From Hemileia vastatrix (taxonomy: Eukaryota; Basidiomycota; Pucciniomycetes; Pucciniales; Zaghouaniaceae), in NCBI GenBank assembly GCA_030280995.1, contig JASXTE010000001.1, forward strand, positions 4,397,001 through 4,461,000: DNA of 64,000 nucleotides, given 5' to 3'. A model generated the notes under the pieces. The model saw only the letters and a list, made by a program, of their open reading frames with translations, ran no database searches and was not told the origin of the DNA. The position numbers and the translations under genes were made by a program. This document shows, one piece after another, positions 1 to 64,000 of the stretch. The number at the start of each line of letters is the position of its first letter. Within the stretch, counting starts at the first letter, position 1.

Positions 1-294
1 GACCAATACGTCCCAGATACCTTCGACCACCTCTTTGGTCTTTGGAATCACCCAATAGTTGGTTTTTGTAAAATCATGTTTGATGTCCGCGTTTTTTGAT
101 AAGGCATCACACGTCACCCGTCTCCAGCGGCAAAACTCACATTTCTGGAAAGGACCTTGTGTCTCTGTGCTTTCAAGACAGAAGCACTCCATTTATTTTC
201 AGGCTGTGCATGCTTGAGAATACTGCCGGGTAATGATTCCACCATCTGCTTTGGGGTGTGGAGGCGTGGGAGTTGGGGTAGGACAAGTCAACAT
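1..294 (-). pseudogene. Antisense accessory gene of chromovirus A, copy 1 (partial, cut by window edge)
   Basis: The minus strand reads from an ATG at 294 towards base 1 and matches the accessory gene at 19711-20663 nearly codon for codon. Both start Met-x-Cys-Pro-Thr-Pro, then a KADGG block, then the cysteine block ending C-EF-C-RWRRV-x-C, then a conserved stretch with KTKEVVE and IWDVL. In this copy the CxxC at the start of the cysteine block is broken: a TGA replaces the second Cys and a TAA follows closely. A TATA box (minus strand, 376-383) lies 89 nt upstream and just inside the LTR. The gag-pol of this copy would be on the plus strand left of the window, so the gene is antisense to it. 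C-x2-C-x6-C with basic residues resembles half of a fungal Zn2Cys6 cluster; DNA binding is an inference. Confidence 0.7.
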
Positions 295-375
295 AGTAAA
301 ATATAAAATAATTAAAGTAAGAATGTAGAGAAAGAAGTGTGGGAAAAATATGTCTCACACTCAACGGAGCTTGCG

Positions 376-383
376 TTTTTATA
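376..383 (-). promoter_or_regulatory. TATA box of the antisense accessory gene, copy 1
   Basis: TATAAAAA on the minus strand, 10 nt from the LTR border at 394 and 89 nt before the ATG at 294. The same box occupies the same position in the intact element A (19611). Promoter function is inferred from position and conservation. Confidence 0.5.
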
Positions 384-393
384 CCCAGACATC

Positions 394-1202
394 TGTCACG
401 CGCCATGTGACACTTGAGGCAAAAGCAGCTCATAAAATTAATAATACAGAGGTCTAAATCCATACTCAAAGCACAGAAAGAAATTATACATAGCAACTGT
501 GACTTTCCTTTGTGTACTCACAATTCAACCGCGCTAGTCTAAACTTTAAATCTAAATTAGTCAATCTCTCAATAATGTGTTTTAGTCTTTTCTTCAATAT
601 TCGACACACAGCACAATAGTTAATGTAATAGTCTGCTAAAAGGTTTATTAAGTATCTGTGGGTTATTAAAAGGGGTAGTGAGCATGGATGGGATGGTTAG
701 TGGAGGATTAAAGGGTTAATGGATGTTAATGAGGAGGGTCCAGGTGTAACAGGTGTAATTTTGGTGGTCTGTGGTGTGCGGAATAATGGATGGGTATGAG
801 GTCAATGCAAGGAGGAGTAATGGATATAAAAGGTGTTTCATTCTGGTTCGATATTCCTTTAGAATTAAATTATAAAACATATGTATAGTTAATAGTGGTA
901 AAGCTTCAGGTTAAATCATTATTATTGTATCTTTCCTTATTTTCTCAGTAATCATTTCTAAATCCTAAATCTTTGATTATTGAGTTTTCAACCCTTTGTG
1001 AGATCTTAAAGAATATTAATATTACTTTTAAATTATATTAGAATTCTTGTCAAACATATCTCAAAGAAGTAGCTTTCCTTTGAGTCATCTTTGAATCACT
1101 TCCTCAAACATTTCCTCTGTGATTCGAAGAAGTTTCTAAACTACTCTCCTCATCTCACTTCCAGGAACACCCTCGACCTTGTGCGTAAGTTGTCTGGTGG
1201 CA
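394..1202 (+). mobile_element. 3' LTR of chromovirus A, copy 1 (diverged)
   Basis: The reverse complement aligns along its whole length with the LTRs at 18828-19600 and 26755-27528. It begins TGTCACGCGCC and ends with TGGCA, a mutated TGACA. The long block before the right end (frames with CCTCGACCTTGTGCG) is clearly shared. At 809 bp it is slightly longer than the 773-bp LTRs and carries many substitutions, so it is older. It abuts a truncated element B at 1203, which suggests that A inserted into B or that a rearrangement joined them. An open frame starting at 1091 runs out of the LTR into B; it is a junction artefact and not a gene. Confidence 0.8.
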
Positions 1203-4200
1203 GGAATAATGATTTATCTACAGTAGAAGATTCTGAGATCATAAGAAATCATGAGGACAGCCTAATTATTATTGCCTCTCACAAGGCATTAGTCTTGATT
1301 AATGGAAATAACATTGAGGTTGTTTTAGATTGTGGAGCTGGAGGAAGTGTAGTATATGAAAAGGCACTTGCTTCAGTGGATCAGGATTATAAATCAAAAC
1401 TTATGCTTATCATTTCTGAGAATTGGAGTGTTTATGGCTCTGTTTTTTCCCCTATTGGTAAATACAAAGCCACAGTATTTTTTAAATATAACCATGGTTT
1501 TGTAAGAGCTATGTGTGATTTTGTAGCTATGAAAAATGATAACTTAAGCAGTTGGTTCATTGTTGGAGCTGATATTTTAACCAAGTATGGCATAAAATTG
1601 AATCCTTTAAACCAATTCTTCACAATGGGGATGAATGGGAAGAGAAAATTTAGGATTTCCTCTCCCAGAAAATTATTAACACCAGGATTGAACACATGTC
1701 ATTCTGTAGTTCAATATAAAGGAAGATCTACAAAAGAAATGCCTGCCCTTTTGTCTGAAATTGACAATGCTTCTTTTGGAGAACAACTTTCTGGTGAGAA
1801 TAAAGATTCCATCATTAAATTGATAAAATCTGTTCCTATGGCCTTTTCTCATGGGTTACATGAATTAGGATTGGTAAAAGAAGAAATGAAGCTTTCATTA
1901 TCTTTCACATTAACAGAAATACCACCTAGTTTAAAGAAGAAGCCTTATCCAGCTTCCCCCACAAAGAGATAAGATATTGAAGACAATATCTCTACCCTTT
2001 TAAACATGAAAAGTATTGAAAAGTTAGTTGAAACACCTAATCATTGTGTTATCTCAACTGTATTAACTTCTTATGAGAAAGATAAAGCCAGGTTATGTGG
2101 TGATTATAGAGCATTAAACACTTAATCTGTTGATGATATCTATCCTTTACCCAGAATTAGCTCTATACATGCTACCTTACTAGGTGATAAATATATCAGC
2201 TGTTTTGATGGTAATAAAGGATATCACCAGGCACCTGTTGAGAAGAATTCCCAGAATTTTCTTATGATTGCTACTCATATGGGTATTTATAAGTATGTTA
2301 GAATGCTGTTTGGCCCCAAAAATGCCCCTTCAGTTTTTCAAAAAGTTATGGATAACACGTTCCATCAGAAAATAATTGAAGGATGGGTGATGGTTTACAT
2401 TGATGATATCATCATATTCTCTAAAACATTTGAGGACCATCTTAACCACCTGTGTAAAGTGTTCTAAAATATGGATGAGATAAATATGAAACTTGCCTAG
2501 AAAAAATGCAAATTTGGTTTTCATTCTTTAAATGTGCTTCATCATGTTGTCTCAGGTTTAAAGATATGTGCTGAATAGAACAAAATGGCAGCCATACAAC
2601 AGGTGAAAGCTCCTACTACAGTTAGAGAGCTTCAGAGTTTTTCAGGAATGTGTGGATACTATAGACATTATATTTAAATTATTAGGTGATAGCATTACCC
2701 CTTACCCAATTAACTAGGAAATATGTTTTTTTTTGTCTGGAACAGTGAAAAACAAGGAGCTTTTGACAATATGAAACATTGTTTTATGTCAGAACCAATT
2801 CTTTTGCTGCCTGACTTTAATCAACAGTTTGATTTATACACTGATGCCAGTTTTATTGGTATTGGTGCTGCTCTTTATCAAAAACAAGTTATGAATGATA
2901 AAGTATCAGAATTAGTTATTTTTTATATTTAATGAACCTTGAGAAATAGTGAATTGAAATATGGTTCAACTCAACTTGAGTGTTTAGCAGTAGTGTGGGC
3001 CCTAGAGAAGCTACATTATTACATGTATGACCAGAAATTTGAAATTTTCTATGGCTTCAGTGCAGTTAAATCTCTCTTAAACTTGAAAACCCCTAACAGA
3101 CAAATGTTCAGATGGCAGCTAGCTGTTCAAGAATATGGAGGGAGGATGACAATAATTCAAAGGGTTGGTATTGTTCACTCAAATGTGGATATGTTATCAA
3201 GGTTACCTTTTCCAAATGATGACTTAAATCCTGCATATGTTCATGAAGATGAAATAGTTCACATTCATGGGATATATGTGGTTTATATGAAGGAAGAGCT
3301 ATTACAGATTATTCTGGATTCATATGATAAAGACACTAACTTAAAAAAGTTATGTACTATATTAAATGATCCAAACAATTCTTCAATACAAGCATTAATT
3401 AAAACCCTCCTACCAAAGTACCAGACTTCTTTGGGAAAAAAAAATTTCAATTGATGAAGAGTACCTCTAATATAGAAGAAAGTTGAGTAATGTTATTGTT
3501 ATTCCTCCTTATATGAAAGAGATCATCTTGAAGATTTGTAATGATGACATATTGACTGGACATTTTGATCTTGAGAAAATTATGATAAGAACTAAGAACA
3601 CTTCTTTTTTGATTAATATTCCTGAAGACACAAATTTATATGTTGAATCCTGTGACTCTTGTCAGAAATCAAAAAGATTAACTGGAAAAAGAGCTGGATT
3701 ATTGCAACATATTGAAGCTCCTGATGCATCATGGCAAATAATAAACATTGACTTTGTAACAGGACTGCCCATTGCTGGGAAAGACAGTTATAACTCTTGT
3801 TAGGTTATGGTGGAAAGATTCTCAAAAATGTGTAAATTTATCCCTTCTCACAAGGATGTTTCCACAAAAGAATTAGCCTTCTTGTGGTGGTCTCATATGT
3901 GTAATACTTCTGGTTTTCCAAAGGCTATAATCTCTGATAGAGACCCTAAATTTACTTCAGAGTTTTGGATGTCTCTGATGTATGTTTGTGGTTGTGATCC
4001 AAAGCTTTCTACTGCCCATCATTCCCAGACTTATGGATTAGTTGAGAGAATAATTCAGACTTTAGAGGACATGATAAGAAGGTATCAGGATTTTGGCTTT
4101 GAGTACAAAGACAATGACAGGTTCACTCAAGATTGGGTCACATTACTTCCGGGGTTAGAATATGCTTATAAAAGCACAGTTCATTCTGTTACTCAAAGAA

Positions 4201-4836
4201 AGCCTTTTGATCTCTGGATGGGATATGTTCCAAATACTCCTGCCCAAATTCTCAATAATAAAATACCTAAATTGGATTTACATCCTGGTGTAAAATATTT
4301 TCTTCAAATGCAACAACTTTGCAGAAGGCATGCTCAAAAATGTATTGAGAAATCTTTTGAATATGAGAAGAAGAGATGGGACAAATCCCATAAAGAGTAC
4401 ACTTTTAAAAAAGGGTGATGGAGTACTGATTTCTACAGTCCACTTCAATTTACAAGGTAATAACAAATTAAATGACCCATTTGTACTTCCATTTGTTGTC
4501 AAAAGAATGGTTGGTTATAAAGCAGTTGAGGTTATCTTGTGCTCTCCATATGAAAGGAAACATCATGGTTTTTCAATATCTCTTCTGAAACCTTACACAT
4601 CCAATAGTGATTTATTCCAAAAAAGGAGGGGAAGACCAAAAAAGACCCCTAATGAAATCACTGAAACAGTAGAAATTGATAAGATTCTAAATTACAGAAT
4701 AATCACTGCTGAAAAAAGTGCTGTATACTTATTGAAATTCAAGAATAAATCTTCTAAATATGATTCTTGGATACCTGGGAAAGAGATACCTAACCTTCCT
4801 ACTCTACTAAAGAAATATAAAAAGAAAAAATCATAG
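1203..4836 (+). pseudogene. Decayed gag-pol of chromovirus B, copy 1 (5' truncated)
   Basis: Translation follows the 1955-codon polyprotein of the intact B element from just before the protease to the C-terminus. Visible in order: a protease whose DTG is changed to DCG (about 1330), the reverse transcriptase YIDD motif (about 2400), RNase H with TDASFIG (about 2840), the integrase zinc finger ending CDSCQKS (about 3650), the integrase core with SDRDPKF and HHSQTYG (3940-4030), and a chromodomain-like tail ending near 4836. Reading is broken by many stops (for example at 1970, 2124, 2465, 3801) and frameshifts (about 3450, 4418). Gag is missing. The product of the intact relative copies the element's RNA and integrates the DNA; this copy cannot. 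Confidence 0.9.
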
Positions 4837-5599
4837 CATTTTTTATTAGTTTTCTTAGAGTGAGGGAGTGTCAGCCAGGCTACTAGACTTACCCAGTAAA
4901 TAATTAATTATTTACTAGAATGGAGCCATGCCTTTATTCTTATTTTATTTATTATATTTATTTTATAACTTAATTACAATAATTTAACTAATGGGAATAA
5001 GTAAGTTAAGTAAATATTTAAATTTGATGTATCTCATATTTTTATTCCCTAACAATGTCCTCATGACAGGTGAGAGGTGAAATAAATATTAATACTAAAA
5101 TAAATAAATAAATAAAATCCAACTTATTTATTTAAAAGTGACATTTACAGAAACTTTGAAATGAAAAAAATAATTTGACATAAACAGTAAATACATTATA
5201 TTAATACACTCTTTATAGAAAAACCTTAATATTTGAAATATTTTATTCTGAAATGTTCTTTTTCTCTCATACTCCAGTATATAGGATTTTTAGCTATGTG
5301 GTTTCTCTCCCTTTTTGCCTATCTAAGGCCTCCCATTTCGGTTTTTTGAATCATCTTTTTACTTGCACACAATTTTATTAATCACCAATAATAACAAATT
5401 TATTTCTACTACTTATTTCTTTAGTATATACATCTACGTAATTATATTCCACCTAAGTAATAATAATAATATAATTCTACCTTTTAATTGAGTGATAAAT
5501 CATAAAGATAATCTTCTACGTACCTTTACTTTGAAATCCTTGAGTATTCACCTGTCACTGCCATTGGACCTCCATTAAATTCTTCTAGACCATTGGGAA
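4837..5599 (+). repeat. Polypurine tract and LTR remnant downstream of B copy 1, then AT-rich sequence without a gene
   Basis: GAGTGAGGGAG followed by TGTCAGCC (LTR start at 4869) matches the polypurine tract/LTR junction of the intact B (minus strand near 45192). After the first ~9 bases the LTR differs strongly from the intact one, so this is a diverged subfamily or a recombined end. The rest to 5599 is AT-rich with no recognisable coding sequence. Confidence 0.55.
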
Positions 5600-7490
5600 C
5601 CATTGACATTTTCCCTTAAATAAGTTGTTTTTTATGCAAAGAAGCACTCAAACCAATAAAACTTGCATTAGTATACAATACAAAAGGCAATTGGAAATCT
5701 GGTAGTCCCAAGAGAGGAGCTGTCATCAAAAATTCTTTCAACTTATCAAAAGCCTTTTGTCTTTCATTGTTCCACATGAAAGCTTCTGATTTCTTTATCA
5801 GTGTGGCCAATGGTGCAGAAATTAATTGGTAGCTCTCTATATATTGTCAATAAAAACCACACATACCAAGAAAAGATTTTAAATCCTTTAAATTTTGAGT
5901 AATTCCAATATTCTTGATTGCAGCCACCTTATTTCGGTCTACACATATTTGTGAGCCAGATACAATATGACCAAGCACTTTTAAAGACTCAAACAGAAAT
6001 TCACATTTTTTCAATGCAAGGGTCATTTTTATTTCATACATCTTCCGAAATACCTTCTTTAAATGGATTAAGTGTTCATCATAAGTCTTAGAGAACACTA
6101 TGATGTCATCAATTTATACCATTAACTATCCCTCAATCATTTCATTATGGAATGTTATATCCATTAATTTCTGAAATACTGAAGGAGCATTTTTTGGTTC
6201 AAATGGCATCCTAACATATTTATATATTTCCATGTGTTGTTACCAAAAGAAAGTTCTGTGAACTCCTTTCAACAGGAATTTTATGGTACCCTTTATTTTC
6301 ATGTAGGAAAATTATTTATTTAGAACCTTGAAGGGTAGCATGTATAGAGGCAATCCTTGGCAAGGGGTAAATATCATATGCTGTAAATATAGTTAATTCT
6401 CTATAATCACCGCTCAGTCTTGTTTTATCTTATTCATTTATAATTAGCACTGATGATATCACACAATATTTTGGTGTAGTTTCAATCTTTTCAATAATTT
6501 TCATGTTTAACAAAATTCCAATATTATCCTCTATGTCTTTTCTCTTCATTGGTGAAGCAGAGTATGGTTACTTTTTAAGACTAGCAGGAATATCATTCAT
6601 TTCACAGGTTAAACTAATCTACATCTCATTATATTTTACAATGCAAAGTTCATTGGTCTCGTGTGCAAAATCCATTGGAAGTCCTTTAATTAAGTCTAAA
6701 ATATTTGTCTTCTCAGCTTCACTTATCTGAGTGCCAAATGATGCTTTTGAAATTTCTGTTTCCAGAATTTCCATCTCATTGGATTCTCTTTCTTTGCAAG
6801 GAATATCTATGACTGAATCAATCTGTAAGACTGTGTTGAAAGATTTTATTTTAAATTTCCTTTTACCATTCATGCCAATTGTAAAATTATTATTAGAAGG
6901 GTCTAATATCACACCAAACTTTGTCAAAATGTCATTTTCAATGATAAAACAGCTACTACAATTAGTATTATTCATTACTACAAAGTCACAAGTTACTCTA
7001 ACACAACCATATTGATGTTTAAATAAAACAGCAGCTTTGTATCTACCAATGGGGTGTAATACTGATCCAAAACCTCTTCAATTTTTACTTTGAAGGGGCT
7101 CAAGCTTTGACATATAATAACTATCAATTTTTTTTAATGTATTAGTAGAAACAACAGAACCAGAAGCTCCTGTGTCCAATACTATATTAACATTTTCTCC
7201 AGAAATTATTTCTGGAACCATGATAGGTGTCATTTTTAAGTTTCAGCTTGTATATCCTTAATGATTTCAGCAACTTCAAAATTCATTAATGATATATTTA
7301 ATCCCATATTTTATATTGGGTTTTAAAATATGGACAAATCATCTTCCAACATACAGACCTCTTTTTCATCACTATATGAGATATTACTATCATAATCACT
7401 TTATTCTTTACTTTCTTCAGTTTCATTTTCAGATTCTTGCTTATAATAAACAATATTTAAATTTTTCTCACATTTTTGACTTTTAACACA
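5600..7490 (-). pseudogene. Decayed pol fragment of chromovirus B, copy 2
   Basis: Read on the minus strand this covers the end of the gag zinc knuckle (7490), the spacer, a protease with DTGA (about 7180), the protease/RT linker (FTIGMNGKRKFKI near 6870), RT, and the start of RNase H with TNASFIG (TDAS changed to TNAS). The RT active-site Tyr codon is a stop (*-I-D-D near 6110). Several further stops and frameshifts are present. The fragment stops abruptly at 5600 and at 7490, where a MITE terminus begins. It lies tail to tail with B copy 1. Confidence 0.85.
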
Positions 7491-7498
7491 AGGCTTAT

Positions 7499-7557
7499 CA
7501 CCACGGAAAATCTGGGGGTGAACTGCTAGCAATCCCCTCTCTTTGAACTCCAGAGTG
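7499..7557 (+). mobile_element. Terminal fragment of a second CACTA-like MITE family
   Basis: Begins CACCACGGAAAATCTGGGGG followed by TGAACTGCTAGCA. The same end occurs in reverse at 28722-28752. The layout (CACCAC, G-run, short palindrome around GCTAGC) is parallel to, but distinct from, the 261-bp family at 7561. No matching opposite end is seen here. Confidence 0.5.
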
Positions 7558-7560
7558 TAT

Positions 7561-7821
7561 CACCACACAATATGGGGGGCGGACTTGCTAGCAAGTCCGC
7601 AACCTTGGACCCAAACTCACCATAGATTGAACACACATTGAGCTATTGATAAAGGAACCATTCAATCAGGGATGAACACCACTCAGCAGAACAGTTTTAG
7701 GTGGGTGTTCAAGTAGAGTTCAGTATGGGTTCAGTATGAGTTCAGTCTGAGTTCCATCTGAGTTCCATCTGAGTTCAGGTTGAGGACTTGCTAGCAAGTC
7801 CACCCCCTATATTGCGTAGTG
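7561..7821 (-). mobile_element. 261-bp CACTA-like MITE, copy 1
   Basis: Terminal inverted repeats: the left end starts CACCACACAATATGGGGGG, the right end is the complement of CACTACGCAATATAGGGGG. Both carry the palindrome GGACTTGCTAGCAAGTCC. It is flanked by TAT at 7558-7560 and 7822-7824, a 3-bp target duplication. CACTA-type termini with 3-bp duplications point to the CACTA (EnSpm) superfamily. There is no coding capacity. Two more copies of exactly this length lie at 25096 and 42451. Confidence 0.85.
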
Positions 7822-8339
7822 TATCTTATTATTCCAGGGTTATTCTCACTTTATAACAATATACAAAATTGTATTGGAAGTACATTTATTCTCAGATTGA
7901 TTATAGACAGAATATCAACTGATTCCAAATTATGCACAATTTGTTCTTCCAGAACTTGATTTTCGTCCTCTGTTGAGAATAAATTGAGCACAAATTGATT
8001 TAACCTAAGCTTATGCATAAATAATAATTCAGGATACTTGTTCCATTAAATTTGATAATAAAATAAAATATTGATGAATTTATATAAAAAAAAATTATTA
8101 TGTAAGATATTAAATTATAATTTTAGGCATCATAGGAGGGCACTTAATAGAACTTAATTATACTATGTGACACCTTAATACTTTATCATGCAGTTTGAAA
8201 CATTCAAAACAAAATGTGTCATGATGGGCAATGAAATTGCTTGGACAGACACTTTCAAAATTAATACTGACCATAATACACAAGTATGAAACTTTGGCAT
8301 CAGTCCAATAAAAGATTTTCCTTCTGATAAATGGATTTT
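7822..8339. other. AT-rich spacer without a recognisable gene
   Basis: No open frame with known motifs and no clear repeat. It separates the MITE from the satellite array. Confidence 0.5.
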
Positions 8340-10165
8340 TCTCAGTTACTCCCTGCTAAAAAGTGTCCTTGTTAGGTTTGTCTGACCTTCAGGGGGGTAA
8401 TTTGGCCACATCAAACTACTTCTATTTCCATGATTGACCAAAACATCATCCTCATTTCCATCTAAAGAGTTGATCTCATCTGACTGTGGCTGATCAAAGG
8501 GGTCCACCACAAGTTTAGCCAAAATTTTGGTGAACACTTTTTTGATGGATAGTGACTAACTGGTGATTTCTGAAATTGTCCACCTTAAGTTAGGCTAAAC
8601 TTCAGGAGGATAAATTTATTATGAATACCAAATTAACTGAAGAATATTTTTGCCCTAGCTACTCTGCATCATAAAAGTGTCCAACTGAGGTTTAGCCATA
8701 ATTCAGGTAGACACTTTTGGAAAGGCACAGTCTGATGGGTTTAATATCTATATATGGTAATAAGTATCAGTTTTTTATCAACATGGAACTAGAATTAATT
8801 TAATATGGCAAAATTTTCAACCTGAAGTTTGGCCAAAATACAGGTGGAATATTTTATGAGGATTACTTGATGAAATGAAGAAGACTTGCAAATACTTTCC
8901 ATCATAAAATTTTCAAACATAAGTTTATCAAAAATTGTGGTGACACTTTTGCCAGATCCAGTCATATGGTATCAACTCTCTATATGGCAATGAGAATAAA
9001 TTTTTAGTCAATCATGGCATTAGAAGTAATTTGATATGGACAAACTTTCTACCAGATTCTTGGCCAAAAATAAGTTGGAAATGTTTATGAGGAATACTAG
9101 ATTAACTAAAGAAGACTTGCACCCTACTACTGTCCATCATAAAAGTGTCCACCAGAAGAATTCTCAAACTTGAGGTTGACACCTTTGGCCTGGTCCAGCC
9201 ATATGGGATCAATTCTGCATATGGAAATGAGGATTTAATTTGGTCAATAATGGTACTAGAAGTAATTTGATATAGACAAAGTGTCCAACTAAATATTGGA
9301 AAAAAATCAGTTGAAAACTTCATTTAGTTTTTCAAAAAATCAAATTAAGTACAATTTTATTCCTGATGATTCCCATTTTATCCAACACCTCTTCTGAGCC
9401 TTGAAAGTAGGCATTTAGCTTGAATTTTTAATTTAATATAAAATCCCTTTTATTCAACCTATTTCTTTTTATCTCTTTTTTTCTTTTAGATATAAATTAA
9501 TTATATGTAAAAAAAATCATTTTCATAATTTTTTACCTGTATTTAATATAATTTTTAAAGGTTCAACATCACCCTGTAAGCATTTGGCACATGTTTTTTT
9601 GCTATACTAATAAAAATAATAATATACTGGTGACAAAAAATTGATCAAATGATAAAATATTAATAAAGCAGAAAGATCAAATACCAGTTGCACTGAAGAA
9701 GAGCTGCACCGTAGATACTCACCATCAAAAAAGTGTCCAGCACAAGTTAAGCCGAACTTGTGCTGGACACTTTTGGTCAGGTGCAGTCATATGAGATCAA
9801 TTCTCTATATGGCAATAAAAAAAATTATTTGATAAAAAACTTCACTAGAAGTAGTTTTATATAGCCAAATTTTCTACCTAGAGTTCATCCAAACCACAGG
9901 TGCATAATTTTTTATCTTTTAAAAAAAAGTCAATTCAGTACAATTTATCCCTGATGGCTCTCATTTGCTTCAACACCTCTACTGGCTTTTGATAGTAGGA
10001 ATATTATTTGGATTTCTTTTTTCATATTTGATCCCTTTAAGTTAATTTTTTATTCCTAATATTGCTTTTGGATATCAATTAATAGGGGGTATCAATGTTC
10101 AGGGATCTGCAATTAGGGATCAGGAATTTTTTTTCCCGGGATCAGACATTATTAATTGCGGAAGA

Positions 10166-10201
10166 TTCTTATCCACTAGCCCCAGGGCTAGTGGATAAGA
10201 A
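10166..10201. repeat. Perfect 17-bp-arm palindrome near the Harbinger left end
   Basis: TTCTTATCCACTAGCCC, a 2-nt spacer, then its exact complement. It lies about 80 bp inside the left terminus. It could be a subterminal binding site or a small nested element; nothing equivalent is seen at the right end. Confidence 0.7.
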
Positions 10202-10412
10202 ATCCACGATAATGCATTATCCTGCCTCTTATACCCCAATTTCCATTCCTAATTCCTGATCCCAAACTCATCTCATCCATGATGGATTTTTAAGAAAGTC
10301 ACATGACTTATAATTGCTGATGCCATCCTTAAGTATTTCCTCACTCTATGCTACTTAATTTTGGTGGCGAACACTTAAGTTTTTTTTTTATCTACACACC
10401 CCAACTGCACAT

Positions 10413-11723
10413 TTGGCGGTGAATTCCCACTTCCCTCATCACTTAACCCTTCCACCGGCAACAATGAAACACCTCTCTACTAGGAAGCTACTTCACTCAA
10501 CAATGAATGCTATCACTTTTCTTTTAGTTCTTTACTATAAATCTGACTCTGATTTGGAAGATGCTTTAGCTTATATGTGTTTTCTTTCCAAAAAGCGTTA
10601 CATCATCACCAGGGGGCCAAATCTTTATCATGATCCCAGATATGATCTGGCCTCCATTCTCAACATTCCTCATTTAAACTTCACACAACTTTTTAGAACT
10701 TCTCCCGATTCTTTCTTCAAACTTTATCAACTCATCTCTGATCATCCTATCTTCCATAACAATTCTCATAACAAACAGCGTAATCCTGCCATCCAACTTG
10801 CTGTTGCTCTATGTCGCTTTGGCTCAAATGGAAATGGTGCTGCCGTAAGACGTTTGGATAATCTCTTTAACATAGGATATGGTACCGTGATATTATACAC
10901 CAAGCGCTGTATGATTGCTATCCTTTCCCTCAAGTCTCAAACTCTTTCTTGGCCAACTCCAGAACAGCGACTTGAATCCTCTCAAGTAATGCAAGCTGAA
11001 GGTTTCCCTGGCTGTATAGGTTTTGTTGATGGCACAACCATCCCTTTGAGTCAAAAGCCTGCTCATGATGGCAACCATTATTTTGATCACAAAAAAAGGT
11101 TTCTTCAAAATCTTCTCCAAGTTCTCATCTTTCACAATCTAACTTTTTATCTTCTTTCTAGATACTCTATTGCCGTTCAACTTGTATGCGATGTCAATTA
11201 AAAATTTATTGCTTTTCACAGTGGCTGCCCTGGATCATGTCATGACTCTTCCGTCTTCCAAAGAATGAGGATTTCTCAATCCCCTGAATCATACTTTGAC
11301 GAATCTCAGTACCTCCTTGCAGACTCAGCATATGCAAGTGGAAAGTACATTATACCTGCTTTCCGTGGTGCAACTTCAGAAAATGACCCCAAAACTAAAT
11401 TTAATTATCACCTTGCACAATCAAGAGTACGAATTGAACATGCTATAGGTATTTTAAAGGGACGATTTTCTAGTCTTCGGGAGCTCAGAATCCAATTTCA
11501 AAAAAAATTGGAGATCAAAACTGCAAATCATTGGATCTTGACTTGCGTAATACTCCACAATATTCTAGCTGATTTGAAGGATGAGTGGAATGATCTTTAT
11601 GAAGAAGAGGATCCTGAACCACCACTGGCACTCCCCTCCCTTGATTCACAAATCATTCAATCAACCGGCATACGCCCCATTATAATGCCAATTACTCTTC
11701 AACATTTCTCTTCACCCTTTTAA
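10413..11723 (+). pseudogene. PIF/Harbinger transposase (HARBI1-like, DDE_Tnp_4), one in-frame stop
   Basis: This would be the nuclease that excises and reinserts the element. A 63-nt intron (11099-11161, GT...AG) splits the DDE domain; removing it restores HKKRYSIAVQLVCDVN, typical of HARBI1 proteins. The DDE triad is visible: D in GFVDGTTI (about 11030), D in LLADSAYASG (about 11320), and E in RIEHAIGILKGRF (about 11440). The frame is continuous for 416 codons (normal family length) except for a TAA at 11199-11201, just after CDVN. The N-terminus has RYIITRGPNLYHDPRYD and an HTH-like region around residues 90-150. The start at 10413 is the first ATG of the frame. Either a single mutation inactivated it or the stop is an assembly error. 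Confidence 0.9.
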
Positions 11724-12071
11724 TTTTTAATTTTTATGTTTTCATACTTTCCAAATGTCCTCTTTGTGTACTTTAATCACTTGGTTTTGTATTTTGGTTT
11801 GTTGCATATTCATTTTTTTTTTTGAATTTACGGTGAATATCTTTTTTTTGGATTGCTCATTGGTTTTCTTTCACTTCCTCAACATGAAATCGCATATTTT
11901 CTTATATCGCATATTTTGTCAGTGATTTTTTTTTTCATTCATCACTCATATCCTTTTCCTATTCTCCTCAAACATCCCTCAAATATTTTGGTTGCATTTA
12001 TTTTCTCAACTCAACTCACCAGGTAGGTCATTTTTTTTCTTTTTTCATGGTTTTTTATTTGCTAATCATGA

Positions 12072-12102
<31 letters not shown>

Positions 12103-12587
12103 TGCTTTTTTTTTGCTTTTTTTTTGCTTTTTTTTTGGGTTTTTTGTTTTTTTTTGTAAGTGCTTCTATTATTTTTGTTCTAGGGTAAACTAATTTTTGT
12201 TTTGCTTTTTTCTCTTTTTTATCTTTTTATTTTTTTGTTTTTTTTTCTCTCCTTCACCTCTCTTTATGATCCTCAAGGCCCCCCTTTTTCCCTCTCTTTA
12301 CCTGTCTCTGACCCCCTTTTTACCCCCTTTTTAGCTGCCTCAAATCCCCCCTTTCCCCCCTCTTTAGGTCCCTCATCACCCCCTTTCCCCTCTTTTTAGG
12401 TGCTTCAATACTCCCCCCTTCCCCTCTCTTTATGTCCCTCAAACCCCCCCCTTCACCTCTCTTTTGGCGCCTCAAACCCCCCCTTCACCTCTCTTTACCC
12501 ACATCAAACCCCCCTTTCCCTCTCTTTAGGCGCCTCAAACACCCCCCTTCCCCCCCTACCTAATCATTATATCCTCCTTTAAACAGA
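11724..12587. other. Intergenic region of the Harbinger element: T-rich microsatellite and pyrimidine-rich degenerate repeats
   Basis: At 12069-12140 a run of T9-GC units forms an 11-bp microsatellite. At 12240-12560 a nearly pure C/T stretch repeats blocks like CCTCAAACCCCCC...CTCTCTTT at roughly 40-bp intervals. Open frames of 60-65 codons here are by-products of the base composition. Confidence 0.7.
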
Positions 12588-13204
12588 CACCACGCAATAT
12601 GGGGGGCGGACTTGCTAGCAAGTCCGCAACTTGAAGTCAGATGGAAATCAGATGGAACTCAGACTGAAGTAATACTGAACTTTCACTTGAAGTATCACAC
12701 AAATAATAATGGATCTATATTGAAAACATTGTGAAAGTGTGAGGATAACTGAATGGAAGCCAGAAAAAATCATTCCATGAGTCTACTCAATGCAAAGTAT
12801 TTTTTGAAGCAACTTATTTAAATAATACTTTATTAAATTAAGTTTATCAATAAAAATTGATTGACAATATTGCAATTCTTAAATACAATAATTTGACTTT
12901 TTCTATTACTTACAACTGTTTTTACAGAATTGAAAACTATGTTTCAGGTAATATTTTATGGAAGTGAACTCTGTTCTTCGCCCGAAGAACAGAGTTCATC
13001 CTCCTATTTTCACACTCTGTTTGCACCAATCTCCATCGCTTTCAATATTTTATGGAAGTGAACTCTGTTCTTCGCCCAAAGAACAGAGTTCATCCTCCTA
13101 TTTTCACACTCTGTTTGCACCAATCTCCATCCCTTTCAATTCTATCAACACATGCTTGTCTTCTCTCCCCATGCCTTTCGCTATCCTCCCAGCCCCATTG
13201 TATG
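12588..13204. mobile_element. Truncated copy of the long CACTA-like MITE, with an internal tandem duplication
   Basis: Starts CACCACGCAATATGGGGGG and the GGACTTGCTAGCAAGTCC palindrome, then follows the 887-bp element at 27618 closely. Similarity ends near 13204, and no right terminus is present. A segment of about 94 bp is duplicated in tandem (from about 12951 and again from 13045). Each copy contains a hairpin with arms TGAACTCTGTTCTTC and its complement. Confidence 0.8.
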
Positions 13205-13280
13205 TATAATACAGAAAATAATTGTAAAATTTATGTACAAATAAATATGAACACATGAAGTGTGAAAGAAATAAAAGAAA

Positions 13281-14678
13281 CTAGTCAACAAAAAATTTCA
13301 TTAAACGTTCTATTTCTTCAACAGATTTGTTTGCTTTAATGCATTCGATCAAGAAATCTTTCTTTTTAGAACTTTCTTGGAGATCATGCTTATACTTCAT
13401 CTGTTCCATTAAGTTTTGATGCTCGAGTGTTTTTTCCTTATTTTTGGATTTTTCAATACTAAGAGTTAACTCAAACTTCTTCTCCTCCAAATCTTGGGCC
13501 CTACCATCCTTCTGTAAAGAGAGCTCAAACTTCTTCTCCTCCAAATCTTGGATCCGAGCATCCTTCCGTAAGGAGAGCTCATACTTCCTCTCATCCAAAT
13601 CTTGTACTCTGTCATCCCTCCTTAAAGAGAGCTCGTATTTCTTCTTTTCAAAGCTCAGTGTCTCTTTAGCAATTTCCACTTGTTCTAGAGTGAGAATAAA
13701 AATTAACATAAAGTAGAAGAAAAGCAGAGTAAAGTAATAAGAGGTATGATATCACTTACCAGCATCACGTTTCTCTAAAAACTGTTCCATCGAAGAAAAA
13801 GGTGTTTGTGATGAAGTATCACTTTTTTGTCTTCTTTGGGAGAGGAAATTTAGACTAGTTGAAGCCCTTCTCTTTTTGTTCAACGTAGCATTTTCCTCCT
13901 CATCATTGTCACTAGCTTCAGACTCAGTTGATTGAGGATCCTGGGTTTGTTCATCAGCCTTTTAAGAAATAAGAAAAATATAAGTAAATAAAAAAATAGA
14001 ATTGATAAGATAAAAGAAACAGACCTGAGTTAGATTGGGTTGGGTTAAATCGCCAATAGGATCAATAGCAAAGCTATCTAGATTCGTAGAATTTAGAAGA
14101 GGGGAGGCTTGAGTGGAGGAAGAGGATGGGAAAAGATTTGCTTCGACATCATGTTCGGAGATAGGATCTTCTCCATCCAACATGTTTACAGGATTAAAAT
14201 CGGCTCGCTCTCCAAAAATTGCATCCATCTCTTTAAAGTAAGGACATAAAGAATCAAGTTTATTGTCTATGGATTTTATACCCTTAGTTATATCAATGTC
14301 AGTAACCCCAAAACCAGTGGAAGATGAAAGAGCCTTTGCCTTCTTGTATTTTGCTCGATAATGCTTGAAGCGTTCAGACATCTGTTTAGGCAAAAGATCA
14401 ATCCTTCCCTTGGTCTTATTGCGTAATTCATTTGCCATTAGAAGATAGCCATTAACTTTTGATGTGGGGGGCCGTCCTACTTTAGTGGCATACTCAGTAC
14501 CAAAACAAGAATCATAGTTAGATTTGGTTTTCAGCCAGTTGATAAGAATGAGATGATCATCTTTTTTTAATTAAACAATCTTTGATTTCTTGGCTGAGCA
14601 GGGAAAAGAGGAAGTAGTGGGAATTGAAGAACAACTGGGTGATAGCTGCCTTTGAGAAGATCTAGGATGACGAGGCAT
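13281..14678 (-). pseudogene. Harbinger accessory Myb/SANT-like DNA-binding protein with coiled coil, one in-frame stop
   Basis: The second gene of PIF/Harbinger elements: a Myb-like protein that binds the ends and helps bring the transposase to DNA. Three exons can be traced: 14678-14025, 13958-13760 and 13684-13281, with GT...AG introns of 66 and 75 nt; phases agree at both junctions (about 418 residues). The N-terminal trihelix-like region includes INWLKTKSNYDS, GRPPTSKVNGYLL and QMSERFKHYRAKYKKAK. Exon 2 is acidic (SDNDEEE) with a basic KKRR patch. Exon 3 is a coiled coil with four tandem ~20-residue repeats around ELSL(R/Q)KD...QDLEEKKF. A TAA at codon 36 (14573-14571) interrupts exon 1 just before the Myb region; with the rest open, it looks recent. 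Confidence 0.8.
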
Positions 14679-17618
14679 GTTATTATAAATGAAGATGAAA
14701 AGGAGCAGAAACAAGCAGATGAGATAGCGAGATGAAAAGGAGAAGAATCAAATAGATGAAATGGGGAGAAATTCTGAGCGGATAGAATGAACAGGATGGG
14801 ATGAGAATGGAAGTGCGCAGAAAGGTAGAAGGCTGGGATATCCAGAAAGTTGTCCAAGATGTGGTTATGGAAAATTGAGTAAATAAATGTCTGATAAGAG
14901 GTGAACATTGACACGTAAAGTGTCTAATAACCCAATTATTAGCAAAAATAATTGCGGAAGATAATTGGGGTATAAGGATTATTTTCCGCAATTAATTTAA
15001 TTGCGGATCGGTCAACATTGATACCCCCTAATAATTTTGAAAATAAATTATTTTAATATTTTTATAAATTTATTTAATAATATTATTAAAGATTTAACAT
15101 CACTCAGTATGCATTTGGCACACAATTTTTGCTATACTTATATAATTAATAATATAATTAAGACAAAAAATTAATCAAACAATATGTATGAGTGAGGCAC
15201 AAAGATAAAATACCAGTAGACATGTTTGTAAGAAATACCAGATGAACTGAAGAAAAATTCTAACCCAGCCACTCTCCATCATAGAATTGTCCAGCACAAG
15301 TTTGGCCAAACTTGTGCTGGACACTTTTGGTCATGGGCAGTCAGATGGGATCAATTCTCTGTATGGCAACAAAAAAATTTGTTTATCAAATTTCACTAGA
15401 ATTAGTTTGGTTTAGCTGAATCATCCACCTGCTGTTCTGCCCAATATCAGGTGTATAATTATTTATCTTTAAAGAAAAAGTCACTTATTACAATTAAGCC
15501 CTGATGGCTCCCATTTGCTTTAACACCTCTACTGGCTCTTGATAGCAGGAATTTTACTAGTATTTTTTTCATATTTGAACTCTTTGACTTTTATTTTACT
15601 CTTTTATTCCTCTTTTTACTTTTAAATTTGTATTTAATTTTTGTAAAACTAATCTTTTCTACATTTATTAACATCTATTTTAAAAAATTATTGAAGGTAT
15701 AACTTCACATGGAATGCATTTGGCACACAAGTTTTTGCTATACTAATAACATTAATAATATAATGGTGATAAAATATTAATTGGATGATAAATATGAAAG
15801 ATACAGACTAATCAAATACCAGTAGACATGTTTATGAGAAATTCAAGATGAAGGAACTGAAGAAAATTTCCACCCAAGCTACTCTCCATCATAAAAGTGT
15901 CCAGCACAAGTTTGGCCGAACTTGTGCTGGACACTTTTGGTCACATGCAGTCAGATGGGATCAATTCTCTCTATGGAAAAAAAACATTTTTTTATTAAAC
16001 TTCACTACAAGTAGTTTTGTTTAGCTGAATCATCCACCTGTCGTTCTTCCCAACCTCAGGTGTATAATTTTTTATCTTTATAAAAAAAGGTCACTTATTA
16101 AAATTTAGCCCTGATGGCTCTCATTTGTTTAAACACTTCTAATGGCTCTTGAGAGCCAGAATTTTACTAGTAATTTGTTTTTCATAATTGATCTCTTTGA
16201 GATTAATTTTACTTTTTTTATTTCTCTTTTTTTTTAATATCTATTTAAATTATTGTAAAGCTAATCATTTTCATATTTTTTTACTTTTATTTCATAATAT
16301 TATAAAAGGTATAACATCACCTGGTATGCATTTGGCACATGAGTTTTTTCTATACTTATAATATGAATAATATAATGGTGACAATAAATTAATCAAATGA
16401 TATATATGAGTGAGGCACAAAGATCAAGTACCAATGGACATGTTTATAAGAAATACCAGATTAACTGAAGAAAAATTCTACCCTAGCTACTCTCCATCAT
16501 AAATGTGTCCAGCACAAGTTCGGAAAAACTTGTGCTGGACACTTTTGGTCACATGCAGTCTGGTGTGATCGATTCTCTCTCAATCATTGCACTAGAAGTT
16601 GTTTGATATGGCTAAATGGTTCTGCTGAAGTTTTGTTAAACCTCAGATTGGAAATTTTTTGTTTTTCAAAAAAGCAATTATTGTCCAAGTTTAGTGCCAC
16701 TGGTGAGCGTTCACCCCATCATGTCTACTTGCTCTTGATGGCAGTAATTTTATTTTAATTTTTTATTTCATATTTGCTTCCTTTAATTTTACCTTTTTAT
16801 CCCTCATATTGCTTTTGTATATCAATTTTTTTTTGTAAAACAAATCATTTTCATATTTTTTTACCTTTATTTAATAATATTATAAAAGGTGTAACATCAC
16901 CCGGTATGCGTTCAGCACACGAGTTTTTGCTATACTGATAATATTAATAACATAATGGTGACAAAAAATCAATCAAATGATAAATATGAGTGAGGCACAA
17001 AGATCAAATACCAGTGGACATGTTTATAAGAAATACCAGATGAACTGAAGAAAAATTCCACCCTAGCTACTCTCCATCATAAAAGTGTCCAGCACTAGTT
17101 TGGCCGAACTTGTGCTTGACACTTTTTGTCACATGCAGTCTGATGTGATCAATTCTCTCTATTGCAATGAAAATGAATTTTTCTTCAATAATTGCACTAG
17201 AAGTTGTTTGATATGGAAAAATTGTCATCCTGAAGTTTTGGTAAAGCTCAAGTGGATTTTTTTTTATTTTTACAAAAAAGAAATTATAGTCCAAGTTTAG
17301 TGCCACTGGTGGGTGTTCACCCCATCATGTCTACTTGCTCTTGTTGGAAGGAATTTTACTTTAATTTTTTATTTCATATTTGATCCCTTTAATTTTACCT
17401 TTTTATCCCTCATATTGCTTTTGGATATCAATTTATTTTTTGTAAAACAAATCATTTTCATATTATTTTACCTTTATTTAATAATATTATAAAAGGTGTA
17501 ACATCACCCGGTATGCATTTGGCACACGAGTTTTTGCTATACTTATAATATTAATAACATAATGGTGACAAAAAATCAATCAAATGATAAATATGAGTGA
17601 GGCACCAAGGTCAAATAC

Positions 17619-18389
17619 CAATTAATCAATAGTTCTTTTTAATATTATAAATTTTTTGATTAAATAAAATGGTAATAATGAATTATATTTTTCATCCACA
17701 ATTCCACTCTAATGATTCCCACTGCACAAAAAGGGTTCACTCAGTCCTTTCCTTACTGCTTGTGCATAAATTTTATTGCCCACAGTACTACAATTTTTTG
17801 TAGTGACTATCCCACATCTGATTCAGGAAAATTTGTGAACAATATAAGTTTTTTTTACAAAAGACCTTATCATATCCAATATCCCACAAAAAATACAACC
17901 TGTTTTTGTATTGAAAGCCATTAATTATTAAGAAATTGTTAAAATAATTAGATTAGACCCTGGCACAGCTAGATCCAAACCAACCGACCTAAAGTCTTTT
18001 CAATATTGAAAACAATTAAATAAAATTATGATATCATACTAAATTATGGGCACCAACCATAATTTAGCACTTCTCATTTGCTCTGCTACAAAATGAGTGC
18101 ATGTAGCATTTTCATAATGTCAGACTGTTTTTCTTCCTTCCCTCACACCTTTAGTCCAGAATGAAAATTTAGTATGAGTTTTGGTCAAGTTGGTTTGCCA
18201 GTGTTATCTGTATGCAATATGAATTCATAATGCATATTTCTATTTATGCATAAAATAAACTCATTAAGGATCATTTTTTTGGCATTTTTCAATCATTATG
18301 CATATTTATGGATATGCATATGCATATTCATTTTACAGATTTATATGCATATTAATATATTTTATTCATGTACATATATGCACCTTTTT
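17619..18389. other. Unique AT-rich spacer without a recognisable gene
   Basis: Follows the end of the satellite array. Short open frames have no recognisable motif. Composition becomes TGCATA-rich from about 18220 onward, leading into the minisatellite. Confidence 0.5.
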
Positions 18390-18700
18390 TTTGCATATTC
18401 AATATGCATATTTTTATGCATATTCAATATGCATATTTTTATGCATATTCAATATGCATATTTTTATGCATATTCAATATGCATATTTTTATGCATATTC
18501 AATATGCATATTTTTATGCATATTCAATATGCATATTTTTATGCATATTCAATATGCATATTTTTATGCATATTCAATATGCATATTTTTATGCATATTC
18601 AATATGCATATTTTTATGCATATTCAATATGCCTATTTTTATGCATATTCAATATGCATATTTTTATGTATATTCAATATGCATATTTTTTATGCATAAT
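18390..18700. repeat. 25-bp minisatellite built on a palindromic core
   Basis: About 12 nearly perfect units of 25 bp; the core TGCATATTCAATATGCA is palindromic around a central C, joined by T-rich spacers. Degenerate units continue to about 18770. Because 25 is not a multiple of 3 and the unit has no stops in these frames, several long open frames overlap here (131-190 codons, YAYSICIF type). These are repeat artefacts. Confidence 0.95.
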
Positions 18701-18827
18701 CACTATGAATATTTTTTATGCATATTTTTATGCATATTTTTTATGCGTATTTATTCTTCATAGTCATTATGCATACACTTTAGATAGGCATTTCACCTCA
18801 ATTTTTAACATGCAATAAGTATCCACC

Positions 18828-19600
18828 TGTCACCGGACGACCTACGCACAAGGTCGAGGATGTTCCTGCAAGTGAGATGAGGGATTTATAAACTTCTTCG
18901 AAGCACAGAGGAATGATTCGAGGAAATGATTCGAAGGTCACTCGAAGTAATAGCTACGGGTTCGAGGTTCGTTTGAGAAGAAGTATAGACTAGTTTCAAA
19001 GGTAATAGTAATTCTTAAAATCTCACGAAGGGTTGGAAACTCAATAATCAAAGATTTAGGATTTAGAAATGAATTATTGAGAAAATAAAAGAAAGATACA
19101 AATAACAATGATTTAACTTTAAGGATTTACCACTATTAATGTAAATACAATTTTATAATTTAATTCTAAGGAATATCAAACCAAAACCCAACTCCTTTTA
19201 TATCCTTTGTTCCTCCTTGCATTGACCTCCCTTCCATCGCACCATTCCCATTCCATTGACCATTACTAACATACACTTAGACCCTCTTCACTAAATATCC
19301 GTCCATGCTCTATTTACCCCTTTTTAATTAATTAACAAAACTTTAATGAAAAACTACTACTGTACTATTTCGTTGAGCCTAGCGCTGTGCTTCGCTTATT
19401 GAAAAGGACTAAGGTACCCTATTGGGAGATTGACTAATTTAGATTTAGAGTTTAGGCTAGCGCAGTTAAATAGTAAGTACACAAAGGAAAATCGCAGTTG
19501 CTATGGAGAATTGCTTTCTGCGCTTCGAGTATAGATTTAGGACTTGATATTATTGATTTAATGAGTTGATTTCGCCTCGAGTGTCACATGGCGCGTGACA
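18828..19600 (-). repeat. 3' LTR of chromovirus A
   Basis: 773 bp, nearly identical to 26755-27528 with a handful of visible substitutions. The terminus towards the internal region is GTGTCACATGGCGCGTGACA, which is itself nearly palindromic. Confidence 0.93.
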
Positions 19601-19610
19601 GATGCCCGGG

Positions 19611-19618
19611 TATAAAAA
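19611..19618 (+). promoter_or_regulatory. TATA box of the antisense accessory gene in element A
   Basis: TATAAAAA, 11 nt inside the LTR border and exactly 100 nt before the ATG at 19711. It is conserved in copy 1 (376-383, minus strand). It would drive a transcript opposite to the retrotransposon genomic RNA. Function is inferred from motif, spacing and conservation. Confidence 0.55.
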
Positions 19619-19710
19619 TTGCGAACTCCGTTGAGCTTGAGCCATCTTCCCACACTAGTTTCCCTTTTTCTAATAATTTTTTCCCTCACTTCTTAATTAC
19701 TTATTTTATA

Positions 19711-20663
19711 ATGAACTGCCCCACTCCCACACCTACGCCTCCACACCCTAAAGCGGATGGGGGAATGATCACATGACAGTTTTCACAGACTTGCACGGCT
19801 TGTGAAAGCATGGAGTATTTGAGTGTCGAAAGTACGGCGACTCGAGGCCCTCGCCAGAAATGCGAGTTTTGCCGTTGGCGACGAGTGGCGTGCAATGCGT
19901 TGACGAAGAACGCGGAAATTCCAAAAGCGATTTACCAAGACTAAGTTTTGGGTAATTCCGAAAACCAAAGAGGTGGTGGAAGACATTTGGGATGTCTTGA
20001 TCGAAGATGAACAATCGGTGGGGGAAAATGATAAGGAATTAAACAACAAGATCTCAACCTGGGTAACCCAGGCCACGAGTTCGAAGCAAGGTGTCAAGGA
20101 AGAGGTCGACGAGTTGGTGGAGGAGGATGAAGATGAAGTCCCTGTTCAAGGGCGGGCACCCAAGAAACGACGGGTGGTCATCGAGGACGAGGAGGAAGAG
20201 AGAGAGGTAGAGGTCAAAGTGACGCTAAGGTTATTTCTAGAGCCTGACCCCATCTTCGAGGTAAGTTTTATTTGTGTATTTTAAGGATGAAGTTACTGAT
20301 GAGTTTTTGTTTTAGACATCGAATAACCTTGAAGAGCCAATTGCGGAGCCTGCGTCGGTTATACCAACTGAGGCAAACCCTCCGGCCACGGAAGTAATTG
20401 AAGAACCTGAAGACACCCTGGACCAGGTGTGGTCGAAGAAACCTCGTCAAGGTTGACGAGTAAGGTTTGTGGAAGAATTATGTGGGGAGGTCAACACAAT
20501 TATCGACGCGGCTTCCTTCGACGTGGCAGAGGAGCTCTTGGAGATGGGAGAGGTGGTTCCGGTAGGAGAGGAGGAGGTATTTGAGAAATGCAGGAAGGAG
20601 ATAAGGGTAGTTTTGGAGAAAATGAAAAGATTGGTTCGAGAGAAATTAAAAGAAAAGATTTGA
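19711..20663 (+). pseudogene. Antisense accessory gene of chromovirus A (zinc-cluster-like protein)
   Basis: Not a known family to me. One intron (20261-20315, GTAAGT...TTTAG) joins two exons in phase. Protein features: Met-Asn-Cys-Pro then a TPTPTPPHPKADGG segment; a cysteine block with C-TA-C, about 19 residues, then C-EF-C-RWRRVA-C (C-x2-C-x6-C); a WVIPKTKEVVEDIWDVLIED segment; a long acidic region with a basic KKRR patch; and a C-terminal charged helix ending KLKEKI. Breaks in this copy: TGA where copy 1 has CGG (about 19774), a 1-bp frameshift near 19925, and TGA for CGA near 20455. The gene faces pol, convergent and antisense. A DNA-binding regulator or silencing antagonist is conceivable; both are inference. 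Confidence 0.7.
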
Positions 20664-20957
20664 AATGAAAAGGAGATGTAAAGAAGTAGAAAAAAATTTT
20701 GTATTTTAGTTTTATTTTATTTTATTTTTTTATTGTAGGTGAATGTTATTAATTTTATAAGATTTGAGAGAGAGAGAGAAAGAAAAAAAAGAATAAAAAA
20801 TTTTTAGAATTTGAAAGAAGAATTTTAAAGAAAGAAAAAGGTTGTTTAATTGAAGGAAGTTTTAGTGTTTTTAAAAAAAAAATTTATGTAAGAGAAGAGA
20901 GAGAAAAAAGAAACGGTTTTTGTGATTGAGATGAGTTTGTTAAATTGAGGATTAAAA

Positions 20958-20992
<35 letters not shown>

Positions 20993-21585
20993 GAAATTTT
21001 AGTTGAAAAGAGAGGAAGAAGAAAGAAAAGAAAAAAAAACAGAATTTAGAATTTAAGAGAATTTGAAAAGAAGAATTATTTGTTTCAAAGAATTATTATA
21101 AGGAGATTTGGAGGTTGAAGTTAAGTTCGAGGAAATGGTCGTGTCGTACAAGATTTGATGATTCGAAGGAAAGAAAGTTTTTAAAAGAGAGAATAAATTT
21201 GTGGAAGAGAAATTTTTGAAGAGAATTTTAAATTTAAGAAAAGAATGTATTTAAAGAATTGAAAAAGAAAAGAAAGAAAATATTTAGAGAGATTTAAGAG
21301 TTTTTTATTTTATTTTATTATTAATGTTTATTCTATTTATTTTATTTTATTATTTATATTTATTCTAGTTATTTTATTTTTATTTTATTTTATTTTATTT
21401 TTATTTTATTTTATTTTAATTTTAATTTTGATTTTATTTTTAGTTGGTTTTGGAGGAAATTTTATAGAAGGAGAAGAAAGAAAAAAAGAAGAGAGAAAAA
21501 AGAAAACAAGGCTAAGAATTTTAAGAGGTGTTTTAGATTTTAAAGAAAGAAAGAAAAAGAAAAGAAAATTTTAAATAAAGAAATT
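20664..21585. other. Purine-rich (plus strand) low-complexity stretch between accessory gene and pol
   Basis: A/G-rich with GAAAGAAA-type runs, a (TA)n tract near 20960 and repeated TTTTATTTTA blocks at 21300-21430. No coding sequence is apparent. It separates the convergent 3' ends of the accessory gene and pol and may hold their terminators. Confidence 0.6.
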
Positions 21586-24500
21586 TTAAGGTTTTGGTTT
21601 TAAAGGATATTTCAAATGAAAAGATTTTAGGAGTTCAGGAGCGTTAGAAACATTGATGGCTGGTTCCCAGGATGTTTTGTCTGAGTCATTGAGGAAGCCT
21701 TCCCATTCCACGAGGTATTGAAGTTTCCCCTTGCGTATTCTTGAATCAAGGATACGACTTACTTCCCACTCTAGATGATCTTCTACTTTGACCAGTTCCG
21801 GAGTAGGTTGGTTCTTGCCCGGGTATATTTCTCGAGCCAGTTCCAGGAGAGTTACATGGAAAACAGGGTGAATCGCCTGCCATTTAGGAGGTAAATTGAG
21901 TCGAAATGCAGTTTTAGAGACTTCAGAGTTGATTTCGAATGGTCCCCAGCACTTTTCAGCCAGTTTCTTTGATGGTCTTGTTGTTCGAATGTTTCGTGCG
22001 TCGAGCCATACTTTGTCGCCTGGTTTAAAGGAAGGAGAAGATTGTCGATGTTTGTTGGCCTGTTCCTTGTATCTTTGAATCGCTGATTCCAAATTTGTTT
22101 TAAGTTCTTCTTGGAGTCGTGATATAGTTCGAAGATAATGTTCCGCAGGATGATTAGTTCCTACATGGATTGAGTTGAATCGAGGATGTTGTCCATAAAT
22201 GGTTTTGAAGGGAGATTGTTGTGTCGAAGAATGAGTTGAGTTATTATAAGCAAATTCGGCCAATGGTAACCATGTGGTCCAATCGTCTTGTTGGTAACTG
22301 ACATACATTTGAAGATATTGTTCGAGGATTTGGTTAACTCTTTCTGTTTGACCATCGGTTTCAGGGTGATAGGCCATGGAGAGATTCCTCGTGATATTGA
22401 GTTGTCGACACAGTTGGGTCCAGAATGTGGATACAAACAATGAGCCTCTATCTGAAATAATATCATTCGGTAAGCGGTGTTTAGAAAATAAATATTCTAG
22501 AAACAATTCTGACAAATCTTCTGCTGTAGCAGTAGTAGTGGTTTTAATGAAAATAGACATTTTTGAAAATCTATCTACTATTACTAATATAGCATCAAAA
22601 TCATTAGAAATAGGAACTTGAGAAATGAAATCCATTGATAAAGAGTCCCAAGGTTTAGAGGGAATAGGAAGTGGTTGAAGCAACCCATGCTTCCGGTGAC
22701 GGGGAGCCTTATTGCTATTACATTCGTAACAAGCTTTTATATTGGCCTTGATTTCCCTGGTCATACCTGGCCAGAAGAAGTCCCTCGCTATTAACTGGTA
22801 GGTTTTATCAACCCCAAAATGACCAGCTAATGGAGAATCATGTCGACTGTTGAAAATCCATAATTTTATCTCATTGTTGTCGGGTATGACTACTCTACCT
22901 TCGAAGACTAATAGACCTGATTCAATACTAAATCTTTTGGCCCCTTGCTTTGAGAGTATTTTGTCTTTTAACCCTAAACAATAATGGTCCTTCAACTGAG
23001 CTTCGAGGATGTTGGATAGTGGATTTCGAAAAAATTGAATTGTCATCAAATTAAGTTGATGAGTCGTTAACATTGATTTGTTGAAGATTGATTGCACATT
23101 TGCTGGGTTCTTGTCAGCAAATGCGTCCCCCCGCTGTGGGTAAACGTCGTCCCGACGTGACAAGATATCTGGGACAATGCAGTTCTTACCTGGGCGATAG
23201 GAGATAGAGAAAGAAAATTCAGACAAAAATTCAGCCCACCTGGCTTGACGCCTGGTTAACACTTTAGAAGACATGAAGTATTTCAAAGCATTATGATCTG
23301 TTAAAATTTGAAAAGGACTATCTAGGCTGAGAAGAAAAGAACACCATTTTTTAAGACAATGGATAATAGCTAAAAGCTCTTTGTCATGAATTTCATAATT
23401 TAATTCTACAGCTATGAGTTTGCGTGACTCAAAAGCAACAGGATGAAACAACTTTGTTTCAGGATTTAATTGGGAGATGACCCCTGCAATAGCATAATCG
23501 CTTGCATCTGTCTCAACTATTGTCGAGGCAGAAGGATCAAAATGCCGAAGGATTGGGGCTGTGGTGAACGCCGTTTTTAGTGCTTCGAATTCCTTTTGTG
23601 CTGTAGAAGTAAAAACAAAAGGAATATCTTTTCTAAGAAGAGAAGTAAGATTGGAAATAGTTTTAGAGTAATCTTTAATAAATCTTCTATAGAAGTTTGC
23701 AAAACCCAAAAATCCTTGGAGTGATTTAATGTTTTTGGGCTCAGGCCATTCCAGGATTTTCTGGACTTTTTTGTCATCCATGACTAAACCGTCAGTGGAC
23801 AACGTAAAACCCAAAAAATCAATTGATTTGAGGTGGAATTCGCATTTATTATGCTTGGCGTAGAGACCATGACCTCGAAGACGATTTAGGACCTGTCGAA
23901 CATGATGAATATGTTCATCCAGTGTTTTTGAGAATATTAAAATATCATCTAAATAGACGACTACAAATTGTTCAACAACATCTTGAAAGATATCATTAAC
24001 AAAAGTTTGAAAAGTTGAAGGTGCGTTACATAATCCAAAAGGCATAACTAAATATTCAAAACTACCAAATCTAGTGCGCATTGCAGTCAGTGGTTCATGA
24101 CCTTCTGCAATGCGAATCAGATTGTAAGCGCCTCTATGATCAATTTTAGAAAATAAATTAGCACCATTGAAAAGGGTAAGAAGTAATGACATAGGAGGAA
24201 CAGGATATGCATTCTTCTTCGTGACTGTGTTGAGCTTTCTATAGTCAACACACAACCTAAGACTACCGTCCTTCTTTTTTACAAAGAGGACAGGGGAGCC
24301 GGTTGGAGATTTACTGGCTCTGATGAAACCTTTGGCTACATTCTCTGCAATGTAGTCTCGAAGAACTTGAGATTTGTCCTTCGATAAAGAATAGACAGGA
24401 CCTGCCGGAGGTACTGGGCCTATTAACTCTATTTGATGGTCGTAGGGTCGATGAGGTGGTAACTTATTGGCCTTGCGGATTGAGAAAACATCGAGGAAAT

Positions 24501-25482
24501 CGTGGTAGATTTCCGGTAGAGTTGATTTGATGGCTTCAACGTTGATTTGGTCGTCCTCTTCATCTTCGAGAGAATCTGTCGAGGGGATACCTGTATTGAG
24601 AGAGCAGAATTCGATTACTTCGAGGCAATTTAAATCCTCTTCGAGTGAAGTCATCGAGCTAGAAGGGTTAGCCAATTGCTCATTTAAAGAAGGATCAGAT
24701 GCTTGCAAGTCATCTGGCAGAGACTTGTCCTCTAGAAGGACGTTGTCAGGCGGGTTGTTTAACTCCCTATTGACCTGCATTGAAGAATCAGAAATATACA
24801 TAGAGCGTGGGGTGATCAATCCCCTAGTCCGATCAATTTCGGGATTCCAATGCGTTAAAAAGTCATGGCCAAGAATGGTATCGTCCATCCTTGGGGCGTC
24901 CAAGACTGATAATTCCCACTCGAAGGGGGGAAATTTCGGAAAGTTGAAAACACATAAAACTTTCTTACTTACCCAATATTTGGGTTCCTCTGATTCAACC
25001 AAATAGATTGGAGTTCGATCGATATCTGTAAATGTTAGTTGAAGCTTCTCGGCAAAAGATAAACTAACAAAAGAAATTGAAGCTCCAGAGTCTATCACTA
25101 CGCAATATAGGGGGTGTACTTGCTAGCAAGTCCTCAACCTGAACTCAGATGGAACTCAGATGGAACTCAGACTGAACTCATACTGAACCCATACTGAACT
25201 CTACTTGAACACCCACCTAAAACTGTTCTTCTGAGTGGTGCTCATTCCTGATTGTATGGCTCCTTTATCAATAGCTCAATGTGTGTTCAATCTATGGTGA
25301 GTTTGGGTCCAAGGTTGCGGACTTGCTAGCAAGTCCGCCCCCCATATTGTGTGGTGTATAAGACAACTGAAGGGGATATCCTCCTTAAAAAGAATGAATC
25401 TCAAGCGGTTTAAGGCAACTCCAGTCCTTAAGACATGGAGGTTCTGTGCACTGGGAGAGATAAGATAGTTTGCTTTGCACAC
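21586..25482 (-). pseudogene. Pol of chromovirus A (protease, RT, RNase H, integrase, chromodomain), interrupted by a MITE
   Basis: The frame from 25098 to 21586 is open for 1170 codons. Domains: aspartic protease with IDSGAS at the very start; reverse transcriptase with KKKDGSLRLCVDYRKLN and the YLDD site (about residue 381); RNase H with ETDASDYAIAG (about 526); integrase HHCC finger ending CYECN (750-790); core residues in SMDFISQVP, ISDRGSLF and HPETDGQTERVNQ; and a C-terminal chromodomain (EYLVEWEGF-type, about 1110-1165) that in this family guides insertion to marked chromatin. Upstream of the MITE (25096-25356) the same frame continues to about 25482 (FKEDIPFSCLI, then DSGAS), so removing the MITE plus one TAT restores a continuous protease. 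Pol otherwise looks intact, implying a recent insertion. Confidence 0.92.
25096..25356 (+). mobile_element. 261-bp CACTA-like MITE, copy 2, inside the chromovirus A protease
   Basis: Starts CACTACGCAATATAGGGGG and ends with the complement of CACCACACAATATGGGGGG; the target duplication is TAT (25093-25095 and 25357-25359). It has the same length as the copies at 7561 and 42451 and few differences from the latter. It lies directly before the catalytic Asp codon of the protease. Confidence 0.93.
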
Positions 25483-25499
25483 AAGTAAACTATCTACTA

Positions 25500-26683
25500 G
25501 TTTTTTGACTTCGAACTAGTACCTTCTCTTTCCTTCAACTTTACACGGTCTTCCAACTTGTGCTTACCCCACAATACATACATAACCCATTATCTGCTCG
25601 TCTCTTCCTCTCAGCTTCTTTAAGTTCCCCTTTAGGATCCAGTACTTTGCTGATATCGCCTGGGGTTGAGCCTTTTGGTCGAGGTTTATCCTTTCCCTTA
25701 TTGGGTTTGGATTGAGTCGAGGAGGATTGATTTGGTCGTGGGTGTGAAGAAGGTCCCGATTTAAAATTTAGGCCTTGAGATTTGTTGGCATATCGACGAT
25801 GTTGAAGTCGTTCTTGATAAATGCCGTCAAGTTTGAGGATTTGATCCATTAAGTCCGTTAAAGTAGTCATCTTCTGACCGTGAAGATTTAATTGATCTAG
25901 AATCCTCGAAGGAAGTCCTTTCTTGAAATGATACTTAAGGGAAGCATCATTCCAACCTACTCGAGTTTGAAGTGCTCTGAAGTTCAAGATATATTCAGAG
26001 GCTTTACCATTATCACTCATGCGAAGAAAATCAAGTTCAATTTCCGTGTTGTCCGTTTCATTAGGATCCCCAAACAACATAAAAAGTTGGTCTTCGAACT
26101 TTTCCCAATTATTGATAAGTAAGTGGGTTTCTGTCGAAGAAAGCATGAGCAGATAAGGTTCAAACCATCTTGCCGCTTTTCTGGCTAGAAATGAAGAAGC
26201 GTAAACAACCTTTTATCGGTCGCTGTTAAAGGTTTGAGGGTCATTATGGAACAGTAGCTTGCAGGTTTGCAAGAAGGGTCGCAATCTGTCGGGGTGATCT
26301 CCGTCGAATTTGTCAGGAGATTTAATAGAAGGAGTTTTGAACATAGATCCCTCTGAAGACGTTGGATTTGAAAAGGTTTTCATGAAAAGTCTCATGAAAT
26401 CTTCCAGAGAGTTAGATGGTCCAGGTTCTGAGGATAGGCCAGAAGGGTGATTGGCAGGGGCGGATGGTGCCTCGTGCATTGTATCCTCTCCTTCTTCTTC
26501 ATCACTAGAATCCTGAAAATCTTGTGGGATGTCTTCTACAGATTGAACTGAATGTTGCCGTTCCCTAAGGTCGAGTGGTTCCAAAGAGTGAGTGCGAGAA
26601 ACAGACCTTGTGGCTGTTGGCCTGCCTCTAGCGCAAGCTCTAGTAGTAGCGCCCGTAGGAGGAGTGCGTTGAACAGGTGCCAT
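25500..26683 (-). pseudogene. Gag of chromovirus A
   Basis: The capsid/nucleocapsid precursor that packages element RNA. It starts at 26683 (MAPVQRTPPTG). A basic N-terminus is followed by an acidic linker, a retrotransposon gag domain (KFDGDHPDRLRPFLQTCKLLF through VGWNDASLKYHFKKGL), a Lys/Ser-rich tail and the start of a zinc knuckle (CMYCG). It is broken by TAA at 26213 (CAA to TAA type) and by a frameshift in the zinc knuckle near 25560, after which the KHKLED...KLKEREG sequence continues in another frame. Confidence 0.85.
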
Positions 26684-26754
26684 TTAAAATTTTAGAAACA
26701 CCTAAAAGGACGTAGTAGTGCAAAGAATGAGAACTACGGAGAATTAAATTATAC

Positions 26755-27528
26755 TGTCACCGGACAACCTACGCACAAGGTCGAGGATGTTCCTGCAAGT
26801 GAGATGAGGGATTTATAAACTTCTTCGAAGCACAGAGGAATGATTCGAGGAAATGATTCGAAGGTCACTCGAAGTAATAGCTACGGGTTCGAGGTTCGTT
26901 CAAGAAGAATTATAGACTAGTTTCAAAGGTAATAGTAATTCTTAAAATCTCACAAAGGGTTGGAAACTCAATAATCAAAGATTTAGGATTTAGAAATTAA
27001 TTATTGAGAAAATAAAAGAAAGATACAAATAACAATGATTTAACTTTAAGGATTTACCACTATTAATGTAAATACGATTTTATAATTTAATTCTAAGGAA
27101 TATCGAACCAAATACCCAACTCCTTTTATATCCTTTGTTCCTCCTCGCATTGACCTCCCTTCCATCGCACCATTCCCATTCCATTGACCATTACTAACAT
27201 ACACTTAGACCCTCTTCACTAAATATCCATCCATGCTCTATTTACCCCTTTTTAATTAATTAACAAAACTTTAATGAAAAACTACTACTGTACTATTTCG
27301 TTGAGCCTAGCGCTGTGCGTCGCTTATTAAAAAGGACTAAGGTACCCTATTGGGAGATTGACTAATTTAGATTTAGAGTTTAGGCTAGTGCAGTTAAATA
27401 GTAAGTACACAAAAGAAAATCGCAGTTGCTATGGAGAATTGCTTTCTGCGCTTCAAGTATAGATATAGGACTCAATATTATTGATTTAATGAGTTGATTT
27501 CGCCTCGAGTGTCACGTGGCCCGTGACA
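26755..27528 (-). repeat. 5' LTR of chromovirus A
   Basis: 774 bp, the partner of 18828-19600. It contains the promoter for the minus-strand genomic RNA by analogy with the family. No typical tRNA-complementary primer-binding site is obvious just inside it (26740-26754); Tf1/sushi-group chromoviruses self-prime, which could explain this. Confidence 0.92.
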
Positions 27529-27617
27529 CCACCATGCAAATTCAAATGCATATGCATCTATATCATACACGCAACATATATTCAAGTTTAAAATTTGAAT
27601 AATAAGGTATGCTAAGT

Positions 27618-28504
27618 CACCACGCAATATAGGGGGAGGACTTGCTAGCAAGTCCGCAACTTGAAGTCAGATGGAAATCAGATGGAACTCAGACTGAAGT
27701 AATACTGAACTTTCACTTGAAGTATCACACAAATAACAATGGATCTATATTGAAAACATAGTGAAAGTGTGAGGATAACTGAATGGAAGCCAGAAAAAAT
27801 CATTCCATGAGTCTACTCAATGCAAAGTATTTTTTGAAACAGCTTATTAAAATAATACTTTATTAAATTAATTTGATCAATAAAAATTGATTGACAATAT
27901 TGCAATTCTTAAATACAATAATTTTATTAAAAAATTTCAGATTACATATAAAAAAAATCAGTGACTTTTTCTATTACTTACAACTGTTTTTACAGAATTG
28001 AAAACTATGTTTCAGCTAATATTTTATGGAAGTGAACTCTGTTCTTCGCCCGAAGAACAGAGTTCATCCTCCTATTTTCACACTCTGTTTGCACCAATCT
28101 CCATCCCTTTCAATTCTATCAACACATGCTTGTCTTCCCTTCCCATGCCTTTCGCTATCCTCCCAGCCCCATTGTATGCCATCCTCTTTTGATCCCCATT
28201 TCACCCCTCTCAACCTCTCCCAGACCCTTTTCTTCATTTAAAATGCCTCGGAACCCTTAATCTTCCCTTCCAACTCTTTCCCAACCTTTTCGCTACCCCA
28301 TACACCCTTCCTCACCCCTCTCTCCAGCCTTTCCAGCCCTTGTAGCCCCATTTGTGTTCACATGAGCTTCAAGGTGTGTTCAAAGTAAATTCAATACTTC
28401 TTCATGATGGTTTCATCACTTCCTCAATGTGTGCTCAAAAAGATATGAATTAGGGTTCAAGGTTGCGGACTTGCTAGCAAGTCCGCCCCCCATATTGCGT
28501 GGTG
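27618..28504. mobile_element. Long CACTA-like MITE (887 bp)
   Basis: Termini CACCACGCAATATAGGGGG and the complement of CACCACGCAATATGGGGGG, each with the GGACTTGCTAGCAAGTCC palindrome. The 3-bp target duplication is AGT (27615-27617, 28505-28507). The ends match the 261-bp family but the interior differs, and it matches the truncated element at 12588. It carries a hairpin around 28034-28068 with arms TGAACTCTGTTCTTC and its complement. No coding capacity is seen. Confidence 0.88.
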
Positions 28505-28752
28505 AGTGATGTTGTTCAACCTTTTGCCAAACCTGAGATTAACTGATGTTCAATGTGGCTCCTAAGCTCTGCTCAAGGAGGAATTGTTCTGGATTCAATC
28601 TGGGACAGTTTATTTTTTCAATGTTTTTTCATCAGATTTAAAAACATATTTCTGACAGTTTCAGGATGGTTTCCCAACAGTTTCCTGACAAGTTCCTGAT
28701 AGTTTTAAATAGAGGGAACTGCTAGCAGTTCACCCCCAGATTTCCCGTGGTG
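28505..28752. mobile_element. Terminal fragment of the second CACTA-like MITE family
   Basis: The right end at 28722-28752 reads GAACTGCTAGCAGTTC followed by ACCCCCAGATTTCCCGTGGTG, the complement of the end at 7499. No left end was found, so this is a partial copy. Confidence 0.5.
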
Positions 28753-29620
28753 ATATATATAAGTATTATAACCTTAATTTTAACTTATAAGCCTAATGCA
28801 ATTAAGTTTAAATTATTTTAAGCATAAGAAATACTCAGTCCTGGGGACACCTAGGCTGAAAACTGCACAAGCATATACATCTTTTTCAGGCGCATATATC
28901 CAGTTTGGATAACTTAATCTGCTTCCTTTGATGGATTTTTATGGATTTATGGGTTGGTATATGATTACTGGGATAATATGGATTCTTGAGGATGTTATTG
29001 GGGGCTTTTAATGTTGATTTGGTTCCTCTAAATTTTTTGGGTTTCATTCTATACTCTTTGGATGAGTTATTTTACCTTTTTCTTCATGGTATCTGCTTTT
29101 ATCTGTTTTTTATACTTATTGTATGGGTTTATGATATCATTAGTTGTGATAGAGGGTCCTTAACAGAGGTCTGGGTGTTGAAAATACTTGAAGTGGAAAC
29201 CATGGGGAAGTGATGAGCTCTAACAGTGCTGTAATTTCATGGGAGAGAAGTGAAATCATCTGGATGGAAGGTCTGTGCAGTCCAGTGGATTTTGGTATAA
29301 GTAAGGGAGGATTTGATGGGTTATTGGACATCACTTACTTACTAAAATTAAAGTAAAAATTATAAATCTATTATCATCATATACAAATATTTTTTAAAGT
29401 CTTTATAAACTGATATTTTCTTTATATTAGCTATAACTATATTTTATTAACCTATTTTCTGCCACTAGCCAACACCAATCCAAATATTGTGAGTTATCAT
29501 TGAGAGTAACTATTTTATTAGTCTTCCCCTGAGGTTTAATCACTAAATTCTTTATAAATAAGTATTAGTACCATTATTATTTACTATTAAATCATTTTTA
29601 GTTACTAGCATACACTGAAA
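28753..29620 (+). repeat. Rearranged LTR remnants of chromovirus B
   Basis: 28753-28855 matches the end of the B LTR in one orientation (AAGCATAAGAAATACTCAGTCCT, then CTAGGCTGA). From about 28880 to 29620 the sequence matches the same LTR in the opposite orientation, down to the CCTCAGGGGAAGACTAAT block (complement near 29530). The two pieces meet head to head near 28860. Both are diverged from the intact LTRs. Confidence 0.7.
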
Positions 29621-30199
29621 ATATTTGATGGTTCAAGTGGAAACCTCCCTCATAATCACATTGTACACCAATTCCAACAATATACGTGATAGAGTGATTC
29701 CAAGTGATTTATATTTTAGATGCTAATATAGTGCAAAATCACTCAACTATAGATAAAGAAGACCCAAACACACAAACATATTCCACATGAACCCAAACAT
29801 AGATATGCTCATCTTATTTTTGGTAGACATACACACTTGGATCATTAATTAGACATTGAAAAAACAAGGAGGTAAGGATTTCAAAAAAAGAGAAATACCA
29901 GAATTGTCCAGATTTTTTAGTTCTGTATAAAGCCTACTTTAGACACAGAACATTTAATTTTTTTTGTAATGGAGCATTAGTGGTAGGAATCACATAAATT
30001 TTATTGTCTATAACAAAAATTAAATTAGTACCAATAATGTCAAATTGAGGGAAAAGTAGTTGATATTTAGTTGCTTGAATGAAGAGAAAGAGAAGGGTAG
30101 AAAATTGTGTGGTAGGTGAAAAAGTTTCAGTATTGTTAAAACCATGGATTTGTGTTTGACCACAGCAACAAATAAGGCTTTGTAGCAAATGATTTCATT
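29621..30199. other. AT-rich sequence without a recognisable gene
   Basis: It may belong to the 3' part of the copia fragment that follows on the minus strand, but no domain is recognised. Confidence 0.4.
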
Positions 30200-31560
30200 C
30201 TTAGAGTTACATTTAACATCAAAAAAAACTAACAGGATCAAATAGCTTGAGTGCCTTGAGGTAAAGAGGCCTCTTGCCATGCATCTTTTGAGGATGAAAT
30301 CATAAATTCCTTCTAAAAAGCATTTTTCCAATTTTCTGCATCCTTGGATTTAAGATTACTCAACAAATATTTAAGTCATCAGAAAAACCTGTGGAGAATG
30401 CACCAATATCATAAACCATTTCCTGTTAAACAATGATTATAGTATTATCATTGACTGTGTAATGATTAACCTCCATAAATTTTGATTGATTATCAATGAA
30501 ACAAATGGAATAAGAAATATTGAAGTATTCAAATTTTATACAAGCAGAGGCACGGATCACAACAAAATTATCAGTAGGGTCCCTAAAATGCCATCCTTTG
30601 ACACCTTCAATGTAACCAATAAAAATACATTGAAAAGAGGTAGGGTCTAAGGTTTGGTCTTTTTCCACAGGTATATGAAAAAAGCAGCATACCAAACACT
30701 CAAAGGTGGGAAATGTAAGAAGGAAAATCCATAAAAATATCATAAGGTGTGATGCAAGAAGCTTTAGTGGGGATACCATTATAAAGATAAGAAGCACAAG
30801 TGTACGCAAAACTCAAGAAATTTTCCAATAAACCACTGAAGAAAAATAACACCTAACCCATTTCTTCAAGAGTTAAGTTCTACTGTTCAGTCTGGCCATT
30901 TTGGAAGTGTTTATATGAGGTGGTAACCTGGTGTTGAATACCAAGATGCTTGAAAACTGATTGGAAAGAACCACCAGTGAATTTGCCACCACTATTTGTA
31001 TGTAGGTCTTTAATTGACTTATCAGTTTGAGTTTTTGAAAAAGCAAAAAATTCATCAAAAAAATTTGCAGAATCAAATTTAGCTGATATAATGTAAACCC
31101 AAGTGAATTTTCTGAATGCATCCTTGAAAGATAGTGCATAAAAACCACCTGTAACAGCCAATAGTAATGGGAAATTATTGTCAGCAACCACCAGATCTAA
31201 AAGATTGTAAGTAAAATTATATGATGGAAGAGGAGGAGAAGTAGAAGAAGAGGATAGAGTGGAATAATGACAAATTTTAGGAGCAGAGTATCTTTATAAA
31301 TTACAACAAGTAACACAACTAATCATTTTCTTGATTTTTTTCGCACCAATATGACCCAACCAGTGGTGCCACAATTCATATATATCAGGCATAGATATAG
31401 AGATTGAAATAGTGGAAGTGAAGGGGGTAGAGAATAGAGGGCTGTCAATCAAAAAGGAATGAGAGGAACCATATAGTTGTAAGTTGGCAATGAAAAAATC
31501 ATCATCAATGTGGCTGCCTAATGTTTAGTATGGAACTAAAGTTTATTAAAAGAAGATTTT
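30200..31560 (-). pseudogene. Ty1/copia pol fragment (GAG-pre-integrase and integrase)
   Basis: On the minus strand: a GAG-pre-integrase segment with ELWHHWLGHIGAKKIKKM and CVTC (about 31370-31310), then the integrase core (FRKFTWVYIISAKFDSANFF, LHTNSGGKF, GIQHQVTTSYKHFQNGQTE) to 30880, then the post-integrase segment with FQCIFIGYIEGVKGWHFRDP (about 30600). The order is that of copia elements. Stops and frameshifts are frequent and neither LTR nor RT is recognisable, so it is a dead fragment. Confidence 0.8.
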
Positions 31561-32782
31561 TTGGAGTGTATTATTGATATTGGAATAGTCAATCTAATTT
31601 ATAATAGTTTATAGTTAAAAGAATGAGTAGTAAAAGAGGTTAAAAAAGGGTTAATCATACAAGTTAAGATTAAACAATTATTTTATGGGAAAATCTGCAA
31701 GTATCTGTCAAACAATGTATGTAAATTAAATTCTGGAGTCTCAAGAGCCTATGGAAATTTTTAGGGAATTTTTACTATGTTTTTTACTATTTTTAATAGT
31801 TTTATTAATTATTTTTGATTATTCTTGATCTTTCATAATTTATATAACTTTGATGATTTTTCATTAAATGAATAGGGCTGCGCAGGCTACAAAAATTAGT
31901 TCAGATTAAAAAGGGAAAGTAGACTTATCATCTGTAATTTTTCTAGACTTTATATAAAGTTTTTAAGGTTCTTATTGAGTCCTGAAGTCCTTAAGAGCTC
32001 AGCAATGCTCCATAAAAGGTTGGTACAACCTCTGGTGATCTCCAGACAAGCTCTGGAATTCTCCGTGCAAACTCCTGAAATCATTGGAAAAGCTCTGGGA
32101 TGCTCTGGTTGGAAAAAGTATGGCATGTGACATACTATGCATATAAAAACTTCAGAATAAAAATCATACATCATAGAATCTATAATCTATCATATTTTAC
32201 ATTAACAATCTTGGTGGTTTATTCATATAAATGATTATTTACATACCATTATATAAAATTGTAATACCCTTATATTTATAACACTTTTACATAACATTTT
32301 ATAAATTTCATTCAACAAATCATTAATATACACTTAAAGGGTATCATTATAAAGGTATCAACACCAGAGACTTGATTATAACATCTGCTCATAAAAAAGA
32401 ATAAAATAATAAATTTCAATCACTTAAATAACTTTTCTGAATACAGCTTCACTATTTTATTTCTTTCCTTGATTATTAAGAACACTGATTCTACATCTCA
32501 ACACCGTTGATATTAAATAGTTTTTTGGTCAATTTATAACAAGTAGAGGTTTCAGCTTAGTTAGATGTGAACCTATATTTTACTTAAAGGGACAAGGTTT
32601 TCTTCTGTTTATCCAACTCCCTTGGATTCTGCTTACAGTAAGGCAACTGTAAGAGTCTTTCTACATTGGTGGCAACCAAGATGGGGCTTGAATTTTCTGG
32701 CTTTTAATTGATCTTACTTGATATCTGGACTATCTTAGCCTGCAAGAGGCTTATTTAAAAAACACTTTTATTCTTTTAACGG
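31561..32782 (+). repeat. Spacer and LTR remnant of a D-like element, with primer-binding-site-like sequence
   Basis: 32520-32664 resembles the last part of the D LTR (AAAGGGACA, CCAACTCCCTTGG) and ends TTTCTACA, directly followed by TTGGTGGCAACCAAGATGGGG, a relative of the D primer-binding region. Sequence after it, interrupted by D, continues at 39552 with a gag-like start (ALVRIVSWAKFNWEEVHFF). So D is nested within an older relative. 31561-32500 has no recognisable gene. Confidence 0.55.
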
Positions 32783-33869
32783 TGTGGTCTTCCAACATTG
32801 GTGGAGCCCTTTGTTGGTCTATTTGGCATTGTTTTGATATGTCTTAAATGGCATTGTTTAATAATTGAATGTTTTTCTGGAATTATTCGGCAATTGTTAG
32901 GACTGTGGGGATGTGGGTATTACCATTGGAAAGCCCCGGTTTTTCTCTATATTTAATGTCTTGATGACATTTTTCATATTCTAAGTATTTAAGGGATTAT
33001 TTCTCATTTTTTCATTTTAAAAGATAGCTGTTTAATTTTTTTTTTGTGTTTTACAGGCTAACCTTAAGTTGTAGGGTTAAATGCTAAGTACCATTAGAAT
33101 GGGCTAATTTTTCTCTACATTTCATGTCACAATGTTGTTATAGCTTAATTATGTGTTTTAAAGGTTTTAGTAGTCATAGCTTATTTTTCTAAGTATTTTG
33201 GGTATTTTTGGAGGTTTTTGGTGGTTTTCTGGCTTCAGGGTGGTCCGGCCGCCTCAGGCAGGCAGACCCCCCAACTCAGTGCTAGAAGGCTGGGAAGCGT
33301 TTCTAGAGGGGTTTTATGCAATTTGGCACTCAGAAATGCCAAATTTGTTGGTGTACATGGGCTCTTAGATAGTGGTCTGTGTGTATATAGTGAATAAGAC
33401 AGTTTGGGGCAACCTGAATCATCATACAACCATCCAGAGGTGATATCCTTGTTACTCACTCAGTTTTCACTGTTTTCTGGCCACAACTGGCTGTGTTTGT
33501 TGCAAGGTTAGTTCTTCATTTAACTCATCTTTGGCAACTGTTTTCTCTGGTGTAGTCTTCCAAGATATATCAACTATTATTGCTGTCTCTGGTGTGGATT
33601 TGTAACCTACATCAAGTATCATTGCTTTCTCTGGTGTGTACATTGGTCTACATTTCAGTTCTTTGGTTTAGTAGTTTTTCTGGAGACTACTTTCTTGGCT
33701 GATCAGGCAGTCAAGTGTATTGAAAAAGGGGCTTTAAACAACAGGAACCAATTTACTGTAGCAGGTAAATCTTACTTATATTTTTCTAAAGGGACAGGAG
33801 ATTTTCCTTCTGGGTTTTCTCCAACTCCCTTGGTCAAGGCCTATAGCTAGTACTGTAGGATTGTCTACA
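32783..33869 (+). repeat. 5' LTR of element D
   Basis: 1087 bp, starting TGTGGTCTTCCAACATTGG and ending TTGTCTACA. It matches 38475-39546 with scattered differences and a few short indels, so it is older than the B insertion. Confidence 0.9.
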
Positions 33870-33873
33870 TTTC

Positions 33874-33891
33874 TGGCGCCCAACGTGGGGT
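33874..33891 (+). other. Primer-binding site of element D
   Basis: TGGCGCCCAACGTGGGGT begins 5 nt after the LTR end. It starts with TGG, as needed to pair with the CCA end of a tRNA. The tRNA is not identified here. Confidence 0.75.
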
Positions 33892-34108
33892 GAAAATCTT
33901 TTGGCTTTTTGGAATCTCTTTTGATCTAGGCTTCTCTCTTTGGTGGATCTCCTTTGGTGGATTTTGAATTTGGTGCTATATCTCTTTGTGGTTGGTCCAG
34001 GGGTCTTCTTTTCTGTTGGATTTGGTCCCTCCTAGGTCTTTAAGGCTATTTGGGGGGACTTTGGCTATCTTTGGTGGAGATTGGAGGCTGTAACTTGAAT
34101 TTGCTAGG

Positions 34109-35414
34109 ATGGTTAGGATTCAGTCTTGGGATGGTTCAAAGTTTTGGGGGGAGGATGCAAAGGGGTTTTTGGCTAGGTTTGAGGTTTCTTCTGAGATTGA
34201 TGGGGCCTCACTGTTGGACATGGTCAGGCAAGTAATCTTTTTTATTGGTAATAAGAAGGTGGAGAAGGAAGTTTCTGGTATGGCAGGATATATGAGTCAG
34301 GACTGGGGAAAGTTGAAGATTGAAATGGTTAAAAGGTTTCTTACTACTTTCTCAATGGTGGATCTTCATGGGATTGCTAGGAAGTGAGAATTAAAAGGTG
34401 GTGTAACTTCTCTTTCTCAGTATGGGGAATTTATGGAGGAGTTTGGGGAGGCTCTGGATTATCTGGTATATAATGATGTATTACCACATGAAGATGGTGC
34501 CAAGTATGTATTTTGGAGTGCCATGGGTAGGGATGTAAAGGTGGAGGTTATGGAGATTCTTTTCAAGGCTGACTTGATGAAGACTCTTCCAAATGGGGAA
34601 AATAGGATTCCTGCTATGGCTGTTTTAAAGGAGGTTATTTTGGTATATTTGGATCGTATGAAAGATAGGTATGTGGAATCTGGAGAGGAAATACTGTTAG
34701 ACAGAGAGGTTCAAAAGGCTGTGGAGGAAATTTCAGCTTCTGGGGAGGCGATGGAGCCATCAATTTTAGAAGATGGTGATTCTGATGATGCTTGTGAAGC
34801 TTATTTTTCTTTTCCAGAGGATAAAAAAAGGAACTCAGGAATGTGTTTCACTGGATGTCTTGGAGATGTATTCACTAGAGGATAAGTGTATTTCCTTAAT
34901 TTTGGATGAATTGTGTTGGAAGGAGGATTTTTCTGGTCATGATGAAGGATTTTTGGATATTTAGAAGGAATCTGTGGTCGATGTATGGTTGTTGAGGGAT
35001 GATTATTTTTCTTTCTCAAGTTCAGATAATAGCTTATTGGAGGAGGATGTATCAGTTGAATTTTTGGATGGACAGAAAGATTCTGTCTTGGATCTTTTTC
35101 TAGTAGAGGAAGATTATTTTCTGGTGGTTCCCTCAAGATCAGAAGGTCTCTGCTTGGAGGAGGATTTTTATTTTGATGTTATGGATTTTATTCTGGAGGG
35201 TTTTGCAGATTCTAAGCAAGATTCCTATAGGGAAGAGGAAAATTGTGATGTTTTGGATGTCACTGGTATGGAGGTTGATTTTAAAGATGTGGTGAAGGTT
35301 CCAGATGTTTCACAGGGTGGAGAATTTATTGATTCTGGTGATGTGAACTATGGTAGACTCGGTGTATGGAGGAGGATGGAAGATTTGTTTGGAGATCTGA
35401 TTTTGGGATATTAG
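34109..35414 (+). pseudogene. Gag-like gene of element D with acidic tail
   Basis: The first part (34109-34885) resembles the gag of element E, with LLDMVRQVIFFIGNK matching YNMVRQVLFFVTN and a common LKGGV...EFMEEFGEALDYLV / AKGGV...DFDQIVEYLV block. It has one in-frame TGA at 34385-34387. Near 34840 the frame changes, and an acidic tail follows up to 35414 (LLEEDVSVEF, LFLVEEDYF, LCLEEDFYF repeats), with one TAG at 34962. No zinc knuckle or pol domain is seen. It probably supplied capsid protein in cis. Confidence 0.75.
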
Positions 35415-37800
35415 AATTGGAAGAGGAGCTTAGGGGGTTCAGGCCCTTGGGGCAAACTTATTAGTTTCAACCTTCGGATTTCAAGAATTTGATTCCTCAG
35501 AAATGAGGATAAACTACTTAACTGTTTTGGTTTTGCTTAATTTGAACTCTATGTATTTGGTCAGGATTTTTTTTGTTTTGTCCGATTCTTATCAGTCTTT
35601 CTGGTTCAAGTCTCTATATAAAAAAGGAAAAAAAAAATCTTAGTATAATTAAGATGGAAGAAAAGAAAAATTCAAGTGAAGATGGGTATTTTATTTAAAA
35701 TAAAATGAAGATGAAAATGATGATAATTGGTTTTATCTAACCTCCAGCATGAGGTTAAACTGCATAATTTTATTTCTAAATTGGATTTTTTTGGCTTTCA
35801 AGAATTTTAATAGTTTTTTAATGGTTTTGGTAGTTTATGGAAAATATTTGTGTTGGCATATCTTTTTTTGTTAGAAGGTACCCAGGGGTGGGGCTTCTAG
35901 ATTTTATTTTGGAAATTGTGGGGGTAACTGATGGGCTGGCTGCTATAACAACAGTTACCCCAGATTGTCTGTTTCCAACCCCTTCTCTTAGTTTTGTTGA
36001 ATTCTAGCATTGGTTTTTTTTCTTTAACAGGTTTTTAGTCCACCATGACTTTAAACTGGAAATTCTTTTTGTCTTCAAGTGCTGGACCTCTCATGCTTGT
36101 TGGTTTTTTTATTTTTGTTGGATGTTGTGTTTTTTTAGAAGGTACTGAGGGGGGGCTTCTATATTTTATTTTGGAAAGTGTGGGGGTAACTGATGATCTG
36201 GCTGCTCTGTAGAACAGTTACCTCAGAATGTCTGTTTCAAGCCTTTAGTTTTTTTTCTAGTTGAATTCTAGTTTTTTTTTTTTGTGATTCAGTTTTTTAG
36301 TCCTCTATGACTTTAAACTGGATTGCCTTGGATGTCTTTGGTGATTTTGGATTGGTGGTTGATCACTAGTGGTCTCCCATCATTTTTACTTATTGGATGG
36401 AGCCCACCCAGTGATCTTTTCTGTATACCTGGAGCTGGCTTTTCTATGTTGTTTTTGGGTGTTGGCTGTGAAAGTGGTGGATTCAAGATTATTTTCATTT
36501 TTCTCTTTTTTTCTTTTAATTTTTTTATCTAGGCTATGTTTGTTCAGAGGCTCAAGATAGGGCTCTGGAAATTTTTTTGGTAGAAGAGGGGGAGTCAAAA
36601 TAAAAATAAATAAATAAAAATTTTTTTTAGGTGTGACCACATCAAGGTGCCCTAGGATGTGGGTAAAGTATCAGGGGATCAGCTCATCAATTGGTTGGGG
36701 GATACCATTTTATTTTGTTTTATTTGTTAAAGGAGGTTAAATGTTTTGGGTATAATAGTTTTTGGTTTGGGGATTTATGGGCTATATCCTCAATATTTTT
36801 TTTTTCTGGAATGTCCTTCAAGACTTTAAACTGATCTTTTATTTATGGGATATATTTTCAAGATTTTTTTCTGGAAAGTCCTTCAAGACTTTAAACTGAT
36901 CTTTTAATTATGGGCTCAAGATTTTTTGATTGAAAGTTCCCCAAGACTATAATATGAGGAATGGGAGGCAGTGTGAGGTGGAAGTTTAAAGGCAGAAGGA
37001 TCCAAGAGGAACTTCTGAATTTTGTAAAGGTAATTCGGGGGTGATTGATGGGCTGGCAGCTCTATAAACAGTTACACTAGAAATTTAGTTACTTCTCTAA
37101 ATCTTTTTCTGGTTGATCTCTGGTTCTGGGTTCTGTGATTCTGGTTTTTGCAGTCCCCCAAGACTATAAACTGAGGATTTTTGGAGTCCCCCAAGACTAT
37201 AAAATGAGTGCTGTTAGTCCCCCAAGACTTTAAACTGAGGGCTGTTAGTCCCCCAAGACTTTAAACTGAGGTTTGTTAGTCCTCCAAGACTTAAAACTGG
37301 CTGGATATTGAAAGATTGCTTAAAGATTTTTTTTATTACTACTGTGGATTAGTTGTCTGTCAAGAGTTTAAACTGAACACTGTGGAAAGTCCCCCAAGAC
37401 TATAATCTGAGGATGGTTGTTGGTCGAGTCCTTCAGGACTATAAACTGATAATGTGGAGCTGGTGTGATTCTTGCAGAGGGCATCCAGGGGGGAGTCTCT
37501 GAATTTTGTTAAGGAAAGTGTGGGGGTAACTGACAAGCTGGCTGCTCTGTAGAACAGTTACCCCAGAATGTTAGTTTGTTTCTTTGGTCTTTAATGTTTT
37601 GATCTCTGGTTCTGTCTTTTGATTTAGGTTTTGGGTCCCCCAAGACTATAAACTGAGGGTTATTTAATCCCCCAAGACTATAAAATGAGGGCTGTTAGTC
37701 CCCCAAGACTTAAAACTGAGGATTAGTCCCCCAAGACTTTAACATGAGGAGTTTTTTATTTATTTTTATTTCTAAATCAAGATTTTTGGGCAAGAAGTAA
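35415..37800 (+). repeat. Internal repeat region of element D: hairpin modules and ~24-bp GTCCCCCAAGACT repeats
   Basis: Modules of about 150-200 bp recur with hairpins GGGGTAACTG...CAGTTACCCC at 35921-35961, 36183-36224, about 37037-37076 (decayed) and 37523-37564, each preceded by a GGAAAGTGTG-type leader and followed by TTTAG/CAGG and GACTTTAAACTGG. Between and after them a short unit, AGTCCCCCAAGACTTTAAAC then TGAGG, is repeated more than ten times (36810-37750). There is no coding potential. These may be RNA packaging or dimerisation elements, or simple expansion; function unknown. Confidence 0.8.
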
Positions 37801-38456
37801 TTACAGAGAAGAATCAAGAGATGTAACAAAATGTTCAGCATTGGCTTTGAGCTGGTGAATGAGGTTTTTCCTTTTCTCAAGGTCCTGTGGGTTCCTGGCA
37901 GGAGTGGATTGGAAGTAATTTAGGAAGAGATGCTTATGTTGAGAAGAATGTTGTTAGAAGTTGTCTTTGATGGTGGGCGATGGATTAGGTGGGGGTTCTT
38001 CAATGGTTCCCACATTTTCATCATCACTTTCTGGATAGAAATGAACTGGAAATTGTTCAGATTGAAATTCAGTATGAAGAAGTATTGGACTTACCATAAG
38101 AAGGACCAGGGATGGTAGAGCTAGTGTTTTTAATTGGGTTTGGCACTCTTTTTTGAAGGGTGTAATTTTCTGACCAGTCTGGGGATCAGGATGGATGGTC
38201 TGGATTTTTTGGTGCTGGCAGAAGGTGGATCAGGTTGTGGAGGAGGAGAAGATGTTGAAGAGGACAATGGACCAGGTCTGAAACAAGTCTTCTTCCTAGA
38301 ACGACAGGCATCACAGGAGGTTCTGTAGGGATGAGCTGGTGGTGTGATGGTACAGATGAGATTGTTGTCAATTAAGTATTGGCAAGGACCCATGTCAGTA
38401 GCAGATTTAGAAAGAAAGCTGAACATTGTGGTTGTGATAAAGGAGAATGTGGACAT
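37801..38456 (-). pseudogene. Antisense accessory gene of element D (zinc-cluster-like protein)
   Basis: Starts at 38456 (or at the in-frame Met at 38393), only 19 bp inside the 3' LTR, and runs opposite to gag. Exon 1 contains C-QYLIDNNLI-C, then about 13 residues, then C-DA-C-RSRKKT-C (C-x2-C-x6-C with basic residues), then a Pro/Ser-rich and a Lys/Arg-rich segment. An intron (38094-38031, GTAAGT...CCAG) joins in phase to an acidic exon (SDDENVGTIEEPPP) and a C-terminal charged helix (DLEKRKNLIHQLKANAEHF) ending at 37801. Breaks: a 1-bp shift in an A-run near 38150 and a TAA inside exon 2. The layout mirrors the accessory genes of A and E. Function unknown; DNA binding is an inference. Confidence 0.65.
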
Positions 38457-38474
38457 TCTCTATTGGAGGGAGGA

Positions 38475-39546
38475 TGTGGTCTTCCAACATTGGAAGAGCC
38501 CTTTGTTGGTCTATATGGTGTTGTTTTGATATGTCTTAAATGGCATTATTTAATAATTGGATGTTTTTCTGGAATTATTTGGCAAATATTGGGACTGCGG
38601 GAATGTGGGTATTACCATTGAATAGCCCCGGTTTTTCTCTATATTTTATGTCTTGATGACATTCTTCATATTCTAAGTATTTAAGGGATTATTTCTCATT
38701 TTTTCATTTTAAAAGATAGCTGTTTAATTTTGTTTTTTGCATTTTACGGGCTAACCTTAAGTCTTAGGTTTAAGTGTTTAGTATTATTAGAATGGGCTAA
38801 TGTTTCTCAATGTTTCCATAGCTTAATTATGTGTTTTAAAGGTTTTAATAGTCATACCTTATTTTTCTAACTCTTTTGGGTATTTTTGGAGGTTTTTGGT
38901 GATTTTCTGGCTTCAGGGTGGTCTGGCCGCCTCAGGCAGGCGGACCACCCACCTCAGTGCTAGAATGCTGGGAAGCGTTTCTAGAGGGTATTTATGCAAT
39001 TTGGCACTCAGAAATGCCAAATTTGTTAGTGTACATGGGCTCTTAGATAGTGGTCTGTGTGTATATAGTGAATAAGACAATCTGGGGCAACCTGAATCAT
39101 CATACAACCATCCAGAGGTGATATCCTTGTTCCTCACTCAGTTTTCACTGTTTTATGGCTACAATTGGCTGTGTTTGTTGCAAGGTTAGTTCTTCATTTA
39201 ACTCATCTTTGGCAACTGTTTTCTCTGGTGTAGTCTTGAAAGATATATCAAGTATTATTGCTGTCTCTGGTTTGGATTTGCAATCTAAATCAAGTATCAT
39301 TGCTTTCTCTTGTGTGTACATTGGTCTACATTTCAGTTCTTTGGTTTAGTACTTTGTCTGGAGACTAATTTCTTGGCTGATCAGGCAGTCAAGTGTATTG
39401 AAAAAGGGGCTTTAAACAAAAGTAACCAATTTACTGTAACAGGTAAATCTCACTTATATTTTTCTAAAGGGACATAGGATTTTCTTTCTGGGTTTTCTCC
39501 AACTCCCTTGGTCAAGGCCTATAGCTAGTACTATAGGATTTTCTCT
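38475..39546 (+). repeat. 3' LTR of element D
   Basis: Partner of 32783-33869. It starts TGTGGTCTTCC after the purine tract and ends in a mutated TTTTCTCT before the AACGG duplication. It is slightly shorter than the 5' LTR because of small deletions. Confidence 0.9.
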
Positions 39547-39551
39547 AACGG

Positions 39552-40837
39552 TTTATTATCTTATATCTTTTGGATGTCTTCTGCTGCTTAATCTGGTCTT
39601 TCTCTTCCTGTCACTGCTTTGGTCAGGATTGTATCTTGGGCCAAGTTTAATTGGGAAGAAGTTCATTTTTTTAAATATGTCATATTGTGCCCTAAAACAC
39701 CTTTTTACTGAGAACTAATGTCAAGTTTTTGGCTTTCTTTTTGTGTTGTGAAATACCTTTTAAATAATTAAAAATTTCTTACTTTGATACCCCCTATTGT
39801 GTAATAATTATGTGTTATTTTCTAAAGAATAAATATTTCATTATGTAGAAGTGTATTAAAGTGGATAGAAATCAGAAATGTGATCCAGATAATGTTTGTA
39901 ACAAAAGCAGATTAACACATGCAATGGTTTTAAATCTGTAGAAGTTTAGAATTATCAACATCAATCTATGTTGAATTCTGGGAACATGAGAAAACAATGG
40001 ATAAGGTGGGAATTCAGAGGTTATTGTAAGAACTTAAAATTATTTTATTAATCTTGGTCTTTTGTAGAAAGCTCAAAGAAACTTATTTTTATGTGATTCT
40101 GGCTTTTATACAGACCCAAAATTAAAAAAATTTGATCTTCAACCTACCCAAAGTTATTGTCAGAATAGTAATCTCATTCACTTTTCTTTTTCTCTCTTTC
40201 TCATATGCACTATTTTTTTCCTGCTAGATTACATATGCCTGTGACTTTAACACCTTCTGAAGTTCTACATTGCCATTCATTGGTAACTTGATGCTCTCTT
40301 ACTTTAGAATATATTATTTTGTGCTTGAGTTGTGCTTACTTTAATTCAAGTACCCCTGCATCTACCATCATGTAATCCCACTCCTATTTTACCTCTGTAA
40401 ATGTTTGGACTCACTGGGTTAAAAAGCATTGCCTTCCTTTTCTTTTTCTCTCAAGAGAGTTTGTCCTATTTACAGGTGTGTATTTTCTTTCAACTTTAAC
40501 ATATTCAAATAGACTAAATTTTTGTTACTCTTATCATGATCATTAGGTATAACTGGCTCATTTAGTTGAATAAGTTGCGCATTGCTGATTTGTTCATTGG
40601 CTTTATACCAAAGGTCTTTTTCCTTGATGTACTTACTTTTATATATTTATTGAAATTTACTTAAGCAAGTCTGTCCTATTTACAGGTATAAATTGCTCAT
40701 TTAATTGAATAAGTTGCGCATTACTGATTTGCTCATTGGCTTTATACCAAAGGTATAAATGGCTCATTTAATTGAATAAGTCACACATTACTGATTTGTT
40801 CATTGGCTTTATACCAAAGACTTCTCCTTGACAGATT
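39552..40837. other. Older D-like remnant, AT-rich spacer and ~68-bp direct repeats
   Basis: 39552-39700 continues a gag-like start interrupted by D. The next ~800 bp shows no gene. At about 40547-40613, 40685-40752 and 40752-40820 a ~68-bp segment (ATTGAATAAGTTGCGCATTA, TTTATACCAAAG) is repeated three times just upstream of the copia gag. It could be leader or LTR sequence of that copia element. Confidence 0.5.
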
Positions 40838-42450
40838 ATGAGACCGGGTGGTATCCACTTCTTCCTATTAGTATTAATACTTTATCTTCTCTATGCAGCC
40901 ATGAAAAAACTCAATCTTATTGCTCAAATGCAAACTTCTGCGGTCTCTACCACCACTCATGGCATCCCACTCCTAACTAAGGAGAACTACACATTTTGGG
41001 CTTTGAAGATGAAATTCCTCTTCCTTCAGCACAATCTGTAAGATATTCAATTAACTGATTCCAAGGCCAATACTGGAGAAGAATCCACTGCCTTTAAAAT
41101 CTGTACTCATAAAGATTCTGGTTTCATACAGAAGTTTCTTGACCCATACCATATGCAATGTTTTGTTGACTCTAATATTATTCTGAAGCCCCATAGCCTC
41201 TGGAAATCCATTGAGGATCACTACCACTCTTCTAGCAAAATCAATCAAATTTGTGTTTTCCAGAAATTAACACATCTTACATATTCCAGCAACATTACTA
41301 AATATGTGGAGCTAATTAAAAGCTTAGAATTTGAGTTGGGAGATGTTGGAGTAGAACTCAAACAAAATTTGTTAGCTTCCTACTTACTTTTCAAATTACC
41401 CTCAGAGTTTAATTCTTTCCAAGATGCTCAGAAAGAGACTGCCAGTTCTTGTGGCAAATCTTTGACACTGGTAAAACTTATTTCAGCTCTTAATAATCAC
41501 CTTCTCCAAAATGAACCCACTACCTCAACACAATAAACTTCTCTCCAAATAGCCAACAAGCGTTCATATGTGATTTTTACTGGTGGTAAAAATAACCCCA
41601 AAACTAAACATCCAGAAAGAAAATGTTTTCAAATCCATTCCCACTTACAAAAAGAATGATCCAAGCCAACCACCAAGACTAATTTTTCCGTTGACTTATC
41701 CCAACTTAATACCACTTCAGCTCAATGCCTATCTGCTATTTACCATAACTCTCAGCAAGAATTTGTCCTTGATAGTGGTGCCACCAAGCATATGAACTGC
41801 AACAAATTTTCTTTTCTCACCTCAAAAATGAATGTTCACTTATCTCTTTTGGAGACAACTCCACTATCTGTAGTGAAGGCTATGGTGATATCAAACTTCA
41901 CATTGATAATCAAGAGCTCATATTAAAAAACTTTCTATATGTCCCAGCCTTGAAATTGAATCTAATAAGTCCTACAGCTCTGCACCAAAGACACAATGAC
42001 CTTTCTCTTGTTCTCCATGATTCTAAGTTTACTCTTTTTAGTAATCAAAAATCTCTAATCCACAGGCTTATCAGGGATAATCTCTTAGTCATCCAGACAT
42101 CCTTCAGTAAGACTCCTGACCAATTGCTCTATTATCATCCACTGATTCATTTACCCTTTGGCACAACAGGTTAGGCCATGCCGGTCAGCATGTTATGAAA
42201 CATCCTCCCAATCTTGCCCCATTCCCGCTAAAAAACAACTTCTTTTGTGAATGTTGTGTCAATTCTAAACATCACCATCTTCCATTTCCTGGTTCATTAC
42301 CTAAAGCCTCACAGCCCCTTGAGTTTATTCATGCTGATTTGAGCAGTAAGATATTTCCACCATTAATAGGTGATAATCTTGATTACTATCAACTTATGGA
42401 TTATTATACTTCTTACTGTTTTGTATATATTCTTAAAAATTAAGATGATA

Positions 42451-42711
42451 CACTACGCAATATAGGGGGTGGACTTGCTAGCAAGTCCTCAACCTGAACT
42501 CAGATGGAACTCAGATGGAACTCAGACTGAACTCATACTGAACCCATACTGAACTCTACTTGAACACCCACCTAAAACTGTTCTGCTGAGTGGTGTTCAT
42601 CCCTGATTGAATGGTTCCTTTATCAATAGCTCAATGTGTGTTCAATCTATGGTGAGTTTGGGTCCAAGGTTGCGGACTTGCTAGCAAGTCCGCCCCCCAT
42701 ATTGTGTGGTG
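42451..42711 (+). mobile_element. 261-bp CACTA-like MITE, copy 3, inside copia integrase
   Basis: Starts CACTACGCAATATAGGGGG and ends with the complement of CACCACACAATATGGGGGG. Target duplication ATA (42448-42450, 42712-42714). Removing the MITE and one ATA joins the copia reading frame (KN*DD with TFKTFMQFKK), which confirms the exact borders. Very similar to the copy at 25096. Confidence 0.93.
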
Positions 42712-44014
42712 ATACATTCAAAACCTTCATGCAATTTAAGAAATCCATTGAATTGTCCCTAAACCATAGAATAGGAAATCTAGTAAATGATGGAGGAGGA
42801 GAATTTATAAACCATGAGTTCTAGGAATTTCTATTGAAAGAAGGCATTCAAATGCACATTACCTCACCATATACTCCACAACAAAACCCTGTATCCAAAA
42901 GGGGTAATAGGACAACTATGGAAAAGGCAAAAGCTTTACTTTTCTAAGAAAACTGTCTGCCTGAACTCTGGGCTGAAGCAGTTACAACTGCGGTTTATCT
43001 CTATAATTGAACTCCTACTTCAACCCAAAATATGCTTTCACCATATGAGAAATTATATGGTGTACCACTTAAACTGAACCATCTCTGTATTTTTGGATGT
43101 AGTGCATATTCATTAATACCCAAGCAAAAAAGGAAGGGTAAATTTGACTTTGCTTCCCAACACCTTATCCTTATTGTTTTTGACAAAAAATTGAGCTTTT
43201 ACTGGCTTCTAGACCCCAATAAACATGTAGTCTCTTATTCTCATGATGTTGTTTTTAATGAAAATTAATTTCCCTACCATTCCCTTAAAAACTCTCAGTT
43301 ACCCCAGTTACTGCCATACCCTCAAATACTAGAAGATCTTCCTGAACACCTTATTTCTCCTTTATCTCCATCCCAAAGTGCTTCCACCCCATGCAACACC
43401 CCACCCTCTAGTCCAGATAATTCCCAAAGTATCAACAATGATCCACCTGATGAACCAGGACCATCCCATCAAATTACAGTCTCAGAATGTTACATTAATA
43501 TCCCTAAATCAATGCCACCTCCTAGAGAGATCTCTTCTAACATTGATCCAACAAATATTGTGAATTATCCCCAAAATTGCTGGCCTCAAAATCAATCACT
43601 TCTTTCCTCAACTCTTCCCCTAGCTATTGATGTTCCCATTCCTCCTCATTATACTGCTGTGATAAATGGTGAAAATGGCTCTTCCTGGAATAATGCAACC
43701 AAAGCAGAACTCCAGAATATGAAAACTCATGAATTCTGGGAAATTTGTGAAAGACCCAAAAATATCAACCCCATTGGTGCTACTTGGGTCTTTACTGAAA
43801 AGGAGAATCTTGATGTAAGCATTGCCAAATTCAAAGCATTCCTATGTGTGCAAGGCTTCTCTCAAAAACCCAGCATTGATTATTTTGACACTTATGCACC
43901 TACTGGACGTCTTACCATCTTTCAGGTCTCATTAGCCCTCTTTGCAGAATGTGAATACAAAATGGAGAATATGGATGTAAAAGGGGCATTCGTCCATGGG
44001 AAATTATAAGAGGA

Positions 44015-45191
44015 TGTCAGTTCAGTCTAGTATATAAGTATGATATAATAGTGTTATTTTATGGTCCTACTACTTATTAATAAATGATTTAGTGATTAAA
44101 CCTCAGGGGAAGACTAATAGAATAGTTATACTCAAATTAAACTCACAATACTTGGATTTAAATGCGTGCTAGTGGTGGAAAATAGAAGAATAAAATATAG
44201 TTATAGCTTTTATAAAGATAATATCAATTTATAAGGGCTTTATAATATATTTCTAGATGTTAATAATTGTAGTGTAGTGTTTATTTGAAGTGTAGTAATT
44301 GAATGATTATAATAAACCGTCAAAATCCCTCCTTACTTATACCCAAATCCACTGGAGTGCACAGACCTTCAATCCAGATGATGTCACTGCTATCCCCGGC
44401 AATTACAGCACTGTGAGGGCCCATCACCTCCCCATGGCGTCCACTTCAAGCAGTTTCAACACCCAGACCTCCAGTAAGGACCCTCCATCACTATTAATAA
44501 TAACACAGAGCCATACCATAATTAGAAAACCCAGATAAAAGCGGATACCATAAAGAAACAGGTAAAATAAAAGATCAAAAAGAGATTTAATGAAACTAAA
44601 AGCATATAAAGGAAACAAATAAAATGTCCAAGCCCCCAATAACATCCCCAAGCATCCACATTAACCCAAAAACATATTTCCAACCCATAAATCCGTGAAT
44701 AACCATCCAAGGAAGTAATTTTAGTTGTCCAAACTGGGTGTATGCGACTGATATAGGTGTCTATGCTTCTATAGGCGTTGTGAGTCCACTGATTTCGTCC
44801 ATATGACCTAAAATAAGCAGAAAAACAAAGGTTATAGGCTATTAAGGGGCTAAAACCCACTTATATACCTAAATATACATAATATACTGCATATTTCACT
44901 GAATATGAGATTTATGTATACATATAAGCTTATGTATGTCAATAATTACTTCATATCACTTAAGATAAGTATATTATGACTCCATTAACACCTTAATAAG
45001 TATTATTAGGCCATGGATAAGCTATTTAAACTATTATAAATTATATAATAGAATAATAATTATATATATATATAATAAAATAATATATATTATTATTTTA
45101 ACCTTATTTTTAAGATATAAGCTTAATCTAATTAAGGTTATCTTATTTTAAGCATAAGAAATACTCAGTCCTAAGGATATTTAGGCTGACA
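44015..45191 (-). repeat. 3' LTR of chromovirus B
   Basis: 1177 bp; on the minus strand it begins TGTCAGCCTAAATATCC. A purine tract, GGAGTGAGGGAG, precedes it (minus strand, 45192-45203). An open frame of 112 codons within the LTR is present in both LTRs and in decayed form near 29000; I regard it as accidental. Confidence 0.95.
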
Positions 45192-45203
45192 CTCCCTCAC
45201 TCC
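45192..45203 (-). other. Polypurine tract of chromovirus B
   Basis: GGAGTGAGGGAG on the minus strand, immediately before the 3' LTR. It is conserved in B copy 1 at 4857-4868. Confidence 0.8.
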
Positions 45204-45307
45204 AAAAAAAACAATAAAAAAAATGTTAAGACATTTTAATTAATCTTAAGGAATGAAATAATAAAATAAAAAAGAATTTTTATAATACATATACTGAATG
45301 AACAGTA

Positions 45308-48300
45308 TTATTTAGATTTAAATTTTTTCAAGAGATTTTTAAGATCAGAGATTTCATTTTCTGGAATCCACTGGTCATATTCACTTGATTTATTTTTAAA
45401 TCTTAGTAGATACTCAACTCCCTTTTCTTTTGTAAGGTGTCTCTTTTTGAGTATCTTTTCAATTTCTGCTTTTTCCACTATTTCTTCAGGTTGCTGTTTA
45501 TGCCTTCCTGATCTTCTTGGAAAGAGAGCAGTATCATTAGAATGGTATGGTTTTATAAGAGAAATAGGAAATACTGGATGTTTTCTATCATAAGGTGCAT
45601 ATAGAATAACCTCAACAGCATTATTACCAACCATCTTTTTAACTACAAATGGTCCAATGAATGGATCCTTCAATTTAACATTACCATTTAAATTGAAATG
45701 TAGCGTTGAAATAAGGACTTCATCACCCTCTTTGAACATTTGTTCTTTATGGGCTTTATCCCATCTTTTCTTTTCATACTCAAAAGCCTTATTTATACAT
45801 TCTTGAGCATGTTTTCTGCATAGTTCTTGCATCTGAAGAAAAGATTTAGTACCTGGATGAATATCCAATCTAGGTAACTTATTAAGAGTTTTAGCAGGGG
45901 TATTAGGTACATAACCCAACCATAACTCAAATGGCTTTTTGCCAGTGACAGAATGTACTGTACTATTATATGCAAATTCTAAACCTGGAATAAGGGTTAC
46001 CCAATCATGCGTGAATTTGTCATTGTCTTTAAAATTAAGACCAAAAGCACAGTATCTTCTTATCATATCTTCTAAGGTTTGTATCATTCTTTCTGCTAGC
46101 CCATCAGTTTGTGGATGGTGTGCTGTAGAAAGTTTTAATTGACACCCTGAAACATCCATAAGTGACGTCCAGAACTCAGAAGTAAATTTAGGATCTCTGT
46201 CAGAAACTATTGCTTTGGGGAAACCTGCTGTATTTAACATTTGTGTCCACCATAAAAAAGCTAAGTCCTTTGCAGAAACCTCTTTGTGGGTAGGAATAAA
46301 TTTACACATCTTTGTAAATCTATCTACAATTACCCAGCAGGAGTTATAACTCTTATGCCCTGCTATTGGCAAACCTGTTACAAAGTCCATGTTAATGATT
46401 TCCCATGGAGCTTTTGGTTGCTCAATTTGTTGTAATAAACCAGCTCTTTTTCCTGTTAATCTTTTAGATTTTTGACAAGAATCACATGTTTCAACATATT
46501 TCTGAACATCCTCAGACATGTTAATCCACCAAGCTGTGTTTTTTACTCTGGTTAATGTTTTATGGTAGTCAAAATGACCTGCTAATATATCATCATGACA
46601 TATACTTAACATTAACTCCTTCATTGAAGGGGGAATTACAATTACATTACTTAATTTTTTCCTGTAATATATAAAACCATCCTCAATGGAAAATTTTCCT
46701 TTCTCTAATGCCTCTTTATACTTATCTGGTAATGTTTTTATTAAAACATTCATGGAAGCATTAGATGGATCATTTAATATTGTAGTTAATTTACTTAAGT
46801 CAGGATCTGAATTATAATTATCAAGAATTGATTGCATAAATTCATCCTCAAGATCTACAATATAAATGCCATAAATGTTAATAATCTCTGATTCAGGAAC
46901 ATAAGCAGGATTATCATCATTATTAGGCAGAGGTAATCTAGATAACAGATCTACATTAGAGTGCAAGGTTCCTGCTCTATGTGTAATAGTCATCCGTCCT
47001 CTGTATTCTTGTACAGCTAATTGCCATCTAAACATGTGTCTATTAGGAGTTTTCATGTTTAAGAGTGACTTAACTGCACTACAGTCAGTTATTAACTCAA
47101 ATTTTTGGTCTTCAAGGTAATAATGTAGCTTTTCTAGAGCCCATACTACTGCCAAACATTCAAGTTGAGTAGCACCATATTTTAATTCACTACTTCTCAG
47201 AGTACGTGAAATATAGCAGATTACTACTTCTGACATTTTACCTTCAATAAGTTGTTTTTGATGCAAAGCAGCACCCAGTCCAATAAAACTTGCATCTGTA
47301 TATAATACAAAAGGTAATTGGAAATCTGGTAATCCCAAGATAGGAGCTGTCATTAAGCATTCTTTCAACTTATTAAAAGCATGTTGTCTTTCATTATTCC
47401 AAATGAAAGCTTCTGATTTCTTTATCAGTGTGGTCAGTGGTGCAGCAATTGATTGGTAGTTTTTTATATATTGTCTATAATAACCACACATTCCAAGAAA
47501 AGATTGTACATCCTTCACATTTTGAGGAATGCCAATATTCTTTATTGCAGCCACTTTATTTTGGTCTACACATATTTGTAAGCCAGATACAATATGACCA
47601 AGCACTTTTAAAGATTCAAACCCAAATTTACATTTTTTCAATGCAAGGGTCATTTTTATTTCATCCATTTTCTGAAATACTTTCCTTAAATGGATTAAGT
47701 GTTCATCAAAAGTTTTAGAGAACACTATGATGTCATCAATGTATACCATTAACCATCCCTCAATCATTTCATTATGGAATGTTATATCCATTAACTTTTG
47801 AAATACTGATGGAGCATTCTTTGGTCCAAATGGCATTCTGACATACTTATAAATTCCCATGTGTGTTGTTATCAACAAAAAGTTCTGTGAATTCTTTTCA
47901 ACAGGAATTTGATGGTACCCTTTATTTCCATCTAGGCAACTTATATATTTAGCACCTTTAAGGGTAGCATGTATAGAGGCAATCCTTGGCAAGGGATAAA
48001 TATCATCTACTGTAAATGTATTTAATGCTCTATAATCACCGCACAGTCTTGCTTTATCTTGTTCATAAGAAATCAGCACTGGTGATATTACACAATATTT
48101 TGGTGTAGTTTCAACCTTCTCAAGAATGTTCATCTTTAATAACATCTTAATATTATCCTCTATGTCTTTCCTCTTCATTGGTGAAGCGGGATATGGTTTC
48201 TTTTTAAGACTAGCAGGAATATTATCCATGTCACAGGTTAAACTAATTTTCATTTCATGATCTTTTACAAGGCCAAGTTCATTTGTACCATGTGCAAAAG

Positions 48301-51175
48301 CCATTGGAAAAGCTTTAATTAATTCCAAAATATTATCTTTCTCAGTTTCACTTATCTGAGTGCCAAATGATGCTTTTGAAATTTCTGTTTCCAGAAGTTC
48401 CATCTCATTGGATTCTCTTCCTTTAGACGGGGAATTTGTTACTGACTCAATGTGTAAGACTGTGTTAAAAGAATTTATTTTAAATTTCCTTTTACCATTC
48501 ATGCCAATTGTAAAATTGTTATTAGCAGGGTCTAATTTTACACCAAATTTAGTCAGAATATCATTTCCAATGATAAAACAGTTACTACAATTTGTATTAT
48601 CCATTACTACAAAGTCACAAGTTACCCTTACATAACCATGTTGGTGTTTAAAGAAAACAGCAGCTTTGTATTTACCAATGGGGTGTAGTACTGATCCAAA
48701 ACCTCTCCAATTTTTATTCTGAAGTGGTTCAAGCTTAAACTTGTAGTCACTATCAATTTTCTGTAATGTATTAGTGGAAACAACTGAACCAGCAGCTCCT
48801 GTGTCCAATACTATATTAACATTTTCACCAGAAATGATAGCTGGAACCGTGATAGGTGTCATTTTAAAGTTATCAGCTTGTATATCCTTAATGATTTCAG
48901 CATCCTCAAAATTCATTAAAGATTCATTTGAGTCCATATTTAATATTGGATTTTCAAAGATGGACAAATCATCTTCCAACATACAGACTTCATTTTCATC
49001 ACTATATGAGATATTGCTGTCATAATCACTTGATTCTTTACTTTTTTCAGTTTCAGTTTCAGATTCACGTTGATTTTCAACAATATTTATATTTTTCTCA
49101 CATTTGTGACCTTTTACCCAAGGTTTGTTACACTTATAACAAGTATTTGTTTCATACTTTTTAGGTACTACAGGTGCAGTAGGTTTTTTCTGCTTCTCCT
49201 GAAGTGTTTTTGAATTCTGAGATTTTACAGGTTCAACATTTTGTTTATAAGTGGAATACCTTGATTCATACTTATGGTTCAATAATATTTCATTGCAAAT
49301 ATTAATAAAATCAGAATATTCAGTAACATTAAATGTTCTAGCTACAACAATATCTCTGACAGATATAGGTAATTTGTAAATTATCTTATCTTTCCATAAG
49401 TTAAAATCCATATGAGGCTCAATGGCTTTTAATATTTTGTTTAAATTCATTAAAAATACCATAGGTTTGTCACCATTCAACGGATTATACCTAGTCTTCT
49501 CATACAGTCTCTGCTGAGTAAGCCTGAATTTAGAACCTCCAAATTGTTTTTCAATAAGTTGTTTCCATTCAGCCCAAGAGTAGTCTCTACCCTCACTTAA
49601 GACAGCTTCAAACCATAATAAAGCAACATCCTTAAATAAAGAAATTAATTTTGATGTTATCTCTTCATCTGGTAACTTATATGAGAATTTCAAATTGTCA
49701 ATTCTTTGAATAAAATGTTGCCAATCAGAGCTGGCTTCCCCATCATAAGTTGGGTACTGATCTATCTTAGGCCAGTTCTTCTGATTGGATTTTATCTCAC
49801 TAATCTTAGGTAAATTCAATAACTCATTTACTTTTGATAAATGGTCTTGTATTTCTTCCTGCACGGATTTGTGACTTACATTTTCAGATTTGACACTACC
49901 ACCAGATGGTTTTAATTGTGGTGGTACAGGGAAGGAATGAGATTCACTTTTGCCAATGAAAGGATTATTATTATATTGATTATACTTATGATTATCCTGG
50001 TTCATTAGTAGATTGGCAGTTTCAATCTCAACTTTAGTTAATCTTTGTAGCAGCTCAGAGACACTTTGATTTGTCTGTGCAAAAGATAACTTTGTTCTTG
50101 ATTCAGTTTTTAATAAGTGTGTTTCATATAATTTTTCTAACTCACAAAATTTGTTTGAAAGGTCATTATATTTATTACTTAATGAATCATATTTAAGAGT
50201 TAGAGACAAATGTTCCTTCTCTAATTCTTTATTACGTGTTGCTAATTGAGAAATGTTCAATGTTAAGGATGAAATTGTATCACTAGTGAGCTTAACTGTC
50301 TGTTCCTCACAATCAGTCATTCTATTCCACAATGCTGAAACAATTCTATGGACAGTTGGATTATTGTTAAAATATTCCATGTCCTCCTTTTCAATTCTCT
50401 CACTCTCCTGTGAACTACTCATCTCACTAGTAGGTGGTTGCAACTGAGGATTAACTGTATTATCATTGTATATAGTACTGTTATTATGGATAAAAGACAA
50501 GTCAGGTGTATCTACTCTAAAACCCAAATTTCTTAAATCCTCCTCTATTTTTTGTACAGATTTAACATCAATAGAATTACCTATATTGTAATTATCAGTA
50601 TTATGTTTAATCTGAGGGGGTAAGTTACTTACCAAGGGATGGTTGCCAGGCCTGATTTTTGGCGCTTTTTTCCCTTGTAAGGGTGAGCTGAGGAAGTCAG
50701 ATGAGGGGGTGGATCCCTGTTGCAACTGTGGTTTGTCCACTGTTGGTGAAACCAGTCCCATTTCCATTTGTCTACCAGGATTTTCTCCTGGGAGTGAGTG
50801 GACCCTCCTTGGGTAGGGGGTTGCTGATTTGATTGACTGGGCAGGCCTCCCTTTAATTCTGCCATTGCCTGATTCATCTGCTGAAATCCTACCTTGCAAT
50901 TGTTTTGCAACTGCTCTACTTCTTTGAACATGAGAGATTTTGATTCCTCTAGCTTCAGAACCTGTTTGGCCAGGTGGGACAGTTGATCCTGAAGAGGAGG
51001 AGACGTCTTTTTGATAGTTATCTTTTTTAAGAGGGCGTCCTTTTCCTCTACACTCATGCTTTCTGGTTGGGGGTACTGTTGTCCCTCCATGGTGATGTCC
51101 TGGAAAGTTTTTATTAGCTTTAGACCTGGTATTATAAGCAGGCTGTTCACTTACACTATCCTGAGGAGCACTCAT
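45308..51175 (-). CDS. Gag-pol polyprotein of chromovirus B, intact (1955 aa)
   Basis: One uninterrupted frame. A basic low-complexity N-terminus is followed by a coiled coil (about residues 295-390, SLTLKYDSLSNKYNDLSNKF), a retrotransposon gag domain (about 470-640), and a zinc knuckle CYKCNKPWVKGHKC (about 682, CX2CX7HXC). Then: protease with VLDTGAAGS (about 792), RT with RMPFGPKNAPSVFQ and YIDD (about 1145), RNase H with YTDASFIG (about 1293), integrase finger ending CDSCQKS (1525-1568), and core residues in NMDFVTGLP, VSDRDPKF and HHPQTDGLAE. The C-terminal ~58 residues (KILKKRHL...EYLLRFKNKSSEYDQWIP) look like a chromodomain. All catalytic residues I could check are present. Start chosen at the first ATG (51175); a second frame overlaps the first 170 codons (50629-51150), so the true N-terminus is uncertain. 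Confidence 0.95.
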   Translation of the reverse strand: MSAPQDSVSEQPAYNTRSKANKNFPGHHHGGTTVPPTRKHECRGKGRPLKKDNYQKDVSSSSGSTVPPGQTGSEARGIKISHVQRSRAVAKQLQGRISADESGNGRIKGRPAQSIKSATPYPRRVHSLPGENPGRQMEMGLVSPTVDKPQLQQGSTPSSDFLSSPLQGKKAPKIRPGNHPLVSNLPPQIKHNTDNYNIGNSIDVKSVQKIEEDLRNLGFRVDTPDLSFIHNNSTIYNDNTVNPQLQPPTSEMSSSQESERIEKEDMEYFNNNPTVHRIVSALWNRMTDCEEQTVKLTSDTISSLTLNISQLATRNKELEKEHLSLTLKYDSLSNKYNDLSNKFCELEKLYETHLLKTESRTKLSFAQTNQSVSELLQRLTKVEIETANLLMNQDNHKYNQYNNNPFIGKSESHSFPVPPQLKPSGGSVKSENVSHKSVQEEIQDHLSKVNELLNLPKISEIKSNQKNWPKIDQYPTYDGEASSDWQHFIQRIDNLKFSYKLPDEEITSKLISLFKDVALLWFEAVLSEGRDYSWAEWKQLIEKQFGGSKFRLTQQRLYEKTRYNPLNGDKPMVFLMNLNKILKAIEPHMDFNLWKDKIIYKLPISVRDIVVARTFNVTEYSDFINICNEILLNHKYESRYSTYKQNVEPVKSQNSKTLQEKQKKPTAPVVPKKYETNTCYKCNKPWVKGHKCEKNINIVENQRESETETEKSKESSDYDSNISYSDENEVCMLEDDLSIFENPILNMDSNESLMNFEDAEIIKDIQADNFKMTPITVPAIISGENVNIVLDTGAAGSVVSTNTLQKIDSDYKFKLEPLQNKNWRGFGSVLHPIGKYKAAVFFKHQHGYVRVTCDFVVMDNTNCSNCFIIGNDILTKFGVKLDPANNNFTIGMNGKRKFKINSFNTVLHIESVTNSPSKGRESNEMELLETEISKASFGTQISETEKDNILELIKAFPMAFAHGTNELGLVKDHEMKISLTCDMDNIPASLKKKPYPASPMKRKDIEDNIKMLLKMNILEKVETTPKYCVISPVLISYEQDKARLCGDYRALNTFTVDDIYPLPRIASIHATLKGAKYISCLDGNKGYHQIPVEKNSQNFLLITTHMGIYKYVRMPFGPKNAPSVFQKLMDITFHNEMIEGWLMVYIDDIIVFSKTFDEHLIHLRKVFQKMDEIKMTLALKKCKFGFESLKVLGHIVSGLQICVDQNKVAAIKNIGIPQNVKDVQSFLGMCGYYRQYIKNYQSIAAPLTTLIKKSEAFIWNNERQHAFNKLKECLMTAPILGLPDFQLPFVLYTDASFIGLGAALHQKQLIEGKMSEVVICYISRTLRSSELKYGATQLECLAVVWALEKLHYYLEDQKFELITDCSAVKSLLNMKTPNRHMFRWQLAVQEYRGRMTITHRAGTLHSNVDLLSRLPLPNNDDNPAYVPESEIINIYGIYIVDLEDEFMQSILDNYNSDPDLSKLTTILNDPSNASMNVLIKTLPDKYKEALEKGKFSIEDGFIYYRKKLSNVIVIPPSMKELMLSICHDDILAGHFDYHKTLTRVKNTAWWINMSEDVQKYVETCDSCQKSKRLTGKRAGLLQQIEQPKAPWEIINMDFVTGLPIAGHKSYNSCWVIVDRFTKMCKFIPTHKEVSAKDLAFLWWTQMLNTAGFPKAIVSDRDPKFTSEFWTSLMDVSGCQLKLSTAHHPQTDGLAERMIQTLEDMIRRYCAFGLNFKDNDKFTHDWVTLIPGLEFAYNSTVHSVTGKKPFELWLGYVPNTPAKTLNKLPRLDIHPGTKSFLQMQELCRKHAQECINKAFEYEKKRWDKAHKEQMFKEGDEVLISTLHFNLNGNVKLKDPFIGPFVVKKMVGNNAVEVILYAPYDRKHPVFPISLIKPYHSNDTALFPRRSGRHKQQPEEIVEKAEIEKILKKRHLTKEKGVEYLLRFKNKSSEYDQWIPENEISDLKNLLKKFKSK
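50629..51150 (-). other. Overlapping alternative-frame ORF at the start of B gag (173 codons)
   Basis: This second minus-strand frame inside the 5' end of gag-pol encodes a protein that looks more natural than the main frame there: SVEEKDALLKKITIKK, then a helical segment (LSHLAKQVLKLEESKSLMF, EVEQLQNNCKVGFQQMNQ), then a Gln/Pro-rich part and a Trp-rich end. The main frame in the same stretch is low-complexity basic sequence. Possibilities: dual coding, a separate small protein, or the real gag start joined to the main frame by a frameshift or splice near 50640. This ~550-bp stretch is also visibly richer in G+C than the rest of the element. Confidence 0.4.
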
Positions 51176-51686
51176 ATTGTTCAGAATAACAATATTTTAC
51201 GTCTACAAAAGGAAAAAACTCTTTGGAATTAGTAGACAAAAGATATTAGTAATTATATTACTAATAAAAAAGCAATGGAGCTTACCCTGAATTTATATCT
51301 TTATTTATGTAAATAAAATATAAGAAAAATTCGAAAAAATCTGTTAAAAATATAATAATAAGTTTAACTAGACCTCTATAAGGGTGATTAATTAGCTTAC
51401 CAAGCTTTAGCCAAATACCAATTTTATTGGGTGTTATATTGGTGTCCAAATACCAAGTGAAATTGGGTTTATATTGGGTACAGTTACTACTGTAAATATC
51501 TAATTTTTATGATAAAAAATTAGTACAATTATTATAAGGATTCTTTTCCGCAATCAATGAGTTATGATGACCCACTAATATGCAGCAGACCCAAATATTT
51601 GGTTAATTTTGAGTTGTACTAAGGTAAAAATCACGTCCCAAGGCTTATACTAAATAATAAGTAAAATATAAGGAAAGACCCCCAAT

Positions 51687-52863
51687 TGTCAGTTCAGTCT
51701 AGTATATAAGTATGATATAATAGTGTTATTTTATGGTCCTACTACTTATTAATAAATGATTTAGTGATTAAACCTCAGGGGAAGACTAATAGAATAGTTA
51801 TACTCAAATTAAACTCACAATACTTGGATTTAAATGCGTGCTAGTGGTGGAAAATAGAAGAATAAAATATAGTTATAGCTTTTATAAAGATAATATCAAT
51901 TTATAAGGGCTTTATAATATATTTCTAGATGTTAATAATTGTAGTGTAGTGTTTATTTGAAGTGTAGTAATTGAATGATTATAATAAACCGTCAAAATCC
52001 CTCCTTACTTATACCCAAATCCACTGGAGTGCACAGACCTTCAATCCAGATGATGTCACTGCTATCCCCGGCAATTACAGCACTGTGAGGGCCCATCACC
52101 TCCCCATGGCGTCCACTTCAAGCAGTTTCAACACCCAGACCTCCAGTAAGGACCCTCCATCACTATTAATAATAACACAGAGCCATACCATAATTAGAAA
52201 ACCCAGATAAAAGCGGATACCATAAAGAAACAGGTAAAATAAAAGATCAAAAAGAGATTTAATGAAACTAAAAGCATATAAAGGAAACAAATAAAATGTC
52301 CAAGCCCCCAATAACATCCCCAAGCATCCACATTAACCCAAAAACATATTTCCAACCCATAAATCCGTGAATAACCATCCAAGGAAGTAATTTTAGTTGT
52401 CCAAACTGGGTGTATGCGACTGATATAGGTGTCTATGCTTCTATAGGCGTTGTGAGTCCACTGATTTCGTCCATATGACCTAAAATAAGCAGAAAAACAA
52501 AGGTTATAGGCTATTAAGGGGCTAAAACCCACTTATATACCTAAATATACATAATATACTGCATATTTCACTGAATATGAGATTTATGTATACATATAAG
52601 CTTATGTATGTCAATAATTACTTCATATCACTTAAGATAAGTATATTATGACTCCATTAACACCTTAATAAGTATTATTAGGCCATGGATAAGCTATTTA
52701 AACTATTATAAATTATATAATAGAATAATAATTATATATATATATAATAAAATAATATATATTATTATTTTAACCTTATTTTTAAGATATAAGCTTAATC
52801 TAATTAAGGTTATCTTATTTTAAGCATAAGAAATACTCAGTCCTAAGGATATTTAGGCTGAAA
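51687..52863 (-). repeat. 5' LTR of chromovirus B
   Basis: 1177 bp, the partner of 44015-45191. Just inside it (minus strand from about 51685) the sequence TTGGGGGTCTTTCC is a candidate primer-binding site; the match to a tRNA end is not established. Confidence 0.95.
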
Positions 52864-54047
52864 GAGGAGGTGTACATGAAAATCCTGGAAGGGGTCAATG
52901 TTGAACCTCAGGTAGCCTATCCCATTCTCCAACTCAAAAAATCCATCAATGGACTTAAGAAATCTCCATGATGCTGGTCACAAGAAATTAGCTCCTTCTT
53001 CGCCTATGTAGGATTAGTGTAATCAGAAGCTGACCCTTGCCTTTTTCTTTCTCTTGACTCCAATAATTAAATCTTTGTTTACCTTCATGTTGATGATCTG
53101 GCTGTATTTAGCAAAGACATTACTCATTTCAAAGTCACAGTTTCCAAAAGATATAATATGGATTTTTTAGGAAATCTCAACTATTTCATAGGAATGAAAA
53201 ATCACTAGAAATATTCCCAACAAATTGATAAGTTTGTCACAACCCACCTATATTCTTAACTTACTTAGAATCTACAACATGTCTGACTGTAAATCATTGA
53301 CAACTCCCATTCTCCCACATTATCAACTGACCACTGTGAATTCTCAAGAGAAGGAAGACTTTATTAAACTAAATGAAAACTATCAAAGCCCTATCGAGTC
53401 ACTTAATTACTTAGTGCAATTTTCTTGTCCTGACCTGGATTGCTCTGTAGGTCAACTATCCCAACACTTTGAAGAACCTGGTATAAATCACTGGATCTCT
53501 TTCTAACATACCCTCAGGTATCTTTCTGGAACAACAGATCTTAGCCTTACCTCCTTAGCAAGCTCTTCATCTGCATCAACAGGTCACTGTTCTTGGTCTC
53601 ACCCAATGAATTTTGCTGATGCAGATTGGGCAGGATGTCCTAACACCCAACAATCCATGTCAGGTTATGTCTTCATCTTCAATAACGGAGAAATTTTATG
53701 GAAATCTAAGAAGCAAAACACTGTTGCCCTTTCTGCTTCAGAAGCTGAATACCACTCTTGTACTTCAGCTGGTCAAGAAGAAATTTGGCTCAAGAATCTA
53801 TTTGCCTCCCTATCTCTACCTGTCTCTCTACTTTAACAATCTTTGGAGAAAATCAGGGAGCAATTGCACCATCTAAAAATCCTATGTTCCAAGCTCTCAC
53901 AAAACATATTGAGGCTCAATATCATTGGCTCCATTGTAGACTGTTCTAAAGTACTAAGCAGTAGACACAATGCGAGATGGGTTGGTTCTCCTCTTCAATT
54001 TCTAAAATAAAGGGCCTGAAACTCTTTTTTTAAAGACAGCGCAATAA

Positions 54048-54863
54048 TGTGTAACACTAATATTTTATTAGAAAGTTTATAAGATGAGAGATGAGTCTTA
54101 GAGATCAGGAAAACAAGTATTACTATCTGAATATATCTATTCTTAATAAGTGCTAATATCCACAGCTACTCCCTCTTGAAGCGCTCTCTTTGAATATGCC
54201 TTATTATAGCAATAAAATAACTCTAATAATAGTCAATCCTACTAAATCTGTATATTCTCTCTATGTTGCGCTCTTTCACTATGCTATATGAAATACACAC
54301 ACAGACGCACGAATGATAAAAGACTCAGAAAATATCTTTAATTCACTATTCTATTTTACTTATATAAATATATCTCTTCTCCCTCTTTTTTCTATCTCTA
54401 TCAAATAGTCCTCCCTTTTATATTTTTCCAGTACTCAAGACACAGTTCGCTAGTGGATCTTCAGTGCTGGCTCTAGCGCCATATTAGTAAAACAATAGCT
54501 AATCTATTAGTAACTACGTACACTGCTTGTAATAACTATGGCCCCTAAAACATACCCTATGATTACTAACGCTAGTATTAACTTGTTTCACTCATACTCC
54601 ACATATGCGCTTTTGACTATACCTTTGTTATGTTTCAGTGCTACTTTCAGGTTTGACCCATTCTAATTCTGATCCTAGTTGCCTTGACTCTTGGGTAGTT
54701 TTGTGATTGAGTCCCCACTCTCCTTTCTTTAATACTAAGCTCATAGTGTTGACAATTCGCTTAACTAGTTAGCCTCCCTCATTACCTGTTTCAGTAAGTT
54801 ACCCGACTAGCTGTGGTGCAGTATACTATGCACTTGTATGCTACCTGCGAGGCGCGTACCACA
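54048..54863 (-). repeat. Probable 3' LTR of element E
   Basis: Proposed borders: TGTGTAACAC at 54048 and GTACCACA at 54863, so the minus strand starts TGTGGTACGCGCC. The right border is followed by TCTTCCCTCTACTC, a pyrimidine run that is the complement of a polypurine tract. The partner LTR is not in the window, so borders are inferred. Confidence 0.55.
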
Positions 54864-54897
54864 TCTTCCCTCTACTCGCGACTGTCCCCAGGAGCCC

Positions 54898-54905
54898 ATA
54901 AATAT
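54898..54905 (+). promoter_or_regulatory. TATA-like box of the first antisense accessory gene of E
   Basis: ATAAATAT about 35 nt inside the proposed LTR border and 101 nt before the ATG at 54999. Spacing matches element A (100 nt). Promoter function is inferred. Confidence 0.4.
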
Positions 54906-54998
54906 CTGCGTCTCACAGCGCTTTCTTCCTCAATCTTCTGTCTTCTTCTCTTATCTATCATCCTATTCTCTTCTTATTTGTCATCCTCTTTTCTTATA

Positions 54999-56067
54999 AT
55001 GAATACTAGAAGTACCAATCCTAACACTGAAACTACCGTCAACATTGTGGATGCAATTCGACAGTTCATGCGCACTCAGCCCCGTGCTACTTCACCAACA
55101 ACGCCAGTAACTACACTGATGGGTGGGACAAGATGCACCTGCTGCATTGAAAATGGCATAACTCCTTTTCATTTCTCCAAAACCTGTCGTGGCAATAACT
55201 TCTTCACTGTAAGTCATCTTTACTTTCCTTCCTTGTTGTTACTAACCTTTCTTTTCTTTCCCCCTTTTTTTTTTATATTTTATTTTTATAGTCATGCAAT
55301 TACTGCAAGACATGCAAAAAGAAGTGTAGTTACAATGGGCCTCCCACTGTTGCACGCCTGGACCCTAATGCCTCCACTACTAACATGATGAGTCAAATGA
55401 CCATCAAGCGCCCGACGCCTGCTCCTGTTACCCCACCTGGTAACAAAAAAACCAAGGTTGGTTACCGCGAACCTACACCCAGTAGTGTCGCTTCTGTCTC
55501 AAGATCTCTCTTTTCAGAGGTGAGTACCGTAAGTCTTCTTTTCCTACTTCTTCCTTTCTTAATCCTAGAATTTTCTTCTCTTTTTTTTTTTTTTGTTTCT
55601 TTTAGAATGCACCAGGCACACCTTACGCTGAAACGCCTCCACCTCCAAACATTCCTCTATTCCTTCCAGCCTTGGAAGAAGATCCTTCCTGGGATACCGC
55701 GCCTATTCTAGAGTGTACTCCTTGTATACCCACCCCTGACTGGAAAATTATGCAGCCGGTCTTCAACACCATAATCCTGGACAAATGGCCCATCAAAACT
55801 ACTCCGGACATTGATGATGAAGAGCCCGCCGCGGCTCAAAACTGGGAATTCGCAGAGTGAATTGCCTGCGCTCCATACGATGCAACCATGCATTGTATGA
55901 ACAACATGCTAGCTGCCCTCGAAGGATTCCTCGAGGCGGTCCCGGTTTATAATTGCGCCGAGTATAGCAAATGAAAACAGCTAATAACCATCTTGCAACA
56001 AAACATGCAAGAGGCTGTTTACAACTGGGCTTTCTATGTTCCAATCTTTGAGGATGAAGAATACTAA
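54999..56067 (+). pseudogene. Antisense accessory gene 1 of element E (zinc-cluster-like protein, two introns)
   Basis: Exons 54999-55208, 55292-55519 and 55606 onward; introns begin GTAAGT and GTGAGT, end TATAG and TTTAG, and all phases agree. The protein starts MNTRSTNPNTETT. It carries a cysteine block C-T-CC-IENG...C-RGNNFFT across the first junction into C-NY-C-KTCKKK-C (C-x2-C-x6-C, basic), then a Pro/Thr-rich basic segment, a Pro-rich acidic segment and an aromatic segment (DWKIMQPVFNTIILDKW). The frame reaches TGA at 55858-55860; beyond it the same frame continues to TAA at 56065-56067 with one more TGA, both possibly former TGG codons. The gene is convergent with pol. I know no family for it; a transposon-encoded regulator is a guess. 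Confidence 0.7.
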
Positions 56068-56411
56068 AAAATCTTCCTTGTATATAGTACCTATAAATTG
56101 TATATTACCTTGTAAAAAAAACTGTAATATTATTATTTTATTTTCCCTTAATTTTCCTGTGAGAATTCTACAACTGCAAGATGAGTTGCCTTTAGAAATT
56201 ATCATCCTTTTTCTAAGCAGCACCCTTCTACTAAATGCTTGAGATCATTGCTACTTTCTATAGCAGCAAATACTTCCCCTGCGTCAAAGATGCATGCGCT
56301 CTCTTGTAATCTTCAGATCTTTGCAGTATATGACTTTCCCTTGACTGCGACAGATTTTCCTTTCCTTGGGTCCTTCATTATGACGAAATTTTTTTTTCCC
56401 TATCTTCTTAG
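56068..56411 (+). other. Gap between the two antisense genes of E; may hold first exon(s) of the second
   Basis: No clear coding exon. A 3' splice site (CTTCTTAG at 56404-56411) precedes the recognisable exon of the second gene, so an upstream exon is expected somewhere here. Confidence 0.35.
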
Positions 56412-57291
56412 AAACCATCCAGCGCTCAAGTCAAACATGGCGCACTGGTGACTATAACCCTTCTAATAACCTAGATCTCTTTCATCCAAATATTATGACT
56501 CAATATCATACCGTCCCAAAAGATCAAGTGTGCTTGTTTTGTAAATGCTGCAACTTCCATTGTACATTTTATAAACCCCGGGGGTATGCCTCCTTTAGAC
56601 CTGCCTGTGACAATTGCTTTAGATACCGCAAAACTTGAAATATCTCTTTAAACCAGAATACTCCTCCGCCTGCTGGTTATATCCGCTTTCCACCTTGCTC
56701 TACTAGTAGCGCTCCCATAGCTACAACCACTAGTCCCACTATTTTCACTAATAATAATGTTCCTTATGAATCTCCATTGCTTCCTCATTTTCGCAGGCGC
56801 AAAATATCTATTCAGCTTAGTGCTACACCTTCTTCCACTCCTAGCTCTAATGCTTCTATGTGCTCAGGCTCCACTGCAGCTGCTCCTGACGCAGTTACCA
56901 TTACTTCGCCATCAGCGCGCCCACAAAACTTATTAGCAAGTAAGTATCCTTTATTATACTTATGCTTCCTTTACCCGCTGACTCTTTTTCAGGCTTCAAT
57001 GAATCCATCTCCCTGGTATGGGCTCCTATTCCTTTACCCTTTGTCCATTCCATGCAAATGTTTTCCAGACTTCTTCTTATATATGACGCTATGTCTCTAT
57101 CCTACTCTAACGCACCAGCTTTTTCTGAAGCTGAAGTTGAAGCTCGCTATACCCATATAGAAAGGATAGGTTAGCTAATGAACGAAATCAGCTCATCAAC
57201 TATTCTTGGATTCCCCGCCGTTCCCCGTCACTTTGTCATGCCTGAAGACTGGAAAGGATATCCTATTAGCTTTCACTCTGATACTGAATAG
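56412..57291 (+). pseudogene. Antisense accessory gene 2 of element E (second zinc-cluster-like protein)
   Basis: The reading frame from a 3' splice site at 56411 gives TWRTGDYNPSNNLDLFHPN, then a cysteine block C-LF-C-K-CC-NFH-C, about 17 residues, C-DN-C-FRYRKT, with a stop codon (TGA, about 56636) exactly where the third Cys of C-x2-C-x6-C should stand. The same frame continues through a Ser/Thr/Pro-rich region, an intron (56940-56992, GTAAGT...TTCAG, in phase) and LVWAPIPLPF...AEVEARYTHIERIG to TAG at about 57174, with further sense sequence (GFPAVPRHFVMPEDW) to TAG at 57291. It shares only the cysteine block with gene 1, so it is a distant duplicate or an independent capture. The start codon is not resolved. 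Confidence 0.55.
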
Positions 57292-57890
57292 CCCACTAGC
57301 GCTTTTCCTTATGAGCCTCTTTCCATTCTCCCTGTACATAGTCTTCGTATATTTTTCATGCTATGCCTTCACCTAATCTTTTTAGACATGGCGCTATTTT
57401 ATTACACCTGTCTTCCATACTTTAGAGCGCCTAACTTTGCTCCCTTAATTTCTTTAAAAGACTGTAAACCCTAAAAAATTCATAAATAAACCTTCATATC
57501 ATAAAATTTTACTGCCTTTACTGCAATACAGCGATATACCATGTAAAATAAGAATTGAACTGTAGAGAGCCTCATCTATAAATTGCTATTCCACTCCTGG
57601 TTAGTTAACCCATTAGCTAAATCCCCAGCGTCTTTTGCGTTTACATGATACACATCTCCTTTAATCCAATTACCTATTTCGTCATGTCCCCTTGAACGAT
57701 GAAAATATAAGATTTTATTTTCCTCTACACCCTCATCTAAGCACTTGTTCTAGTTTCCTGTTCAGCCATAGTCCGCCTAACTTCCAGTTAGCGCCCTCTA
57801 TCCGTCACAACTGTGTCAAAGCCTCCTGTGAGTCCTCTTAGAAAAACAAAACTTAACATAACTTGTTAGTTTAACCTCTTCCTGGAGGTT
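57292..57890. other. Spacer between convergent accessory gene 2 and pol of E
   Basis: No recognisable coding sequence; probable location of 3' ends for both transcripts. Confidence 0.4.
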
Positions 57891-60800
57891 TTATTCTGGT
57901 AGTTTTTCCTCATTCCTGAGGTTATCTTGTATCACTGGAACACCCCTTGGGTAGAATCTTTTGATCTGATCTGCAGCCACACATTGCTTCCACTCAGTAC
58001 CATCCAATTCCTCCAGTAAATAAGACCCTCCAGTTATCTACTTTCTTATTTTATATGGACCTTTCCATCTGTCAGAAAACATCTTGCCCCATTGACTTTC
58101 TAAACTTCTATTATAAACCAAAACCAAATACCCTGGGTTCAATGGCTTCCTTAACCTATGCGCTAAACTCTCATCCCAATATTTAACTGACTTTTCACGG
58201 ATCTGCATCATTCTATCATATGCCTTCTCCACAAACTCATCCTTTCTTTCAAGCTGCGCTACCCTTGCTAGAATTAAATCTTCAGTCGAGAGCACTTGAT
58301 CCCAGTCACATCCTAGAAATGATCCAGCCTCCAGATCAATAGGTAATACCGCCCTTTAACCAAACATCAGTTCATATGGTGAAAACCCTGTTGTCCTTTT
58401 AATTGAAATCCTGTCCGCAAACAAAACTAATGGCAAATAGTTCTTCCATTTTGCCCCATTATTTCCACATAGTTTAACTAGCGCATCTTTTACAACTTGA
58501 TGCCCTCTTTGTACCATTCCCTCTGCTTAAGGATAATATGGTTTTGCAACTCGTAACTTTGCGCCAATACCTTTTACTACCTCTTGGAATTCTCCAGCAA
58601 ATTCAGCACCACCATCTACGGTTATCATCTTCATTACCCCATACCTGTAAATCCATTCTTTCTTCAAAAATTCAGCTACATTACTCGCCTTGAGATTTAT
58701 CAAAGGTGCTGCTTCAATACATCCTGATAGATCATCCCTTGCTACTACCAAGTATTTAAAGTGTCCTTCTTTTATATGAACTTCATCTAAACTGACCCTA
58801 CCAAAAACAGTATCTTTTCCCGTTGCTCTTCCTTTCTCTTTTGGCTTTCTGTAACTCCTGCGCTAACATTCAGGACAAGATTTAACCCAATCTCTTACTT
58901 CATTTTTCATATTAAGCCACCAGAATCTTTCCCTAACTCTGCAATACGTCTCATCTTGACCTCTATGTCCTAAATTCTCATGTAACTCCCTGAGTATCTT
59001 CTCCTTCCCTTCCCTAGTTTGAACAACAACTGAGGAGACGAAGCTCAATTCTTCCATAACTTCCCATTTTTAATAAAATAACCTTTAGCACACTTCTTAA
59101 TGTTGCACCAACCCTTTTTATTGCAAAAATCTGGTCGACTACTACCTTCCAAATATAACCTTAACAACTCTACTCCTTCATCAGTAGATGTGTCGTCTTC
59201 AGAATACTCCCCTTCTTCGAGATGAGTACTACTGTCTTGACTTCCCCTTGAATCATCTTCATCATCTGACACTTCCACTACCTCGCCTTGCACACTTCTT
59301 GTCACTACATTAGCTTCAGCATCCCCTAAATCCAGTTGCAGACTACCCTTGCTACAAAAATCATCATCAATATCCATTTTTATGTCTTTACGGACCTTAC
59401 GCATTACTAGTTTATTGTCATCACGGACAATACTGCCTGCTAGCTTATTTTCATTGTGGATGTTACTGTTAAATCTTTCATAACAATAATCTATCCCATT
59501 TACCCATTTCTTATCTTCTTCCAATTCTTCCACTTCCGAGTCTTCTTCACACAGCGGTCTTCTTGACAATGAATCCGGCATAGTGAACAATTTTCCCGGT
59601 TTATAGACTAAATCAAAAGAAAAAAAATTAATCTGCGCTACCCACCTTGTCATGGGCGCATCTGGTAAACTCGGGCTAATAATCATTTGCACCAACGATA
59701 GCGAATCAACCTGCAGCTCAAAATTCTGCCCCCAAAGCATCCATTGTAGCTTCTTGAGAATCTTTGCTACTCCACATAAATCCAACTTCGACTGAGAGCA
59801 CCTGGACTCCACTTTGGTAAAAGTCTTAGACTCATGAAGGACAGGTCTATCATTACCTTCCTCATCCTCCTGCATCAAAACTGCGCCCACCGTGGACACA
59901 CTGGAATCTACCACTAAAGTAATTTTCCCAGCGCCTAGTCCATACTCTAATTTCTTCAAAAGAATATCTTTCCCTACAATCCTTTTCAATAACTCGAATG
60001 ATTCCTTTCATTCCTCCGTCCAATCCCATACAAAATCTTTAATTTTTAAGCACCTTAAAAGTGAAGACAACAAATCAAAATCTTAAATAAACATTCTTAC
60101 ATATGTACAAATGCCTAAAAACCCTCTAACTTCCTTAGTATTTCTTGGTCTTGGCCACGTAAGTACCTTATTCCTCTGTTTCTCAGCAACGATTCTCCCT
60201 TCCTTGCATACCACATGTCACACTATATCTAGTGCTGGAATACAACAAGCAAATTTGGACCCAGAAATCGTTAATCCTGCCTCCTCTATCCTAAATAGCA
60301 CTCTTTCCAGAGTACTTGCATATTGGCAAACAAATTTTCTAATATGTGGATTCTCTTCTAATACTTCCCCATCATAATCACTGGCTGGTCATTTTATAAT
60401 TCCATTATCAATGAAAATTCCCACATGTTCTGGAATTTCATCCTGCAATATCCACATCATCTGTGCTTGATATACCGCCACAGAATTCATTGCGCCTTGC
60501 AGTAACCTTGTCAACCTGAAGCGCCCCAGTGGTGTTTCAAACATCATCATGGGTCTGGATGATTCGTCCAATTCGCACTCATCGTATCCTCCCATAATAT
60601 CACCTAATCCATAAAATGCACGTCCCGCAAAAGAATCCACAAACTCCTCTGACGTTGGTGGCATCCCTGCGTCCTTTACTGTAACCTTGTTCATTTCCCT
60701 AAGATTATGAACAACCCTTAATTTACCATTATGTTTAACAACGCAAAACACTGGACTTGAATAACTAGACATAGACTGTTCATACAAGCCTGACTTTAAC

Positions 60801-61171
60801 CTTCCCCTAATTAATTCCGTATACTCTTCTCTTATGGCTGCTGGTATTGGAAAAGCCTTCTTCTGCCACAGCGCATGAGGTATAACTGGAACAATATAAG
60901 GTTTACCATAAGAGTGTTTTAACAAACCTCTTTCCTCTTCTGAAAAGGCAATAGCATTTTCCCTAAGAACCATAACATGTAACAATAACTTCTTTTCTTC
61001 CTGCGATAACCAGTCCTCTGGTCCAAAATTAACCATCTGAAGCCTTTCCATTGTAATCTTACCAGTAGGCACAAAATCAGGCGGAAGCTTCGTTAAAGGG
61101 GTATCATAAGGATTCCTAGACAGCGCTGGCCTCTGCAAAGGAGGATTGAAAGCAGGCATCGCTACATTCAC
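57891..61171 (-). pseudogene. RT, RNase H and integrase of element E
   Basis: RT (61171-60389) runs from PYIVPVIPHALWQKKAFPIP to ILQDEIPE and FIDNGIIK. The catalytic FIDD is FIDN (one G-to-A change) and is followed by TGA. The frame then resumes with PASDYDGEV. RNase H (about 59990-59580) has LVVDSSVSTVGAVL and ends TMPDSLSRRPL. A long acidic linker follows (SDDEDDSRGSQD). The integrase finger (HENLGHRG...WVKSCPEC, about 58870), core (VARDDLSG, TVDGGAEFAGEF) and C-terminal WKGPYKIRK and GGSYLLEELDGTEW end at a TAA at 57891. At least eight stops interrupt it. No chromodomain is seen. This copy cannot make an active enzyme. Confidence 0.9.
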
Positions 61172-61467
61172 TGGTTTATACTTTGATGCAAAACAGCTCT
61201 TGCTGCTTTCTTCATTAATTAAAATAAAACCCTTTTTAATATAACTACCGGTTGCACCTAAATCCTGTTTTTGTCTTTTCTTTTTAATATAACTATAACA
61301 ATATCTTTAATCAAAGAAATTAAAAAGCTTAGGTATAATACATTCTACAGTAATATTCCCAAGACACCTATGAAGTACCACTTTACGTATCCCTTCTTGT
61401 TGGACTGACTGGTCACTATCCGGGTTCCTCTCATCCTGGGAGATAGTAACACTTAAAATGCCAGTCC

Positions 61468-62448
61468 CTAATGAAAATGTTGACGCCTTCCTGGTGGTTT
61501 TCCTATCTTGTCATCTGAGACTTCCTCATAAAATTCTCTTTCTTTATCTAACCGCGCAGCTCCAGAGTACTTAGTTTCCCAGCCACCATCCTTGGGCGCT
61601 ACTAAGACCGCTGTTACTGGAAAACCATCATCACCCATAATCTTTATTCCAATAGTCTTATTCAAACAATAATCTATAGTTGAAGAATAATCCATTAAAA
61701 ATGGCGTGCCTAAAACTGGTTTTACCACACCCATTGGAACATAAAAATGTATATCCCTCGTTGCTCCCGCAACTCTAGTGTGTACATACTCTGCTACACC
61801 TATAACAGGTAACCTACCTCCACCAATTCCTGCAACAGTGCCTTCACTGTCTTTAACAGGAAGACCTAACTCCACTGCATCATCCACTAACACCACGTTG
61901 ATTTGTGAACCTGTATCCACTAACGCTTTAATTTGCTTACCATTTATAGTAATTGTTAAATACCCTAAGGGTCCTGCATAATGTGGTGCCCTAGGTATTC
62001 CAACAATTGGCTGAAATGTCTGCTGTTCAACATCAAACTCAGCGCTATTAGCAATCCATTTCTTCCTACACTTATCCACAATTCCATTCGCTACATCTGG
62101 CGCTACTGCTGTCAGCACCCCCAATGGAACAGAGACTGTAGTCTTCAAACATTGCGCAACTAAATCCTCTGCCGCTTTAGGAAAATCAGAGTGAACCAGG
62201 CGCTGCATTCTTCATTTAGGTTGAGTCGCCTTTGCACCAGGTTTCGCTCTTCCATGTGGGCTCTTTGGAGTATTGTTCCTTGCTCCTGGCATTCCTTCAG
62301 CAGGTACCGCTCTTTGCTGTACTACCTCTGACTCCTCCAACATTGCCGTTTGATCTTCTACCTGGTGATCCACGCCATAACCTCCTGGTTCCATACCCTC
62401 CATAGGTGCAGGTGTATTCTCTCTAGTAGAATATCCTACTTCCTCCAT
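61468..62448 (-). pseudogene. Protease region of element E
   Basis: A retroviral-type aspartic protease: ALVDTGSQINVV with DTG (about 61915), IGGGRLPVIGVAEY, and GTPFLMDYSSTIDY with the LGTPFL strand. The N-terminal linker (62448-62212) is acidic/Pro-rich and separated by one stop at 62209-62211. After 61468 the frame is shifted but a related sequence (ILSVTISQDERNPD...GNITVECIIPKL) continues to 61310. The enzyme would cleave Gag-Pol during particle maturation. Confidence 0.85.
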
Positions 62449-62488
62449 ATCCTCTGGATTCGCATACCTAGCGCCAGTCCTTCTTGGC

Positions 62489-63766
62489 CTAGCAACTGTA
62501 GGTGGGGCAATTTCTTGTGCTTTGCTGTGAACATCTCAAAGGCGCTGCGGTGAGTGGCACTGCAACTTCTCCCTCTTTTACTTTAAAATCCAGCACTGCG
62601 CAAGTAACTGCGAAATTGACTGACTTTGAATCCTTGCCTTTTTCTTTAATTTCACTCTCTTTTCCCTTGTTTGGCCTGCCTTCCATAGACTTTTTATTAA
62701 TATGATCAATGACCATGGCTCGCATCCCTCAATCCTTGTCTTTAATAAGCTTAGTGCCGTCTTCCAACATAAGCGTAGTCCCGTCCTTGTAAACTACTTT
62801 TTCCTCTTTATCCCTTTGAAGCGCATTACACCTCATCCTAGTATGCCCCTCTTTATTACAATAATAGCACATTATAGCAGAAAAACGCGAAGGTTGAGGA
62901 GAACTCTTGGGCCTAAACAATTCTTTCGCCTTTTCCTCTTCAATTATCTTTTTCTCCAACTCATAAATCCTTGCCATAACTGAATCTGGCTCCTTAGTGA
63001 AAACTTTATCTTTAGGTGACGACATCTGAGGAGGCAATTGTACACCAGACGCATCTTCATTCATCTCCTCATTATCCAAAGCAACCCTAGCTGTGTGAGG
63101 CTCAACTTGACACAACTTCATTTCAGCTTCCACCTCCGTTTCTACTTCTTCTAATCCAGGGTACTTATAATTTCCGCCCCTTTTTTTAACCAGTTTTCCT
63201 TTGTTATCCAAGCGCCTTTTTGCCCAGTCTTCAACTTCTGGTGCTAACGCTTCACAAAACCAAGGTAAAGAAGCATTAGCATCACTAAAGTCTTCATTAC
63301 TAACTAAATATTCCACTATTTGGTCGAAGTCTTTCCTGAAACTTTTAAATTCCTTAGGGTCTCGAACACCCCCTTTAGCTTTGAATCTTTTTACCAAGAT
63401 ATCCAGGTCCTTCATTGTGTACCTAGTTTCCTTGGTAACCTTTGGCCATCTCTTGAGCATCTGTTCTTTTAGCGCAGGCCAATCTCGCTCTTCATGCCCT
63501 TTTAAATCCTCTAAATCGTCTTTGCACTCATTAGTTACAAAAAATAGTACTTGACGCACCATGTTGTATTCAGTCGCTCCATGAACTTCAGCTGCCTGTT
63601 CAAACCTGCATAAAAACTTCTTGTTATTAATGCCCGCAAAACGCAAGATTTCATCTTTACACCTAATGATCGTAGTTACCGTCTTTGGCAATGATGCCAA
63701 AGAATTGGGCGATTTAACCCTCTCCTGACATCCCCTAGATGTAGTCGCAGTAGGATCCATTCCCAA
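62489..63766 (-). pseudogene. Gag of element E
   Basis: Starts MGMDPTATTSRG at 63766 and is open for 345 codons to 62729. Gag core: FAGINNKKFLCRFEQAAEV, YNMVRQVLFFVTN, EERDWPALKEQML and GGVRDPKEFKSFRKDFDQ. A zinc knuckle CYYCNKEGHTRMRC (CX2CX4HX4C) stands near the end, at about 62870. A TGA (TGG-to-TGA type) at 62728 interrupts; the same frame goes on to about 62489 with Lys-rich sequence and a probable frameshift. Its core is related to the gag of element D, which suggests that E-like elements could mobilise D. Confidence 0.85.
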
Positions 63767-63982
63767 AATATAAAATTGAAACAGAGATCACAAAACTACA
63801 CACTTGGTAATTAAACCTGACTATATTCACAATAAAGCCCTACGCTATCTTCTGATAAAGGCTTATTGATCCACTTGTTGTAGACCCTACGACTCTTCCG
63901 CTGAAGCGCCGGCTTAATTACATCCTCTTGAAGAAACCCTAAAAAACCAAACAATCTAATCAAAAACACTAGTTACAATTAT
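63767..63982 (-). other. 5' leader of element E
   Basis: Untranslated region between the primer-binding site and the gag ATG. No gene. Confidence 0.6.
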
Positions 63983-64000
63983 GCCACTGTTGGGACACCA
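63983..64000 (-). other. Primer-binding site of element E
   Basis: On the minus strand TGGTGTCCCAACAGTGGC, starting with TGG as expected for a tRNA 3'-end match. It lies at the very end of the window, so the 5' LTR should begin within a few bases outside. Confidence 0.65.

What the first reader, a model, noticed from the sequence alone, without database searches (positions are those of the whole stretch)
19611..20663. Antisense, intron-containing zinc-cluster-like gene in LTR retrotransposons A, D and E
Three different LTR elements carry, at the same place (between the last sense coding region and the 3' LTR) and in the same orientation (antisense), a gene with C-x2-C-x6-C and basic residues: CEFCRWRRVAC in A (19711-20663, also 1-294), CDACRSRKKTC in D (37801-38456), CNYCKTCKKKC in E (54999-56067). 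Intron phases agree, and two A copies share the protein. The pattern resembles half of a fungal Zn2Cys6 cluster. The rest of the proteins is acidic/Pro-rich with a charged C-terminal helix in A and D. Antisense ORFs near the 3' LTR are known in plants (I recall maize Grande), but a zinc-cluster version recurring in unrelated fungal elements is not known to me.
Basis: partly seen in the sequence, partly recalled or inferred. Interest (0 to 1): 0.9.

Follow-up and report, generated by a model that had tools for sequence, protein, structure and literature searches.

The report
Antisense zinc-cluster genes in retrotransposons
Several families of mobile DNA in a large fungal-looking genome carry, on their reverse strand, intron-containing genes for a protein that looks like a fungal DNA-binding zinc cluster with its two halves in swapped order, which suggests that these elements carry their own regulator.

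Summary
Elements A, D and E each carry, between their sense genes and 3' LTR, an antisense spliced gene that recurs as an open frame in dispersed copies (complete in 12 of 39 A, 13 of 27 D and 4 of 27 E1 copies examined). The window copies are all broken. In other copies the motif is not half a cluster but six cysteines: CX2CX6CX12CX2CX6C in A and D, CX2CX7CX14CX2CX6C in E1. Pfam Zn_clus matches the halves only in swapped order: first halves (D, E2) fit profile positions 17-37, second halves (D, E1, F1) positions 1-18; A matches nothing. E has a second such gene in tandem (E2), and a further very young family, F, has two. A and E have a conserved TATA box about 100 nt before the ATG. Selection on the frame is clear for A against its relative A2 (differences by codon position 63/42/151), moderate for E1 and D, absent for E2. 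Antisense ORFs at this place are known (Grande, Retand, Boty brtn); my searches showed no zinc-cluster one. Likeliest reading: an element-encoded nuclear DNA-binding regulator. Transcription, zinc and DNA binding are inferred. A's kinship to D/E/F is suggestive only.

The parts
18828..19600 (-). Element A, 3' LTR (element sense is the minus strand)
   Evidence: 97.3% identical to 26754-27528; ends TGTCAC...GTGACA read
26755..27528 (-). Element A, 5' LTR
21586..26683 (-). Element A gag and pol (protease, RT, RNase H, integrase, chromodomain), interrupted by an insert at about 25096-25377
   Evidence: Pfam hits; insert family
19611..19618 (+). TATA box (TATAAAAA) of the A antisense gene, 100 nt before its ATG, between LTR and gene
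   Evidence: 39 of 39 copies and A2
19711..20260 (+). A antisense gene exon 1 (six-Cys cluster; broken in this copy)
   Evidence: 549 nt in 39 of 39 other copies
20261..20315 (+). A antisense gene intron, phase 0
   Evidence: GT-AG in 37 of 39 copies
20316..20663 (+). A antisense gene exon 2 (acidic, Pro-rich, charged C-terminal stretch)
   Evidence: 348 nt in 36 of 39 copies
1..294 (-). A2 antisense gene, 5' part (rest in L041); degraded
   Evidence: 57% protein identity to A, TATAAAAA upstream, third-position excess
394..1203 (+). A2 3' LTR
   Evidence: 94.3% identical to L099:2690-3498
32783..33866 (+). Element D 5' LTR
   Evidence: 91.9% identical to 38475-39544
38475..39544 (+). Element D 3' LTR
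34094..34885 (+). Element D gag-like frames; no pol found in this copy
   Evidence: 35.6% to E gag over 87 aa, E 1e-14; ORF list
38095..38426 (-). D antisense gene exon 1 (six-Cys cluster; Cys2 lost and 1 nt inserted here)
   Evidence: 27 copies aligned
38046..38094 (-). D antisense gene intron, phase 1
   Evidence: GT-AG in 27 of 27 copies
37801..38045 (-). D antisense gene exon 2
   Evidence: 191-codon frame complete in 13 of 27 copies
53933..54836 (-). Element E 3' LTR (5' LTR lies just outside the window at 64001-64904)
   Evidence: 97.3% identical to L098:1001-1904
58527..63787 (-). Element E gag, protease, RT, RNase H, integrase fragments
   Evidence: Pfam hits
54898..54905 (+). TATA-like box (CATAAATA) of E gene 1, 101 nt before its ATG
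   Evidence: ATAAATA in 26 of 28 copies, window included
54999..55208 (+). E antisense gene 1 exon 1 (first half of the cluster)
   Evidence: 210 nt in 26 of 27 copies
55292..55528 (+). E antisense gene 1 exon 2 (basic half of the cluster)
   Evidence: 237 nt in 26 of 27 copies; donor chosen
55606..56067 (+). E antisense gene 1 exon 3
   Evidence: length to 56060 constant in 20 of 27
56495..56939 (+). E antisense gene 2 exon 1 (CX2CX6CX14CX2CX6C)
   Evidence: 445 nt in 19 of 27 copies
56993..57291 (+). E antisense gene 2 exon 2 (intron 56940-56992, phase 1)
   Evidence: 299 nt in 22 of 27 copies

Best explanation
The genes encode element-borne accessory proteins built on a fungal Zn2Cys6-type cluster whose two halves stand in swapped order (the canonical second half first, the basic canonical first half second), followed by a Pro-rich or acidic tail and a charged C-terminal stretch. 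They have their own promoter beside the 3' LTR (TATA box shown for A and E) and are read antisense to gag-pol. Because the genomic RNA is the sense strand, their introns are not removed during reverse transcription, which is how a retrotransposon can carry them. The likeliest role is a nuclear DNA-binding regulator of the element's own expression or silencing, comparable in layout, not in ancestry, to HBZ of HTLV-1. Shown here: gene structure, dispersed open copies, selection on the frame (A/A2, E1, D), conserved TATA boxes, swapped half matches (both halves in D, the second in E1 and F1, the first in E2), kinship of D, E and F. Inferred: transcription, splicing, zinc and DNA binding, nuclear role, target, and the swapped order in A.
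For: Copies: exon lengths constant (A 549 nt in 39/39 and 348 in 36/39) while a neighbouring 77-nt noncoding, repeat-rich stretch has its modal length in 6/39. A versus A2: differences at codon positions 1/2/3 = 63/42/151 in 286 codons, pS 0.71 against pN 0.18. Older (shared) substitutions: A ratio 0.42 against 0.74 and 1.06 in the other frames; E1 0.58 against 0.75 and 0.96 (in two or more copies) and 0.38 against 0.73 and 1.21 (in four or more); D 0.64 against 1.00 and 1.93. TATA boxes in 39 of 39 A copies and 26 of 28 E copies. Pfam Zn_clus: 4 of 10 half-peptides match, all 4 in swapped register; the D window frame's second half also matches positions 1-13 (13.7 bits); F1 reaches 26 bits, cut-off 21. 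Kinship: hhalign D-F1 8.6e-8, D-E1 2.3e-5, D-E2 2.3e-5, E2-F2 1.8e-5. Tandem pairs in E and F.
Against: No RNA data: transcription and splicing are untested. E2 shows no clear selection (shared 0.98, controls 0.75 and 0.92; in four or more copies 0.67, controls 0.49 and 1.11). A and F2 have no Zn_clus match, and apart from F1 all Pfam scores are under the cut-off. A has only a weak link to the rest (hhalign A-F1 6e-4, A-D 0.025, A-E1 0.34; Cys-fixed shuffles A-F1 33/1000, A-E2 135/1000, A-D 224/1000, A-E1 277/1000). LTRs of A, A2, D and E hold fewer CGG/CCG triplets than mononucleotide shuffles and no CGG-n0-20-CCG pair, so a classical Zn2Cys6 site is not evident (general CpG loss may contribute). 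The single-sequence AlphaFold model is poor (pLDDT 53.5). Copies are the closest matches to the window copy, not a random sample.
Confidence: 0.6

Rival explanations
1. The gene products matter less than the antisense RNA: the 3' promoter makes a transcript that pairs with gag-pol RNA or blocks it and sets the element's own level through dsRNA or interference.
For: Antisense promoter-like TATA boxes beside the 3' LTR; the review PMC7264820 (parts 1 and 2 of 3 read) raises this for plant elements.
Against: The amino-acid frame is under selection in A/A2, E1 and D, and exon lengths are kept while most noncoding lengths drift.
Confidence: 0.15
2. The zinc protein acts in retrotransposition itself (nucleic-acid chaperone, nuclear import of the pre-integration complex, or integration targeting) rather than in transcription.
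For: Cys-rich basic module; E's integrase and A's integrase have a zinc-binding domain; nuclear import is one role discussed in PMC7264820.
Against: The half matches are to a DNA-binding transcription-factor domain; an own antisense promoter would be an odd way to make a particle component (inference).
Confidence: 0.2
3. Each element captured a host Zn2Cys6 gene fragment by transduction and carries it as a passenger.
For: The domain is a fungal transcription-factor domain; near-full Zn_clus matches exist elsewhere in this assembly.
Against: Same place and orientation, swapped half order and homology among D, E and F, tandem pairs in E and F, introns kept, and selection; passengers would decay. 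I did not look for a single-copy host relative.
Confidence: 0.05
4. Chance open frames and chance Cys spacing.
For: Short motif; all window copies are broken; no complete six-Cys pattern in one frame of the window.
Against: Basic half 3 in the window against 0.03 in shuffles; 12 of 39 A and 13 of 27 D copies have the whole spliced frame open.
Confidence: 0.01

Closest known systems
Antisense additional ORFs between pol and 3' LTR (aORF-3R): maize Grande gene23, rice RIRE2, Silene Retand ORF4, Phaseolus PvRetro13
   Same: Same place and same antisense orientation; described as present in most copies of a family; Grande gene23 has its own promoter and a nuclear product; about half of the Retand elements also carry tandem repeats between pol and 3' LTR (PMC7264820, parts 1 and 2 of 3 read; PMC11963269, passages)
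   Different: Plants; the domains named are TRP28, SMC and others. A word search of PMC11963269 found no 'zinc' and no 'intron'.
Boty retrotransposon antisense gene brtn (Botrytis cinerea)
   Same: Fungal LTR element with an antisense gene (named in PMC7264820; passages of PMC8365987)
   Different: The original paper (Zhao 2011, Virology) was not read, so brtn's sequence was not compared.
Fungal Zn2Cys6 binuclear cluster (Pfam PF00172)
   Same: Six Cys; spacing CX2CX6CX12CX2CX6C in A, D and F1; half-profile matches in D, E1, E2 and F1
   Different: Halves in swapped order; E1, E2 and F2 have a 14-residue linker and E1 an X7 loop; only F1 passes the Pfam cut-off; A and F2 have no match
HBZ of HTLV-1 and other antisense retroviral genes
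   Same: Antisense gene starting at the 3' LTR, spliced, nuclear regulator (recalled; HBZ's nuclear localisation also in passages of PMC11963269)
   Different: HBZ is a bZIP protein of a retrovirus (recalled); no sequence relation claimed or tested

Membership tests
Antisense aORF of LTR retrotransposons (aORF-3R) | Between pol (or gag) and 3' LTR, antisense to gag-pol | tested here: met
   A, A2 and E with pol, D with gag only
Antisense aORF of LTR retrotransposons (aORF-3R) | Present in most copies of the family | tested here: inconclusive
   Copies were found by searching with the gene itself; element copies lacking it were not counted
Antisense aORF of LTR retrotransposons (aORF-3R) | Transcribed from an own promoter | not testable with these tools
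   Only conserved TATA boxes in A and E
Fungal Zn2Cys6 cluster (PF00172) | Six Cys, CX2CX6CX5-12CX2CX6-8C (consensus recalled) | tested here: met
   A in 37 of 39, D in 17 of 27 copies, F1 in L107. Not met by E1, E2 and F2, whose linker is 14
Fungal Zn2Cys6 cluster (PF00172) | Basic half first, the other half second | tested here: not met
   D and E2 first halves match profile 17-35 and 19-35; E1 and F1 second halves match 1-18 and 1-16; D window second half matches 1-13; A not decided
Fungal Zn2Cys6 cluster (PF00172) | Score over Pfam's curated cut-off (21 bits) | tested here: inconclusive
   F1 26 bits met; D 18.8, E2 15.7, E1 14.3 not met; A and F2 no match
Fungal Zn2Cys6 cluster (PF00172) | Binds two zinc ions and CGG-type DNA sites (recalled) | not testable with these tools
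   LTRs lack paired CGG/CCG sites; no binding data
Ty3/gypsy chromovirus (element A) | Gypsy pol order and C-terminal chromodomain | tested here: met
   RVT_1, RNase H, rve, Chromo 45.1 bits

The most novel reading that the evidence does not exclude
An undescribed superfamily of order-swapped (circularly permuted) Zn2Cys6 proteins that LTR retrotransposons use as antisense-encoded regulators, kept in two deep gypsy lineages, duplicated in tandem in at least two families (E, F), and moved between elements as a module: between A and A2 the zinc gene is near saturation at synonymous sites (pS 0.71) while pol is not (dS 0.27).
Probability: 0.4. Interest if true: 0.8.

Novelty: new variant of a known kind. 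Interest (0 to 1): 0.62.

Why it matters
Antisense genes beside the 3' LTR are known in plants and at least one fungal element, but their function is called unknown in the review I read (PMC7264820). Here a domain is recognisable and predicts a testable activity (zinc-dependent DNA binding). A swapped-order Zn2Cys6 cluster would also bear on how this fungal domain evolved, and tandem pairs and very young copies (family F, 39 other listed copies at 99% identity) point to elements that were recently mobile with these genes on board.

Tried and rejected
Chance ORFs: rejected. 'Half cluster': rejected by copies. LTR CGG sites as target: not supported. Homologues in the 5.8-billion protein set: none for E1, A or F1 at E<=1; that set may hold few eukaryotes, so this says little. 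AlphaFold of the D window frame: too poor to use, no fold search run. Host identity: not established. Among contigs whose length was printed, 18 are of 25-71 Mb; with low GC this resembles a rust fungus with 18 chromosomes (compare Austropuccinia psidii, passages of PMC12774611); inference only. Family F element context: only 2.5 kb read; a polypurine-like tract and LTR-like start shared with D were read by eye, its gag/pol were not seen. The self-comparison of L100-L104 used a faulty text filter and gave nothing used. One search read E gene 2 one base out of frame; one search replaces it. end E1 exon 2 nine bases before the likelier donor (found), so those E1 proteins lack three residues; searches use the later donor. 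In one search E1 exon 3 seemed variable (modal length in 6 of 27) because the stretch ran into an A-run at the stop; to 56060 it is constant in 20 of 27. My note says ATAAATA 27/28; the count is 26 of 28. Literature: searches (listings; capped at the best 10-20 rows where more papers matched) showed no zinc-cluster antisense gene in an LTR element nor a circularly permuted Zn2Cys6; most subscription papers are not in that library. One search was for the karyotype.

Full report
Setting. The window is G000:C26:4397001-4461000 of a 747.6 Mb assembly. GC is low.

Anatomy. Element A: LTRs about 18828-19600 and 26755-27528, 97.3% identical; gag and pol on the minus strand with RT, RNase H, integrase and chromodomain; on the plus strand, between pol and the 3' LTR, a two-exon gene 19711-20663. 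Element A2 (LTR 394-1203, 94.3% identical to its partner in L099) carries the same gene on the minus strand, with pol on the plus strand in L041. Element D: LTRs 32783-33866 and 38475-39544, 91.9%; gag-like frames on the plus strand, no pol seen in the frames listed, gene on the minus strand 38426-37801. Element E: 3' LTR 53933-54836, 5' LTR at 64001-64904 beyond the window, 97.3%; gag and pol pieces on the minus strand; on the plus strand gene E1 (54999-56067, three exons) and a second gene E2 (56495-57291, two exons).

The copies. Searching the assembly with each gene lists 40 matches (a cap), the window's own included; first-look candidates numbered 3634 for A, 3257 for D and 1098 for E. 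I aligned 39 other A copies (all listed), 27 D and 27 E copies (27 of 39 other listed each). Complete spliced frames: A 12 of 39, D 13 of 27, E2 10 of 27, E1 4 of 27. Six-Cys motif: A 37 of 39, D 17 of 27, E2 12 of 27, E1 15 of 27. In the window every copy is broken. Many E1 copies share a stop at codon 21 (10 of 27 end at 20 residues), and several A stops recur, which looks like CGA to TGA decay at CpG (inference).

Coding evidence. Exon lengths are held while most noncoding lengths drift: A exon 1 in 39/39, exon 2 in 36/39, a 77-nt repeat-rich 3' flank in 6/39; E1 exon 1 in 26/27, its first intron in 3/27 and the E1-E2 spacer in 5/27; E1 exon 2 in 26/27, intron 2 in 5/27, exon 3 to 56060 in 20/27. 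Against this, A's intron is as constant as its exons (37/39) and E2's intron (23/27) as constant as its exons (19/27, 22/27). Substitutions shared by two or more copies have a low nonsynonymous-to-synonymous ratio in the proposed frame for A (0.42; other frames 0.74, 1.06; private ones 0.65) and D (0.64; 1.00, 1.93; private 0.78); in E1 0.58 (0.75, 0.96), those in four or more copies 0.38 (0.73, 1.21), private ones 1.20 (25 of 27 copies, the two frame-shifted ones L083 and L085 dropped). E2 gives no clear signal (0.98 against 0.75 and 0.92; four or more 0.67 against 0.49 and 1.11, 24 of 27 copies, those under 80% identity left out). The strongest test is A against A2: 63, 42 and 151 differences at codon positions 1, 2, 3 in 286 codons, pS 0.71 and pN 0.18 in 283. 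Pol of the same pair has dS 0.27 and dN 0.084 in 1186 codons, so the zinc gene pair is older, or mutates faster at silent sites, than the pol pair; module exchange is one explanation.

Promoter and introns. A has TATAAAAA 100 nt before its ATG in 39 of 39 copies and in A2; E has ATAAATA 101 nt before the ATG in 26 of 28, window included. Both lie between the LTR and the gene. For D and F the box was not pinned down. Introns can persist because the element's genomic RNA is the opposite strand (established logic of retrotransposition, not tested).

The cluster. Real copies read: A CX2CX6CX12CX2CX6C, D the same, E1 CX2CX7CX14CX2CX6C, E2 CX2CX6CX14CX2CX6C. A Zn_clus search of the assembly (149 matches listed) showed about a hundred matches that cover profile positions 1-18 only. 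I read four of these: one was an E copy (L108) and three belong to a further family, F (L107) or its near relatives (L106, L109). Gene F1 has CX2CX6CX12CX2CX6C and 39 other listed copies at 99% identity on the large contigs and C19; about 1.5 kb downstream lies a second gene F2 with CX2CX6CX14CX2CX6C. Pfam on whole proteins: F1 26 bits (cut-off 21), D 18.8, E2 15.7, E1 14.3, A and F2 none. Pfam on ten separate halves: four match, and all four in swapped register (D and E2 first halves to positions 17-35 and 19-35; F1 and E1 second halves to 1-16 and 1-18); the other six, both A halves included, match nothing. The D frame of the window adds a second-half match to positions 1-13 (13.7 bits). Hence 'order-swapped Zn2Cys6' is shown on both halves for D, on one half for E1, E2 and F1, and is only inferred for A and F2 from spacing and their basic second half.

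Kinship. hhalign: D-F1 8.6e-8, D-E1 2.3e-5, D-E2 2.3e-5, E2-F2 1.8e-5; D-F2 0.0021, E1-E2 0.0053; A-F1 6e-4, A to the other single families 0.02 to 0.34. With Cys held fixed and other residues shuffled, D-F 0/1000, D-E1 5/1000, D-E2 5/1000, E1-F 13/1000, A-F 33/1000, E2-F 51/1000, E1-E2 122/1000, A-E2 135/1000, A-D 224/1000, A-E1 277/1000 reach the observed score. The F1 and D C-termini also match by eye (YFQ-TPA-N--DL-KR). RTs of A and E are 27% identical over 141 aa, so if A's gene is kin, the gene is old or has moved.

Comparison. Antisense ORFs at this place are a known kind: Grande, RIRE2, Retand, PvRetro13 and, in fungi, Boty brtn (PMC7264820, parts 1 and 2 of 3 read; PMC8365987 and PMC11963269, passages). 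Grande's has its own promoter and a nuclear product, Retand's TRP28 may bind DNA, function unknown. What I read of these names no zinc cluster. I therefore call this a new variant of a known kind.

Verdict. Real gene family on the antisense strand of several LTR elements: high confidence. Swapped Zn2Cys6 in D/E/F: good confidence. DNA-binding regulator of the element: most likely single reading, about 0.6. Odds are as first drafted; the check changed counts, not the balance.

Noticed in passing
window 56495-57291 (+): Second antisense six-Cys gene in element E, in tandem behind the first; two exons, 247 codons, complete in 10 of 27 copies but without a clear selection signal.
   Followed up: yes
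L107:207-551, L110:1463-1999: Family F: two tandem zinc-cluster genes in a very young repeat (39 other listed copies at 99% identity). Its gag/pol and LTRs were not read.
   Followed up: partly
window 19711-20663 against L041:7356-8267: Zinc gene of A and A2 near saturation at silent sites while pol of the same two elements has dS 0.27: possible exchange of the 3' module.
   Followed up: partly
G000 contigs C472, C511, C313, C446, C698 and others: The best and longest Zn_clus matches, several with long open frames, sit largely on other contigs than the big ones, perhaps from another fungus in the assembly.
   Followed up: no
window 7553-7831, 25096-25356, 42441-42719: Near-identical short insert (98-99%) in three places, one of them inside element A between gag and pol.
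   Followed up: no
window 18311-18760 and 15032-17736: 25-nt tandem array of ATGCATATTCAATATGCATATTTTT type, and an array of about 600-nt repeats.
   Followed up: no
window about 36000-37760: Scattered repeats of CCCCCAAGACT-TAAACTGAG type between D's gag and its antisense gene; a related repeat seems to lie between F1 and F2 (L110 frames), like the repeats described between pol and 3' LTR of Retand.
   Followed up: no
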